Below, in pieces: positions 1 through 64,000 of a stretch of 64,000 bases of DNA (position 1 is its first letter; each line of letters begins with the position of its first letter). The notes beneath the pieces are model-generated. The model searched no databases, was not told the origin of the DNA, and was given only the letters and a program-made list of their open reading frames with translations. Position numbers and translations under genes: made by a program. Source of the DNA: Thioalkalivibrio sp. ALJ24 (GTDB taxonomy: Bacteria; Pseudomonadota; Gammaproteobacteria; Ectothiorhodospirales; Ectothiorhodospiraceae); the NCBI RefSeq assembly GCF_000377785.1, contig NZ_KB898730.1, positions 55,098-119,097 on the forward strand, read 5' to 3'.

Positions 1-2
1 AG

Positions 3-3000
3 GATGTCGCCGAGCTTCTGCAGCTGGAAGGTCTGGAGCGGGTCGGAGATCTGGAGCAGGACGGTGGCGATCCGACGCGCTGGACGGGCACGGTGGTGCC
101 CGCCGAGGAGTTCAATGGCGAGGCCAGTGCGAGCATTCCGGGTGAGAGCTACGCCGACGAGGCGGGCAACCGGGGCAGTGAAGGTGAAGACAGCATCAAG
201 GTGGACACCACGGCGCCCACACTCGAAATTACTTCCGATAAAGACACGCTGGCTGGTGATGAAACCACCACACTGACCTTCAAGTTCAGTGAACCCGTCA
301 CTGGTTTCACCGAGGGCGACATCCAAGTCGAAGGCGGCGATCTGGTTGGGGATAGCCTCAGCACCGACGATGACGAAACCTGGACAGCCGAGTTTACCGC
401 TGCGGGCGGCGAGTCCATCCGAGTCAAGGTAGAAGACGACGACTACACCGACAAGGCGGGCAACAAGGGTTCTGGTGACGACCACACCATTAACGCCGCG
501 CCGGTGGCAGAAAACGTCACCGATATCACGTCGGTGGACAAGCCGATCATTCTCGACGTACTGGACAATGACAGCGACCCGGACGGCGATGACCTGCATG
601 TTGCCAAAGTCGACGGGGAAAAAATCCCGACCGATGACGAGATCCCGGTCGAAGGCGGCACGGTCAAGCTGATTGAAGAGGGTGAAAACAAAGGCAAGCT
701 GGAGTTCACCCCAGAGACCGACCCTGACCAGTTCAATTTTGCCGACAGTAACGGCCAGGTCACCTTCGACTACACCGTCAGCGACGGCCAGGGCGGCACG
801 GACACCGCCACCGTCACCGTGGGTGTGATTGATGTCTCCATCACCGATGACGCCCAACCCGATGGCGACGGCGGCGACGGCGTCCTCGCCTCCATTGACG
901 ATCTGGAAAACGTCCGGATCAGTGGCCAGATTCCGGCCGGTGGTTCGGTGGTAAGGCTGGAAGTTACTGATGATGCAGGGGGTGAAGTAGAGGTTCAGGA
1001 AGACGATATCTCCATTGACGAGGACGATTGGACTTTCAGCGCCACCGCGAACCTTGAAGGCTTGGACGATGGCACCCTGACTGTCAGGCTGGAAGCCAAG
1101 GACAGCGCAGAAAATTCGGCCACCACCGAAAACAAAATCCAGAAAGATACCGTGACCGAGGTGGAGATCACGGCGATCGAGGCGGATACCGCGGATAAGG
1201 TAGACGTGATCAGCGGCACCGGAGAACCGGGTGCAACCATCTCGCTGTATCAGGTCGCAGCGGATGGCAAGGAGACCCGCATCCCGGGTGCCGACAGCAT
1301 CCAGGTCGTTGAAGACGAAGACGAAGGCGGGAAGTGGTCATTCGAGCCGGGCCAACCACTGGAAGAGGAACTTTTCGAGATCAAGGCCAAGGCCACCGAT
1401 CCCTGGGGGAATACCGATTCGGATACCCGTTTCGTGCCCGTTCTTGAGCTTGGTGATCGCATCACCGTCGAGGAAAGCGGTATCGCCGGAGATGGCGACG
1501 ACCAGCCGGCCGGTACGAACCCGGACAAGGTTGCTCGTACCGATTCCGGCAATCTGACGTTTACCTTTGCCGAAAATGAAGACCTGAAGACGCTGCAGAT
1601 CGGCGAGAATGGCGAGAGCTTCGATCACGATCAGCTGAAAAAGGCCGCTAAAGATAACCCGATCGATTTTGATACCGATTACGGCACGCTGGAAATCACC
1701 GGGTACGACGACAGCGGCGACACGGCCACGCTGGATTACCGTTTTGAGCTGACCCGAGCCGCAGACCATTCGGAAGTGGACGACGACGAGCCGTTCGTTG
1801 ATTCACTTGACCTGCGCCTGACCGACACGGCGGACGATGTGCGCACCGGCGTACTGGAAATCGCGATCGAGGACGATGCACCGAGCGCGAGGGACCTTGA
1901 GGACAAGCAGGAGGTCACCGAGGGAGACGATGCCTTCGAAGGAACCAACCTGCTCAACAACGATAACCCGGGTGCCGACGGGGCCGTGGTGCATACAGTC
2001 TATTACACCAACCGTGATGGCGACGAGGCCGACGTTAAGGTCGGCAATGCCGCTGACGTCGATGGTTACGTTCAGACGGAAACGGTTGATACCAGGTACG
2101 GCGAGCTGACCGTAAGCAGTGACGGCACCTGGTCTTACAGCGTCCTGAAGACCGTCGATCACGCCGGAGAGGACGAGGTCATCGAGTCGTTCGAATACGA
2201 CCTGATCGACGGCGACGGCAGCGTCAGTGAAAACCACGCGTCCAAGGACATCCAAATTGCCGACACCGAACCGGAGGTCGGCGATACTGACGATGCCACC
2301 GTGGCCGAGGCCAACCTCCCCAGCGGTACCGATCCCGATCCCGAAGGCAATGACCCCAGGGTAACCGGAAAGCTCGATGTCTCCGGCAATGACCCCTTCC
2401 TGGTCAGCTTTGATGATATCTCAGACGAGGACAGCGACTCGCTCTACGGTGAAGGCTTCACCGCCGGCGGCGAGACCGTCCATTTCCGGGTCAGTGACGA
2501 TGGCGGCACGCTTACCGCCAGCACGGATCAAGACTTCGAGGAAGACGGTGCCGAGGTCTTCACCGTTTCACTGACCGACCGCAAGCAGTCCCTGGACGAT
2601 GCACGGAAGGGCAAGGCCCCGGAGCCGGGTTACGAGTTCACCCTCAAGCGACCTCTGGATCAGGCGATCGGTGAAGAGAAAGCCGACTTGCCTTTCGACT
2701 TCACGGTTCAGGAACAGGCCGGCGAGGACGAAGAGGGGTACGACGAAGGCAAGGATTCGGTTTCCGGGAGCTTCACCGTCTCGGTTGAGGATGACGTAGT
2801 AGACAAGACCCGGGACATCGAGCTGGACGAGGACAAGGAGTTTTCCTTCCGGACCCCAGCCAAGGCTAACGACGATACCATCAAGATCAAGGACGGGCCA
2901 GAATTCGGCCAATCCGAAGAGGAGGAAGAGGGCGACCTCCCCGATGGCATTGCCATTGATGCCGAGACCGGCAAGATCACCTACACCCCGCGGCCGGACT

Positions 3001-6000
3001 TCAGCGGCGAGGATTTCTTCATTTACAGATTTGACCCTGGTGACGGCGAGGCTCGAGAAATCGCTGTTACCGTCACCGTTAACCCGGTCTCTGACGAACC
3101 CGATTTCAATGCGGCCGAAACCGAAATCACGGTCGACGAAGACCCGGTAAAGGGTCGGGGCGAGGACAAATCCCGGGTGGCGTTGGGTTTCGACGCGCCG
3201 GTGCCAAGCGACCAGGACAAGGCCAGCGCCGAGCGCCTGGGTGCCATCGAACTGAGCGACATCCGTGAGGGTGCCAAGCTGGTGTTAGTGGATGAAGACG
3301 GAGATCTCATTGCTGGTGATGGTGTAACGAACGGTGAAATCGAAGGCGGTAACGTTGAAATTGATGAGAGCGGTGCAGTCCAGTTCGTGATCAAAGAATA
3401 TCTGGAAGACCACACCCATATCCATATCGAAAATTGGGAAAATAAGTACCCAGATGCCATCCGGATCAGCAAGGAAAACTTCGAGAATCTGGAACTCCGT
3501 GGTCCGGATCACGACGCGACCAATTTCAAGGTGACCGGAAGCGTAACCTCCTACGAAGTAGATGGGAGTGGCAATCCGTTGGATCCCGATGATTACCCAG
3601 AGGGACAGAAGCTCAAGAGTTCTTCCGAGGACTCAGTCAATGTGACTGTATTGGCTGTTACGGATCCGGTAACGCTGGAGCTGAACGACGATAACAAGCT
3701 CGACCAGAAAGAGAACATCGAAGAGGTTGATCTGGAGCCCGAAGAGGGCAAAGCCACAGTCACTCTGAAAGAAGATAGCCCGCTGGACCTGTCGCGCCTA
3801 CTGACCGCCGATTTCGACGATCTCACCGGCAGCGAGACCCGCTGGATCGAGATCTCGGGTGCCGCGGAGGGAACCTTCGTCACTGTCAACGACAATACCT
3901 ATACGGCCGGCAGCGATGGTGACATCGAGATTCCCTCCAGTGCACTGGGCGACTTCGGTGACGGTAAGTCCCGTGACCTGCCGACGCTGGAACTCACCCC
4001 GCCGGACGATTTCAGCGGTGATATTTCCGGCACGACCATCACCCTGAAGGCACAGGACATCGACCCGGACGAGGACGACCCGGATGGGGATGTTGAGGAA
4101 GACTCGGTGAATCTGGACCTCCAGGTGACCCCTGTTCCCAATGAAATCGACGACCTTGATCAGGTCGAGATTGACGAATATCGCCCCGGAGAGGAAGGCG
4201 CAGATCAGGACGGTCGGGTCTTCCTCGACGGTCTGGAACCCGGTGACGTACAAGAGACAGAGAAGATTACCAAAGTCGTTATTGAGGATATTCCCAAAGA
4301 CTGGAAAATCTTCAAGGGTAAAGGTGGAGACCGAGAGGAGCAGGATCTCGAGGGAGACAATGGCGGCCCCTTCAGCCTGACGATTGAGGATGAAGACGGC
4401 ATAGAGGATCTGGGAGAGTACACGATCCGTGCACCGGAGTATCGCAGCGAGGATGTTGACCTGAACCTGAAGGTTACGGTGGAGGATACCCCGCCTGAAG
4501 GCAGTACCGTCGATGATTCTGTCGAGGGCACATTCGATGTAAAACTGCCCATCAAGGTCCAGCCGGTGGCCGGAACGGTGGAAGACGGCGATGTGGAGAC
4601 GCCAGAAGATATTGCGTATGACAACAGCGTGGACGAAGACGGGGCGGGAACTGTCGGTGTCAAGCAGGATGAATGGTACAACCTGAACGATACGTCAAAG
4701 ACGGACGACCTGAGTGGCGACGACACGCTCAAAACAGGCTGGGGCAATGAGGATGGTTCTTACCTGAACCGGGACGACGGGGATGAACCGAGCGAAACGA
4801 CCTACGCCCAGCTGACCCCGAATCTGGTCAAGGGGCAAGGTGAGAACGCCGATGGCGTGCGGTTCCGTTGGGAGGAAGATGGTGAAACCCGGGAGGTGGC
4901 GTACAACGGCACACCAGTGGACGTGCCGGTTGAGTTCCTGGACACCCTTGAAATGCGTGCTGGCGCCTTCCAGGCAGGCGAGTTCGAAGTCGAGGTGCGG
5001 GCCAAAACGGTCGATCCGGGTGAAGAAGACGATGACACCGAATCGGAAGCCGTCAGCGAGGATGGGAAATACCTGCTGACCGGGATCGTGTTCGAACCCA
5101 ATGCCAGTGACAATGTTACATTGAATATCTCCAGCACTTCAGGGAAAGAAAGCTCGCAGGAAGAGACACGCAAGATTGATCTGGATATTGACCTGGGCTC
5201 CGCTGATCCGTACGAGACGTTTAATATCACGCTGGAGCGCGTGCCGGAAGGCGCAAAGATCTTCTATGATGGGGATGAACTCGATCTTGACGACGCTGAA
5301 AAGGAAGATGATGGAGATGGCGGCCTTGCGCGCGGCCAGAACTCGGTAAGTATAGAAGACTTTAATCCCTCGAAGGACCTGCGGGTGGAGACCGCGCCCA
5401 ACGACAACCGCGATTTCAGCCTGAAGTTGGCGGGTGATGTCGTGGACAAATTCGAGGGCTTCGCGGGTTCTTTCAAGAGTATAGAAGATCTCGTGACTCG
5501 GGGTATTCGCGTCAATGTGGAAGGCGTGGCCGACCCGGCATCCGTTGACGCGATCGAGGATTACCAGGTTACTGAGGAATCAGATGCCCAATCCGTCTCG
5601 CTGAATAAGCTGATCGACGCGCAAAGTCTCGAGATGGAGGACACTGACGGGTCCGAGAAGCTTACCCTTCGACTGGAGGGGCTGGAGAGTGACTTCCGTC
5701 TTGCCGGCGAGGGGCTTTCCTCACTGGGTGGAACCGGGACGGATCGGCAGTGGCTGCTCGATCTGGAGTTCAATGATGAGAAGTCCATCGAGAGCCTTCG
5801 AGACAAGTTGGAGGGCAAGCTGGAGAAGGTCGAACTCTCGATACCCGAGCACTTCAGCGGTGAGGTGCGCTTCAAGCTAGCGCCTATCACCACCGAGGAT
5901 GACGGTGACTCGAAGACCCATGACAGCACTGACGTGCAGCTGGATGTGACCCCCGTGCCTACGGCAGATATCCGCACCAGCGTGACGGCCAACGAGGACG

Positions 6001-9000
6001 AATACCAGAAGCTCAACTTCGATCTGCGCAACAGTCCGGAGGTGAAGAACGAGGAACTGCTGGCCGTGCGGATCAGGGAGAAGGATATCGATGAGGACAA
6101 TTTCCAGCTTTATCTGGATAGTGGCAGCGATGCGGTGACGCTTGGCGAGGCTGCCAATAATGGGGACAACGGTGTCACGCGCGATGACGGCTGGCTGGAG
6201 CTGACCGGCGATGCCCTGACCAAAACGTATGTGAAGGGGGCGCCCAACGTCTCCGCCGATGGTCTGTCCTTCGATGTGGAATACGACATCAAGGCGTCGC
6301 CCTGGGACGAGTACGACGGCGATGTGGATCCGGTGACTGACACCTTCGCGGATGATTACAGCGTCACGATCGAAGCCGTGACGGATCCGGTCGAAATGGA
6401 ACTGACCTCGGTGGATAACGACTCCGAGGCAACGAGTGTCGAGGTGGAGGAAAACCGCTCCGTAGACGTGTCAGTCCGGCTCCGGAAAGAGGAGGATGAA
6501 AACGCGGATAATCAGCGCGACCACGATGGCAGCGAAAAGCTGGAGTTCTTCGTCATCGACAACGTGCCGTTGGGCGTGACTGTCGAGGGTGGCGAGTTCA
6601 TTGGCGAGACCACCGGCACGGCCGATGATCCCGATCTCACCACCGGTCAGTGGCGGCTGAATGTCGAGGAGACGTTCGAAGGAGGACAGGACGAGTGGCC
6701 GGTGGAACAGACCATCATCTTTAAAGTGGAGGGGAACGCAGATCGCCTGGCCGGCCTTGATGAAGAGATCGCGATTACAGCATGGACTCGGGACGCGGCC
6801 GTAAATGGGCAGGATCAGCCTGGCTGGGAACGGGACACGGTGGGGTGGCAGCTTGAGGTGGCCGAGGACTTCAATGATGACGAGGCCAATAAACAGACGC
6901 CGTTGACCATCGAGGAGGATTCCTGGGAGGCGCAGGAAGCGGAGATGACCGAAGACGAGTCCATCGCGCTTGGTGAACTGGTGTCTGGTGCCTTTTTCGA
7001 GCCGGAGGAGGATGGCAGTTTTTCGATCACCCTGACCGATGTGCCGGATGGCGTCACGATCTCGGGCATGACCGAGACCACCGTGGATGGCGAGGATGTG
7101 TACTACGCTCATCGCTCCGGCGGGCGGCAGGAGCTTGAGAACCTTCTGGGTGAGATTCGGGTACAGGCCCAGAAAGACGCCAACAAGAATAATCTTGAGC
7201 CGGGTGAGTTCGAATTCGATGCCACGCTGACCACCTACGCCCCTGGCGGGGACGAGGACATCGCCACCACCACTATCGGTCCGGACGTGACCATTGAGCC
7301 AGTCACCGATGCCTTCGAGTTGACGGTGTCCGTACCGAGTGATGCGGAGGAGGCACAGGAAGCGGACGGCCGTGACGGGGACGTGGAGCTCGAGGTTTCC
7401 CTGAGCAATCCAGCCGATGGCGCCTTTGCGCAGCTGCTGAATGCGGACGAACAGCCTGCGGACACCGTGTTCGTGCGTCTCGATGACGGCGGGATGGACG
7501 ACGAAGGCGCCCTGCTCTGGAACGGTTCGGAGATTACGGAAACAGTCTTTGGTGAAGATGCCGAGTGGCTGGAGGATGACGAGACCTACTTCGTTCTCGA
7601 CGGTGTAGAGCTGAACGATGACGGCAAGGCCAGCCTCGAGGGCTTGACCTATCGCTCGGCTCAGTACGCCTCCGGCAGCGTCGACGTGCACGTGACCGTC
7701 GCCGGTCGTGAAGAGAACGCCGAGAACATCGAAACCACGTCCAGCAGTGAAAGTTTCGACATCGCTCCGGTTAACAGCGGGCTGGCCGATGATTTCATCG
7801 TCGGTGATACCTCTGGGCTGGAACGCGACGGCGAAGACCGAGACGATCCGATCGAGATCGACGTGGAAAATCTCGAGCTGAACGATGAATCGGAACGGGT
7901 CCAGGCCGCCTTCTTCGAGAAGGTCCCCAACGGCTACACCGTAGTGCACGGAGAGGACGCGGAAAGCGCAAGTTCGGCCAGTAACGCGGGCTCCGACGGC
8001 GAAGGCACCAACAAGTGGTCCATCCCGGTAAGCCAGGAGGGCGCGTTGCCGACCTACATTGCCATCAAGCCGCCTCGCTACAAATCGGAGAAGGTCGAGG
8101 ACATACGGTTCACGGTGCTCTCCGGTGAAGAAGGTCTGGAACCGAAAGAAACGAGTGCCGAATTTGACCTGATCGTGGAGGGCGTGGCCGACGGGATCGA
8201 TATTTCCCCCAACCCCAGCTTCGGTGACGAAGGCGAACCGGTGCGGCTCAATCTCAACGCCGACATGAAGGATTTCTCCGGGTCCGAGACGGCCACCTTC
8301 GAGTTCAGGGAGCTGGGCAAGGGTGCGGCGTTCTATCTGCCAGACTCTGACACTGCTGAGCTGAAGCTGGCGCCCGGCGCGGATACGAGCTGGGCATACG
8401 ACTCGGACGAAGACACCTACACCGTCGAGGGCGTGCCCTCGGACATGATCAACCGGCTGCACGTGCTGCAAGCCGACAGTGCGGTCACGGATGGTGGCGA
8501 GGTGCGCGGCAAGACGGTGGAGCCGAATAACTTCGATGACGAAGTCGAGCCGAACGAAGAACCGGAATTCACCGCCTCCAAGGATCTGCGTCTGGAGATC
8601 AGCCCGGTTACACCTTCGGAAGGTGACGACACCCTGCTCTACAGCGGGGAGGCCATCGATGCTCTTGGGGGGAAGGACACCATCCTGTTGCAGTTCAACA
8701 ACGACCTGGAAAAGGATGACTACGCCAAATTCGACAACATCGAGATCTTCGACCTGACGAACAGCGGCAGCAATAAGCTGGATGCATTGCGCCCGGAAGA
8801 TGTGCTCGAAATGACCGATGACAAGAACCTGCTGGAGATTCTAGGCACCGACCAGGACAAGGTCGCGCTCAAAGGCCAGAGTGAGGAGGTTGATGACCCC
8901 GAAAACGGCGAGCCTGAAGAAAAGGCAGTGAACTGGAAAAAGGACAGCGGTGCCGACAAGGATGGGTTCAAAGTGTACGAGGCCACTTGGGGCGAATACT

Positions 9001-9065
9001 CCGCCACTGTGCACATCCAGTCTGAGATCGACGTCAAACTCCAAGACGTCACCATCGACCAATAA
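3..9065 (+). CDS. Giant acidic repeat adhesin, type I secreted, 5' end outside window
   Basis: The reading frame is open from the window edge, so the N-terminus is missing; about 3,020 residues are visible. The protein is extremely rich in Asp and Glu and built from tandem beta-sandwich modules: bacterial Ig-like repeats (nt 90-480, 840-1440), cadherin-like 'tandem-95' modules with the VLDNDSDPDGD signature (nt 510-830) and further repeats with YTPRPDFSGEDFF (nt 2980-3030), and a VCBS-like module with LTVSSDGTWSYS (nt 2100-2150). The last 150 residues (from nt 8610) resemble the C-terminal secretion region of LapA-like adhesins: GDDTLLYSG, then FDNIEIFDLTNSG and a final strand-rich segment. 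It should be exported by a type I system to the cell surface for adhesion or biofilm. The TolC-family gene 82 bp downstream supports this. ABC and membrane-fusion partners are not in the window. Family confident; ligand unknown. Confidence 0.85.
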   Translation, partial: DVAELLQLEGLERVGDLEQDGGDPTRWTGTVVPAEEFNGEASASIPGESYADEAGNRGSEGEDSIKVDTTAPTLEITSDKDTLAGDETTTLTFKFSEPVTGFTEGDIQVEGGDLVGDSLSTDDDETWTAEFTAAGGESIRVKVEDDDYTDKAGNKGSGDDHTINAAPVAENVTDITSVDKPIILDVLDNDSDPDGDDLHVAKVDGEKIPTDDEIPVEGGTVKLIEEGENKGKLEFTPETDPDQFNFADSNGQVTFDYTVSDGQGGTDTATVTVGVIDVSITDDAQPDGDGGDGVLASIDDLENVRISGQIPAGGSVVRLEVTDDAGGEVEVQEDDISIDEDDWTFSATANLEGLDDGTLTVRLEAKDSAENSATTENKIQKDTVTEVEITAIEADTADKVDVISGTGEPGATISLYQVAADGKETRIPGADSIQVVEDEDEGGKWSFEPGQPLEEELFEIKAKATDPWGNTDSDTRFVPVLELGDRITVEESGIAGDGDDQPAGTNPDKVARTDSGNLTFTFAENEDLKTLQIGENGESFDHDQLKKAAKDNPIDFDTDYGTLEITGYDDSGDTATLDYRFELTRAADHSEVDDDEPFVDSLDLRLTDTADDVRTGVLEIAIEDDAPSARDLEDKQEVTEGDDAFEGTNLLNNDNPGADGAVVHTVYYTNRDGDEADVKVGNAADVDGYVQTETVDTRYGELTVSSDGTWSYSVLKTVDHAGEDEVIESFEYDLIDGDGSVSENHASKDIQIADTEPEVGDTDDATVAEANLPSGTDPDPEGNDPRVTGKLDVSGNDPFLVSFDDISDEDSDSLYGEGFTAGGETVHFRVSDDGGTLTASTDQDFEEDGAEVFTVSLTDRKQSLDDARKGKAPEPGYEFTLKRPLDQAIGEEKADLPFDFTVQEQAGEDEEGYDEGKDSVSGSFTVSVEDDVVDKTRDIELDEDKEFSFRTPAKANDDTIKIKDGPEFGQSEEEEEGDLPDGIAIDAETGKITYTPRPDFSGEDFFIYRFDPGDGEAREIAVTVTVNPVSDEPDFNAAETEITVDEDPVKGRGEDKSRVALGFDAPVPSDQDKASAERLGAIELSDIREGAKLVLVDEDGDLIAGDGVTNGEIEGGNVEIDESGAVQFVIKEYLEDHTHIHIENWENKYPDAIRISKENFENLELRGPDHDATNFKVTGSVTSYEVDGSGNPLDPDDYPEGQKLKSSSEDSVNVTVLAVTDPVTLELNDDNKLDQKENIEEVDLEPEEGKATVTLKEDSPLDLSRLLTADFDDLTGSETRWIEISGAAEGTFVTVNDNTYTAGSDGDIEIPSSALGDFGDGKSRDLPTLELTPPDDFSGDISGTTITLKAQDIDPDEDDPDGDVEEDSVNLDLQVTPVPNEIDDLDQVEIDEYRPGEEGADQDGRVFLDGLEPGDVQETEKITKVVIEDIPKDWKIFKGKGGDREEQDLEGDNGGPFSLTIEDEDGIEDLGEYTIRAPEYRSEDVDLNLKVTVEDTPPEGSTVDDSVEGTFDVKLPIKVQPVAGTVEDGDVETPEDIAYDNSVDEDGAGTVGVKQDEWYNLNDTSKTDDLSGDDTLKTGWGNEDGSYLNRDDGDEPSETTYAQLTPNLVKGQGENADGVRFRWEEDGETREVAYNGTPVDVPVEFLDTLEMRAGAFQAGEFEVEVRAKTVDPGEEDDDTESEAVSEDGKYLLTGIVFEPNASDNVTLNISSTSGKESSQEETRKIDLDIDLGSADPYETFNITLERVPEGAKIFYDGDELDLDDAEKEDDGDGGLARGQNSVSIEDFNPSKDLRVETAPNDNRDFSLKLAGDVVDKFEGFAGSFKSIEDLVTRGIRVNVEGVADPASVDAIEDYQVTEESDAQSVSLNKLIDAQSLEMEDTDGSEKLTLRLEGLESDFRLAGEGLSSLGGTGTDRQWLLDLEFNDEKSIESLRDKLEGKLEKVELSIPEHFSGEVRFKLAPITTEDDGDSKTHDSTDVQLDVTPVPTADIRTSVTANEDEYQKLNFDLRNSPEVKNEELLAVRIREKDIDEDNFQLYLDSGSDAVTLGEAANNGDNGVTRDDGWLELTGDALTKTYVKGAPNVSADGLSFDVEYDIKASPWDEYDGDVDPVTDTFADDYSVTIEAVTDPVEMELTSVDNDSEATSVEVEENRSVDVSVRLRKEEDENADNQRDHDGSEKLEFFVIDNVPLGVTVEGGEFIGETTGTADDPDLTTGQWRLNVEETFEGGQDEWPVEQTIIFKVEGNADRLAGLDEEIAITAWTRDAAVNGQDQPGWERDTVGWQLEVAEDFNDDEANKQTPLTIEEDSWEAQEAEMTEDESIALGELVSGAFFEPEEDGSFSITLTDVPDGVTISGMTETTVDGEDVYYAHRSGGRQELENLLGEIRVQAQKDANKNNLEPGEFEFDATLTTYAPGGDEDIATTTIGPDVTIEPVTDAFELTVSVPSDAEEAQEADGRDGDVELEVSLSNPADGAFAQLLNADEQPADTVFVRLDDGGMDDEGALLWNGSEITETVFGEDAEWLEDDETYFVLDGVELNDDGKASLEGLTYRSAQYASGSVDVHVTVAGREENAENIETTSSSESFDIAPVNSGLADDFIVGDTSGLERDGEDRDDPIEIDVENLELNDESERVQAAFFEKVPNGYTVVHGEDAESASSASNAGSDGEGTNKWSIPVSQEGALPTYIAIKPPRYKSEKVEDIRFTVLSGEEGLEPKETSAEFDLIVEGVADGIDISPNPSFGDEGEPVRLNLNADMKDFSGSETATFEFRELGKGAAFYLPDSDTAELKLAPGADTSWAYDSDEDTYTVEGVPSDMINRLHVLQADSAVTDGGEVRGKTVEPNNFDDEVEPNEEPEFTASKDLRLEISPVTPSEGDDTLLYSGEAIDALGGKDTILLQFNNDLEKDDYAKFDNIEIFDLTNSGSNKLDALRPEDVLEMTDDKNLLEILGTDQDKVALKGQSEEVDDPENGEPEEKAVNWKKDSGADKDGFKVYEATWGEYSATVHIQSEIDVKLQDVTIDQ

Positions 9066-9081
9066 CCCCCGACCCAGAGTG

Positions 9082-9104
9082 AACCGCCCGACTGCCGGGC
9101 GGTT
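9082..9104 (+). terminator. Hairpin between adhesin and tolC-like gene
   Basis: Perfect 9-bp inverted repeat (AACCGCCCG / CGGGCGGTT) with a 5-nt loop, 17 nt after the adhesin stop. It lacks a proper T-run, so it may stabilise the adhesin mRNA or only attenuate read-through into the tolC-like gene. Confidence 0.5.
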
Positions 9105-9147
9105 CCCGGTCGTTTGCGAATTGTTGAATCATCAAGGGAGAAAACCA

Positions 9148-10602
9148 GTGCTTTCGAAGCAAAAACTCCGGAACGTAATCGCCGGCCCCACGCTGCTGGC
9201 GTCAGCGACGGCTTTGGTCCTGGCAGGCGGAACAGGCGGCCTGCAGGCGGGGGACCGGGCGGTTGCAGGCTCGACGGATATCCCACAACCGCTGCGCGCG
9301 GCAATTGTCGAGGCCGTGTCGGAGAACCCGGAGGTGCAGACCGAGTGGCACAACTTTCTGGCTACGGAGCGCGAACAGGACGTGGAGCGCGGCGGGTTTC
9401 GCCCGCGGGTGGATCTGAACGCCTATACCGGGTACGAGACGCAGAATTCAAGCGATCGGGACCGGTTCAGCCGCAATCCGCATGGGGCCAGCATCACGCT
9501 GACACAGATGCTCTGGGACGGGCTGGAAACCCGTGGCCGGACGGATCGCATGGGCGAGATCAAGCTGGTTCGCTATTTCGAGTTCCGCGAGAGTGCGGAA
9601 GAAACGGCGCTGGAGGCGCTGCGGGCGTTCGCTGATGTGCAGCGTCAGCGCAAGCTGGTGGATCTGGCGGAACGCAACTTCGAGGCACACGAGGCGATCC
9701 ATGAACGGTTGCTGGAACAGCGCGAAACGGGCGTTGGGCGCGGTGCCGATCTGGAGCAGGCGGCCGGTCGCCTGGCTCTAGCTCGCTCGAATCTGACGAC
9801 GGAACGGGCCAACCTGCACGACGTGAGTGCGCGCTATCAGCGCGTGGTGGGGCAGGCTCCGGATCCAGGTGAGGTGCCGCTGGCAGGGATCTTTGATGAG
9901 GACGTACTGCCGCAGGGGCGCGAGAGGGCGCTGGAAGAGGCCCTGATGACCAGCCCGGCCATGTTTGCCGCCCGCCACAACGTGGATGCGGCACAGGAAC
10001 AGCGACGTGTCGGGCGCTCCGCCTTCCATCCGAATCTGGAGTTTCAGGCCAGCCAGTCGTGGGCGAACGACACGATGGATTTCGCGGATAGCACCGTGAG
10101 CGACACCAGCGCGCGGCTGGTCCTCAATTTCAATCTGTATCGCGGTGGGAGCGACCGTGCGCGTCTGGGGCAGTTCACCGAAGAGTTCCACCGCTCGGTG
10201 GAAGAACAGGGCACGGCCTGCCGCAACGTTCGGCAGGACATCACCGTGGCCTATAACAACATCGAAGCGCTGTCGGATCAGGTGGAACACCTGCGCCAGC
10301 ATCGGGATTCTTCGGAAGAGGTTCGGGTCGCTTATCGTCAGCAGTTCGAGATCGGCGAACGCAGCCTGTTGGACGTGCTGGATACGGAAAACGAATTCTT
10401 CGATGCGAGTCGTGCGCTGGTCAACGCGCAGCACGATCTGGAGATCGCAAAGGCGCGCGCCCTGTCGACCATGGGCGATCTGCTGGAATATCTCGACATC
10501 GCGCGTTCCGACATGCCGGATCCGGAGGATCTGGGGATGCGTAATGGTGAAGTGTCGATCGAAGGGGTGTGCCCGGCCGAGGCGGTCGAGGCAATGCGCT
10601 GA
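9148..10602 (+). CDS. TolC-family outer-membrane efflux/secretion protein
   Basis: A 484-residue TolC/LapE-type protein that would form the outer-membrane channel of a type I secretion system. The GTG at 9148 is chosen because AAGGGAG lies 7 nt upstream and a signal peptide follows (basic MLSKQKLR, then an Ala/Leu/Gly stretch, cleavage near LQA). Two OEP repeats are visible: the first includes NPEVQTEWHNF and long helices rich in Glu and Arg, the second starts near TSPAMFAARHNV and ends with the typical Y-x2-Q-F-E-I-G-E-R-S-L-L-D-V-L-D-T-E-N motif at nt 10335-10395. Position right after a type I secreted adhesin suggests it exports that adhesin. A longer in-frame extension from 8950 overlaps the adhesin and is not credible. 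Confidence 0.88.
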   Translation: MLSKQKLRNVIAGPTLLASATALVLAGGTGGLQAGDRAVAGSTDIPQPLRAAIVEAVSENPEVQTEWHNFLATEREQDVERGGFRPRVDLNAYTGYETQNSSDRDRFSRNPHGASITLTQMLWDGLETRGRTDRMGEIKLVRYFEFRESAEETALEALRAFADVQRQRKLVDLAERNFEAHEAIHERLLEQRETGVGRGADLEQAAGRLALARSNLTTERANLHDVSARYQRVVGQAPDPGEVPLAGIFDEDVLPQGRERALEEALMTSPAMFAARHNVDAAQEQRRVGRSAFHPNLEFQASQSWANDTMDFADSTVSDTSARLVLNFNLYRGGSDRARLGQFTEEFHRSVEEQGTACRNVRQDITVAYNNIEALSDQVEHLRQHRDSSEEVRVAYRQQFEIGERSLLDVLDTENEFFDASRALVNAQHDLEIAKARALSTMGDLLEYLDIARSDMPDPEDLGMRNGEVSIEGVCPAEAVEAMR

Positions 10603-10632
10603 GAGCTCGGCGCGGCCGCAATGTAGCCATTG

Positions 10633-10688
10633 CATCCGCCGGTTGAGGTGACGCCGCTGGAGCCTGATTGCGGCGGATGTCACCAACC
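10633..10688. repeat. Two interleaved inverted repeats (pseudoknot topology)
   Basis: CATCCGCCG (10633-10641) is complementary to CGGCGGATG (10671-10679). Directly adjacent, GGTTGAGGTGAC (10641-10652) pairs with GTCACCAACC (10679-10688) if two nt bulge. Order is L1-L2-R1-R2, so the helices cross. The site lies between the convergent tolC-like gene and tRNA-Thr and may be a transcription-termination structure. Confidence 0.4.
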
Positions 10689-10740
10689 CGTGAACGGTCC
10701 TGAGCGCTGGCTGCCTGTTCCCTGTAAGTCGTTGAAAAAA

Positions 10741-10816
10741 TGGAGCCGGTGACAGGAGTCGAACCTGCGACCCTCTGATTACAAATCAGACGCTCTACCA
10801 GCTGAGCTACACCGGC
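10741..10816 (-). tRNA. tRNA-Thr (anticodon TGT)
   Basis: Cloverleaf on the minus strand: acceptor arm GCCGGTG / CACCGGC, D-arm AGCTCAGCTGGTAGAGC, anticodon stem CTGAT/ATCAG around a loop with TGT, T-arm GGTTCGACTCC, discriminator A and encoded CCA (10741-10743). A T6 run on the minus strand follows the CCA directly and may serve as terminator. It is 1 nt from the upstream tRNA-Leu and presumably cotranscribed. Confidence 0.97.
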
Positions 10817-10817
10817 C

Positions 10818-10902
10818 TGGTGCCGGGAGTGGGACTCGAACCCACAAGGCCGAAGCCAGCGCATTTTGAGTGCGCCGTGTATACCAATTCCACCATCCCG
10901 GC
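10818..10902 (-). tRNA. tRNA-Leu (anticodon CAA)
   Basis: Class II tRNA with a long variable arm (TGGCTTCGGCCTTG), acceptor GCCGGGA / TCCCGGC, anticodon loop CTCAAAA giving anticodon CAA, T-arm GGTTCGAGTCC and encoded CCA at 10818-10820. First gene of the tRNA-Leu/tRNA-Thr pair. Confidence 0.97.
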
Positions 10903-10915
10903 GTGCAGCGCCCGT

Positions 10916-10943
10916 AGTGTAGCGCACGCAGGGGATGTGGCAA
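10916..10943 (-). promoter_or_regulatory. Sigma70-like promoter of the tRNA pair
   Basis: On the minus strand TTGCCA (10938-10943) is followed after 16 bp by TACACT (10916-10921), 13 bp before the tRNA-Leu 5' end. It lies in the divergent gap with queA. Confidence 0.6.
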
Positions 10944-10992
10944 TACGGCCGAGCGGTATCCCGCGAGCCGGGGCATGGTAGGATCGCGCGCC

Positions 10993-13183
<2,191 letters not shown>

Positions 13184-13231
13184 TTCGCGCCGCTTGTTGA
13201 ACCGAATCGAATCGCTGAACGGAGAACCCGC

Positions 13232-13561
13232 ATGGATTTCCTGATTTCCGCCGCCCACGCGCAGGAAGGCCAGGCCGCCGGTGGTGGCCTGATCGAATTC
13301 CTGATCATGATCGTCATCTTCTTTGCGATCATGTACTTCCTGATCATCCGGCCGCAGAGCAAGCGGGCCAAGGAACACCGCGCGATGGTCGAGGCGCTGT
13401 CGAAGGGTGACGAGGTGGTCACCAACGGCGGCATTGCCGGCAAGATCACCGAAGTGGGCGAGAACTTCATCCGCGTCGACGTGGCGGACGGCGTCAACAT
13501 CGCCGTGCAGAAGCAGTCGGTGCAGTCCGTGATGCCCAAGGGTTCCCTGAAAGACCTCTGA
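13232..13561 (+). CDS. yajC: Sec translocon accessory subunit YajC
   Basis: 109 residues with one transmembrane helix (IEFLIMIVIFFAIMYFLIIRPQ, residues about 28-49), then a soluble domain with the family's HRAMVEALSKGDEVVTNGGIAGKI block. YajC joins SecDF in the inner membrane to help SecYEG translocation. It lies 49 bp after tgt and 14 bp before secD in the usual queA-tgt-yajC-secD-secF order. ATG preceded by GGAG. Confidence 0.97.
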   Translation: MDFLISAAHAQEGQAAGGGLIEFLIMIVIFFAIMYFLIIRPQSKRAKEHRAMVEALSKGDEVVTNGGIAGKITEVGENFIRVDVADGVNIAVQKQSVQSVMPKGSLKDL

Positions 13562-13574
13562 AGGTCCGTAGCCG

Positions 13575-15440
13575 ATGCGCAACTCCTTTCCGCTGTGGGT
13601 GTACGCCCTGATCGTCGTGGTCATCGCCGTCGGGCTTCTGTACGCGGCCCCCAACCTGTTCCCCGAAGATCCTTCCGTGCAGATCGACAACCCGATGGCG
13701 GGCGAGGTCGACGAGGAGATGGAGGGTGTCATCGGCACCGTGCTGGGCGCTCAGGGACTGTCCCCCATGCTCGCCGAGCGGCGTGAGGGGCAGCTCCTGC
13801 TGCGCTTCGAATCGGCGGAAGACCAGGAGCAGGCCGCCGAGGTTCTGCGTGGGGCGCTGGATGACGATCACACCGTGGCCCTGAACATGGCCCCGGCCAC
13901 CCCCAATTGGCTGCGCGCCATCAACGGGCAGCCGATGGCGCTGGGTCTGGATCTGCGCGGCGGGGTGCATTTCCTGTTTGAAGTCGATCTCGACGCCGTG
14001 ATCGGCACGGCCATCGAACGCTACAGCAACGAGCTGCGGCCGCGCCTGCGCGAGGAGGGCTACGCGTTCTCGTCGGTCGAGGACGGCGGCGACGAGCTGC
14101 GCATCCAGTTCGCCAGTGCGGACGACCGGGACGCGGCCGAGGGCTTTCTGGGTCGCGAGTATCGCGGCGAGCTGGAGTGGGATGCTCGGCAGGAGGACGA
14201 TGTCTGGCTGCTGGTGGCGACCCTCGAAGAAGACCATCTGACGGAACTGCGCCGCCAGGCCCTGCAGCAGAACATCTCCACGCTGCGGACCCGGGTGGAT
14301 GAGCTGGGCGTAGCCGAGCCGCTGATTGCCCAGCAGGGCGAGCATCGCATCGTGGTGCAGCTGCCCGGCGTGCAGGACACCGCACGTGCGAAGGAGATCC
14401 TCGGGGCTACCGCGACCCTCGAGTTCCGCCTGGTGTCCGAGAGTGGCGACCCGATGGAGGCCCGCGAGACCGGCGATATCCCGTCCGGGACGCGGCTCTA
14501 CGAGGAACGTGACGGCACGCCCGTGCTGCTGCAGCGTCAGGTCATGCTGACCGGCGAGTTCATCACCGATGCCTCGTCCGGGATCGCCGACGACACCGGC
14601 GGTCCGGCCGTGTTCATCAATCTCGACGGCCAGGGCGCGCGGATGTTCTCGCGTGTTACTTCCGACAACGTCGGCCGGCTGATGGCGACGGTCTTCATCG
14701 AGACCATCATCGAGACCGAGGAAGAGGAGGGCGAGACGGTGATGCGGACCTCGCAGAGCGAGGAGGTCATCAACGTCGCGCGCATCAACGAGCCGCTGGG
14801 CGGCCGCTTCCAGATCAGCGGCCTGGAGAGCACGACCGAGGCGCGCAACCTCGCGCTGCTGCTGCGGGCCGGGGCGCTGGCCGCTCCGATGTCCATCGTC
14901 GAGGAGCGCACCGTTGGCCCGAGCCTGGGTCAGGAGAACATCGATCGCGGGATCCAGTCGGTGATCATCGGCTTCATCCTTGTGATGCTGTTCATGATCC
15001 TGTACTACCGGGTGTTCGGTGTGGTCGCCAACGTCGCACTGGCCCTCAACCTGGTGTTCATCGTTTCGGTGCTGTCGATGCTGCAGGCGACGCTGACGTT
15101 GCCGGGTATCGCCGGGATCGTGCTGACGGTGGGCATGGCCGTCGATGCGAACGTGCTGATCTTCGAGCGCATACGCGAGGAGCTGCGCAACGGCATGTCA
15201 CCGCAGGCGGCGATCGCCTCGGGCTACGACCGCGCGCTGACCACCATCGCCGACGCCAACGTGACGACCCTGATCGCCGCCGTGGTGCTGTTCATCTTCG
15301 GTACCGGCCCGATCAAGGGCTTCGCCATCACCCTGTCGATCGGGATCATCGCCTCGATGTTCACCGCGATCGTGGTGACGCGCGCCATTGTCAATCTGAC
15401 GTACGGACGCCAGCCGCGGCTGGCCCGTATTTCCATCTAA
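13575..15440 (+). CDS. secD: Protein translocase subunit SecD
   Basis: 621 residues. SecD with SecF uses the proton-motive force to pull exported proteins through SecYEG. Visible: first membrane helix (VYALIVVVIAVGLLYAAPN, residues 9-27), the D1 motif GLDLRGGVHFLFEVD, the large periplasmic P1 region, and five C-terminal helices including GMAVDANVLIFERIREE. It is followed 16 bp later by secF. The periplasmic head is unusually acidic, as expected for a halophile-like proteome. Confidence 0.97.
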   Translation: MRNSFPLWVYALIVVVIAVGLLYAAPNLFPEDPSVQIDNPMAGEVDEEMEGVIGTVLGAQGLSPMLAERREGQLLLRFESAEDQEQAAEVLRGALDDDHTVALNMAPATPNWLRAINGQPMALGLDLRGGVHFLFEVDLDAVIGTAIERYSNELRPRLREEGYAFSSVEDGGDELRIQFASADDRDAAEGFLGREYRGELEWDARQEDDVWLLVATLEEDHLTELRRQALQQNISTLRTRVDELGVAEPLIAQQGEHRIVVQLPGVQDTARAKEILGATATLEFRLVSESGDPMEARETGDIPSGTRLYEERDGTPVLLQRQVMLTGEFITDASSGIADDTGGPAVFINLDGQGARMFSRVTSDNVGRLMATVFIETIIETEEEEGETVMRTSQSEEVINVARINEPLGGRFQISGLESTTEARNLALLLRAGALAAPMSIVEERTVGPSLGQENIDRGIQSVIIGFILVMLFMILYYRVFGVVANVALALNLVFIVSVLSMLQATLTLPGIAGIVLTVGMAVDANVLIFERIREELRNGMSPQAAIASGYDRALTTIADANVTTLIAAVVLFIFGTGPIKGFAITLSIGIIASMFTAIVVTRAIVNLTYGRQPRLARISI

Positions 15441-15456
15441 GTCCGGGAGCCGCGGA

Positions 15457-16410
15457 ATGCTGCCGCATCTCAATTTCGCCGAGTCCAACATCGACTTCCT
15501 GGGCAAGCGCCGGGTCACGCTGGTGATCTCGGCGGTGCTGATCATCCTGTCGCTGGTGATGCTGGCCACGCGCGGCATCAACTTCGGGATCGACTTCACC
15601 GGGGGCACCCTGGTCGAGGTCGGTTACCCCGAGGCCGTGGAGCTGGATCCGATCCGCGAGGTCATCACCGAGGGCGGGTTCGAAGGGGCCCAGGTGCAGA
15701 CCTTCGGTACCGCCCGCGACGTGCTGATCCGTCTGCCGCCGAGCGAAGACGAGGATGTCGACGAGGCCGCGCTGTCGAATCAGGTGATGCAGCTGCTGGA
15801 GGCCGGTGGCCCCGAGGGTGCCGACCTGCGACGGGTGGACTTTGTCGGCCCGTCGGTGGGCGAGGAACTGCGGGAGCAGGGCGGCCTGGCGATGCTGTAC
15901 GCCCTGGCGGGCATCCTGATCTATGTCGCGGTGCGCTTCGAGTGGCGTTTCGCGGCGGGGTCGGTGCTGGCGCTGGTCCACGACGTGGTGATCACTCTTG
16001 GGATCTTTTCCCTGCTGCAGTTGGAGTTCGATCTGGGCGTGCTGGCAGCGATCCTGGCGGTGATCGGGTATTCGCTCAATGACACCATCGTGGTCTACGA
16101 CCGAATACGCGAGAACTTCCGCATATTGCGCAAGCAGGGGACCGAGTTCGTGATGAACAACGCGGTCAACAAGACCCTGGCGCGCACCATCGTGACCAGT
16201 ATGACGACCCTGCTGGTGCTGTTCGCGCTGTTCTTCCTGGGCGGTGCGGCGCTGCAGAACTTCTCGGTGGCGCTGATCATCGGTGTGCTGGTGGGGACCT
16301 ACTCCTCGATCTTCATCGCGGCCACCGCGGCGCTGATGCTGGGCGTGGACCGTCAGGTCCTGCTTCCGGTGAAGCGGGAAGGGGCGGACGAGGAGGATTC
16401 CACGCCCTGA
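15457..16410 (+). CDS. secF: Protein translocase subunit SecF
   Basis: 317 residues with six predicted transmembrane helices. The signature blocks NFGIDFTGGTLVEV near the N-terminus and GYSLNDTIVVYDRIREN in the C-terminal half are both present. It partners SecD in the SecDF-YajC complex and ends the operon: suhB converges from the other side and a perfect palindrome separates them. Confidence 0.97.
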   Translation: MLPHLNFAESNIDFLGKRRVTLVISAVLIILSLVMLATRGINFGIDFTGGTLVEVGYPEAVELDPIREVITEGGFEGAQVQTFGTARDVLIRLPPSEDEDVDEAALSNQVMQLLEAGGPEGADLRRVDFVGPSVGEELREQGGLAMLYALAGILIYVAVRFEWRFAAGSVLALVHDVVITLGIFSLLQLEFDLGVLAAILAVIGYSLNDTIVVYDRIRENFRILRKQGTEFVMNNAVNKTLARTIVTSMTTLLVLFALFFLGGAALQNFSVALIIGVLVGTYSSIFIAATAALMLGVDRQVLLPVKREGADEEDSTP

Positions 16411-16425
16411 TCGGGGTGCGGTGAT

Positions 16426-16453
16426 GCCGGGCGGCGATCGATCGCCGCCCGGC
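16426..16453. terminator. Perfect 28-bp palindrome between convergent secF and suhB
   Basis: Two 14-bp arms (GCCGGGCGGCGATC and its complement) abut with no spacer; in RNA the central CGATCG would form the loop. It sits 16 nt after the secF stop and 32 nt before the suhB stop, fitting a bidirectional terminator, although neither side has a T-run. Confidence 0.55.
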
Positions 16454-16485
16454 GCGCCGTTGCCTTGTGTGGCGAGCGCGGGCGC

Positions 16486-17304
16486 TCAGGTCCCGTCGCC
16501 GGCGCTGCGTCCCTCGTTCTCGGCGGCGTGCAGCCGCTGCAGCATGGCCTTTAGGACCTTGGGGTTGCCGGCCACGACGTCCCCCTTGCGGAAGATGTCG
16601 TTGCCGCCCTGCCAGTCGCTGGTGAGCCCGCCGGCTTCCTGCACCAGCAGCAGGCCGGCCGCCATGTCCCAGGGTTGCAGACCCATCTCCCAGAACCCGT
16701 CGAACCGGCCGCAGGCGACCCACGCCAGGTCCAGTGCCGCGGATCCCGGGCGCCGGATGCCGGCCGTGCCCGGGATCAGGTGGCGCAGGGTGCGCAGGTA
16801 GCGCTCCAGGTCCTGTCCCTCGCGGAACGGGATCCCGGTCCCCAGCAGCGCGCCGGAGAGGTCCTTGCGCTGTGCGACGCGGATGCGCCGGTTGTTGAGA
16901 AAGGCGCCGGCTCCGCGGGTGGCGGTGAACAGTTCTTCCTTGAGCGGGTCGTAGACCACCGCGTGTTCCAGCCGGCCTTTCTGCCGCAGGGCGATGGACA
17001 CCGCGTACTGCGGGATCTCGCGCAGGTAGTTGGTGGTGCCGTCCAGCGGGTCGATGATCCATTCGTGGTCGGCGCCGGTGGCCCCCGGCTGGTTGCCCCC
17101 TTCCTCGGCGAGGATCGCATGGTCCGGGTAGGCCTTCTTCAGGGTCTGAACGATCGCCTGCTCGGCGTTCACGTCGACATCGCTGACCCAGTCGTTGCGG
17201 GCCTTCTCGCGGGTGTTGACCCGGTCCGGCCGGCCCCAGGCGCGGGTGGTGATGCGTCCGGCCGCGCGGGCCGCCGATACCGCCGTATTCAGCATGGGGT
17301 GCAT
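16486..17304 (-). CDS. suhB: Inositol monophosphatase family protein SuhB
   Basis: 272 residues. The metal-dependent phosphatase motifs are intact: EEGG (first metal ligand), IDPLDGTTNYLREIP and WDMAAGLLLVQEAGG. SuhB dephosphorylates inositol-1-phosphate and, in E. coli, binds the rRNA antitermination complex; which role dominates here cannot be seen. The start MHPMLNTAV at 17304 is preceded by CGGAGAG; a longer reading frame upstream runs antisense through trmJ and is rejected. Transcribed divergently from trmJ. Confidence 0.93.
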   Translation of the reverse strand: MHPMLNTAVSAARAAGRITTRAWGRPDRVNTREKARNDWVSDVDVNAEQAIVQTLKKAYPDHAILAEEGGNQPGATGADHEWIIDPLDGTTNYLREIPQYAVSIALRQKGRLEHAVVYDPLKEELFTATRGAGAFLNNRRIRVAQRKDLSGALLGTGIPFREGQDLERYLRTLRHLIPGTAGIRRPGSAALDLAWVACGRFDGFWEMGLQPWDMAAGLLLVQEAGGLTSDWQGGNDIFRKGDVVAGNPKVLKAMLQRLHAAENEGRSAGDGT

Positions 17305-17475
17305 GAGGGCTCTCCGAACATCGCTTGGGAAGGAACCGGGCGCGGCAAACGGACGCCCCCGAAGGTGGCGAACGATACACAAGGCACGGGGGGTTTGGAA
17401 GGGTCGCGCCCGTGCCGCGCGCGGCAGTGTACAATCGCGCCCGCATGCGAGCGGGCCGGGGAGGGCAAGGGGCCA

Positions 17476-18255
17476 GTGGCAGGAGAACGGGAACAGGCAG
17501 ACGCGGCGCGCACCCTGTGTGAACGGGTCCGCATCGTCCTCGTGGGAACGACCCATCCGGGCAATATCGGGTCGGCCGCGCGCGCGATGAAGGCCATGGG
17601 CATGCGTGATCTCGCGCTGGTCGCACCGGAGCGTTTCCCGCACGCCGACGCCACCGCGCTGGCCTCGGGCGCCGACGATGTCCTGGCGCGTGCGACGGTG
17701 ACGGATTCGCTGGCCGCGGCGGTGGCCGACTGCCATCAGGTGGTGGGCACCAGCGCCCGGACCCGGACCCACTCGGTGCCGGTGCTGGAGCCCGACGGAG
17801 CGGCCGGGCGGGTGCTGGATGGTGCGGGCGCCGGGCCGGTCGCGCTGGTGTTCGGGCGCGAACACAGCGGCCTGACCAACGACGAGCTGGATCACTGTCA
17901 CGCCTTCGTGCGCATCCCGACCGACCCGGAGTTTTCCTCGCTCAATCTCGCCGGCAGCGTGCAGATCATGACCTGGGCGGTGCGCCGCGCCGCGCTCGCT
18001 ACGTCGCCGGAGGATGCAGACCCCGCCACTGCGCGCGGGTCGGCGAGTGCGCAGGATCCGGCGGCCACTCATGCCGAGCTGGAGGGCCTGTTCGCCCACT
18101 ACGAGGAGGCCCTGGAGGCGATCGGCATGCTGGACCCGGAGAACCCGCGGCATCTGATGCGGCGGCTGCGTCATCTCTATCTGCGCGCGGAGCCCAGTGC
18201 CTCGGAGGTCCGCCTGCTCCGTGGCATCCTCACCCGTACCCTGCGTGGACGGTGA
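17476..18255 (+). CDS. trmJ: tRNA (cytidine/uridine-2'-O-) methyltransferase TrmJ
   Basis: 259 residues, SpoU-class SPOUT methyltransferase that methylates ribose at position 32 of tRNA. Motifs: RIVLVGTTHPGNIGSAARAMKAMG (N20 region), VFGREHSGLTNDEL and the knot motif IPTDPEFSSLNLAGSVQI. A C-terminal helical extension (from HAELEGLFAHYEEALEAIG) is typical of TrmJ. The GTG at 17476 gives the family length; the upstream in-frame region overlaps suhB. A TACAAT -10-like hexamer lies at 17430. Gene order trmJ-cysE-iscR is common in gammaproteobacteria. Confidence 0.92.
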   Translation: MAGEREQADAARTLCERVRIVLVGTTHPGNIGSAARAMKAMGMRDLALVAPERFPHADATALASGADDVLARATVTDSLAAAVADCHQVVGTSARTRTHSVPVLEPDGAAGRVLDGAGAGPVALVFGREHSGLTNDELDHCHAFVRIPTDPEFSSLNLAGSVQIMTWAVRRAALATSPEDADPATARGSASAQDPAATHAELEGLFAHYEEALEAIGMLDPENPRHLMRRLRHLYLRAEPSASEVRLLRGILTRTLRGR

Positions 18256-18313
18256 GTGCGGCGGGCGGCTGTGATACCCTAGCGGACAAGTCAGGTTTGA
18301 GATCGTAGCCGCC

Positions 18314-19120
18314 ATGTTCAGGACCCTGCGCGAGGATATCCGCTGCGTGTTTGCACGCGATCCCGCTGCCCGCAACGCCTTCGAGGTGCTGACGGCGTAC
18401 CCGGGTCTGCATGCGCTGTGGTTCCATCGGGTCGCCCACTGGATGTGGAATCACCGTCTGCGCTGGCTGGGCCGGATTCTTGGCAACATCGCGCGGCTGC
18501 TGACCGGTATCGAGATCCATCCGGGAGCGCGCATCGGTCGGCGCTTCTTCATCGACCACGGCATGGGTGTGGTGATCGGCGAGACCGCCCAGATCGGTGA
18601 CGACTGCACCATCTACCATCAGGTGACCCTCGGCGGGACCAGCTGGGAGGGGGGCAAGCGCCACCCGACGCTGGGCGACGAGGTGGTGATCGGTGCCGGG
18701 GCCAAGTTGCTGGGACCGATCCACGTCGGTGACCGAGCGCGTATCGGCTCGAACGCGGTGGTGCTCAAGGACGTGCCCGCCGATGCGACCGCGGTGGGCA
18801 TCCCGGCCCGCGTGCTGGGGCCGCGCCCGGAGCCGGATCCGAGGTTCCAGCAGGCGGCCAGTCGCATGGGTTTCGATGCCTACGGCGTGACCCGCGACAT
18901 GCCCGACCCGGTGGCGAATGCGCTGCACCGGATCGTGGATCGGGTGCACGAGCTGGACGACCGCATGGAGAAGGCCTGTCAGGCCCTCAAGCGTGCCGGT
19001 ATCGATCCGGGCGAGGCGCTGGGCGAAGACACCGGGCATCCGCTGGACCCGTGTGACCTGGAAGGGCTGGAGCCGGATACCTGCGAAATCCCGCCCCGCA
19101 AACAGCAGGGCAGTAGTTGA
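18314..19120 (+). CDS. cysE: Serine O-acetyltransferase
   Basis: 268 residues. CysE makes O-acetylserine from serine and acetyl-CoA, the committed step of cysteine synthesis. It has the N-terminal helical domain ([22 protein letters not shown]) and the left-handed beta-helix hexapeptide region with [22 protein letters not shown] and [12 protein letters not shown], including the catalytic His/Asp area. Cysteine is the sulfur donor for the isc operon that starts 60 bp downstream; the IscR-type operator overlaps the cysE stop codon. Confidence 0.95.
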
Positions 19121-19137
19121 CTATTTTGATCAGGTAT
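19113..19137 (+). promoter_or_regulatory. IscR type 1 operator overlapping the isc promoter
   Basis: The 25-bp stretch fits the type 1 IscR site consensus of enterobacteria at 22 positions by eye, including GTTGACT and TCAGGTAT half-sites. It contains a TTGACT -35 hexamer (19117-19122); a weak -10 (TAGTCT, 19141-19146) follows after 18 bp. This is the arrangement by which holo-IscR represses its own operon. The operator begins inside the cysE stop region. Confidence 0.7.
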
Positions 19138-19180
19138 TGCTAGTCTTGGCTGCAAGCTGATCAACGGGGCGCATCCAGCA

Positions 19181-19696
19181 ATGAAACTGACGACCAAAGG
19201 ACGTTACGCCGTGACCGCCATGCTCGATGTGGCAACCCATACCCGCGAGGGGCCGGTGTCGCTGGCCGAGGTCGCGGGACGCCAGAAGCTCTCGCTGTCC
19301 TACCTGGAGCAGCTGTTCTCCCGGCTGCGCAAGCAGGGTCTGGTGGTCTCAAGCCGCGGTCCGGGCGGCGGTTACGCCCTCAGCCGCGATGCCGGTGAGA
19401 TCAACGTGGCCGAGATCATCATGGCGGTGGACGAACCGGTGGACGTGACCCGCTGTGGCGGGAAGGCGAACTGCAACAAGAACTCGCGCTGTCTGACCCA
19501 CGACCTGTGGGCGGATCTGAGCGACCAGGTGTATGACTTCCTGAGCAACCGCTCGCTGGCCGAGGTGCTGGAGCGCCATGAGGCGAGTCGCGAGGCCCGC
19601 GAGCAGGGCGAGCGACCGGTAACGCTGCACGGAAAGAGCGACGACAAAATCGATAAGGCGGGCGCGATGGCGGCCGCGGACAGGAGCAATGCGTGA
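19181..19696 (+). CDS. iscR: Fe-S cluster assembly transcriptional regulator
   Basis: 171 residues, Rrf2 family. N-terminal winged helix ([18 protein letters not shown]), then the cluster-binding cysteines C92, C98 and C104 with H107 ([20 protein letters not shown]), the ligand set of a [2Fe-2S] IscR. Holo-IscR represses this operon; apo-IscR acts at type 2 sites. Two features are longer than in many homologs: an acidic and Lys-rich tail after residue 140. The stop overlaps the iscS start (TGATG), so translation is coupled. Confidence 0.96.
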
Positions 19697-20919
19697 TGAG
19701 TGACCTTAAACTGCCAATCTATCTCGACTATTCCTCGACCACCCCGGTGGACGAGCGCGTTGCCGAGGAGATGAAGAAGTGCCTGACGCGTGACGGGCTG
19801 TTCGGCAACCCGGCGTCGCGCAGCCACAGCTTTGGCTGGGATGCCGAGAAGGCGGTGGAGAAGGCGCGCGAGCAGGTCGCGGGCCTGGTCGGCGCGGATC
19901 CGCGGGAGATCATCTGGACCAGCGGCGCGACCGAGGCCGACAACCTGGCGATCAAGGGTGCCGCGCATTTCTACCAGCGCAAGGGCAAGCACATCATCAC
20001 GGTGAAGACCGAGCACAAGGCCGTGCTGGATACCGCGCGCCAGCTCGAGCGCGAGGGGTACGAAGTCACCTACCTCGGCGTCGACGAGAACGGCCTGGTC
20101 GACCTGCAGGAGCTGCAGGACACCATGCGCGACGACACCATCCTGGTCTCGGTGATGCACGTGAACAACGAGATCGGGGTGATCCAGGACATCGAGGCGA
20201 TCGGCAATCTGTGCCGCGAGCGCGGCATCGTGTTCCATGTGGACGCGGCCCAGTCGACCGGCAAGGTGGGCATCGACCTGTCGAAGCTCCCGGTGGACCT
20301 GATGAGCTTCTCGGCACACAAGACATACGGTCCCAAGGGGATCGGCGCGCTGTACGTACGCCGCAAGCCGCGCGTGCGCATCGAGGCGCAGATCCATGGC
20401 GGCGGCCACGAACGCGGCATGCGTTCGGGCACGCTGGCGCCGCACCAGATCGTCGGCATGGGCGAGGCCTTCCGGATCGCCGGCGCGGAGATGGGCACCG
20501 AGCTGGAGCGCATCCGCATGCTGCGTGACCGGCTGTGGGAGGGCCTCAACGACATGGAAGAGGTCTACCTCAACGGCGACAAGGAACGCCGCGTGGCCCA
20601 CAACCTCAACGTTTCGTTCAACTTCGTGGAGGGCGAGAGCCTGATCATGTCGCTGCGCGACATCGCGGTGTCTTCCGGTTCCGCCTGTACCTCGGCGAGC
20701 CTGGAGCCCTCCTACGTGCTGCGCGCCCTGGGTCGCGACGACGAGCTGGCGCACAGCTCGATCCGCTTCTCCATCGGCCGCCACACCACGGTCGAAGAGG
20801 TCGACCACACCATCGACATCGTGCACAAGGCCGTCGGCAAGCTGCGCGAACTGTCGCCTCTCTGGGAGATGTACCAGGAAGGCATCGACCTCAAGAGCAT
20901 CGAATGGGCGGCCCACTGA
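19696..20919 (+). CDS. iscS: Cysteine desulfurase
   Basis: 407 residues. IscS takes sulfur from cysteine with pyridoxal phosphate and hands it to IscU and to tRNA thiolation. The PLP lysine is K209 in [12 protein letters not shown] and the persulfide cysteine is C331 in [27 protein letters not shown] carries the PLP-pyridine aspartate. Start ATG at 19696 ([17 protein letters not shown]) matches the family; a GTG one codon earlier is possible. Confidence 0.97.
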
Positions 20920-20967
20920 GGCCGTCCCGGGACAACCACCCACGGGTACGCGAACAGGAGAAACACC

Positions 20968-21375
20968 ATGGCTTACAGTGACAAGGTGATGGATCATTAC
21001 GAAAATCCGCGCAATGTCGGCAGCTTCGACAAGAGCGACGATGCGGTCGGTACCGGCATGGTCGGTGCGCCGGCCTGCGGTGACGTGATGAAACTGCAGA
21101 TCAAGGTCAATGACGACGGCGTGATCGAGGACGCCAAGTTCAAGACCTACGGCTGCGGGTCGGCGATCGCCTCCAGCTCGCTGCTGACCGAATGGGTCCG
21201 CGGCAAGAGCCTGGAAGAAGCGAGCCAGATCAAGAACACGCAGATCGCGGAAGAACTGGCGCTGCCGCCGGTGAAGATCCACTGCTCGGTGCTGGCCGAG
21301 GACGCGATCAAGGCGGCGATCTCCGATTATCAGGAGAAGCACGGCGCCGAAGAACCGGAACAGAAGACGGCCTGA
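20968..21375 (+). CDS. iscU: Fe-S cluster scaffold IscU
   Basis: 135 residues. The three scaffold cysteines are C37 (GAPACGDV), C63 (TYGCGSAI) and C106 (KIHCSVLA), and the HscA-recognition motif LPPVK precedes the last. IscU assembles [2Fe-2S] clusters with IscS and passes them on with help of HscA/HscB. AGGAG lies 8 nt before the ATG. Confidence 0.97.
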
Positions 21376-21383
21376 AGGACGAC

Positions 21384-21707
21384 ATGGCGATCACACTGAC
21401 CGACAGCGCGGCTGACCGCATCCGGCACTTCCTCGAACAGCGGGGCAAGGGTGTCGGGGTGCGGCTGGGGGTGAGAACCACCGGCTGCTCCGGCATGGCC
21501 TATGTGGTCGAGTTTGCCGACGAGATCGAGGAGAGCGACACGGTGTTCGAGGTCGACGGGGTGAAGCTCGTTGTGAGCCCCAAGTCTCTGGTGTATCTCG
21601 ACGGCACCGAACTCGACTTCGGCAAGGAAGGCCTGAACGAGGGTTTCCGTTTCAACAACCCGAACGAGAAGGCCCGCTGCGGCTGCGGTGAAAGCTTCAG
21701 TATCTGA
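21384..21707 (+). CDS. iscA: A-type Fe-S carrier IscA
   Basis: 107 residues with the invariant cysteines C35 (TTGCSGM), C99 and C101 (CGCG). A-type carriers receive clusters or iron and deliver them to [4Fe-4S] targets. The ATG at 21384 lies 8 nt after the iscU stop with AAGGAC upstream. A terminator-like hairpin separates it from hscB. Confidence 0.96.
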
Positions 21708-21777
21708 CCGCACCGGAGGTGCGCGGGGTGTGTCGGGGCGGTCCGGTACGGACGGCCGGCTCACCCCTTTTCTTTGT

Positions 21778-21800
21778 CGGGCCGGCGGGGCCCGGTTTTT
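21778..21800 (+). terminator. Intrinsic terminator or attenuator between iscA and hscB
   Basis: Stem CGGGCC / GGCCCG with a 5-nt loop, then G and a T5 run. A second small hairpin (GTCCG / CGGAC) lies at 21741-21753. It would let iscRSUA be transcribed at higher level than hscBA-fdx-iscX. Confidence 0.65.
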
Positions 21801-21830
21801 CGTTACGGACAGGGAAGGGGCAGTCGGCCG

Positions 21831-22352
21831 ATGAACGATCCGTTTGAGCAGTTTGATCTCCCGGTGACTTTCGAAGTGGACCGCGAGGCGCTGGAAGAAC
21901 GTTTCCGGCGGCTGCAGGCGGAGCTCCACCCCGACCGTTTCGTGCGTCAGGGCGACCAGGCCCGGCGCATGGCCGCGGCGATGGCGGCGGACGTGAACGA
22001 GGCCCACGATATCCTGGCGAATGACTATCGGCGCGCCGTGCGGATCCTCGAGCGCGCGGGCTTCGAATTCGACCCGGAACGGGATACCAGCCGCGACATG
22101 GGCTTCATCGAGGCGCAGATCGAGTGGCGTGAGCGGCTGGAGGAAGCCGAACGCGCCGCAGACGCCGCGGCACTGGAGGCCCTGGCCAAAGAACTCGGCA
22201 ATGCCCGTGCCGAGGCGCGGGCGAAGGTTGCCCGCGCGCTGGATGACCCCGAAAATCCCGCCGATGACGCGCGGGATCGCGTGCTGGAGCTGCGGTTCTT
22301 CGACCGCCTGCTGGAAGAGCTGCAGCGTACCCGGCAATCGCTGGGCGCCTGA
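21831..22352 (+). CDS. hscB: Fe-S cluster co-chaperone HscB
   Basis: 173 residues. N-terminal J-domain with HPDRF in place of the usual HPDKF (the HPD triad is kept), then the C-terminal three-helix domain that binds IscU. HscB delivers IscU to HscA and stimulates its ATPase. The start MNDPFEQFDLP at 21831 follows GGAAGGGG and matches the family; an in-frame start at 21774 would lie in the terminator. Confidence 0.94.
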   Translation: MNDPFEQFDLPVTFEVDREALEERFRRLQAELHPDRFVRQGDQARRMAAAMAADVNEAHDILANDYRRAVRILERAGFEFDPERDTSRDMGFIEAQIEWRERLEEAERAADAAALEALAKELGNARAEARAKVARALDDPENPADDARDRVLELRFFDRLLEELQRTRQSLGA

Positions 22353-22403
22353 CCCCGTCCGCCGCATCCGCACTACCTCAAGCCTGTTCAGGAGCCGAAC
22401 GCG

Positions 22404-24293
22404 ATGGCGTTATTGCAGATTACCGAACCCGGCGTCGATTCCGCCCCGCACCAGCGTCATCTGGCGGCGGGGATCGACCTGGGGACGACCCACTCGCTGG
22501 TGGCGACCGTCCGCAGCGGCGAGGCCGATACCCTGCCCGACGAACAGGGGCGCCACATCCTGCCGTCGGTGGTGCATTATTCCGCGGAGGGCGCGCAGGT
22601 GGGGCACGAAGCGGCCGATCACGCCGCGGACGATCCACACAACACCATCGCGTCGGTGAAGCGCCTGATCGGGCGCGCTGCGGCCGATGTCGCCACGCTC
22701 TCGGGCGAGCTGCCGTTCCGGTTGAAGACCGCGGACGAATCCGGCGTTCCGCGCATCGAGACTGCGGCCGGCGACAAGACCGCCGTGGAGGTCTCTGCGG
22801 ATATCCTCGGGACCCTGCGGGCACGGGCCGAGGCGACCCTGGGCGACGAGCTGGAGGGCGTGGTGATCACGGTGCCGGCCTATTTCGACGACGCCCAGCG
22901 CCAGGCCACCCGGGATGCGGCCCAGCTCGCCGGCCTCAATGTCCTGCGGCTGATCTCCGAACCGACCGCCGCGGCCGTCGCCTACGGCCTGGACCAGGGA
23001 GAGGAGAGCACCATTGCGGTGTACGACCTCGGCGGTGGCACCTTCGATATCTCCATCCTGCAGCTGCGTCGCGGCGTGTTCGAGGTGCTGGCGACCGGCG
23101 GGGACTCCGCGCTGGGCGGCGACGACGTGGACCGCAGCGTGGCCGAATGGCTGCTGCAGCAGGCGGGCATGCAGGGCGAAAACGATCCGCAGCGCCTGCG
23201 CCGCGTGACCCTGGAGGCGCGCCGCGCCAAGGAGGCGCTGACCGAGGCGGACACCACCGAGGTGCGTGTGACCCGCGCCGATGGCAGCGAATGGCGGGGG
23301 CAGCTGGATCGCGCCGGCCTGCTGGAACTGGCGCGCCCGCTGCTGGACCGCACCCTCGAGGCCTGCGGCCAGGTGCTGACCGATGCCGGTCTTGCGCGCG
23401 ACGCCATCGACGAGGTAGTGCTGGTGGGCGGCTCTACCCGGATGCCGGCGGTGCGCGAGGCGGTGCAGGAATTTTTTGATCGTGAACCGCGTGCCGGGAT
23501 CGATCCGGATCGCGTGGTCGCGATCGGCGCCGCGCAGCAGGCGGACATCCTCGCCGGCAACAAGCCGGACACCGAGCTGGTGCTGCTGGACGTGATCCCG
23601 CTGTCGCTGGGCCTGGAAACCATGGGCGGGCTGGTCGAATTCATCGTCCCGCGCAACACCACCATCCCGGTCAGTCGGGCGCAGGAATTCACCACCTTCA
23701 AGGACGGCCAGACCGCGATGTCGCTGCACGTGGTGCAGGGCGAGCGCGACGTGGTGGACGCCAACCGTTCGCTGGCGCGCTTCACCCTGTCCGGGATCCC
23801 GCCGATGGTCGCCGGGGCGGCGCGCATCCGGGTCACCTTCCAGGTGGACGCCGACGGCCTTTTGAGCGTGACCGCGCGCGAGCAGACCCAGGGCGTAGAG
23901 GCGCACGTGGAGGTCAAGCCCAGTTACGGACTGACCGACGCCGAGATCGAACAGATGCTGCGTGATTCCGCCTCCGCGGCGCGCGACGACATGGAGGCCC
24001 GCCGGCTGCGCGAGGAGCAGGTCGAGGCCGACCGCGTGCTGGAGGCGCTGAACGCCGCGCTGGAAACCGATGGCGACCGCTACCTGGACGCCGACGAACG
24101 CGCGAACATCGAGGCCGCCCGCGACGCCCTGGCCGAAGAACGCGGCCGCGGCGAGGATCCGGACGCCATCGAGGCCGCGCGCAAGCGCGTCGAACAGGCC
24201 TCCGAGGCCTTCGTCGCGCGCCGCATGAACGACAGCATTCGCCGCGCACTGGCCGGCCACAATGTCTCCGAATACGACGACTCAGGGAACTGA
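22404..24293 (+). CDS. hscA: Fe-S assembly Hsp70 chaperone HscA
   Basis: 629 residues, specialised Hsp70. Nucleotide-binding motifs: [26 protein letters not shown] and [16 protein letters not shown]; substrate domain from about residue 390 with [13 protein letters not shown]. It binds the LPPVK loop of IscU and drives cluster release. Lies 51 bp after hscB and directly before the ferredoxin gene. Confidence 0.97.
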
Positions 24294-24297
24294 CCCC

Positions 24298-24636
24298 ATG
24301 CCACAGGTGATCTTTCTGCCGCACGAGGAAATCTGTCCGGAGGGGGCCTCCATCGAGGCCGAGCCGGGCATCAGCATCTGCGATCTCGCCCTGAAGAACG
24401 GGATCGAGATCGAACACGCCTGCGAGAAGTCCTGCGCCTGCACCACCTGTCACGTGTACGTGCGTGAAGGGATGGACAGTCTGGAGGAGCCCACCGAGGA
24501 CGAGGAAGACATGCTGGACAAGGCGTGGGGCCTGGAGCCCGATTCGCGACTGTCCTGCCAGGCCGTGGTCGGCGATGCCGATCTGGTCGTGGAACTGCCC
24601 AAGTACACCATCAATCAGGTGTCCGAAAACCACTGA
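24298..24636 (+). CDS. fdx: Isc [2Fe-2S] ferredoxin
   Basis: 112 residues. Cluster ligands C42, C48, C51 and C87, with the extra C46 found in isc-type ferredoxins (ACEKSCACTTC). It supplies electrons for cluster assembly on IscU. The ATG at 24298 is 4 nt after the hscA stop; an earlier in-frame ATG would overlap hscA by 30 nt and does not fit the family N-terminus. Confidence 0.96.
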   Translation: MPQVIFLPHEEICPEGASIEAEPGISICDLALKNGIEIEHACEKSCACTTCHVYVREGMDSLEEPTEDEEDMLDKAWGLEPDSRLSCQAVVGDADLVVELPKYTINQVSENH

Positions 24637-24655
24637 TCAGCGGGGGAGTGCGGTC

Positions 24656-24859
24656 ATGAAGTGGACCGATACCAGCGAAATTGCGATGCAGCTTGCGGAC
24701 GAGCATCCGGACGTGGATCCGCGTACGGTGAACTTCGTCGACCTGCGTAACTGGGTGATCGAGCTTCCCGAGTTCGATGATGACCCCGACCGTTCCGGCG
24801 AACGGATCCTTGAGGCGATCCAGCTGGCCTGGATGGAGGAGGCCGACCTCGACGACTGA
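24656..24859 (+). CDS. iscX: Fe-S assembly protein IscX
   Basis: 67 residues, very acidic, with the family pattern MKWTDTSEIA, DVDPRTVNFVDLRNWV and the C-terminal EAIQLAWMEEADLDD. IscX binds IscS and modulates cluster assembly according to iron. GGGGGAG precedes the ATG. Last gene of the isc operon. Confidence 0.95.
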   Translation: MKWTDTSEIAMQLADEHPDVDPRTVNFVDLRNWVIELPEFDDDPDRSGERILEAIQLAWMEEADLDD

Positions 24860-24928
24860 TCGTCGAGGGGGCGCCTGCTGCAAGGCGGGGTAAGAGCGTT
24901 GGTGGTGCCGGACGAATCGGTGCGGCCG

Positions 24929-24957
24929 TTGCCGCGCGCCGGCCCGGCCGCTACACT
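24929..24957 (+). promoter_or_regulatory. Sigma70-like promoter upstream of ndk
   Basis: TTGCCG (24929-24934), 17-bp spacer, TACACT (24952-24957). Expected start near 24964, giving a leader of about 120 nt that holds the hairpin described next. Confidence 0.5.
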
Positions 24958-24977
24958 GCGCGCCGCGTGTTGCGCCC

Positions 24978-25033
24978 GTGACCGCGTTCGCATCGGGAAC
25001 CCGCCATCCGGCGGGTTTCGTGTTTGCGGTCAC
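24978..25033 (+). promoter_or_regulatory. Two-tier leader hairpin before ndk
   Basis: Outer stem GTGACCGC / GCGGTCAC (24978-24985, 25026-25033), a partly paired internal region, and inner stem AACCCGCC / GGCGGGTT (24998-25005, 25010-25017) with an ATCC loop followed by T-rich TTTCGTGTTT. The inner part alone resembles an intrinsic terminator. It may end the isc transcript, attenuate ndk, or both. Confidence 0.5.
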
Positions 25034-25083
25034 GGAGCCATCCCCCTTGCCCAGACGATTTTGTCCAGACTCAGGAGAGCCCC

Positions 25084-25515
25084 ATGGCCGTTGAACGTAC
25101 CCTTTCCATCATCAAGCCCGACGCCGTCGCGAAGAACGTGATCGGCGAGATCTACAGCCGTTTCGAGAACGCCGGCCTGCAGATCGTGGGCGCACGCATG
25201 ATGCACCTCGACCGCGCCCAGGCCGAAGCCTTCTACGAAGTGCACAAGGAACGCCCGTTTTTCAACGATCTGGTCGAATTCATGATCTCCGGTCCGGTGA
25301 TGGTCCAGGTGCTGGAAGGCGAGGACGCCATCGCGAAGAACCGCGACATCATGGGCGCGACCAACCCCGCCGAGGCGGCCCCCGGTACCATCCGTGCCGA
25401 CTATGCGGTGTCCATCGACGAGAACGCGGTGCACGGCTCCGATGCCGCGGATACCGCCGAGCGCGAGATCGCGTTCTTCTTCGGTGACGACGGCGTCTGC
25501 CCGCGTACGCGCTGA
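25084..25515 (+). CDS. ndk: Nucleoside diphosphate kinase
   Basis: 143 residues. Ndk balances NTP and dNTP pools through a phosphohistidine. Active-site H117 lies in NAVHGSDA; the N-terminal [15 protein letters not shown] and [17 protein letters not shown] are the nucleotide-binding blocks. AGGAGAG precedes the ATG. ndk before rlmN is a common gammaproteobacterial order. Confidence 0.97.
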
Positions 25516-25634
25516 GATCTGCCGCGCAGGAACCGGGGCCGGGCACCTGACGTGCTCGGTCCCGGTGCATTGCCTGTAGGCAGGCGGGTCCCGGGCGAAG
25601 TACACTGTGGGATCCGCTCCAATCGGTCGTAGGA

Positions 25635-26768
25635 ATGTCCGTGTCCAATCACGCCCCCGTCAACCTGCTGGGTTACAGCCGCGATCAGCTGGTCGAGCTC
25701 TTCGCGCAGTGGGGTGAGCCCCGTTTCCGCGCCACCCAGCTGGTCAAGTGGATCCATCAACGCGGGGTAACGGACTTCGATGCGATGACCGATGTCTCGC
25801 GCAAACTGCGCGAACGCCTGGCCTCCGAGGCGGAGATCCGCACGCCCGAGGTCGCCCTGGAAAAGACCTCCGATGACGGCACCGTCAAATGGGTGCTGCG
25901 TCTCCCCGATGGCAACGCGATCGAGACCGTCTATATCCCTGACGGCGGCCGCGGCACCCTTTGTGTGTCCTCGCAGGTCGGCTGCGCGCTCGACTGCACT
26001 TTCTGCTCCACCGCCCAGCAGGGTTTCAACCGCAACCTGACCAGCAGCGAGATCATCGGCCAGGTCTGGCTGGCGATGCAGCGTCTGCCGGCACCCGAAG
26101 GTCGTCCGCGCGCCGTCACCAACGTGGTGCTGATGGGCATGGGCGAGCCGCTGGCGAACTTCGACGCGGTGGTGCCGGCGCTGCAGCTGATGACCGATGA
26201 CAACGCCTACGGGCTCAGCCGGCGGCGGGTCACGGTGTCGACCTCGGGTCTGGTGCCGGCGCTGGATCGGCTTGCGGAGCACACCGACGTGGCGCTGGCC
26301 CTGAGCCTGCATGCCCCCAACGATGAACTGCGCGACCGCCTGGTCCCGATCAATCGCAAATACCCCATTGCACCCCTGATCGATGCCTGCCGGCGCTACG
26401 TGGAGGCGACCGGGTCGCACAGCGGGGTGACCGTCGAATATGTCCTGCTGGCAGGGGTCAATGATCGGCCCGAGCATGCGCGCGAACTGGCGGCACTGCT
26501 GCGCGGCCTGCCCTGCAAGCTCAACCTGATCCCGTTCAATCCGTTCCCCGGGGCACCGTTCGAGCGCCCCGGCGAGGCGGATATCGAGCGCTTCGAACGG
26601 TTGCTGCAGAAGGCCGGGTACGTGACGACGGTGCGGCGCACGCGGGGGGATGACATCGATGCCGCCTGCGGCCAGCTGGTGGGACAGGTGGAGGATCGCA
26701 CCAATCGGGGCCTGCGCATGATCCGGCTGCACGCGGAGATCCCGGCTAACCAGCGGAGGGCTTCCTGA
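25635..26768 (+). CDS. rlmN: Dual-specificity RNA methyltransferase RlmN
   Basis: 377 residues, radical-SAM enzyme that methylates C2 of A2503 in 23S rRNA and A37 in some tRNAs. The Fe-S motif C117-x3-C121-x2-C124 (GCALDCTFC), the [10 protein letters not shown] motif and the C-terminal catalytic cysteine (DIDAACGQL) are present. The stop overlaps the pilF start (TGATG), so the two are coupled. Confidence 0.97.
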
Positions 26769-27538
26769 TGGGGAGTGGCAAGTCGCTGGGGCGTGCGGCT
26801 GCGGTCCTTGCGCTGGCCGGTCTCCTGCATGGCTGTGGGGCAATGGAACAGCGCGCTGGCGAGAGCAACGAAGCCGCCGACGTGAATGCCGAACTGGGCA
26901 TCGGGTACATCCGCGAGGGTGAATTCGACCAGGCGGAGGTCAGCCTGAAGCGGGCGCTGGAATATGATCGCAATCACGCCATGGCGAATCTCGGCATGGC
27001 CACGCTGTACGAACGGCGGGACGCGGTGGACGAAGCGGTGGAGCACTACGAGCGTGCCCTGGCCCAGGACCCGGATGATCCGCATATCCAGGTGAGTACC
27101 GGTGCGATGCTCTGCCGCCAGGGTGACTTCGAGCGCGCCCAGGATCTTTTCGGCAAGGCAATCGACAACGTCGACTACGACCGGCGCGACCTGGCCTTGC
27201 TCAATTCGGGCGCCTGCTACGCCGACGAGGGCGAATACGAACGCGCGGAGCAGCGCCTGCGCGATTCGCTGGAGCGCAATCCGGAAAGCCCGCGGGCCCT
27301 GCTGGAACTGGCCTCGGTGAGCTATCAGCGGGGCGAACCGATGCAGACGCGTGCCTTCCTCCAGCGGCTGTCAGGGCGCGGCATCGAAAATGCCGAGACC
27401 CTGCTGCTGTGCTATCAGGCCGAGACGGACCTCGGCCGTGACCGCGACGCGGCGGCCTGTGCCGAGCGGCTGCAGGAGGAATACCCGGACAGCAGCCAGG
27501 CCGCGAAGCTGCAACGGCTGGAGCGGGAAGGTGGCTGA
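26768..27538 (+). CDS. pilF: Type IV pilus biogenesis lipoprotein PilF/PilW (TPR)
   Basis: 256 residues. Lipoprotein signal with lipobox LLHGC near residue 23, then about six tetratricopeptide repeats (e.g. DVNAELGIGYIREGEFDQAEVSLKRALE). PilF lipoproteins assist PilQ secretin assembly in the outer membrane; the gene sits in this cluster even where pili are absent. It overlaps rlmN at its start and rodZ by 8 nt at its end. Confidence 0.88.
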   Translation: MGSGKSLGRAAAVLALAGLLHGCGAMEQRAGESNEAADVNAELGIGYIREGEFDQAEVSLKRALEYDRNHAMANLGMATLYERRDAVDEAVEHYERALAQDPDDPHIQVSTGAMLCRQGDFERAQDLFGKAIDNVDYDRRDLALLNSGACYADEGEYERAEQRLRDSLERNPESPRALLELASVSYQRGEPMQTRAFLQRLSGRGIENAETLLLCYQAETDLGRDRDAAACAERLQEEYPDSSQAAKLQRLEREGG

Positions 27539-28730
27539 TCGCGGCTCGCGCGAACCGGATCTGGGCCGTGTGGAGGACGTGGACGACACGGCCGCTGGCC
27601 GTCCGCCACTGAGCGCCTCCGGGGGGCCGGGCCATGAGGAAGAGCCGCCGGTCACCAGTGGCCTGACGATACGGGACCGGCCCTTTTCCGAGGAAGGCCC
27701 CGAGTCTCCCGGCGACGACGATGGCGAAGCCCAGCCGGGACGCGGTCTGCGGGTGGCGCGCGAAGCGGCCGGGCTGGAGCTCGCCGAGCTCTCGCGGCGA
27801 ACCCATCTGGGGCGTTCGTTGCTGGCGGACCTCGAGGCCAACCGTTTCGATCACATCACCCCGGCGTACGTGCGTGGCTACCTGCGTTCCTGCGCGCGCG
27901 AACTGGGTGTGGATCCGGACCCCTGGATTCGGGCCTACGACCGGCGTGCTCCGGCCGAGCCCGACCCGCGACCGGTCGCGACCCGCAGGCATCGTCCGCG
28001 CGGCCGGCGGCGGCTGTGGCCGTGGTGGCTGGGGGCACTGCTGATTGCGGGCGTGCTGGCCCTGGCCGTCGCGTTGTGGACCGAGGAGCTGTCGATGGAC
28101 GCCCTGCCGTTCTCGGTCGGTGAAAACGGCGAGCTGGCCGGGGCGCTGGAGCCCGAGGGCGAACACGAAGAACCGGCCGCTACCGCGCCGGACGAGGATC
28201 CCACGGTCGAGGCAGAGGCCCCGACCATCGGTCCGCCCGAGCCGCTGGCGCCGCCGGAAGAGGAAGAGGCCGCGCGGGAGGATGAGGATCGGAGCGAGGA
28301 CGCAGACGTCGTCGATGCCGAGGACCCGTCGGCCGCGGAGCCGGGCGTGGCCGCCGCGCCGGCCGGTCTGACCCACGGCATGGATGAAGGGGTGTTGCCA
28401 CGCCCGCTGGCGGTCACGCGGGACGCGCCGGAGGCGGCCGCTGACACCGAAGAGGCAGAGATCGACGACCCCGCGCCGGCCGAAGGCATGGCGCGGCTGG
28501 AGCTGGAGATCAGCGAGACCTCCTGGGTCGAGATCCGGGACGCGTCGGACGCCGTTGTACTGACCGGCGTGCTGTCGGCGGATACCCGCGAGGAACTGGA
28601 ACTGGAGCTGCCCGGGCGCGCGGTGCTCGGCAATGCCCCGGGCGTCGAGCTGACACTGAACGGCGAATCCGTGGACTTTGAAGAACACGTCCGCGGAGAC
28701 CGTACGGCCCGATTCGATCTGGATGAATGA
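27531..28730 (+). CDS. rodZ: Cytoskeleton protein RodZ
   Basis: 399 residues. An acidic N-terminal tail, then a Cro/C1-type helix-turn-helix ([24 protein letters not shown], residues about 75-98), a basic stretch, one transmembrane helix ([21 protein letters not shown]), a long acidic low-complexity linker, and a C-terminal DUF4115 domain ([16 protein letters not shown]). RodZ links MreB to the membrane and sets rod shape. The GTG at 27531 with GCGGGAAG upstream is the best start. The linker is far more acidic than usual. Confidence 0.88.
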
Positions 28731-28782
28731 CGGTGCGCCCGAACGGCCGCGCCCCGAACCGGAACCTGCCCGAATAAACCCG

Positions 28783-30057
<1,275 letters not shown>

Positions 30058-30070
30058 AGGAAGAGGCAAC

Positions 30071-30685
30071 ATGAGCTATCTCACCGACGAAGAAAAGGCG
30101 GAACGAATCAAGCAGTGGTGGTCCGACAATGGCATGGCGGTCATTGCCGGGCTGGTGCTCGGGATCGCCGGCCTGTTCGGCTACAACTGGTGGACCGGTC
30201 AGCAGGCGGAGCGCGCCGAACAGGCCTCCGAGATGTATCAGGTGCTGCAGTTCAGCATGCGCGCGGGGCAGTATGAACAGGCCGACGAGATGGCGCAGCA
30301 GCTGATCGAACATGGCGGCCGCACGCCCTATGTCGCGCTCGCCTGGGCCCATCGCGCCGAAGTGGCGCTGGCCGGCGAAGACCGTGAAGCCGCGGTGGCG
30401 GCGCTGCGCGAGGCCGTGGATGCGGCACCGGATGCGGGGCACCGGGAGCTGTTCCGTCTGCGTCTGGCGCGCCAGCTGATCCAGAGCGAGGAACTGGAGG
30501 AGGCGGAATCCGTGCTGGCTTCGGTCGAGGATGATGCGTTCCGCGGCCTGCGGCTCGAACTGAGCGGTGATCTCGCCCGCGCCCGTGGCGACAACGACAC
30601 CGCGCGCGACCACTATCGCGAGGCGCTGGATGCCGGCCATACGCCGGAATATCTCGAACTGAAATACGAAGACCTGTCCGCCTGA
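30071..30685 (+). CDS. yfgM: YfgM-like SecYEG ancillary subunit (TPR)
   Basis: 204 residues. N-terminal cytosolic start MSYLTDEEKAERIKQWWSDNG, one membrane helix (MAVIAGLVLGIAGLFGYNWW), then periplasmic TPR-like helices. YfgM binds SecYEG and the PpiD chaperone. Located between hisS and bamB as in E. coli; AAGGAAGAGG precedes the ATG. Confidence 0.93.
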   Translation: MSYLTDEEKAERIKQWWSDNGMAVIAGLVLGIAGLFGYNWWTGQQAERAEQASEMYQVLQFSMRAGQYEQADEMAQQLIEHGGRTPYVALAWAHRAEVALAGEDREAAVAALREAVDAAPDAGHRELFRLRLARQLIQSEELEEAESVLASVEDDAFRGLRLELSGDLARARGDNDTARDHYREALDAGHTPEYLELKYEDLSA

Positions 30686-30699
30686 GGAAATCCGTCAAC

Positions 30700-31896
30700 A
30701 TGCATCACTTGCTGCAACTTCGCCCCGTCCTGCGGCTGTTCGCCGTCGCGGGCCTGGCCATGTCCGTGAGTGCCTGCGGCCTGTTTTCGCGGGACGAGAC
30801 CGAGCCCCCGGCGGAGCTGGTCGACTTTGACGTCCGTGGCGAACCGAGCGAGCGCTGGTCGGCCTCGCTGGGGCGGGGCGGCGAGCGTTTCCTGTGGGAG
30901 GTGTATCCGGCCGTGACCGAGGATCGCGTGTTCGCCGCCGGCGCGGACGGGCGGGTGATGGCGTTCGACCGCGACTCGGGCTCGCGTGAATGGCGCACAC
31001 AGCTGGATGACGTGCGGATCGCCTCCGGTGTGGCCGTGGGCGACGGTGTGGCCGTCGTTGGCACCCTCGAGGGGATGGCGATCGCGGTGAGCGATGATGG
31101 CGAGGGCGAGCGCTGGCGCACCCGACTGTCCAGCGAGGTGATCGCGATTTCCGAGGTGGCCTCGGGCGTGGTGATCGCGCGGACCAACGACGGGCGCCTG
31201 CACGCACTGGATATCGCTACCGGTGCGGTGCAGTGGACCGCGCTGCGCACCACGCCCGCGCTGAGCCTGCGCGGGGGCCACGTGCCGCAGATCGTGGGCG
31301 GCCGGGTGCTGGCCGGCTTCGACGACGGCCGCCTGATGATGCTCGGGATCAATCGCGGCAATACCCTGTGGGAGACCACCCTCGGGATCCCCGCCGGGCG
31401 CTCGGAGGTCGAGCGCATGGTGGACGTGGACGGCCATATCCCGATCTACCGCGGCGCGGCCCTGGGCGTCAGTTACCAGGGACGCATGGCCGCGGTAGAC
31501 CTGAACTCCGGCGAGATGTACTGGGATCGGGAGTTTTCGTCGTATCAGGGCGGGGATGTCTCCATCGGCCGCGACAGGCTGGTGGTCAGCGATGCCGAGA
31601 GCCATGTTCACGGCATCGACCCGCGCAGCGGTGCGGACCAGTGGGAGAACTCGGGCCTGCGCCTGCGCAGCGTGACCGCGCCGGTGATCCATGACGACTT
31701 CGCCATCGTCGGCGACTTCGAGGGCTACCTGCACTGGCTGGATCTGGAAGACGGCGACTTCGCCGCGCGTACCCGGGTGGCCCGCGGTGCGGTAGTGGCA
31801 CGTCCGGTGCTGGAGGACGACACCCTGTACGTGATCACCGATAACGGTCGTCTGACCGCGGTGGACGTGCGCATCGGCGCCGACGGGGACGACTGA
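30700..31896 (+). CDS. bamB: Outer-membrane assembly lipoprotein BamB
   Basis: 398 residues. Lipoprotein signal ([12 protein letters not shown], Cys near residue 27), then an eight-bladed PQQ-like beta-propeller with repeated motifs such as [30 protein letters not shown] and [15 protein letters not shown]. BamB is part of the BAM complex that inserts outer-membrane beta-barrels. Directly upstream of der. Confidence 0.95.
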
Positions 31897-31903
31897 TTCA
31901 CTC

Positions 31904-33370
31904 ATGATCCCCGTCGTTGCGCTGGTCGGGCGCCCCAATGTGGGCAAATCGACCCTGTTCAATCAGCTGACCCGTTCGCGCGACGCCCTGGTGGCGGACA
32001 TGCCCGGACTGACGCGCGATCGTCAGTACGGCATCGGGCGCGTGGGCGAATTTCCCTACATGGTGGTGGATACTGGCGGCCTCTCCGGCGAGGAAGAAGG
32101 GGTCGACCGCGCCATGGCCGAACAGACCCGCCGCGCGGTGGCCGAGGCCGATCACGTGCTGTTGCTGGTGGACGCCCGCGACGGCCTGACGCCGCAGGAC
32201 GAGGCCATCGCGGAGCAGCTGCGGGCCAGCGGCGCGCAGACGCGGGTGGTGGTGAACAAGACCGACGGCCTGGATGCCGACGTGGTCAGCGCCGAATTCC
32301 ATGCCCTGGCGCTGGGCGAGGTGACCCCCATCGCCGCCGCGCATGGTCGCGGCGTGCGTGCCCTGATGCAGGCGGTGCGCGACGACGTGGCCCGGGGACG
32401 GGCGCGCGAGCCGGACGCCGGGGATGACGCGTCCGGTGATGAAAACGCGGCCAGTGACGGGCTGGACGCCGCCGCCCAGCAGGCGGCCCTGGACGACTGG
32501 CCCGGGATCCGCGTGGCGGTGGTCGGGCGGCCCAATGCCGGCAAGTCCACCCTGGTCAACCGCATCCTCGGGGACGAACGCGTGGTGGCCACCGAGGTCG
32601 CCGGGACCACGCGCGACAGCATCTTCGTGCCGTTCTCGCGCGAGGACCAGGACTACACCCTGATCGATACCGCCGGGGTGCGGCGCCGCGCGCGGGTCCA
32701 CGAGACCGTGGAGAAGTTCAGCGTGGTCAAGACCCTGCAGGCGATCGAGGCCGCGCACGTGGTGATCATGGTGATTGATGCCCGAGCCGGGCTTTCGGAT
32801 CAGGATGCGCACCTGCTGGGTCTGGTGATCGATGCGGGACGGGCGCTGGTGCTGGCGGTGAACAAATGGGATGGCATGGACCCGGATGATCGCGAGTGGG
32901 TCCGGTCCGAGATGGAGCGCCGCCTCGGGTTTGTCGATTACGCGCGGATGCGGCTGATCTCGGCGTTGCACGGGACCAATGTCGGCCACCTGCTGGACGA
33001 CGTCCGCGAGGCCCACGCCAGTGCGTTCGTGGACATCTCCACCCCGGAGCTGACCCGGTTGCTGGAGGCCGCGGTGGCCGAGCATGCCCCGCCGCTGGTC
33101 AGCGGGCGGCGGATCAAGCTGCGCTATGCGCACCAGGGCGGGCAGAACCCGCCGGTGATCGTGATCCACGGGAACCAGACCGACCGTCTGCCGGGTGCCT
33201 ACAAGCGCTATCTGGAGAACTTCTTCCGCCGTCAGCTGAAGCTGGTGGGTACTCCGCTGCGTCTGGAATTCCGGTCCGGGAAGAACCCCTATGCCGGTCG
33301 GCGCAACAAGCTGACGCCGCGCCAGCAACAGAAACGCAAGCGACTGATGCGCCATGTCCGCAAACGCTGA
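31904..33370 (+). CDS. der: Ribosome-assembly GTPase Der
   Basis: 488 residues with two tandem GTPase domains. G1 motifs are GRPNVGKS (residue 9) and GRPNAGKS (residue 208); NKTDG and NKWDG are the two G4 motifs; a C-terminal KH-like domain ends in a basic tail ([16 protein letters not shown]). Der matures the 50S subunit. An acidic linker joins the G domains. It overlaps the following aminotransferase gene by 17 nt. Confidence 0.97.
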
Positions 33371-34526
33371 GCCCGCGCTGTCCGATTTCGCGCGGGTGGT
33401 CGAACCGTTCCGCGTGATGGACATCCTCGACCGCGCCCAGGCGGCCGAGCGCGCCGGCCGTGACATCATCCACCTCGAGGTGGGCGAACCCGATTTCGTG
33501 ACCCCGCGCGAGGTGGTGGCCGCCGGCGAGGTGGCGCTGGCCGCGGGGGAGACCCGCTATACCCCGGCTCACGGACGCGAGAACCTGCGCCGCGTCATCG
33601 CGGATGACTACCGCGAGCGCCATGGCGCCGAGGTCGATCCCGATCGGGTCGTCGTCACCTCCGGGGCCAGCGCCGGCATCCTGCTTGCGCTGGCCGCGGG
33701 CGTGAATCCCGGCGAAGAGGTCCTGCTGCCGGATCCCGGGTATGCCTGCAACCGCCAGTTCGTGGCCGCCCGCGGCGCGCGGCCGAAGCCCCTGGTGGTG
33801 TCGCCCGAGGACGGCTGGCAGCCGACGCCCGAGGCGGTCGCCGCGGCCTGGAGCGAACAGACCCGGGCGGTGCTGCTCGCCTCGCCCGCCAACCCTACCG
33901 GCACCTGCCTGCCGCGCGAGACCCTTGCGGAGATCGTGGCGGTGGTGGAGGCCCGCGGAGGGCTGGTGATCATGGACGAGATCTATGGTCAGCTGGTGTT
34001 CGGCGAGCCGGAGCGCAGCGCGGTTGCACTGCATCCGAATGTGGTGGTGATCAACAGCTTCTCCAAGTATTTCGCCATGACCGGGTGGCGGCTGGGCTGG
34101 ATGGTGGTGCCGCCGTCATGGATCGACCCGGTACGGCGGCTGGCGCAGAACCTGTTCGTGGCACCGTCCTCCGTGGCACAGGCAGCGGCGATGTTCGCAT
34201 TCCGGCCGGATACCGAGGCCGAGCTGCAGCAGCGGGTGCGCGAGCTGGAACGCCGCCGCGATGTCCTGCTCGAGGCCCTGCCGGATCTGGGTCTGGTGGT
34301 GCGCGCACGACCGCAGGGGGCGTTCTACATCTACGCCGACTGCAGTGCCCATGGCGAGGACTCCGAGGCGCTGTGTGCCCGGATCCTCGATCAGGCGGGG
34401 GTCGCGCTGACCCCCGGCACCGACTTCAGCCCGGCGGATGGCGCGCGTCACCTGCGGATTGCCTACACCCATGGCGAGGAGCGGCTGCGCGAGGCGGTTG
34501 AGCGCCTGCGCGGCGTGCTGGCCTGA
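33354..34526 (+). CDS. PLP-dependent aminotransferase, class I
   Basis: 390 residues, fold-type I. PLP lysine in [35 protein letters not shown] and IYGQLVF carry the cofactor contacts; a C-terminal Arg in [16 protein letters not shown] binds the substrate carboxylate. It resembles aspartate/alanine-type aminotransferases; the substrate cannot be assigned. The ATG lies inside the end of der, implying coupling. Confidence 0.88.
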
Positions 34527-34553
34527 GGCCGGGAGGCCAGGTCGGGCTCAGGC
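34521..34553. terminator. Inverted repeat spanning two convergent stop codons
   Basis: GCCTGAG (34521-34527) and CTCAGGC (34547-34553) pair around a GC-rich loop. The arms carry the stop codons of the aminotransferase and the sugar kinase. Likely a shared weak terminator. Confidence 0.35.
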
Positions 34554-35861
34554 GCGCGGGGCGCGGTCGTGCAGATCGGCCAGGGCGCGGCCCTGAGCCA
34601 GGCGCGCGCTGCCGAGCGCGGCCTCGTCGGTATCGGCGGCCTCCACCGCAACCCCGAGGATGCGTGCCCGGATCCGCTGCCAGGCGGGATTGCGCGCGCC
34701 ACCGCCCAGGCTCAGTACCCGTTCCAGCGGCGGGGCCCCCAGTTCCCGCAGGCGGGCGTAGCCGTCCCGTTCGATGCGCGCGATGCCCTCCAGCAGACCC
34801 TGCAGGAAACGCGCATCGTCCGTCGGGCGGGGCTCCATGCGGGGCAGCAGGTCCGGATCGTTGACCGGGAACCGCTCGCCGGGCGCGGGCAGAGGGAGGT
34901 AGTCCAGGCCGCTGTCGCTGTCCGGGTCCATCGCCTCGCTCAGGCGTTGCAGGGTCGCGTCGTCGAAGAACCGGCGCAGCACGGCCCCGCCACTGTGCGA
35001 GGCGCCGCCGGCCAGCCAGCGATCCCCCAGCCGGTGGCTGTAGACCCCCAGCTGCGGCGCGAACAGCGGCTGCGGGGACAGCTGCTTGAGCGCCAGCGTG
35101 GAGCCCAGGCTGGTCACGCCGGTGGCGGTATCGCGCACCCCGGTGGCGAGGAAGCCGGCGATCGAGTCGGTGGTACCGGCAACCACGCGCGAGGCCGGGT
35201 TGAGCTGCAGCCGGGCCGCCAGATGCGGATCCACCGGGCCCAGCGGCGTCCCTGCCGGTACCACTTCCGGAAGCAAGGCGGCATCGGGTCCGAGCGCGTG
35301 TTTGAGCCACTGCGGCCATTCCCGCTCGATTACGTCGAAACCCAGCTTGAGGGCGTTGTTCTCGTCCATGCGGTCGTACAGCCCGCGCAGGCGCCCGGCC
35401 ACCCAGTCGGCGGGATGCAGCACCCGGCGCACGCCCGACAGGCCGCGCGTCTCGCGCAGCCACAGCAGTTTCGCGGCCGAGGACGAGGCCGAATGCACCG
35501 CGGCCTCCGGCGGCGCCAGGCTCTCGAGGCGGGGGACCACCGTGGCCGCACGGCGATCGTCGTACATCAGCGCGGGCAGGACCGGGTGGCCGGTCTCGTC
35601 GGTTGCCACCAGGGTCCCGGAGGTGCCGTCGACCGCGATACGGGCGGGTTCGCCATCCAGCGCGGGGACCAGCTCCTCCAGCACCTCGGTCAGTGCGGCC
35701 CACCAGGCCGCCGGATCCTGCTCGTGCATCCCGCCCTCCCGGCGGATGGCATCGGGGGCCGGCGTGCGGCGGGCACTGGCCTGCGTGTGACCCTCGGGAT
35801 CCAGCAGCACGCCGCGCACCCCGGAGGTCCCGAGATCCAGACCGATCGCGTGCGGGTACAT
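34548..35861 (-). CDS. FGGY-family sugar kinase, D-ribulokinase-like
   Basis: 437 residues. FGGY kinase with N-terminal ATP/sugar motif GLDLGTSGVRGVLLD, DGTSGTLVATDETG, and C-terminal LSLGGGARNPAWQRIRA. The short length and the GTSGT and LMYDDRRA motifs recall the cyanobacterial and plant XK1-like D-ribulokinases more than xylulokinase XylB. If so it would phosphorylate D-ribulose back to ribulose-5-phosphate, useful in a Calvin-cycle autotroph; this substrate is inference. Lies 8 nt downstream of queF on the same strand. Confidence 0.75.
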   Translation of the reverse strand: MYPHAIGLDLGTSGVRGVLLDPEGHTQASARRTPAPDAIRREGGMHEQDPAAWWAALTEVLEELVPALDGEPARIAVDGTSGTLVATDETGHPVLPALMYDDRRAATVVPRLESLAPPEAAVHSASSSAAKLLWLRETRGLSGVRRVLHPADWVAGRLRGLYDRMDENNALKLGFDVIEREWPQWLKHALGPDAALLPEVVPAGTPLGPVDPHLAARLQLNPASRVVAGTTDSIAGFLATGVRDTATGVTSLGSTLALKQLSPQPLFAPQLGVYSHRLGDRWLAGGASHSGGAVLRRFFDDATLQRLSEAMDPDSDSGLDYLPLPAPGERFPVNDPDLLPRMEPRPTDDARFLQGLLEGIARIERDGYARLRELGAPPLERVLSLGGGARNPAWQRIRARILGVAVEAADTDEAALGSARLAQGRALADLHDRAPRA

Positions 35862-35869
35862 GCCGGCGG

Positions 35870-36292
35870 TCAGTACTCGGAGCCCTGCGGACTGCGGGTC
35901 GGCGGGGGCAGGGTCACGCTCTGCGGCGGGGTCCAGCCGTCCTGACGATGTTCGGCCACCACCGTGGTGTAGATCCCGCCGCGCACGTAGAAGTTGGCGG
36001 TCAGGCGCATGAACCGCGGATCGGTGGCCGCGACCAGGTCGTTGAGGATCTGGTTGGTGACGGCCTCGTGGAAGGCCCCCTCATTGCGGAAGGACCACAT
36101 GTAGTTCTTCAGCGACTTCAGCTCCACGCAGCGCTGGTCGGCCACGTACTGCAGGTGCAGCTCGGCGAAGTCCGGCTGCCCGGTCGCCGGGCACAGGCAG
36201 GTGAACTCCGGGATCCGGATATAGATCGCGAAGTTGTTGTCCGGCGCGGGATTGTCGAAGGTATCCAGGGTCTTGCTCGGCTGGCTGGGCAT
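35870..36292 (-). CDS. queF: NADPH-dependent 7-cyano-7-deazaguanine reductase (type I)
   Basis: 140 residues. QueF reduces preQ0 to preQ1, the base inserted by Tgt. Catalytic Cys34 sits in [13 protein letters not shown]; the QueF motif [10 protein letters not shown] and the following NEGAFHE are complete. Start [15 protein letters not shown] at 36292 fits the family; a longer frame to 36382 has no family support. queA and tgt, which use its product, are at 11-13 kb. Divergent from smc. Confidence 0.95.
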
Positions 36293-36438
36293 GAATGCGT
36301 TCTCGTCTCGGCTGGTTGCGGTTCGGGAATGGCGGGGATGCGCCGCATGCGGGACCGCGTCGGGGTCACCTCGGGCGCTCAAGCGTGTACCATTCTACGC
36401 CCGTAAACCTCAGGCTGCGGAACACCCAGGATCCCCAC

Positions 36439-39400
36439 GTGCGCCTCGCCCGAATCAAACTGGCCGGATTCAAGTCCTTCGTGGATCCCACCACGCTGGT
36501 GCTGCCGGGCAACCGCGTGGGCGTGGTCGGCCCGAACGGCTGCGGCAAGTCGAACACCATCGACGCCGTGCGCTGGGTGATGGGCGAGTCTTCCGCCAAG
36601 CACCTGCGCGGGGATTCCTCCGAGGATGTCATCTTCAACGGCTCTTCCAGCCGCAAGCCGGTGGGGCAGGCCAGTATCGAACTGGTGTTCGACAATTCCG
36701 AAGGGCGGCTGGGTGGCGAATACAGCGCCTACACCGAGATCGCAGTCAAGCGCGCGCTCACCCGCGACGGGCAGTCGAAGTACTATCTGAACGGCCATCG
36801 CGCGCGCAAGCGCGATATCGTGGATCTGTTCCTGGGCACCGGCCTGGGGCCACGCAGCTACGCCATCATCGAGCAGGGCATGATCGCGCGGCTGATCGAG
36901 GCGCGCCCGGAAGAACTGCGCACCTATCTCGAAGAGGCCGCCGGGATCTCGAAATACAAGGAGCGCCGGCGCGAGACCGAGAATCGCGTGCGCCACACCC
37001 GCGAGAACCTGGAACGCTTGGAGGACCTGCGCGAGGAGGTCGGCAAGCAGGCGGAGCGTCTCAATCGTCAGGCGGCCACCGCGGAACGCTATCAGGAACT
37101 GGCCGCCGAACGCCGGCGCAAGCGGGCCGAGGTCATCCTGCTGCGGCTGCAGGCCGAGGAGGCCGCGCTGGAGGCCCGCCGCGCCGAGCTTGCCGCCGCC
37201 GAGACCGAGCTGGCCCGCCTGCAGGCCGAAGCGCAGAACGCCCGTACCCGTTCGGAGACCCTGCGGGCGCAGCGCGCGGAACGCGAGGCCGAGGTCTCCG
37301 CGGCCCAGAGCGCGTACTACGACCGTGCCGCCGAGGTCTCGCGCCTGGAGCAGTCCATCCGTCACGCCGAGGCCGAACTGGAGCGCGAGACCCGCGAACT
37401 GGAGGATCTCGACGCGCGCATCCGCACGGCGGGCGAGCAGCAGACCGCGGTGGCCGGGCGCATCGACGCGGCGCAGCACGAATGCGAGCGTCTTCGCGGG
37501 GAGCTGGAAAGCGCCGAAGCCGAACAGCAGCGCCTGGAGACCGCCGCCGAAGAGGCCGAACAGGCGGACCAGGCGGCGCGCGAGGCGCAGCAGCAGTGGG
37601 AGCGCAACCTGGCCGAGCCGCGCCAGGCCGCGCAGGTCGCCCGCTCGCGCATGGACAGCGCCGAACAGACCCGCCAGCGCCTCGCGCGCCGGCGCGAGAA
37701 GCTGGAGTCCGAAAAGGCCGCGCTGCCGCAGACCCATCCCGGCGAACAGGCCGAGCGCGTGGAGGGCGAGCTGGCCGAACTGCGCGAGAGCCTCGAGGGC
37801 GAGCAGGCGCGCAGTACCGAGGCCCGCACCGAGCTCGAGCGCCTGGAGGCGGAACAGGCCGAGGAGCAGGATCGCGCCCATGCGGTGGAGCGCGAGCACC
37901 GCGAGGTGGCGGGGCGCCTGGCCGGACTGGAATCCTTCGGCGGCGAGGCCGATCCCGAGGCCACCCGCAAGCGGCGCGAGGAATGGGCGCGCCGCCACGG
38001 CATCGAAGCCGGTCGCCCGCTGGTCCAGGCGCTGGAGGTCGAGGACGGCTGGGACACCGCGGTGGAGGCGGTGCTGGGGAGCTGGCTGGAGGCCGAGGTC
38101 CCCGAAGGGGCCGGCGATCCGCTGACCCTCGAGGCCGCGGCGCTGGCGGAACTGCCGGAGGCACCGCTGCGGCGGCTGGACGGGACGGCGGCGCCGGACG
38201 AAGCGGTGCCCGCGGATAGCCTGGCCGCGAAGCTGCGCGGTCCGGTGGCGGTCCGGCGCTGGCTGGCCGGCATCTACTGCGCCGAGGATGCGCAGGCGGC
38301 ACGGGAACGTGCTCGCCAGTGCGGTCCCGGTGAGAGCGTGATCACTCGCGCCGGGACCTGGCTGGGCCCGGGCTGGCTGGCCCACGGCACGCTGGAGGCC
38401 GAGGTCAGCGGGGCCGTGGCGCGGGTGCGTCTGGCGCGCGAGCTGGAGCAGCAGCGCGACGAACTGCAGGCGCGCAGCGAGGCCCTGGCGGGATCCCTGG
38501 CGCAGCGCAAGCAGCGCATCGGCGAGGCGCGTGCGGCGCGTGAAGCGGTCGATGCGCGCATCGCGGAGCTGCGCAAGCAGCTGCAGGACGGCGAGAATCG
38601 GGTCCAGCGACTGCGCGATCAGGCACGCCAGCTGGAACAGCAGCAGGCGCGCATCGACCGCGAGCTGGAGGAGGTGGTCGAGGAGGACGAACGCGCGCGG
38701 GCCCAGTTCGAGGAGGCCGAAGCCGAGCGCAACCGCGCGCTGGAGCGTCTGGAGGGCCTGGAGGCCGACCGCGAGGCGGTGGAGGGCCGCGTGGCCGCGA
38801 CCCGCGAGGCTCGCCAGCAGGCGCGTGAACAGGCCCGTTCGGCACGCGATGCCGCGGGCAGGGCACGCCTGGCCGAGCAGGAGGCGCGCCATCGGCTGGA
38901 GCGCGAACAGAGCGAGCGTGAACGCCTGGAGCGCCAGCTGAGCGAGGATCGCGAGCGCCAGCAGCGCCTGCGCGAGGGTTTGGAGGGTCGGCGCGGTCCG
39001 CTGGAACGGTGGCGGGCGGACCTGCAGGCGGCCGCCGAGGCGCGGCAGACCGCGGAGTCCGCGCTGAACGAGGCGCGTGCGCGGATGGACGAGTGCGACC
39101 ACGCCCTGCGCGAGGTGGCCGGCGAGCTGACGCAGCTGGAACAGCGGGTGGAACAGCAGCGCTCGACCTGTGAGGAGTACCGGCTCGATCAGCGTTCACG
39201 GGCCACGCAGCTGGAACAGCTGCGCGAACAGCTGCAGGAATCCGGCTTTGACGCGCGCGAGCTGGCGTCCGGCTTGCCGGAGGATGCGGACGTCGCGAGC
39301 TGGGACCGGGCGATCGCCGAGCTGGACCGGGCGATCGAAAAACTCGGCCCGATCAACCTGGCGGCGATCGACGAGGCCCGCGAGCTGGAAGAGCGCCAGC

Positions 39401-39957
39401 GCTACCTGGAGGAACAGCACGCCGATCTGATCGAGGCGCTGGAGACCCTGGAGGCGGCGATGCAGCGCATCGACCGCGAAACCCGCACGCTGTTCCGCGA
39501 GACCTTCGACAAGGTCAACGCCGGCCTGGGCGAGAAGTTCCAGCGCCTGTTCGGCGGGGGCGAGGCGCGCCTGGAGATGACCGGCGACGACCTGCTGGAC
39601 ACCGGCGTGGCGATCATGGCCCGCCCGCCGGGCAAGCGGTTGTCCACCATCCATCTGATGTCCGGGGGTGAGAAAGCGCTCACGGCTTCGGCGCTGGTAT
39701 TCGCCATCTTCGAGCTGAATCCGGCACCCTTCTGCATGCTGGACGAAGTGGATGCCCCGCTGGACGAGGCCAACGTGGGCCGCTTCGGCGAGCTCCTGCG
39801 GGAGATGTCGGAGCGGATCCAGTTCATCTTCATCACCCACAACAAGTCGACCATGTCCATGGCGGAACAGCTGATCGGCGTTACCATGCACGAACCGGGC
39901 GTGTCCCGTCTGGTGAGCGTGGATGTCGACGAAGCCGTGGAACTGGCCGGGGCCTGA
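36439..39957 (+). CDS. smc: Chromosome partition protein Smc
   Basis: 1,172 residues. Head motifs: Walker A GPNGCGKSN (residues 31-39), ABC signature LMSGGEKAL (about 1073) and Walker B FCMLDEVDAPLDEANV (about 1099). Two long Arg/Glu/Ala-rich coiled coils flank a hinge near residues 520-660. Smc compacts and segregates the chromosome. The GTG at 36439 gives the canonical MRLARIKLAGFKSF; the longer in-frame start would run through queF. The hinge is degenerate by eye. Confidence 0.95.
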   Translation: MRLARIKLAGFKSFVDPTTLVLPGNRVGVVGPNGCGKSNTIDAVRWVMGESSAKHLRGDSSEDVIFNGSSSRKPVGQASIELVFDNSEGRLGGEYSAYTEIAVKRALTRDGQSKYYLNGHRARKRDIVDLFLGTGLGPRSYAIIEQGMIARLIEARPEELRTYLEEAAGISKYKERRRETENRVRHTRENLERLEDLREEVGKQAERLNRQAATAERYQELAAERRRKRAEVILLRLQAEEAALEARRAELAAAETELARLQAEAQNARTRSETLRAQRAEREAEVSAAQSAYYDRAAEVSRLEQSIRHAEAELERETRELEDLDARIRTAGEQQTAVAGRIDAAQHECERLRGELESAEAEQQRLETAAEEAEQADQAAREAQQQWERNLAEPRQAAQVARSRMDSAEQTRQRLARRREKLESEKAALPQTHPGEQAERVEGELAELRESLEGEQARSTEARTELERLEAEQAEEQDRAHAVEREHREVAGRLAGLESFGGEADPEATRKRREEWARRHGIEAGRPLVQALEVEDGWDTAVEAVLGSWLEAEVPEGAGDPLTLEAAALAELPEAPLRRLDGTAAPDEAVPADSLAAKLRGPVAVRRWLAGIYCAEDAQAARERARQCGPGESVITRAGTWLGPGWLAHGTLEAEVSGAVARVRLARELEQQRDELQARSEALAGSLAQRKQRIGEARAAREAVDARIAELRKQLQDGENRVQRLRDQARQLEQQQARIDRELEEVVEEDERARAQFEEAEAERNRALERLEGLEADREAVEGRVAATREARQQAREQARSARDAAGRARLAEQEARHRLEREQSERERLERQLSEDRERQQRLREGLEGRRGPLERWRADLQAAAEARQTAESALNEARARMDECDHALREVAGELTQLEQRVEQQRSTCEEYRLDQRSRATQLEQLREQLQESGFDARELASGLPEDADVASWDRAIAELDRAIEKLGPINLAAIDEARELEERQRYLEEQHADLIEALETLEAAMQRIDRETRTLFRETFDKVNAGLGEKFQRLFGGGEARLEMTGDDLLDTGVAIMARPPGKRLSTIHLMSGGEKALTASALVFAIFELNPAPFCMLDEVDAPLDEANVGRFGELLREMSERIQFIFITHNKSTMSMAEQLIGVTMHEPGVSRLVSVDVDEAVELAGA

Positions 39958-39988
39958 CCGCCCCGGCGCGCAACGAACGAGGGATATC

Positions 39989-43419
<3,431 letters not shown>

Positions 43420-43427
<8 letters not shown>

Positions 43428-43734
43428 TCTTACGCCCGCTCAGCGGGAGGTGGTGGAGCGTCTCGTGCACCGGCATCTGCCCGCGGGGACGCGGGTGTGG
43501 ATGTTCGGGTCGCGCGCCACCGGGGACAGCGCGCCCGAGTCGGACCTGGACCTGCTGGTGGAAGCCGGCGAGGTCCTGGATTTTGCGATCCTCGGGGAGC
43601 TGGAGGCCGATCTTGCCGAATCGGATCTGCCGTTTCCGGTGGATGTGGTGGATGCGCACCGGATATCGGAGGAGTTCGCGGCCCGCATCCGGTCCGAATG
43701 CGTGCCGCTGGCGGGGGCCGGGGAGGCCGGCTAA
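43420..43734 (+). CDS. MNT-type minimal nucleotidyltransferase
   Basis: 104 residues. Pol-beta superfamily fold with GSRATGDSAPESDLDLLV: the G-S motif at residues 30-31, metal aspartates D42 and D44, and a third candidate in PFPVDVVDA. Such proteins pair with HEPN RNases as toxin-antitoxin modules (HepT/MntA, HI0073/HI0074), where the MNT enzyme AMPylates the HEPN partner. Here the HEPN gene is reduced to a 37-residue fragment directly upstream. Overlaps the convergent channel gene by 4 nt. Confidence 0.85.
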
Positions 43735-44582
43735 CGTCCTTCGCGTGATCGCTGTTCCAGCAGGTTCTGCATCCGGGTCAGGCGTTCCTGCAGCGCCGTC
43801 GTTTCCTCATGCAGTGCCTGCAGTTCATTGTGCAGAGCCTTGTTTTCCTCGTGCACACTATCGTGGATGGCCTGCTTTTCGATCTCGACCGCACGATCGT
43901 GCATGCGCTGCATCGCATCCACGATGATGGCGATGAACAGGTTGAGCACGGTGAACGTGGCGATCAGGATGAACGGCACGAAGAACGCCCAGGCCCAGGG
44001 GTGTTCCTCCATGACGGGGCGAGCCACGTCTTCCGACCAGCCTTCCAGCGTCATCACCTGAAACAGGCTGTACATGGTCGCGCCCAGCGTGCCGAACATC
44101 TCGGGATGCGTTTCGCGGAACAGCCCGGTGGCGATGATCGCGAACACGTAGAAGATCAACAGCAACAGACCGATGATGGAGATGATCCCCGGGATCGCGC
44201 GCAGCAGCGCCTCGACGATGAAGCGCAGCTTGGGTACCAGCGAGACCAGGCGCAGCAGACGCAACACGCGCAGCACCGAGAACGGGCCGGTGGCCGGGAT
44301 CAGCGCGATGCCGACGACGAAGAAATCGAACACGTTCCAGGGATTGCGCCAGAACCGCAGGCGATAGACGAACATCTTCGTCAGCACCTCGGCGGTGAAG
44401 ATCGACAGGATGATCGCGTCGGCGCTGGTGATGACCGGCCCGATCCACTGCATCACCGTGTGCGAGGTCTCGAGGCCCAGGGTCACGGCATTCAGCAGGA
44501 TCAGCCCGATGATGAAGCGCTGGGTATAGTTCGCTTCGATCAGGGTCGTGAGGCGGCTGCGCAGGGTGGCGGTTTCGGTCAT
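43731..44582 (-). CDS. Bacterial voltage-gated sodium channel family (BacNav)
   Basis: 283 residues, six transmembrane segments. S4 carries regularly spaced arginines (SVLRVLRLLRLVSLVPKLR, residues 102-120). The pore has the filter TLEGWS at 178-183, close to TLESWS of characterised sodium channels. A cytoplasmic tail from about residue 237 is a long coiled coil (HEENKALHNELQALHEETTALQERL) that would hold the tetramer. Such channels occur in alkaliphiles and are linked to pH homeostasis, motility and chemotaxis. Start MTETATLRSRL at 44582; an upstream extension lacks support. Confidence 0.88.
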   Translation of the reverse strand: MTETATLRSRLTTLIEANYTQRFIIGLILLNAVTLGLETSHTVMQWIGPVITSADAIILSIFTAEVLTKMFVYRLRFWRNPWNVFDFFVVGIALIPATGPFSVLRVLRLLRLVSLVPKLRFIVEALLRAIPGIISIIGLLLLIFYVFAIIATGLFRETHPEMFGTLGATMYSLFQVMTLEGWSEDVARPVMEEHPWAWAFFVPFILIATFTVLNLFIAIIVDAMQRMHDRAVEIEKQAIHDSVHEENKALHNELQALHEETTALQERLTRMQNLLEQRSREGR

Positions 44583-44698
44583 GGTGGTCCGGTGTCGGCT
44601 GAGGCCGCGGTATCCGTTGGCGTGAAGCGGCCAAAGAGTAGGGCAAACCCGCGCCAGCGGCAACGAACGACGGGACAGGCAAGGCAAGGAGTTAAAGG

Positions 44699-45289
44699 AT
44701 GTGGGATGAACGTTATGCCGGCGAGGAGTTCGCCTATGGCACCGAGCCGAACGACTTCCTGCGCGAAGCGGTCGCCACGCTGCCGCCGGGCGATGCGCTG
44801 TGTTTGGGCGAAGGCGAGGGACGCAACGCCGTCTATCTGGCCGAGCAGGGCTTCGACGTGATGGCAGTCGACAGCTCGCTGGTGGGGCTGCACAAGGCCG
44901 AACGCCTGGCCGTCGAGCGTGGGGTGGAGATCCGGACGGAGGTGGCCGATCTGGCCGACTACCGCATCGAGCCGGATGGCTGGGACCTGATCGTGTCCAT
45001 CTTCTGCCACGTGCCGCCGGAGATCCGCCGCCGGGTCCATGCCGACGTGGTGCAAGGACTGCGTCCCGGCGGGACCTTCATCCTCGAGGCCTATACCCCG
45101 GCGCAGCTGGCCCACGGTACGGGCGGGCCGCCGGTGGAGGAGATGATGATGGATCTGAACGCCCTGACCGACGAGCTGGACGGGCTCGAGTTCGATTATG
45201 CCCACGAGCTGGAGCGCGACGTGCTGGAAGGGGTCTACCACACCGGACGCGGCGCGGTGGTCCAGGTGGTCGGCCGGCGCCCGGCCTGA
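44699..45289 (+). CDS. Class I SAM-dependent methyltransferase (TehB-like)
   Basis: 196 residues. SAM-binding motif I CLGEGEGRNAVYLAEQGF (residues about 34-52), motif II acid in VMAVDSS, and motif IV DLIVSIFCHVPPEIRRRV. It resembles TehB-type tellurite-resistance and thiopurine-type small-molecule methyltransferases. The substrate is unknown. Divergent from the channel gene and convergent with the phospholipase-D-like gene. Confidence 0.8.
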   Translation: MWDERYAGEEFAYGTEPNDFLREAVATLPPGDALCLGEGEGRNAVYLAEQGFDVMAVDSSLVGLHKAERLAVERGVEIRTEVADLADYRIEPDGWDLIVSIFCHVPPEIRRRVHADVVQGLRPGGTFILEAYTPAQLAHGTGGPPVEEMMMDLNALTDELDGLEFDYAHELERDVLEGVYHTGRGAVVQVVGRRPA

Positions 45290-45325
45290 GCCCCTGGCGC
45301 GAGCCGGACCCCGGGCCCGTGCGCG

Positions 45326-46903
45326 CTACAACAGCCGCTCCACCGGGAACAGGATGGTGAAGTCCGACAGGATCTGACGCATGGGCCCGGCTTTCGGGTC
45401 GCGATTCCAGGTGCGCCCCGCGTCGTCCCGCCAGAGCAGGTTACCCTCGCTGTCCAGTTCGACCTGGTAGGAGAATTCGGGCTGGATAATCCGCTCGTGC
45501 ATCTCCACCACCTGGCCCACCAGGGCCGGGTCGCGCAGGAATACGCCCGATTCGGTGTTGCTGTAGGCCGAACGCGGGTCCAGGTTGTAGGAGCCAACGA
45601 ACGCCTCATGGCCATCCATCACGAAGGCCTTGGTGTGCAGGCTGGTCTGTGACGAACCCACTCCCCAGCGCTGCGCCCGTTCCTCGCCATTGGGCAGCGC
45701 GGTGGGGCGCAGCTCGTGCAGCTCCACGCCGCCCCGCAGCAGCGCCGACCGGCGACGCGAGTACCCGCTGTGGGTGAACACCACGTCGTTGGACGCCAGC
45801 GAATTGGTCAGCACGCTGACGCGCGCGCCGCTCTCGGCCAGTTCCACCAGCTCCCGCGTACCCTGACGACGGGGCACGAAATACGGCGAGATGATGCGCA
45901 GCTCGTCGCTGACCCCGGCCAAGCGGGCCCGCAGTGCGGAGGTGACCCCGTCGTCGCGCTCGGCGTCGAATTCGCGGCCATCCAGCGCCTTGGCCGGCGG
46001 ATCGACCACGAAATCGGCGGCCCGGGTCCAGACGTAGGCATCGTCGGCGTCGATGTGCCCAGGGGGCAGGCGGCCCGCCGGGGTCTTCTGCAGCAGGGGA
46101 TGGTCATTCTGCGTGGACAGCCAGTCCTGCAGCGCCTCGCGGTGTTTCTGGAGGCGTTCGGGGTCGGGGCTGCGGGAGGTGACCTGCGCGATGTCGATGG
46201 CTCCGCGGCTGTTCCAGTACGTCTGGAAGGAGGCATCGACCTCGACGGCCATGGGTCCGGCGATCGCCACATCGAGGTCTGCGAAGTTGTATTCCGGGCT
46301 GGCGTCAAAGTATTCGTCGCCGATGTTCCGCCCGCCGATGATGGCCAGATGGCCGTCCGCTACCCAGGCCTTGTTATGCATGCGACGGTTGAGCAGCACG
46401 CCCCGGACGAGGAATTCCGCGCTCTGACCGAACAGGCCGCCCCGGGTGCGGAAGGGGTTGAACAGGCGGATGTCGATGTTGGGATGCTCGTCGACCGCGC
46501 TCAGGACGTCGTCGCGCCCGCGCGCGTCGATGTCATCCAGCAGGACCGATACCTCTACCCCGCGATCGGCCGCGCGCAGCAGCTCGCCCAGCAGGGCCCG
46601 CCCGGCCGCGTCGTTGCGCCAGATGTAGTACTGGACATGCAGGGTTTCCCGGGCCTTGCGGGCGCTGAAGGCCCGCCACTGGAAGGCCTCCACCGCGTCA
46701 TCGAGCAGGCGCAAGCCGGATTCATCCGGGGCATCGGCGAGACGGGGGGCGAGCCATTCTGCGAGGGGGCCTTCGGCGGCCGGTTCGACGGGAGGAGGAT
46801 TCGACGGACGTTCGCCGCGCGGCTCCAGTGGCGCACAGGCGGAGGCCAGCAACAGTACCGCCAGACCCGTAATTGAAGCCCTGAGTCTGATCCTCGACCC
46901 CAT
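45326..46903 (-). CDS. Phospholipase D-family lipoprotein (ClsC-like)
   Basis: 525 residues. Lipoprotein signal with Cys23 (LLLASAC). Two HKD motifs: MHNKAWVADGHLAIIGGRN (about residue 172) and LHTKAFVMDGHEAFVGSYN (about 425). Its closest pattern is ClsC/YmdC-type cardiolipin synthases and the related PLD family proteins; membrane lipid remodelling is likely. No ymdB-like partner is next to it. Confidence 0.85.
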   Translation of the reverse strand: MGSRIRLRASITGLAVLLLASACAPLEPRGERPSNPPPVEPAAEGPLAEWLAPRLADAPDESGLRLLDDAVEAFQWRAFSARKARETLHVQYYIWRNDAAGRALLGELLRAADRGVEVSVLLDDIDARGRDDVLSAVDEHPNIDIRLFNPFRTRGGLFGQSAEFLVRGVLLNRRMHNKAWVADGHLAIIGGRNIGDEYFDASPEYNFADLDVAIAGPMAVEVDASFQTYWNSRGAIDIAQVTSRSPDPERLQKHREALQDWLSTQNDHPLLQKTPAGRLPPGHIDADDAYVWTRAADFVVDPPAKALDGREFDAERDDGVTSALRARLAGVSDELRIISPYFVPRRQGTRELVELAESGARVSVLTNSLASNDVVFTHSGYSRRRSALLRGGVELHELRPTALPNGEERAQRWGVGSSQTSLHTKAFVMDGHEAFVGSYNLDPRSAYSNTESGVFLRDPALVGQVVEMHERIIQPEFSYQVELDSEGNLLWRDDAGRTWNRDPKAGPMRQILSDFTILFPVERLL

Positions 46904-46956
46904 GCCGACCGCCCCGATCTTCGGCGGCCCGGTCCCGATCCGGGGAATCCGGGCGT

Positions 46957-46992
46957 AAAAAAGGCGAGCCGGAACATGTCAGGCTCGCCTTT
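46957..46992 (-). terminator. Intrinsic terminator of tRNA-Val
   Basis: Reading the minus strand, an 11-bp stem (AAAGGCGAGCC / GGCTCGCCTTT) with an 11-nt loop leads into a T6 run, beginning 9 nt after the tRNA CCA end. Confidence 0.9.
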
Positions 46993-47000
46993 CAGATATC

Positions 47001-47077
47001 TGGTAGGCGCGAGTGGACTCGAACCACCGACCCCCACCATGTCAAGGTGGTGCTCTAACCAACTGAGCTACGCGCCT
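47001..47077 (-). tRNA. tRNA-Val (anticodon GAC)
   Basis: Minus strand. Acceptor AGGCGCG / CGCGCCT, D-arm GCTCAGTTGGTTAGAGC, anticodon stem CCACC/GGTGG with loop TTGACAT (anticodon GAC), T-arm GGTTCGAGTCC, discriminator A and encoded CCA at 47001-47003. Its 5' end faces the accessory region; its 3' end is intact and followed by its own terminator. Confidence 0.97.
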
Positions 47078-47376
47078 GTCGTGTCCGAGCCGCGTATTCT
47101 ACAGCGTCTTTCAGGTGTGTCAAAGGGATCTTCAAGATGTTGTCTCTACGAGGTTTTTCGGGCAGACGCAACGCTCTCGCGGAGTCCGTCAGTCGATGTC
47201 AGGGACGGCAGAAGTGAAGAACGGGCGTCCAGCGCGAAGCCTCTCGAACGGCTTTGGCCCATCTGTAGCCCACATGTAGCCCATTTTGTGGCCCACGCCC
47301 TTCGACAGGTCTTGGAAACGGCTCGCCAAAGTGAGCACCACCCGGAACGGGCCCAAGAGCCGCTCTTCGGAGCATC
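47078..47376. other. Gene-free stretch between tRNA-Val and the recombination module
   Basis: No convincing gene on either strand. It holds the upstream region of tRNA-Val (to about 47150) and the phased GCCCA repeats at 47253-47295. The left attachment core of the element should lie here, but I cannot name its exact position because the right-hand copy was not found. Confidence 0.5.
47253..47295. repeat. Four helically phased GCCCA repeats, candidate integrase arm sites
   Basis: GCCCA recurs at 47257, 47268, 47279 and 47291, i.e. every 11, 11 and 12 bp, inside a wider motif TGTAGCCCA (two exact copies, two variants). Phased direct repeats next to an int/xis module are typical arm-type binding sites of tyrosine recombinases. 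Function is inferred from position and spacing. Confidence 0.55.
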
Positions 47377-47625
47377 TCACGATTCACCCTCGCCACTCGC
47401 ATCGCTGTCCGGGACGTATTCGGCGAGGTCCCCCACCTGGCAGTCGAAATAGGCGCAGAGAGCGTCAAGACTGTCCGTGGTCGCGTTGTAACCCCGCTGA
47501 TTCGCCATCTTGGAGAGACTGGTCCGGTTCACGCCAGTCGCTTTGGAGATCTCCTCCAGCGTGATGCGCCGACCCTCCTGAAACGCCTTGTCCGCTATTC
47601 GTTCCTTCAGACGAAATCGGATCAT
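47377..47625 (-). CDS. XRE-family repressor-like regulator
   Basis: 82 residues. Helix-turn-helix RRITLEEISKATGVNRTSLSKMANQRG followed by a short dimerisation segment (DSLDALCAYFDCQVGDLAEYV), the layout of small Cro/C1 proteins. The ATG at 47625 has AAGAGG 8 nt upstream. It is divergent from the excisionase-like and integrase genes, with two palindromes in the gap, so it most likely represses the module. Confidence 0.85.
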   Translation of the reverse strand: MIRFRLKERIADKAFQEGRRITLEEISKATGVNRTSLSKMANQRGYNATTDSLDALCAYFDCQVGDLAEYVPDSDASGEGES

Positions 47626-47647
47626 TGTTCGTGCCTCTTGGCTAACA

Positions 47648-47668
47648 AACGTTCTTGACAGGAACGTT
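47648..47668. promoter_or_regulatory. Palindromic operator over the -35 box of the int module
   Basis: Perfect 7-bp arms AACGTTC / GAACGTT separated by TTGACAG. The spacer contains the TTGACA -35 hexamer, so a bound repressor would block polymerase. Confidence 0.6.
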
Positions 47669-47683
47669 CGTGTTCTGTAGTAT
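47655..47683 (+). promoter_or_regulatory. Strong sigma70-like promoter of the xis-int operon
   Basis: Consensus TTGACA (47655-47660), 17-bp spacer, TAGTAT (47678-47683). Start expected near 47690, about 36 nt before the excisionase-like start codon. Confidence 0.7.
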
Positions 47684-47688
47684 TCGTT

Positions 47689-47707
47689 ACGTATGGTTAA
47701 CATACGT
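47689..47707. promoter_or_regulatory. Second palindromic operator at the transcription start
   Basis: Perfect 7-bp arms ACGTATG / CATACGT around GTTAA, centred about 40 bp from the first operator and overlapping the expected start site. Confidence 0.5.
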
Positions 47708-47725
47708 CAACAAAAGGAGACTTCT

Positions 47726-47977
47726 GTGAATCAGAACACGTATCTTACGCCAGAGCAGGCTGCAGCGCGACTGCAGTTCAATACCCGGTATTTCCGGAAC
47801 GTGATCATGAAAGAGCATCTGGTCGAAGGCGTGCACTTCGTCCGTGCCTTTGACCGCCGCAAGTACCTCATTATCTGGGAGAAGGTCGAAGAAACGCTGC
47901 TGGAGAACCAGCCCGTGACCCAGACCGAGCAGGGCCTCGGAATCCCGATGGCCCGGGGAGGGGTGTGCCATGCCTAG
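47726..47977 (+). CDS. Excisionase-like DNA-binding protein
   Basis: 83 residues. The pattern YLTPEQAAARLQFNTRYFRNVIMKEHLVEGVHFVR fits a winged-helix excisionase/MerR-like fold. The GTG at 47726 is chosen because AAAGGAG lies 7 nt upstream. It overlaps the integrase start by 8 nt, as expected for a recombination directionality factor. Confidence 0.7.
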   Translation: MNQNTYLTPEQAAARLQFNTRYFRNVIMKEHLVEGVHFVRAFDRRKYLIIWEKVEETLLENQPVTQTEQGLGIPMARGGVCHA

Positions 47978-49205
47978 TGTTCGCGTACACCACAACGGCA
48001 AGCTGTTCTTCGATTTTCGGTATCGGGGCCAGCGGTGCCGGGAGTATTCCCAACTGCAGGATACGCCGAAGAACCGGCGCGCCATGGAACGGGCGCTCAA
48101 GAAGATTGAGGCGGAAATCGAGCTGGGAGTCTTCGATTACGCCAAGACCTTCCCGAACAGCCGCAATGCGCAGCGCTTCGCGCAGCCGGATGCAGTCGTT
48201 TCGCAGGAGAGCGGTCCCGAGGCGTCCGCGGATCAGCCCACGATGCGGGAGTTCAGTGACACCTGGTTCGCGGAAAATGCTCCGCTGTGGAAGCCCTCGT
48301 ACCAGACGAAGGTGACCGACATCCTGTCGAAGCACGTGGTCCCGCAGTTCGGGGACCGAAAGGTCGGCGACATCCAGAAATCCGAAATTCTCCAGTATCG
48401 CGCACAACTCGCCAAAGTGAACCGCGATACCGGGAAGGCGCTCTCCGCGTCTCGGATCAACCAGATTCTGAACGTAACGAAGCAGATTCTGGAGGAAGCC
48501 GCCGACCGCTTTGACTTTAACACGCCGTTTCAGGGCATCAAGCCCATGCGGATCGGGCGTTCGCAGGTGGATCCGTTCTCGCTTGAGGAGGTCCAGCGGT
48601 TTCTGGATGCCGCGCCGCCGGAATGGCGCGGGTATTTCCTGGTCCGCTTCTTCACCGGCATGCGGACGTCCGAGATCGACGGGCTGAAGTGGGACTGCGT
48701 CGACTTCGACCGTCGGGAGATCCTGGTGCAGTCGGCCCGGGTGCAGGGCGAGGAGACCACGACCAAGACCGACGGTTCGACGCGGACGATCCAGATGTCC
48801 GACGTGGTGTACCGAGCGCTGATGGAGGAACGCGAGGCCATGCGTCAGCGCCCGGAGACCCACCGCAGCCGCTACGTGTTCTCCACCCGGTACGGGTATC
48901 CGATTGCGTACCGCAACGTGAACAACCGGGTCTGGTACCCGACGCTGAAGAAGGCCGGACTCAAGCGCCGCAATCCCTACCAGACGCGGCACACGGCCGC
49001 GACCCTGTGGCTGGCGGCCGGCGAGAGCCCGGAATGGATTGCCCGGCAGATGGGGCATTCCAACACCAAGATGCTGTTCACGGTGTATTCGCGTTATGTG
49101 CCCAACCTGACGCGCCAGGACGGGTCCGCCATCGACCAGCTCCTGCGTATGCGCCTGCAGGGCGGGACGGTCGACAGCAGCAGGGAGGTGGAACATGAAG
49201 GCTGA
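47970..49205 (+). CDS. int: Tyrosine recombinase/integrase with DUF3596 N-terminus
   Basis: 411 residues. An N-terminal arm-binding DUF3596-like domain (VHHNGKLFFDFRYRGQRCREYS), a core-binding domain (PTMREFSDTWFAENAPLW) and the catalytic domain: Arg in FFTGMRTSEIDGLKW, the box NPYQTRHTAATLWLAAG, and MGHSNTKMLFTVYSRYV with the nucleophilic Tyr. The PYQTRHT box is usual for phage and island integrases of this group. GGGGAGG precedes the ATG. It is not an integron IntI. Translationally coupled to the genes on both sides. Confidence 0.92.
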   Translation: MPSVRVHHNGKLFFDFRYRGQRCREYSQLQDTPKNRRAMERALKKIEAEIELGVFDYAKTFPNSRNAQRFAQPDAVVSQESGPEASADQPTMREFSDTWFAENAPLWKPSYQTKVTDILSKHVVPQFGDRKVGDIQKSEILQYRAQLAKVNRDTGKALSASRINQILNVTKQILEEAADRFDFNTPFQGIKPMRIGRSQVDPFSLEEVQRFLDAAPPEWRGYFLVRFFTGMRTSEIDGLKWDCVDFDRREILVQSARVQGEETTTKTDGSTRTIQMSDVVYRALMEEREAMRQRPETHRSRYVFSTRYGYPIAYRNVNNRVWYPTLKKAGLKRRNPYQTRHTAATLWLAAGESPEWIARQMGHSNTKMLFTVYSRYVPNLTRQDGSAIDQLLRMRLQGGTVDSSREVEHEG

Positions 49206-50163
49206 AACCGTGGAAGACCTCAAGATGTTCGTGGAGCTCGACGACATCGCCTGCCACGAACCGGTGGACCTGTCGGCACGAGTGGAGATCTTCGAAAAAG
49301 GGACGGCACCGAGCGGTGAGCCGTACCTGAGGCTGCGCCTGTATGACTCTTCCGGATGGGTCGGGGCGTTTGCCCGGTGCGGTGACTGGGCCGGCCACGG
49401 TCTGGTGGACGGCCAGCTCCGGGACCTCTCGCTGCACACGGCGGACACGCCCAAAGGGCAACGGGTGCTGGTCGCGCACCCGGATTACGGTCAACCGCCG
49501 TGCGAACGGGATGCGCTGGACCTTCTGCCGGCGCACCGCGCGCCGCATCCGGAGGACCTGGGCCGCCTGATCGAGTTGGTTGAAGGCCTGGAGACCGAAG
49601 GCTATCGAGCGTTCGTTCGGGACGTCTTTTCCGACCCCAACTTCGCCATCAGCTTCGTGACCGGCACGGCCTCGGGCCGCTGCCATCATGCGGAGCGGGG
49701 CGGTCTGCTGAATCACAGCCTGGAAGTGGCCGAAGCGGTCTCCGTGGCCACCGAGCGCATGAGCGTGGCCACCTGCATGCGGGAAGCCGGGATCCTGCTG
49801 GCGCTCTTTCACGATGTGGGGAAGTGCGCCGTCCCGGATGCGCACCGTATTCCGGAAAAGCGCCACGAGCGGCTGATCGAATATCACCTGCAGGAACCCA
49901 TGGCCGCGCTGCGGAAGCGGGACCGGGATGCGCATGACGCGCTCTGGCTCACCATCGCCGCCTACCGCAGCGGCGAGACCTATGGCGCCCCGATGGCGGC
50001 CCTGGTGCAGGGGGTCGACCAGTGCAGCGCTCAGGCGGATGTTGCGCAGCGGGCACTTCGTGCGGGCCGTAAGGGCTACTGGCATCGGTTCTGCGGAGGG
50101 CGCGCGGTATGGATGCCCCCGAGGGATCCCGAACGCCCGGCCGGCTGGCTGGGGAGTACTTAA
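49195..50163 (+). CDS. OB-fold plus HD-domain protein coupled to the integrase
   Basis: 322 residues. The N-terminal half resembles an OB-fold nucleic-acid-binding domain (GEPYLRLRLYDSSGWVGAF), the C-terminal half an HD hydrolase: CHHAERGGLLNHSLEVAEA (residues about 161-180) and ILLALFHDVGKC (metal His-Asp). This layout matches YhaM-type 3'-5' exonucleases and also TraI_2-type HD proteins of integrative elements. It overlaps int by 11 nt with GGGAGGTGG before the ATG and is followed by the operon terminator. Nuclease function is inference. Confidence 0.7.
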   Translation: MKAETVEDLKMFVELDDIACHEPVDLSARVEIFEKGTAPSGEPYLRLRLYDSSGWVGAFARCGDWAGHGLVDGQLRDLSLHTADTPKGQRVLVAHPDYGQPPCERDALDLLPAHRAPHPEDLGRLIELVEGLETEGYRAFVRDVFSDPNFAISFVTGTASGRCHHAERGGLLNHSLEVAEAVSVATERMSVATCMREAGILLALFHDVGKCAVPDAHRIPEKRHERLIEYHLQEPMAALRKRDRDAHDALWLTIAAYRSGETYGAPMAALVQGVDQCSAQADVAQRALRAGRKGYWHRFCGGRAVWMPPRDPERPAGWLGST

Positions 50164-50174
50164 GGGGATGGAGG

Positions 50175-50201
50175 AAAAGGCGGGGCGAGTCCCCGCCTTT
50201 T
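50175..50201 (+). terminator. Strong intrinsic terminator of the xis-int-HD operon
   Basis: 11-bp perfect stem AAAAGGCGGGG / CCCCGCCTTTT with a 5-nt loop, followed by CTTTT, 12 nt after the stop codon. Confidence 0.92.
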
Positions 50202-50312
50202 CTTTTGGTCAACCGAAAACTTCGGAGATGCGGCTTCGCATGAGCATCCCGGCGTAGGGCGATGCGAGGGCGATTCCTACGGCTCGCCCGGCTCTCGTGG
50301 CATGCTGGCTCC

Positions 50313-50975
50313 ATGTGCGGGCGAATGACGCGTTACAGCGCGACCAGCGAGCTGGCCATGCGCTATTTCCAGGTGCCGGTCGATGCGGGTTTCGACGCAC
50401 CGCGGTACAACGTCGCGCCGGGGACGGAGCTGGAAGGGTTCCGTGCGGGCGACGATGGACGGGCCGCCTTCCAGCCGATGTTCTGGGGCTTTCGTCCCCA
50501 ACGCGTCGAGGAGGGCCCCCGGCCCATCAACGCGCGGGCCGAGAAAGTGGCCACCAGCCCGTATTTCCGCGCGGCGTTCGCGCATCGCCGTTGCATCGTG
50601 CTGGCCGACGGCTGGTACGAGTGGCGGCGGACGGAGCAGGGCAAGCAGCCGTATTACATCACCCTGGCTGAAGACGCGCCGCAGGGCGTGCTGATGATGG
50701 CGGGGATCTGGGAGCCCACCGCCGACGGCGGCGCCTGCTGCGCCATCATTACCGAACCCGCATCCGGCCGCCTGGCGCATATCCACGACCGCAAGCCCCT
50801 GTTGCTCGATGCGTCCTGCCGCTGGGACTGGCTGGACCCGGCACTCACCGAACGGGAAGCGATCCGAACACGGACGCAGCGCCTGACCCCCGACGCCCTC
50901 CGGTATCACCCGGTGTCCACCCGGGTGAACCGGCCCGCTGAGGACGACCCGTCGCTGATCGAAGCGATTCCCTGA
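50313..50975 (+). CDS. yedK: SOS response-associated peptidase family protein (YedK/HMCES)
   Basis: 220 residues. SRAP family proteins crosslink abasic sites in single-stranded DNA through Cys2. Start MCGRMTRYS at 50313 exposes this Cys. PRYNVAPGTEL (Asn), FWGFRP, INARAEKVATSPYFRAAF, CIVLADGWYEWRR (Glu) and IHDRKPLLL (His) form the active site. A longer frame from 50262 would bury the catalytic Cys and is rejected. Such genes are frequent as cargo in mobile regions. Confidence 0.93.
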   Translation: MCGRMTRYSATSELAMRYFQVPVDAGFDAPRYNVAPGTELEGFRAGDDGRAAFQPMFWGFRPQRVEEGPRPINARAEKVATSPYFRAAFAHRRCIVLADGWYEWRRTEQGKQPYYITLAEDAPQGVLMMAGIWEPTADGGACCAIITEPASGRLAHIHDRKPLLLDASCRWDWLDPALTEREAIRTRTQRLTPDALRYHPVSTRVNRPAEDDPSLIEAIP

Positions 50976-50990
50976 TGGGCTCCAGAGCCT

Positions 50991-51194
50991 TTATTCGCGA
51001 TCCTCGTCCCGTTCCTGGTCCGCGTCCACCAGCGGATCGCCGCCCAAGTGGTCCCGCAGGGCCTCGTACTGGCGCAGCGCCGCAAGCATCTGCACAAACT
51101 CGCTTTCGTGCAGCAGGACCACGCGCGAGCCATCCCGGATGCGAACGAACTCGGGGTGCAGAACCAATTCTTTGAAGGCGATTTCGCTGGACAT
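50991..51194 (-). CDS. Small acidic protein of unknown function
   Basis: 67 residues (MSSEIAFKELVLHPEFVRIRDGSRVVLLHESEFVQML). A beta-strand start, then a Leu/Arg helix and an acidic tail. The reading frame has gene-like codon use and is convergent with yedK, whose stop is 16 nt away. An alternative start at 51218 adds eight residues. No family recognised; the shape would fit a small antitoxin-like or phage-type protein but that is guesswork. Confidence 0.5.
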   Translation of the reverse strand: MSSEIAFKELVLHPEFVRIRDGSRVVLLHESEFVQMLAALRQYEALRDHLGGDPLVDADQERDEDRE

Positions 51195-51335
51195 GGGGGC
51201 ACTCGCTTCCGGGGTCATTCGGACGGGTATGCATGTTCGGCCCGTGCGTTGCAGGCCATGTTCCCGCGGCCGGGCGACAGAAACGGACGTCCGGATGGGC
51301 CATCCTGAAGCGGAAATCCATTCGCCGGGGTTGCC

Positions 51336-51547
51336 ATGGACGTTCTCAAAGCCTTTTTTGCCTTCCTGCTCGTTGCGCTGACGGCCGCATCACCGGCTAC
51401 ATCGACGAGCAGCCGCCGGGGCCGACCTACATCCGCGGTGCGGACGGCCGGATCCGTGGCACCGTGGAGGAGGGGCCGGGCTCCGCGCCGACGCGGATTC
51501 GCGATACGGACGGGCGCATTCGGCATGAAATCGATCTGCCTCGCTAA
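51336..51547 (+). pseudogene. Small exported protein with DGRI repeats, frameshifted
   Basis: The ATG at 51336 encodes a short signal peptide (MDVLKAFFAFLLVAL), but the remaining sense lies in the -1 frame: three tandem units with DGRIxG (ADGRITGYIDE, GADGRIRGTVEE, DTDGRIRHEID) ending LPR at 51547. The two halves join only with a frameshift near 51375-51382; a T6 run at 51352-51357 is also nearby. So it is either a pseudogene, a sequencing error or programmed frameshifting. Intact homologs would show a signal peptide plus repeats. Function unknown. Confidence 0.5.
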
Positions 51548-51666
51548 TCGCTGGTCTGGTCATGCCCCCGCTGCGCAGTACTGGCGTCGCGTCTTTGCGC
51601 CGGTGATGACCGGCTGGCAGGCTCCACCGTGAGCGTGACAACCGACGGACAGGGGATGGACGGGAG

Positions 51667-52698
51667 ATGACCCCGGGCAACGGAATGCGCGCGACGCTGC
51701 AGCGGCGGATGCTGCTGCTGGGCATGGTGCCAAGGCAGCCCCGCCGGGTGAGTGCACCGGAACTGGTTGAACGCCTGCAGGCGCGGGGTCTGGATACGAC
51801 CCTGCGGACCATCGAACGGGACCTGGAATCGCTTTCGGCATTTCTACCGCTCGGACGCGACGAGCGGGACCGTCCGTATGGCTGGTACTGGCTGGCCGAC
51901 GCCCCGTTGCAGGATATGCCTGCCCTGGATCCCGAGACGGCGCTCACCCTGCAGATCCTGGATGCTCACGCAGCGCGCCTGCTGCCGCCGTCAGCCCGGG
52001 AACGGCTGGCACCGCAGGTCGCCCGTGCGCGGGAGGTGCTGGACGCCACGGGTCAGTCGTCCGGCCTGAGTCTGTGGCCCGAGCGGGTGCGCATCCTCCC
52101 CAACGGTCCGCCACTGGATCCGCCGCCGATCCCGGAAGGCGTGTTCGCGACCGTGCAACAGGGCCTGCTGGAACGCCGTTGCCTCGACATCACCTACCGC
52201 TCTCGCTCGAAGGAGCGGGTGCGAGACCACCGCATCCACCCTCTGGCGCTGGTGTTCCGCGAGCCGGTCACCTACCTCCTGGCCACCATCGAGCCGCACC
52301 AGGACGTGCTGCATCTCGCCGCACACCGGATCGAGGCCGCGGCGCTGACCGAAGTGACGGCGCGCGATCCGGACGCCGGCTTCGATCTTGACCAGCTCAT
52401 CCAGGAAGGCGCATTCGATTACCCCGAGGGCGAGACCATTCGCATCGAACTTCGGGTGAGTCCGGCGCTGGCTTACCACCTGCACGAAGCGCGCCTGTCC
52501 GACGACCAGACCATCGAGCCCGAAGGGAACGGCGAGCGCTCCCGCGTCACGGCCACCGTCCGCGACACCGCGCACCTGAAATGGTGGCTGCTGGGCCTGG
52601 GCGCGGGGGTCGAAGTGCTTGGCCCGACGAATCTGCGTGAGGCCATCGCCGAGGAATTGAAGACGGCACGGGACCATTATGGTGGCGCCGATTCCTGA
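51667..52698 (+). CDS. WYL-domain transcriptional regulator
   Basis: 343 residues. N-terminal winged helix (RRVSAPELVERLQARGLDTTLRTIERDLESL), then a WYL domain (LDITYRSRSKERVRDHRIHPLALVFREPVTYLLATIEPH) and a C-terminal WCX-like segment (IRIELRVSPALAYHLHEA). WYL regulators often control defence operons such as BREX, CBASS and RM. This one lies 1 kb upstream of the type I RM operon, so control of that operon is a fair guess. The ATG at 51667 is preceded by GGACGGGAG. Confidence 0.88.
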   Translation: MTPGNGMRATLQRRMLLLGMVPRQPRRVSAPELVERLQARGLDTTLRTIERDLESLSAFLPLGRDERDRPYGWYWLADAPLQDMPALDPETALTLQILDAHAARLLPPSARERLAPQVARAREVLDATGQSSGLSLWPERVRILPNGPPLDPPPIPEGVFATVQQGLLERRCLDITYRSRSKERVRDHRIHPLALVFREPVTYLLATIEPHQDVLHLAAHRIEAAALTEVTARDPDAGFDLDQLIQEGAFDYPEGETIRIELRVSPALAYHLHEARLSDDQTIEPEGNGERSRVTATVRDTAHLKWWLLGLGAGVEVLGPTNLREAIAEELKTARDHYGGADS

Positions 52699-52730
52699 CC
52701 CCCCGTTCGTCCACCCAGAAGAGTCGGAGA

Positions 52731-52759
52731 TTCCGGGCGACAATGGCTGTCGCCCGGAA
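52731..52759 (+). terminator. Strong hairpin after the WYL gene
   Basis: Perfect 12-bp stem TTCCGGGCGACA / TGTCGCCCGGAA with a 5-nt loop, 32 nt after the stop. There is no T-run. Confidence 0.6.
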
Positions 52760-52804
52760 GGTTCAGCATGACCTTGCACCCGGATCACTGAAAAAGGGAT
52801 TTAC

Positions 52805-53230
52805 ATGAAACCTCAAACAAAAAGGCATCTGCTGACCGTCGGCCCACTGGCGCCGATGGTGGCGCTGGCGCTGGGCAGTTACGACGAAGAGGGAACCGCA
52901 CGCGAAGTCGAGGATATGGAGGTCGAGCACCGGGTGTCGGCGCAGGAGCTGTTTGCGGAATATGACGCCAACGAAGTCAGGGCCGACGAGGCTTATGCCG
53001 ATACCGTAGTGGCCGTCACCGGGATCGTCGAAAACATCGGGCGCGATATTGCGGACACGCCCTACATCACGTTCGAGACGGACAACCCGATCGTGGGCAT
53101 CCAGTGCATGCTGGCGGAGTCGGATGCGGGTCTGGCGGCCAGCGTGGATTCCGGTGATCGAATAACCCTCAAGGGGCGGGTCAGTGGAAAACTCGGCAAT
53201 GTGGTCATCCGCGGCTGTCAGGCGGAGTGA
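52805..53230 (+). CDS. OB-fold (tRNA_anti-like) exported protein
   Basis: 141 residues. N-terminal hydrophobic segment after a basic start (MKPQTKRHLLTVG), then an OB-fold like that of tRNA_anti-like proteins: VSAQELFAEYDANEVRADEAYADTVVAVTGIVENIGRD and GDRITLKGRVSGKLGNVVIRGC. Homologs I know of are usually lipoproteins; here the expected lipobox Cys reads Ser-Tyr (LALGSYDEE), so the protein may be a plain exported or anchored form. Role unknown. The VanZ-like gene follows 16 nt later. Confidence 0.7.
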   Translation: MKPQTKRHLLTVGPLAPMVALALGSYDEEGTAREVEDMEVEHRVSAQELFAEYDANEVRADEAYADTVVAVTGIVENIGRDIADTPYITFETDNPIVGIQCMLAESDAGLAASVDSGDRITLKGRVSGKLGNVVIRGCQAE

Positions 53231-53246
53231 CGGGCCGGGGTACACG

Positions 53247-53675
53247 GTGCCCGTCCTGCTGGGGCTGGTGCCGCTGCTTCCGGGCGCCTTGATCTATATT
53301 GGCTTCCGGCCGGAGACGCTGATCTTCGTGTCCTGGCTGGAATCGTCCGGGCTGGGCGAGCTGTACCGGTTCCTCCGGGCGTTGCTCGGTCCGGCGGCGG
53401 GTCTCATGCCGGACTGGGCCATCTACAACCTGCCGAACGGGCTGTGGGCGTTTGCCGTGATCGCGGTGATTGCCGTCGTCTGGCCGCTGCGCAGCCTGGC
53501 GGGTGGCTTCTACCTTTCGATCGGCATTCTGCTGACCTGGGGCCTCGAAGTGCTGCAGCGGTTCGGCCTGATGCCCGGAACGTTCGATCCCGGCGATCTG
53601 GCAATGATGGCGTTGCTCGGGGGCGCCGGTCTCCTCACGGGCGTTGCGCTGAGGACGCGCCGGGCCCCGAACTAG
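53247..53675 (+). CDS. VanZ-like small membrane protein
   Basis: 142 residues with about four transmembrane segments ([72 protein letters not shown]). [22 protein letters not shown] matches the VanZ-type E-x-x-Q and F-D-x-x-D pattern. Start GTG at 53247 is tentative. Function unknown. Confidence 0.65.
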
Positions 53676-53772
53676 CGCCCGCAAAGGTCGCGAGCGGTCT
53701 GGATTTGCTGGACAATGCCTAAAATCCCATGATCTTCCTCGGGAAGTGACATCGCGAGCAGGAGAGCAGCAG

Positions 53773-55752
53773 TTGAACACGGAGAACCATTCGGAGACGG
53801 CGGCGTGGATCTGGTCGGTGGCGGATCTGCTGCGCGGGGACTTCAAGCAGTCGCAGTACGGGCGGGTGATCCTGCCGTTCACGCTGCTGCGGCGGCTGGA
53901 GTGCGTGCTGGAGCCAACCAAGGACACGGTGCTTGCAGCCGCCAGGGAGCACGAGCAGAAGCCGGATGCCGTGCGGGAGAAGCTGCTGCTGCGCGCATCG
54001 GAGCAGCCGTTTTTCAATACCTCGCCCCTGTCGCTGGTCAGCCTCTCGGATACGCAGCCGGCCGAGGACCTGATGAGCTACATCCAGTCCTTCAGTAAGG
54101 ACGCCCGCGAGATCTTCGATCACTTCCACTTCGAGGACTATGTCGAGCAGCTTTCCGCTCACAACCTCCTGTACCAGGTGGTGCAGCGTTTCGCCGCCAT
54201 CGACCTGCGCCCGGCGCGCATCTCGAACTTCGGCATGGGGCTCGTGTTCGAGGAGCTGATCCGCAAGTTCGCGGAGAGCTCCAACGAGACCGCCGGGGAG
54301 CACTTCACCCCGCGTGACGTGGTCCACCTGACCACCTCGCTGGTGCTCACGGGGCAGGACCACAAGCTCCAGCCGCACGGCATCGTCACCGTGTACGACC
54401 CGACCTGCGGTACCGGCGGCTTCCTGTCCGAGAGCGAGGAGTACATCCAGCAGATCAGCCAGGATGTGAGCGTGTCCTTGCACGGGCAGGAGCTGAACCC
54501 CGAGTCCTACGCCATCTGCAAGGCGGACATGCTGATCAAGGGCCAGGATGTCGAGAACATCAAGCTCGGCAACACCCTGTCCGACGACCAGCACGCGGAC
54601 GAGCACTTCGACTACATGCTCGCCAACCCGCCGTTCGGCGTGGAGTGGAAGAAGGTCCAGAAGCAGGTGACCGACGAGCACAAGCACAAGGGCTTCAACG
54701 GGCGTTTCGGCCCCGGCCTGCCGCGCGTGTCCGACGGCTCGCTGCTGTTCCTGCTGCACCTGGTCAGCAAGATGCGCGACCCGCGGGAGGGTGGCTCGCG
54801 CATCGGCATCATCCTCAACGGCTCGCCGCTGTTCACCGGCGGGGCCGGCAGTGGCGAGTCCGAGATCCGCCGCTACCTGCTGCAGCACGACATGGTGGAG
54901 GCCATCATCGGCCTGCCCACCGACATGTTCTACAACACCGGCATCGCCACCTACATCTGGGTGCTGAACAACCGCAAGCCGGCCGAACGCCGCGGCCATG
55001 TGCAGCTCATCGACGCCACCGAGCGCTACGCCAAGATGCGCAAGTCGCTCGGCTCCAAGCGCCAGTACATCGACGACGCCAACATCGACGCCATCGTGCG
55101 CAGCTACGGCGCCTTCCAAGAGAGCGCCAAGAGCAAGATCTTCCCGAACGAGGCCTTCGGCTACCGCCGTATCACGGTCGAACGCCCGCTGCGCCTGAAC
55201 TTCCAGGCCAGCCCCGAGCGCATCGAACGCATGCTGGCCGAAAAGCCGATCCAGAAACTGGACGAGACCACCCGCCTGGGTGTGCAGGCCGCCTGCGAGC
55301 GGCTGGACGCCGAGCGCGTATACACCAACCGCGAGACCTTCCTGAATGACCTGAAGGCCCAGTTGAAGGCGCTGGACGTGAAGCTGCCCGCCGCCGCGCT
55401 GAAGGCCGTATGGAACGGCCTGAGCGAACGCGACCCGGAAGCCGACATCTGCACCGACAAGAAGGGCAACCCGGAACCGGACAGCGACCTTCGCGACACC
55501 GAGAACGTCCCGCTGGGCGAGGACGTTTTCGAGTACTTCGAGCGCGAGGTGAAGCCGCACGTCCCCGACGCCTGGATCGACGAGGACAAGCGCGACGAAC
55601 AGGACGGCGAGATCGGCATCGTCGGCTTCGAGATCCCCTTCAACCGCCACTTCTACGTGTTCCAGCCCCCGCGCCCGCTGGAAGAGATCGACGCCGACCT
55701 GAAGGCTGTCACCACCCGCATCAAGCAGATGATCGAGGAGCTGTCGGCGTGA
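53773..55752 (+). CDS. hsdM: Type I restriction-modification methyltransferase subunit HsdM
   Basis: 659 residues. N6-adenine methyltransferase: SAM motif [13 protein letters not shown] (about residue 210) and catalytic NPPFG (about 285), preceded by the helical HsdM_N domain ([32 protein letters not shown]). Start at the TTG 53773 has AGGAG 8 nt upstream; a GTG at 53746 is the alternative. The stop overlaps hsdS (GTGA). The C-terminal region contains an acidic segment. With HsdS it methylates a bipartite target. Confidence 0.93.
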
Positions 55753-57101
55753 GCTTCCCCAAGTATCCCGAGTACAAGGACTCCGGCGTCGAATGGCTGG
55801 GCGAGGTGCCGGCGCATTGGAATAAGACAGCTCTGAAGTTCCTCGGCGATTATTTCAATGGGTACCCATTTAAGCCCGAAGATCGTGGTGAAGAAGGGCT
55901 GCCTATTATTCGGATTGCTCAGCTGACCGGCGAAAGCGAACCCGCTTTGTTTTTCGGACATATCGATGAAAGAAACAAAGTCAATGATGGGGATCTTTTG
56001 TTCTCGTGGTCAGCGACCATCGATGCATTTATTTGGTACGGGGGCGACGCATGGCTGAATCAGCACATATTCAAAGTAACCCCCTCGCGGGAGGCGGTGA
56101 AAAAATTCCTCTATTATGTAATCAAGCACGTCGCACCTAGGTTGGCCGACTTCGATGCTCATGGCAGCACCATGAAGCACATTAAGAGAGAAAGTTTGGC
56201 GCAACGGGTATATGTGCCATGTCTTCACGAACAGGTTGTTATCGCCGCCTTCCTCGACCACGAGACCGGGAAGATCGATGCGCTGATCGAGGAGCAGCGG
56301 CGGCTGATCGAGCTGCTGAAGGAGAAGCGGCAGGCGGTGATCTCCCACGCCGTCACCAAGGGCCTCGACCCCAACGTGCCCATGAAGGACTCCGGCGTCG
56401 AATGGCTGGGCGAGGTGCCGGCGCATTGGGAGGTCGTGAAGTTTTCCAGAGTTGTCCAGATTTCGGAAGGTCAAGTAGACCCCAAACAAGAACCGTATCG
56501 GGAAATGGTTCTCGTGGCACCGAACCATGTTGAATCCAATACTGGTCGTTTGATCGCGCAAGAAAGCGCAGAAAGCCAGGGCGCCGAGAGCGGAAAGTAC
56601 CTATGTTGCCCAGGAGACGTTGTTTACAGCAAGATCCGGCCGGCTTTGCGCAAGGCTTGCCTGGCAGACAAGCCGTGCCTTTGTAGTGCAGATATGTACC
56701 CGTTGAGAGCCCGACACAGCCTGGACAACTGTTTTTTGTTGTGGACGATCTTATCGGAACCATTTTCTCGATTCGCCGTCATGGAATCGCAACGGGTGGC
56801 GATGCCAAAAATCAACCGAGAATCTCTGAATGAGCTTCACCTTCTTCTGCCCCCACCGGAGGAACAAAGGGAGATCGTGGCACAGATAGACAAGGAGATA
56901 CAGACAATAGACAGGCTGCTCCAGGAAGGGGAATCGGCGGTGCGAATCCTAGACGAACGACGTTCAGCGCTGATCTCTGCCGCTGTCACCGGCAAGATCG
57001 ACGTGCGCGACTGGGGGGGCGGGGCCGAGACGGACGAGCCGGAGCTGGCGATGGTCGCTGAGGAGTCGGCCGGATATTCGGCACTAGGCGGTGCCCAATG
57101 A
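55749..57101 (+). CDS. hsdS: Type I restriction-modification specificity subunit HsdS
   Basis: 450 residues. Two target-recognition domains, each opening with the same [16 protein letters not shown] or [16 protein letters not shown] motif (residues about 8-24 and 211-227) and followed by a coiled-coil spacer ([31 protein letters not shown] and [31 protein letters not shown]). The TRD stretches are visibly richer in A+T than the conserved parts, a mark of horizontal swapping. The GTG start is inside the hsdM stop. The DNA target cannot be read from sequence. Confidence 0.92.
55776..55820 (+). repeat. 45-bp direct repeat, first copy, start of HsdS TRD1
   Basis: Identical over 45 bp with 56385-56429; encodes [15 protein letters not shown]. 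The copies lie 609 bp (203 codons) apart in the same frame. Confidence 0.95.
56385..56429 (+). repeat. 45-bp direct repeat, second copy, start of HsdS TRD2
   Basis: Perfect copy of 55776-55820. Recombination between copies would delete or exchange TRD1 without shifting the frame. Confidence 0.95.
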
Positions 57102-58048
57102 CCCAGGGCCGCAGCATCCGCCTGTTCCTGGTGGACGGCACGCCGCACGGGCTGCTGACGGCGGAGATCATGAACTGGACCGGGCATGTGCTTACCGGGC
57201 CACGGGGCAAGTTGAGCGAGCTGGTGCAACGCCCGGAGTGCGGGCGCACTGGCGTGTACTTTCTGGTCGGGCCGGACGCGGAGAACAGTGCCCGCCCGCA
57301 GGTGTACATCGGGGAGTCGGATGATGTCGGCAAGCGGCTCAAGCAGCACAACCGCACCGAGGAGCAGGGCGGCAAGGACTTCTGGGAGAAGGTCTGCCTG
57401 ATCACCAGCAAGGACCAGAACCTGACCAAGGCCCATGTGAAATACCTGGAGAGCCTGCTGATCCAACAGGCCCAGAAGGTGGGCCGGTGTACCCTGAACA
57501 ACAACACCCGCCACGACTACATTGGCCTGCCCGAGGCCGATCAGGCCGACATGGCCTTCTTCCTGGAGCAGATCCGCACCGTCCTGCCCGTACTCGGCTT
57601 CGAGTTCCTGCGCGACGCCAGCCGGCCGCCTTCCCGCGATACCGTGGAGGGTCTGGCTGGTGACACCTCCGAGGTGCGGGAATCGCCCCGGTTCCGCATG
57701 ACCCTGCCCAAGCACGGCATTACTGCGTATGGCCAGGAGACAGAGGGGGAGTTCTTTGTGCTGGAGGGCTCTCAGGCGCGATCCGCGTGGGTAGGGCCAG
57801 CCCACGGCTATCAGCGCCTGCACCAGCAACTGTGTGAAGAAGGGGTCGTTGCGGAAGGCGGGGATGGCCTGCTCCGGTTCACGCGAGACTATGCGTTTTC
57901 CAGCCCCAGTGCGGCGGCTGCTATGGTGAGCGGAAGGACAGCCAACGGCCGTGCGGAATGGAAGCGCGAAGACACCGGCCAGTCCTACGGGGAGTGGCAG
58001 GACGAGTTGGTCAGCGAGGCGGCCGGGGCCGACGCCGACGAGTCTTAA
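57098..58048 (+). CDS. GIY-YIG nuclease-fold protein with DUF4357, inside the hsd operon
   Basis: 316 residues. GIY-YIG-like core: GVYFLVG, then QVYIGESDDVGKRLKQHN and a downstream acidic helix (VKYLESLLIQQAQ) for the catalytic Glu. The C-terminal third matches DUF4357 (AYGQETEGEFFVLEGSQAR). It overlaps hsdS by 4 nt and precedes hsdR by 14 nt, so it is part of the RM operon. Whether it cuts DNA, trims the hsdR product or acts as a separate defence nuclease is unknown. Confidence 0.85.
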   Translation: MTQGRSIRLFLVDGTPHGLLTAEIMNWTGHVLTGPRGKLSELVQRPECGRTGVYFLVGPDAENSARPQVYIGESDDVGKRLKQHNRTEEQGGKDFWEKVCLITSKDQNLTKAHVKYLESLLIQQAQKVGRCTLNNNTRHDYIGLPEADQADMAFFLEQIRTVLPVLGFEFLRDASRPPSRDTVEGLAGDTSEVRESPRFRMTLPKHGITAYGQETEGEFFVLEGSQARSAWVGPAHGYQRLHQQLCEEGVVAEGGDGLLRFTRDYAFSSPSAAAAMVSGRTANGRAEWKREDTGQSYGEWQDELVSEAAGADADES

Positions 58049-58062
58049 TTTCGGGGAGCATT

Positions 58063-61000
58063 ATGGCGGACAGCAGGGAAGCCCAGTTTCAGCAGGACAT
58101 CATCGACGCGATGACCGCCGATGGCTGGCTGACCGGTCCGGCCAGCGGCTATGACGCCGCCCATGCGCTGTACACCGAGGATCTGGTGGCCTATCTGCAG
58201 GAAGCTTGGCCGGAACGGTGGGAGAAGTTCGCCGCCAAGAACCCGCAGGACCCGCAGAAGGCCCTGGTGCGCGCGGTCACCCGCGAGCTGGAGCGCGGCG
58301 GCACGCTGGACGTGCTGCGCCACGGGGTGAAGACCCCGGGGGTGAAGCTGGAGCTCTGCAGCTTCAGGCCCGACCACGAGATGAACCCCGAGTCTCTGGC
58401 GCGTTACCGCGCCAACCGCCTCCGGGTGGTGCCGGAGGTCTCGTACTCGCCGCACGCGCGCAGCGGCGAGTACAACCCGCGGCTGGATCTGGTGCTGTTC
58501 GTCAACGGCATCCCCACCGCCACGCTGGAGCTGAAGAGCGAGTTCAAGCAGTCGGTGGAGAACGCCAAGCGCCAATACCGGCGCGACCGCCCGCTGAAGG
58601 ATCCGGTCACCCGCAAGCCCGAGCCGCTACTGACCTTCAAGCGCGGGGCGCTGGTGCATTTCGCGGTCAGCCAGGACCAGGTGGCGATGACCACGCGCCT
58701 GAACGGCAAGGACACTGTGTTCCTGCCCTTCAATCGGGGCACCGAAGACGGCGGCGCCGGCAACCCCGCACCCCCGGACCCGAACAGCTACGCCACCGGC
58801 TACCTGTGGCAGCGCGTGTTCCAGCCTGATGCCTGGCTCCGGATCATCGGCCGCTTCCTGCACCTGGAGCAGAAGACCGAGGAGGACTTCCACGGCAAGC
58901 GCCGCAAGAAGGAAGCGTTGATCTTCCCGCGCTTCCACCAGTGGGACGTGGTGAACCGCCTGATCGAAGCCACGCGCGAGGAAGGCGCCGGGCAGCGCTA
59001 CCTGATCCAGCACAGTGCCGGCTCCGGCAAATCCAACTCCATCGCCTGGATCGCGCACCAGCTCGCCGCGCTGTACGACGAGGCGGGCGGCAAGCTGTTC
59101 AACTCCGTGGTGGTGGTCACCGACCGCACGGTGCTGGACAGCCAGCTCCAGGACACCATCTACCAGTTCGACCATGCGCACGGTGTGGTGCGGCCGATCA
59201 CCCGCGATGTCGGCAGCCAGAGCAAATCGGAGCAACTGGCCGAGGCGCTGGCCGAGCAGACCCGCATCATCATCGTGACCATCCAGACCTTCCCGGCGCT
59301 GTTCGACGCGCTGGACAAGCGCCCGGACCTGGCCGCCGGGCGCTACGCGGTGATCGCCGACGAGGCGCATTCCTCGCAGACCGGGTCCTCCGCCACCAAG
59401 CTGAAGGCGATTCTCGGAACGGACAAGCCGGAGGACGAGGAGATCAGCGCCGAGGAACTGCTGGACGCGGCCGTGGCCGCGCGCAAGCCGGCCGAGCGCA
59501 TCAGCTACTACGCCTTCACCGCCACCCCCAAGGCGAAGACCCTGGAGCTGTTCGGCCGCCCGCCGGATCCGGAGCTGCCACCCTCGACGGATAACAAGCC
59601 CGAGCCCTTCCACCTGTACTCCATGCGCCAGGCCATCGAGGAAGGCTTCATCCTCGACGTGCTGAAGAACTACACCACGTACTCCACCGCCTGGAAGCTG
59701 GCGCACCCGCACGCCGACGACCAGGAGGTGGAGTCGCGCAAGGCCTCGACGAAGATCGCCCGCTGGGTGCGCCTGCACCCCTACAACATCACGCAGAAGG
59801 TCGAGGTGATCGTCGAGCACTTCCGTGCCAACGTGCGCCACCTGCTGGATGGCCAGGCGAAGGCCATGGTGGTGACTGGCAGCCGCCAGGAAGCCGTGCG
59901 CTACGCGTTGGCCATGCGCGAGTACATTCAGGGGAAGGGCTACCCCGACGTACACGCGCTGGTCGCCTTCTCCGGCTCCGTTCCGCCGGACGAGGTGATC
60001 CCCGAGGAGGTAACCGAGACCAGCTCGCTGTTGAACCCGGGGCTGAAGGGCCGCGACCTGGCCGAGGCCTTCGACACCGACGAATACAACGTGATGATCG
60101 TTGCCAACAAGTTCCAGACCGGGTTCGACCAGCCCCGGCTCTGCGCCATGTACGTGGACAAGAAGCTGCAGGGCGTGGAGTGCGTGCAGACCCTCTCGCG
60201 GCTGAACCGCACCTTCCCGGGCAAGGAGGACACCTTCGTCCTCGACTTCTTCAACGACGCCGAAGACATCCTTGAGGCCTTCCGCCCGTACTACAACAAG
60301 GCCGAACTGGCCGACGTCTCCGACCCGCAGATCGTCTACGACCTGCAGAAAAGCCTGGACGCCACCGGCATCTACCACTGGGACGAGGTCGAGAACTTCG
60401 CCCGCGCGTTCTTTGATCCGAAGGCCGGCGCCAGCCAGCTCAGCTACTACTGCCAGCCCGCGAAGGAGCGCTACCACGCCCGCTACAAGGCGGTGCTGGA
60501 GCAGATCCAGACCTGGAAGGCCGCCTACGACGAGGCCGAACGCAATGGCGACAAGCCGGGTCTGCACCGCGCCGAGCAGGAGCTGAAGGACGCCCACACC
60601 ACCCGCGACGAGCTCGACCTGTTCCGCAAGAACCTGCAGAGCTTCGTGCGCAGCTACGAGTTCCTGTCACAGATCGTCGACTTCGAGGACCACGAGCTGG
60701 AACAGCTCAACGTCTACGCCCGCGCCCTGCATCCGCTGCTGCGCATCGAGAACCTCGAAGAAGAGCAAATCGACGTCGACGAACTGGAGCTGACCCACTA
60801 CCGCCTGAACAAGCGCGCCGAACAGCGCCTGAGCCTGGAAGAGGAGGGCGCCGATTACGAAGGCCTCAAGCCCGTCTCCGACGTCGGGTCGGGCAAACCG
60901 CACGACCCGGAGAAGAAACGCCTCTCCGAGATCATCGACCAGCTCAACGAACTCTTTGGCGCCGAGGTGAGCGACGAAGACAAGCTCCAGTTCGCCAACG

Positions 61001-61257
61001 GCATCGCCGACCGCATCCGCCGCGACGATGCCGTGATGGCCCAGGTCGAGAACCACAGCCCCGACCAAGTGATGCACGGGCTGTTCCCCAAACGCGTCAC
61101 CGACACCGTCCTCGACGCCATGACCGAACACGAGAAATTGTCCATGCAGGTCCTAGACGACCCGGAGCGGCAGCGGGACTTTGCCCTCGTGATCCTGCGC
61201 CTGCTGACCGGCGCGCCAAGGGAACAACGAACTGCGACCACCTGGCCCGGACAATGA
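58063..61257 (+). CDS. hsdR: Type I restriction enzyme motor/endonuclease HsdR
   Basis: 1,064 residues. N-terminal PD-(D/E)xK nuclease core (LDLVLFVNGIPTATLELKSEF, residues about 140-160), Walker A QHSAGSGKSNS (about 318), DEAH box VIADEAHSS (about 430), further SF2 motifs (YYAFTATPKAK, NKFQTGFDQP, QTLSRLNR) and a C-terminal helical domain that docks on HsdM. It translocates and cuts unmodified DNA. The ATG at 58063 has GGGGAG upstream. Confidence 0.95.
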   Translation: MADSREAQFQQDIIDAMTADGWLTGPASGYDAAHALYTEDLVAYLQEAWPERWEKFAAKNPQDPQKALVRAVTRELERGGTLDVLRHGVKTPGVKLELCSFRPDHEMNPESLARYRANRLRVVPEVSYSPHARSGEYNPRLDLVLFVNGIPTATLELKSEFKQSVENAKRQYRRDRPLKDPVTRKPEPLLTFKRGALVHFAVSQDQVAMTTRLNGKDTVFLPFNRGTEDGGAGNPAPPDPNSYATGYLWQRVFQPDAWLRIIGRFLHLEQKTEEDFHGKRRKKEALIFPRFHQWDVVNRLIEATREEGAGQRYLIQHSAGSGKSNSIAWIAHQLAALYDEAGGKLFNSVVVVTDRTVLDSQLQDTIYQFDHAHGVVRPITRDVGSQSKSEQLAEALAEQTRIIIVTIQTFPALFDALDKRPDLAAGRYAVIADEAHSSQTGSSATKLKAILGTDKPEDEEISAEELLDAAVAARKPAERISYYAFTATPKAKTLELFGRPPDPELPPSTDNKPEPFHLYSMRQAIEEGFILDVLKNYTTYSTAWKLAHPHADDQEVESRKASTKIARWVRLHPYNITQKVEVIVEHFRANVRHLLDGQAKAMVVTGSRQEAVRYALAMREYIQGKGYPDVHALVAFSGSVPPDEVIPEEVTETSSLLNPGLKGRDLAEAFDTDEYNVMIVANKFQTGFDQPRLCAMYVDKKLQGVECVQTLSRLNRTFPGKEDTFVLDFFNDAEDILEAFRPYYNKAELADVSDPQIVYDLQKSLDATGIYHWDEVENFARAFFDPKAGASQLSYYCQPAKERYHARYKAVLEQIQTWKAAYDEAERNGDKPGLHRAEQELKDAHTTRDELDLFRKNLQSFVRSYEFLSQIVDFEDHELEQLNVYARALHPLLRIENLEEEQIDVDELELTHYRLNKRAEQRLSLEEEGADYEGLKPVSDVGSGKPHDPEKKRLSEIIDQLNELFGAEVSDEDKLQFANGIADRIRRDDAVMAQVENHSPDQVMHGLFPKRVTDTVLDAMTEHEKLSMQVLDDPERQRDFALVILRLLTGAPREQRTATTWPGQ

Positions 61258-61412
61258 ATAAGTGCTTCAGTACATCGTGGCCCCCGTTAACAGGAAAGCG
61301 AAAGCCACAATGCTGCCATGCCGTCATTCGTTTTCGCACGGAGTCTCGCATGTGCGCATAGCCAACCGAATCGGATGGAACCTAGATCGCGGAATATCAC
61401 GGCTATATCTGT
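61258..61412. other. Non-coding junction between hsdR and the cassette array
   Basis: 155 bp, richer in A+T than the hsd genes. I looked for an attC or attI ending at 61413 and found no convincing folded site; no gene is visible. Confidence 0.5.
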
Positions 61413-61419
61413 GTTAGCC
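61413..61419 (+). other. Left boundary (GTTAGCC) of the first cassette
   Basis: GTTAGCC is complementary at 6 of 7 positions to the CGCTAAC box that ends this cassette (62115-62121), as required if both once formed one attC in a circular cassette. Cassette A would then run from 61414 to 62168. Confidence 0.5.
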
Positions 61420-61448
61420 AGATTCTGTCTAATACACTTTTAGGGGGT

Positions 61449-62120
61449 ATGCCCTTGGAAAGTGAGCTGCAAATTGTAGTGACATCGGGATGGACGGGAA
61501 TTATCACTGCCTTTGCTACTACAACAGCGGTAATAGTCGCCCTTGGATTACATTTCCATAGGCTTTACCGGGATCGCCAGGACGCAACAGCGCAAGCTGA
61601 TAAAAACGCTACCGTTGCACTCCAAGCAGCTTATTCAGAGATTAGAGCGTTAGATACCTACTTCGGTCTCGTGAAGCTGAATTTACACGATCTCAGCGAT
61701 TCTGCGGCTGTAGATATCCTGCTCACAGTGGCGGATCCCGAGAATCAGCTTGATCCAGATCTCCCAGTGGTCGTTGTGGAAAGTCGAATGGAAGTGGTTT
61801 CCCGGCTGCCGACGAAGCTTTCCGGCGTGTATTCCGGTGCAATGGCGAGGTACCGAATTGTTAGAGAACATTCGGAACGATTAATTAAGCACTACAATGG
61901 AAGCAAAGAGGAGCTAATTGCTGATCAAAGCAGAGGGAGTAAGTCCGCGAATTTCCTTCGTGTGGCCGCATTTGTAAGGAAGGCTGCAACCGAAGGAGAA
62001 GAATACACTGGGCTGTTGATTGCTGAAGCGGAAAAACGTGATCCGGACTTAAAGCCAGTTAAAGTGTCTGGTAAAGAGGTCATGGATGAAGCAAGCCGGC
62101 AAGAAAGTGATAACCGCTAA
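61449..62120 (+). CDS. Unknown membrane-anchored protein (cassette A)
   Basis: 223 residues. One N-terminal transmembrane segment (IITAFATTTAVIVALGLHFHRLY), then a soluble, mostly helical region. The coding sequence is much richer in A+T than the RM genes beside it, a sign of transfer. The stop codon lies within the attC box at 62115. A TTG at 61455, 7 nt after GGGGG, is an alternative start. No family recognised. Cassette-borne proteins with one TM helix and a soluble tail are common and mostly uncharacterised. Confidence 0.7.
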   Translation: MPLESELQIVVTSGWTGIITAFATTTAVIVALGLHFHRLYRDRQDATAQADKNATVALQAAYSEIRALDTYFGLVKLNLHDLSDSAAVDILLTVADPENQLDPDLPVVVVESRMEVVSRLPTKLSGVYSGAMARYRIVREHSERLIKHYNGSKEELIADQSRGSKSANFLRVAAFVRKAATEGEEYTGLLIAEAEKRDPDLKPVKVSGKEVMDEASRQESDNR

Positions 62121-62174
62121 CCATCGGTTGCAGGTGACACTCGTACCTCGCGTACCTGAACCGGAGTGTTAGGT
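62115..62174 (+). other. attC site 1 (integron cassette recombination site)
   Basis: 60-bp imperfect palindrome. Core boxes CGCTAAC (62115-62121) and GTTAGGT (62168-62174; fits GTTRRRY). Inner stem CGGTT-[G]-CAGGT pairs with ACCTG-AACCG, leaving one extrahelical G on the 5' side, the classic attC feature. Unpaired spacers separate inner and outer stems. The stop of the preceding gene is inside the left box. Recombination point between 62168 and 62169. Confidence 0.85.
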
Positions 62175-62193
62175 AGAAAAAGCGTCGGAAGCC

Positions 62194-62667
62194 ATGGGTG
62201 AATATAACCTAGAATTTGCGGAAGCTATGGCTGAGGCCAGCAATCTAATTCTTCATAGCGAATCCTTGCACGAGGAAGGACAGCGAGCCGCTTTGTATAC
62301 AGCTTTGGTTGCGTGCGAGATAGCGCTTAAATATGCACTATCTGAGGCAGGGGTAACGGTACCCAAGACGCACGATCTTTCAAAGCTCATGGGTCTCGTG
62401 TCAGATTGCTCCATTGAGGACGTGGATTCAAACGGGGCTATCAAGCGCGTCCCGGCGAGTCGCATACGGGGTGTCTCCGCCAGCGACAATTATAGTGATG
62501 CCACGCTCGGTAATTTGCTTGAGGCAGAGGAGTTTGGCGCATCTAAATTTCCCAACGAAATTCGCTATGGTCGTACGCTAGAGCACTTCCCAGCATCGGT
62601 CATGCAGCAAGCCAGTCTTAAGCTTATTGCCTGGGTTAAATGCTATGCTCCAAGCATTCAAGCCTAA
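62194..62667 (+). CDS. HEPN-like protein (cassette B)
   Basis: 157 residues, helical. The stretch AALYTALVACEIALKYALSEAGVTVPKTHDLSKLM has the HEPN pattern of a helix with conserved acid/lysine followed by G-x(4-6)-HDL. HEPN proteins are frequently RNases or RNase-like partners in toxin-antitoxin and defence systems. No partner gene is adjacent. A+T-rich, with the stop inside attC 2. Assignment is by pattern only. Confidence 0.6.
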   Translation: MGEYNLEFAEAMAEASNLILHSESLHEEGQRAALYTALVACEIALKYALSEAGVTVPKTHDLSKLMGLVSDCSIEDVDSNGAIKRVPASRIRGVSASDNYSDATLGNLLEAEEFGASKFPNEIRYGRTLEHFPASVMQQASLKLIAWVKCYAPSIQA

Positions 62668-62763
62668 CAAAGCGCATCAATAAGGGGCTGACGGGCGCCG
62701 GACGCCCTTTTCGTTGAGTCTGCGCATCCACTACAAGGGCGCCGTTGTGCGCTGGCGTTATCA
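62662..62763 (+). other. attC site 2 (integron cassette recombination site)
   Basis: About 100 bp. Left core GCCTAAC (62662-62668, perfect RYYYAAC) pairs with GTTA at 62757-62760. The inner stem AGCGCA-[T]-CAA pairs with TTG-TGCGCT, leaving one extrahelical T. A long variable terminal part with GGCGCC repeats forms the loop end. The left box also pairs with GTTAGGT at the start of this same cassette (62168-62174), as expected for one excised circle. Confidence 0.82.
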
Positions 62764-62779
62764 ATAAGACCGACGGATC

Positions 62780-63399
62780 ATGATGACTTGGTGGGGGAGA
62801 ACCGGCTGGCTTATCGGGTGCGCGCTACTCGCATCGATATTGACTGCTGTGGTTGCTGTCGTGTGGCTCGCGCAAGCCTCGATCGGAGTGGACCCGCCGC
62901 ACTTGTATACTCTAGTCGCAGCTTCTTTCGGTCTCATCATAGCGGTCTGGAGCGGATCGATCTCGTTTAGGGTTTCAAAACAAGCTGAAAGAGATCGATA
63001 CCCGTTTCCGCTGCCTGAAATTGACCTTCGGAGCAGGCCAGTTCTATACCTGTTTCGCGTAAAAACTACGGAATCAGCGCAGCCAAGAATATTTTTATTA
63101 AATGGGATAACGAAGACTACCCAAAGCATAACGATGGCGCAGCGCCGTTTTCTCGAGACGATGGGGGGAGCTATATGCCCGCCCTTGGGGCTGGCCAATC
63201 AATTGCGGGGTATCTGGGTTCGGTTGTGGATAAGGAGCGGGCCTTGGGGTATCAATGGAGTGGTGTCGTGAGATTCGAGACTACATTAGGTAAATCTTGT
63301 GCGGAGCCCTTCGTGATCGGTGACTCTCAATATAAGAAGCCGCTTTGTACGATACAGAGTGGACAGGAATTGTGGCCGCACTGTCTAAATTCATCCTGA
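62780..63399 (+). pseudogene. Unknown two-TM protein broken by a frameshift (cassette C)
   Basis: Two membrane segments (TGWLIGCALLASILTAVVAVVWLA and LYTLVAASFGLIIAVW), then RVSKQAERDRYPFPLPEIDLRS. The frame runs on to 63271 but loses sense after LYLFRVK. At the A5 run 63061-63065, adding one A restores LFRVKNYGISAAKNIFIKWDN, followed by a sensible tail to a TGA at 63399. So this looks like a one-base deletion in a homopolymer: a real mutation or a sequencing error. The N-Y-G-x3-A-x-N-I-x-I-x-W pattern is common in small membrane-linked proteins of unknown function. Confidence 0.6.
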
Positions 63400-63420
63400 T
63401 TATCAATGAAGCTCATCCAG

Positions 63421-63435
63421 GCTCACTGAGTGAGC
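63421..63435. repeat. 15-bp perfect palindrome at the presumed left end of the IS
   Basis: GCTCACT-G-AGTGAGC, 22 nt after the broken cassette gene and 49 nt before the transposase ATG. The left terminal inverted repeat of the IS probably lies here; the right end is outside the window. Confidence 0.45.
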
Positions 63436-63483
63436 CACCCCCGGGCGTACGCTGGAGGTCCACATCCAGCGGAGAGCGGCATC

Positions 63484-64000
63484 ATGGCGCAGAACCGGAT
63501 TCAGTTTCAGCAGGGCCTGTCGTTGCCGGCGTTCCTGGCGCGTTACGGCACGGAGGCTCAGTGCGAATCGGCGCTCGAGGAGGCCCGCTGGCCGGACGGC
63601 TTTCGCTGTCCACGCTGCGGGGGCGGGGCCCACTGCGTACTGCACAGGCCGCGCAAGTGGTTTCAGTGCCAGGTCTGCCGGCACCAGGCCTCGCTGACCG
63701 CCGGCACCGTGATGCAGGGGACCAAGCTGCCGCTGACCACGTGGTTTCTGGCCATCTATCTGATCGGTCAGGACAAGACCGGGCTTTCGGCCCTGGAGCT
63801 GAAGCGTCAGCCGGGAGTCAGCTACCCCACTGCCTGGGCACTGCACCACAAGCTGATGAAGGCGATGGCCGAGCGGGAGGCACACTATACGCTCGACGGC
63901 ATCGTGCAGGTGGATGATGCCTATCTGGGCGGCGAACGGACCGGGGGCAAAGTGGGACGCGGGTCGGAGAACAAGGTGGCGTTCGTGGCGGCGGTCTCGC
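63484..64000 (+). mobile_element. IS1595-family transposase, cut by the window edge
   Basis: The open frame from the ATG at 63484 gives at least 172 residues and has no stop before the edge. Zinc ribbon C42-x2-C45 and C62-x2-C65 (FRCPRCGGG, FQCQVCRHQ), then LTAGTVMQGTKLPLTTWFLAIYLI, and the first catalytic Asp region VQVDDAYLGGERTGG of the ISXO2-type DDE/N domain. It lies where the third attC would be expected, so the element has probably inserted in the cassette array. Confidence 0.9.

Follow-up and report, generated by a model that had tools for sequence, protein, structure and literature searches.

A perfect 45-bp in-frame repeat in a Thioalkalivibrio hsdS gene encodes the conserved joint of a two-TRD specificity subunit and probably reflects slow evolutionary shuffling

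The DNA analyzed here (hereinafter the window, to which all positions refer unless another locus is named) is a 64,000-nucleotide stretch of contig NZ_KB898730.1 (assembly GCF_000377785.1, positions 55,098 to 119,097 of the forward strand) from Thioalkalivibrio sp. ALJ24, a gammaproteobacterium of the Ectothiorhodospiraceae with a draft genome of 2.81 Mb in 20 contigs. The plus strand of the window carries a type I restriction-modification operon with the gene order hsdM-hsdS-GIY-YIG/DUF4357-hsdR, so that an HsdS with two Methylase_S domains is encoded close to both hsdM and hsdR. The hsdM gene (53746-55752) encodes the modification subunit, with HsdM_N and N6_Mtase domains (Pfam PF12161, 3.3e-26, and PF02384, 8e-61, respectively); over the best segment its product is 95% identical to that of a Thioalkalivibrio halophilus gene, and the first six matches listed are all titled Thioalkalivibrio. 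The specificity gene hsdS (55749-57101) begins with a GTG codon that overlaps the hsdM stop, and its translation of 450 amino acids matches PF01420 in two stretches. It is followed by the gene for a GIY-YIG and DUF4357 protein (57098-58048; PF01541, 1.3e-4, and PF14267, 1.4e-18) and by hsdR, which encodes the restriction subunit from an ATG start (58063-61257; PF04313, PF18766, and PF22679, with 58060-61257 as the profile query). A relative of the GIY-YIG gene adjoins hsdS in 17 of the 27 loci of the related group described below and also in some distant Acetobacter-type loci.

The surroundings of the operon include, within 47001-49205, a tRNA-Val gene on the minus strand followed by a tyrosine integrase gene (47970-49205) with an Arm-DNA-bind_2 domain; among the direct repeats of at least 26 bp reported in 46900-64000, none offers a candidate att pair for this integrase. 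Past hsdR lies a stretch of low GC content (0.47-0.57; 61400-63500) with a HEPN-domain gene at 62194-62667, and after it comes, from 63430, a transposase-like open frame, so labeled from a reading of the sequence.

The hsdS gene contains a direct repeat, the two copies of which (55776-55820 and 56385-56429, both on the plus strand) are identical in 45 of 45 bases and are separated by 609 bp from start to start, that is, by 203 codons. The bases that flank the two copies differ on either side, so the match is exactly 45 bp long, and the hsdS frame is open throughout, with both copies in frame. With up to three mismatches allowed, the 45-mer has two matches in the window compared with a mean of 0.00 in 100 shuffles, and no other family of direct repeats measuring 26 bp or more (seed 16) was reported in 46900-64000. 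The description in the first-pass annotation of perfect 45-bp in-frame repeats that open both TRDs is thus confirmed to the base.

In the protein, the repeat encodes a 15-residue motif, denoted x, which opens both halves of many related HsdS proteins. The first copy, x1, covers residues 10-24 and forms a strand pair ahead of TRD1 (about residues 25-158; 55821-56222), and the second copy, x2, covers residues 213-227 and forms a strand pair ahead of TRD2 (about residues 228-369; 56430-56855), the TRD borders being taken from a structure model and from fixed offsets relative to x and hence approximate at the level of single residues. In this model (pLDDT 85.7; 28 sequences), a long helix comes after each TRD, so that the protein consists of two TRD-helix units: the first helix, D1 (residues 159-204; 56223-56360), lies in the central conserved spacer, y1, and the second, D2 (residues 370-413; 56856-56987), corresponds to the C-terminal conserved region, y2; all these segments are on the plus strand. 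The best fold matches in the PDB are HsdS chains, namely 1yf2 (E 2.4e-21), 2y7c, 3okg, and 5ybb, with whole-chain TM scores (by model length) of 0.43-0.61, so that the agreement in overall domain arrangement is not close. Among 76 HsdS frames encoded beside a related hsdM (from 73 sources, the window included), motif x is present in two copies in 45, in one copy in 18, and in no copy in 13 at a lenient motif score, the two-copy count being 42 at a stricter score and the frames that lack copies including both those cut by contig ends and distant HsdS devoid of the motif. Motif x is where each half of a type I specificity subunit normally begins, and the window gene belongs to the already known class of repeat-jointed, domain-shuffling hsdS.

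With respect to the perfect identity of the two copies, the window gene shows the highest within-gene identity between x1 and x2 among 72 distinct genes (from 74 entries with two duplicates), with 44 of 45 in the runner-up, as might be produced by a recent intragenic conversion or duplication that copied one x over the other in this strain. Against such an event, the window 45-mer is the DNA consensus of x1 and also of x2 in 10 congener-like genes (the window gene among them, with HsdM 88-95% identical to that of the window), and it remains so when the window gene is excluded; moreover, the x1 copies of three congeners (L147, L148, and L149) are identical to it. Because the 45-mer already is the consensus at both positions, the identity represents a shared family state and need not be private to the strain. 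Within each of these 10 genes, x1 and x2 differ at 0 to 6 positions, and the mean number of differences is 3.20 within a gene vs. 3.16 between genes, the observed value being equalled or undercut in 13070 of 20000 permutations. Considered as another candidate process, concerted evolution of the two copies within genes is accordingly absent in the 10 congeners. For the 17 remaining members of the group, the closeness of the two copies within a gene is reached by 1070 of 20000 permutations and is not clear. In wider samples of 22 and 23 genes it is reached in only 2 and 0 of 20000 permutations, respectively, values that are confounded by lineage composition and peptide differences. Since the x1 and x2 of one congener gene are no more alike than those of different congener genes, recent intragenic conversion is not supported; the window gene is simply the one without private changes, and the conversion scenario, which is not needed to explain it, is largely refuted and appears extremely improbable.

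In sharp distinction from the conserved joint, the TRDs of related genes are almost wholly different. With a threshold of 40% identity over 70% for a shared TRD, the 45 pairs of the 10 congener-like genes include none that share both TRDs, three that share TRD1 only, two that share TRD2 only, and 40 that share neither. The corresponding numbers for the 351 pairs of the 27-gene group are 1, 18, 9, and 323, with one pair sharing a TRD across positions; both gene sets were picked for two recognizable copies of x, so that others, such as the congener L036, were left out. In eight of nine pairs, themselves picked for a shared TRD, the block of DNA homology ends no more than 12 bases from the end of an x copy, for instance at position 751 in L013/L021 (x2 ends at 750), at 1187 in L015/L028 (1185), and at 942 in L017/L038 (930), although a block end at x is partly expected wherever a conserved x lies beside diverged TRDs, regardless of the actual site of crossover. 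In the exceptional pair, L028/L088, the main homology block is a cross-position one that starts inside x.

The TRD1 type of the window is found in three Pseudomonas plasmid records, and in one of these plasmids the hsdS gene encodes a TRD1 with 71% amino acid identity to that of the window and an x2 that is 100% identical in protein and 91% in DNA, followed by an unrelated second half with 25% amino acid identity over 28 aligned residues; this short plasmid gene has an annotated IS5-family transposase gene as its neighbor. For TRD2 of the window, another genus contains a homologue in a second half, with 56% identity. Furthermore, 24 TRD pairs that match across positions (identity of 45% or more over 70% or more of the query) were detected among the 72 distinct genes. 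The TRD1 type of the window has distant cross-position relatives in the second halves of five genes (32-38% identity), and its TRD2 has weak relatives in first halves, including that of the congener L148. One of the 24 pairs lies within a single gene, the hsdS of Thiocapsa sp. KS1 (L088, 9290-10654), in which nearly the same TRD occupies both positions (87% or 86% amino acid identity in two comparisons; 78% DNA identity over 597 bp), and for which a near-symmetric target is predicted. Motif x is not the only usable joint, because the congener hsdS L036 (9517-11028) consists of two halves without x2, the second half being joined inside y1. The suggestion of the first-pass annotation that TRDs are swapped at the repeats therefore holds as evolutionary history, given that the TRDs of relatives differ wholesale, homology blocks end at x, and TRDs cross positions, with exchange inferred between species, each represented by one genome; as an active process in this bacterium it is not supported.

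The GC content at third codon positions (GC3) is about 0.53 in TRD1 and 0.55 in TRD2, compared with 0.93 for hsdM and 0.98 for the central spacer (47 codons before x2). The TRDs had also been described as A+T-rich and imported in appearance; the former is borne out by these values, but as an indication of import the composition is weak, given that low-GC TRDs are general: GC3 is below that of the spacer for TRD1 in 50 of 50 genes and for TRD2 in 48 of 50. The low GC3 is compatible with TRDs that circulate in a shared mobile pool or with relaxed selection on codons and is no proof, by itself, of recent import.

A different possibility is that the repeat serves as an active local switch, whereby recombination between x1 and x2, or exchange with silent hsdS pieces, alters methylation specificity within a clonal population. 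The window gene does contain perfect in-frame homology of 45 bp with a 609-bp spacing, and the geometry allows an in-frame deletion of 609 bp that would, by simple arithmetic, shorten the protein from 450 to 247 amino acids. In a blastn comparison of the two halves of the gene (E 1e-5), only the 45 bp are repeated, and y is not repeated as DNA; hence, a single intragenic crossover could delete or duplicate but could not swap the positions of the TRDs. As for the products of such deletion, none of the 11 congener-like hsdS genes is a one-TRD form, ten having two copies of x and the remaining one being L036 with its two halves. Thus, the proposed deletion of TRD1 in frame is geometrically possible but there is no sign of its occurrence. 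A distant gene, L078, was considered as a natural one-TRD relative and rejected: it has the organization x-TRD-y2 in a 226-amino-acid frame, with no start codon of its own seen before x.

The search for silent hsdS fragments sharing the 45-bp repeat, which had been put forward as a check on this possibility, yielded none in the draft genome: across the 20 contigs, there is neither a third copy of the repeat nor a second HsdS of the window family, as judged from searches in which the repeat, PF01420, and the entire HsdS served as queries. The only other PF01420 piece there, a candidate silent cassette near an end of contig C5 (43 of 168 PF01420 positions matched), does not contain the repeat and belongs to a second, different type I system (L011, near the start of C5), in which, by our reading of the sequence, the start of hsdS is interrupted by transposase-like frames. 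No recombinase is encoded in the operon, the nearest one identified being the integrase whose gene ends about 6.5 kb upstream. Among 47 family genomes, 18 of which match both the spacer and x, a single place is listed that has x and lacks the spacer, a decayed remnant in genome G276 (L144, G276:C29:4500-9500) that comprises an hsdM tail and an hsdS head with x, with the intact hsdS located on another contig. The existence in a relative of an x-bearing piece apart from the intact gene speaks for a switch; nevertheless, set against the lack of a third repeat copy and of a second family HsdS in the draft genome of the host, of a DNA-level repeat of y, of one-TRD forms among the congener-like genes, and of a recombinase in the operon, it leaves a programmed switch very unlikely, and active switching by this bacterium is not supported by the sequence data considered here.

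Another explanation is that x is a structural element repeated through an ancient internal duplication of HsdS and maintained by pure protein constraint, with its DNA identity caused by codon bias and no part in recombination. The peptide x is indeed conserved far beyond the genus. Moreover, over the 27 genes, the fractions of identical codons in x1, x2, and y1 (0.616, 0.639, and 0.676, respectively) match those predicted from hsdM (0.651, 0.643, and 0.673), so that neither x nor y shows a general excess of synonymous conservation relative to the hsdM genes of the same pairs. However, TRDs have been exchanged across the borders of x, and one DNA consensus is present at both positions despite the low probability (P about 4.6e-4, with the codon usage of the neighboring hsdM, GIY-YIG, and hsdR genes) that the same 15 codons would be chosen in two independently encoded copies of the peptide. 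Furthermore, the histidine codon of x runs against codon usage. Taken with these observations, a pure protein constraint seems to us unlikely.

The histidine codon (codon 14 of x; 55815-55817 and 56424-56426) is CAT, against a strong local preference for CAC. In the 27 genes, the x histidine is encoded by CAT in 49 of 51 cases, compared with 82 of 415 histidines in hsdM of the same genes, and none of 316 conserved hsdM columns deviates from codon usage as far as the x histidine does, the six conserved histidine columns of hsdM being mostly CAC. The alanine codon that precedes this histidine is GCG in 91% (x1) and 85% (x2) of the cases vs. about 28% expected, a level that is equalled by 6 (x1) and 12 (x2) of the 316 hsdM columns; several serine columns of hsdM approach the value of the x histidine, and only the histidine codon stands alone. 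In a regular-expression count on loci L013-L092, the x histidine is CAT in 34 cases and CAC in 7, whereas other histidines before tryptophan are CAT in 18 of 76, which rules out CAT before tryptophan as a general habit in these loci; the phylum sample, with only four such cases, is too small in this respect. Outside the 27-gene group, x has CAT in 21 cases and CAC in 6. When 349 genomes of the phylum are scanned for a degenerate x pattern, the version that ends in CATTGG matches 39 places in 27 genomes (including the two copies in the window) and the version that ends in CACTGG matches 4 places in 4 genomes, a contrast that is partly background since 51% of the other histidine codons in those loci are CAT. 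All these CAT and CAC counts are inflated by relatedness and are reported as a lead. There is no link between the CAT codon and the GIY-YIG neighbor, CAT being used in 32 of 33 cases with the neighbor and in 17 of 18 where none was found.

Conceivably, the 3′ end of x, that is, the CAT codon and, less singularly, GCG, next to the invariant TGG at the TRD border, is kept as DNA across genera, against codon usage, as a preferred crossover or recognition core for TRD exchange; we regard this idea as quite improbable. If it were true, a short DNA signal for TRD exchange would be hidden in a coding joint, and in any case the codon oddity hints, in a way open to testing, that DNA at a recombination border is under selection. 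As far as titles and the beginnings of abstracts go, none of the papers listed announces a synonymous-site oddity in hsdS, which is not to claim that none has been published; no paper in the library searched was found for the x peptide or similar strings, and the literature on Thioalkalivibrio and restriction-modification includes, by the same measure, none on this joint.

Taken as a whole, these observations argue that the 45-bp repeats are most probably the DNA of the conserved joint that opens each half of a two-TRD HsdS and that has participated in slow evolutionary shuffling, as opposed to a programmed switch. Under the shuffling scenario, incoming hsdS DNA would recombine through the homology supplied by x and the neighboring spacer, in-frame replacement would affect a single TRD each time, and half of the bipartite target would change, with HsdM, the helices, and HsdR remaining compatible. 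Recombination between x1 and x2 within the chromosome would instead yield the one-TRD protein, for which there is no sign of occurrence or advantage. A type I system of the Thioalkalivibrio-like lineage could in this manner alter its DNA target with its other components unchanged, and TRD content has been almost wholly turned over between species with closely similar HsdM, with the fixed joint as the border.

Several parallels with known systems help to place the window gene. The type I S genes of Helicobacter pylori that undergo domain movement (DOMO) have the organization x-(TRD1)-y-x-(TRD2)-y in the description of Furuta et al. (2011; PMC3077401). As in that description, an x repeat opens each TRD half (37 bp in H. 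pylori Group 2 and 45 bp here), TRDs of relatives occur in either position, and deletion to a single TRD is formally possible; unlike the H. pylori genes as presented there, the window gene is a single locus without a DNA-level repeat of y, movement is seen between species and not between strains, and there is no one-TRD allele among the congeners. The predicted product of deletion between x1 and x2 would resemble the one-TRD HsdS homodimers of EcoR124I, EcoDXXI, and NgoAV, which a 2013 review (PMC3874165) speaks of as reported in type IC only, and in this respect, too, the congeners differ in having no such form. The phase-variable type I systems with duplicated hsdS genes and inverted repeats, as outlined by Atack et al. 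(2020; PMC7394358), likewise tie repeats to changes in the TRD content of HsdS. The system in the window differs from the inverting systems of that outline in that its single hsdS carries direct repeats, no partner gene was detected, and the operon encodes no recombinase.
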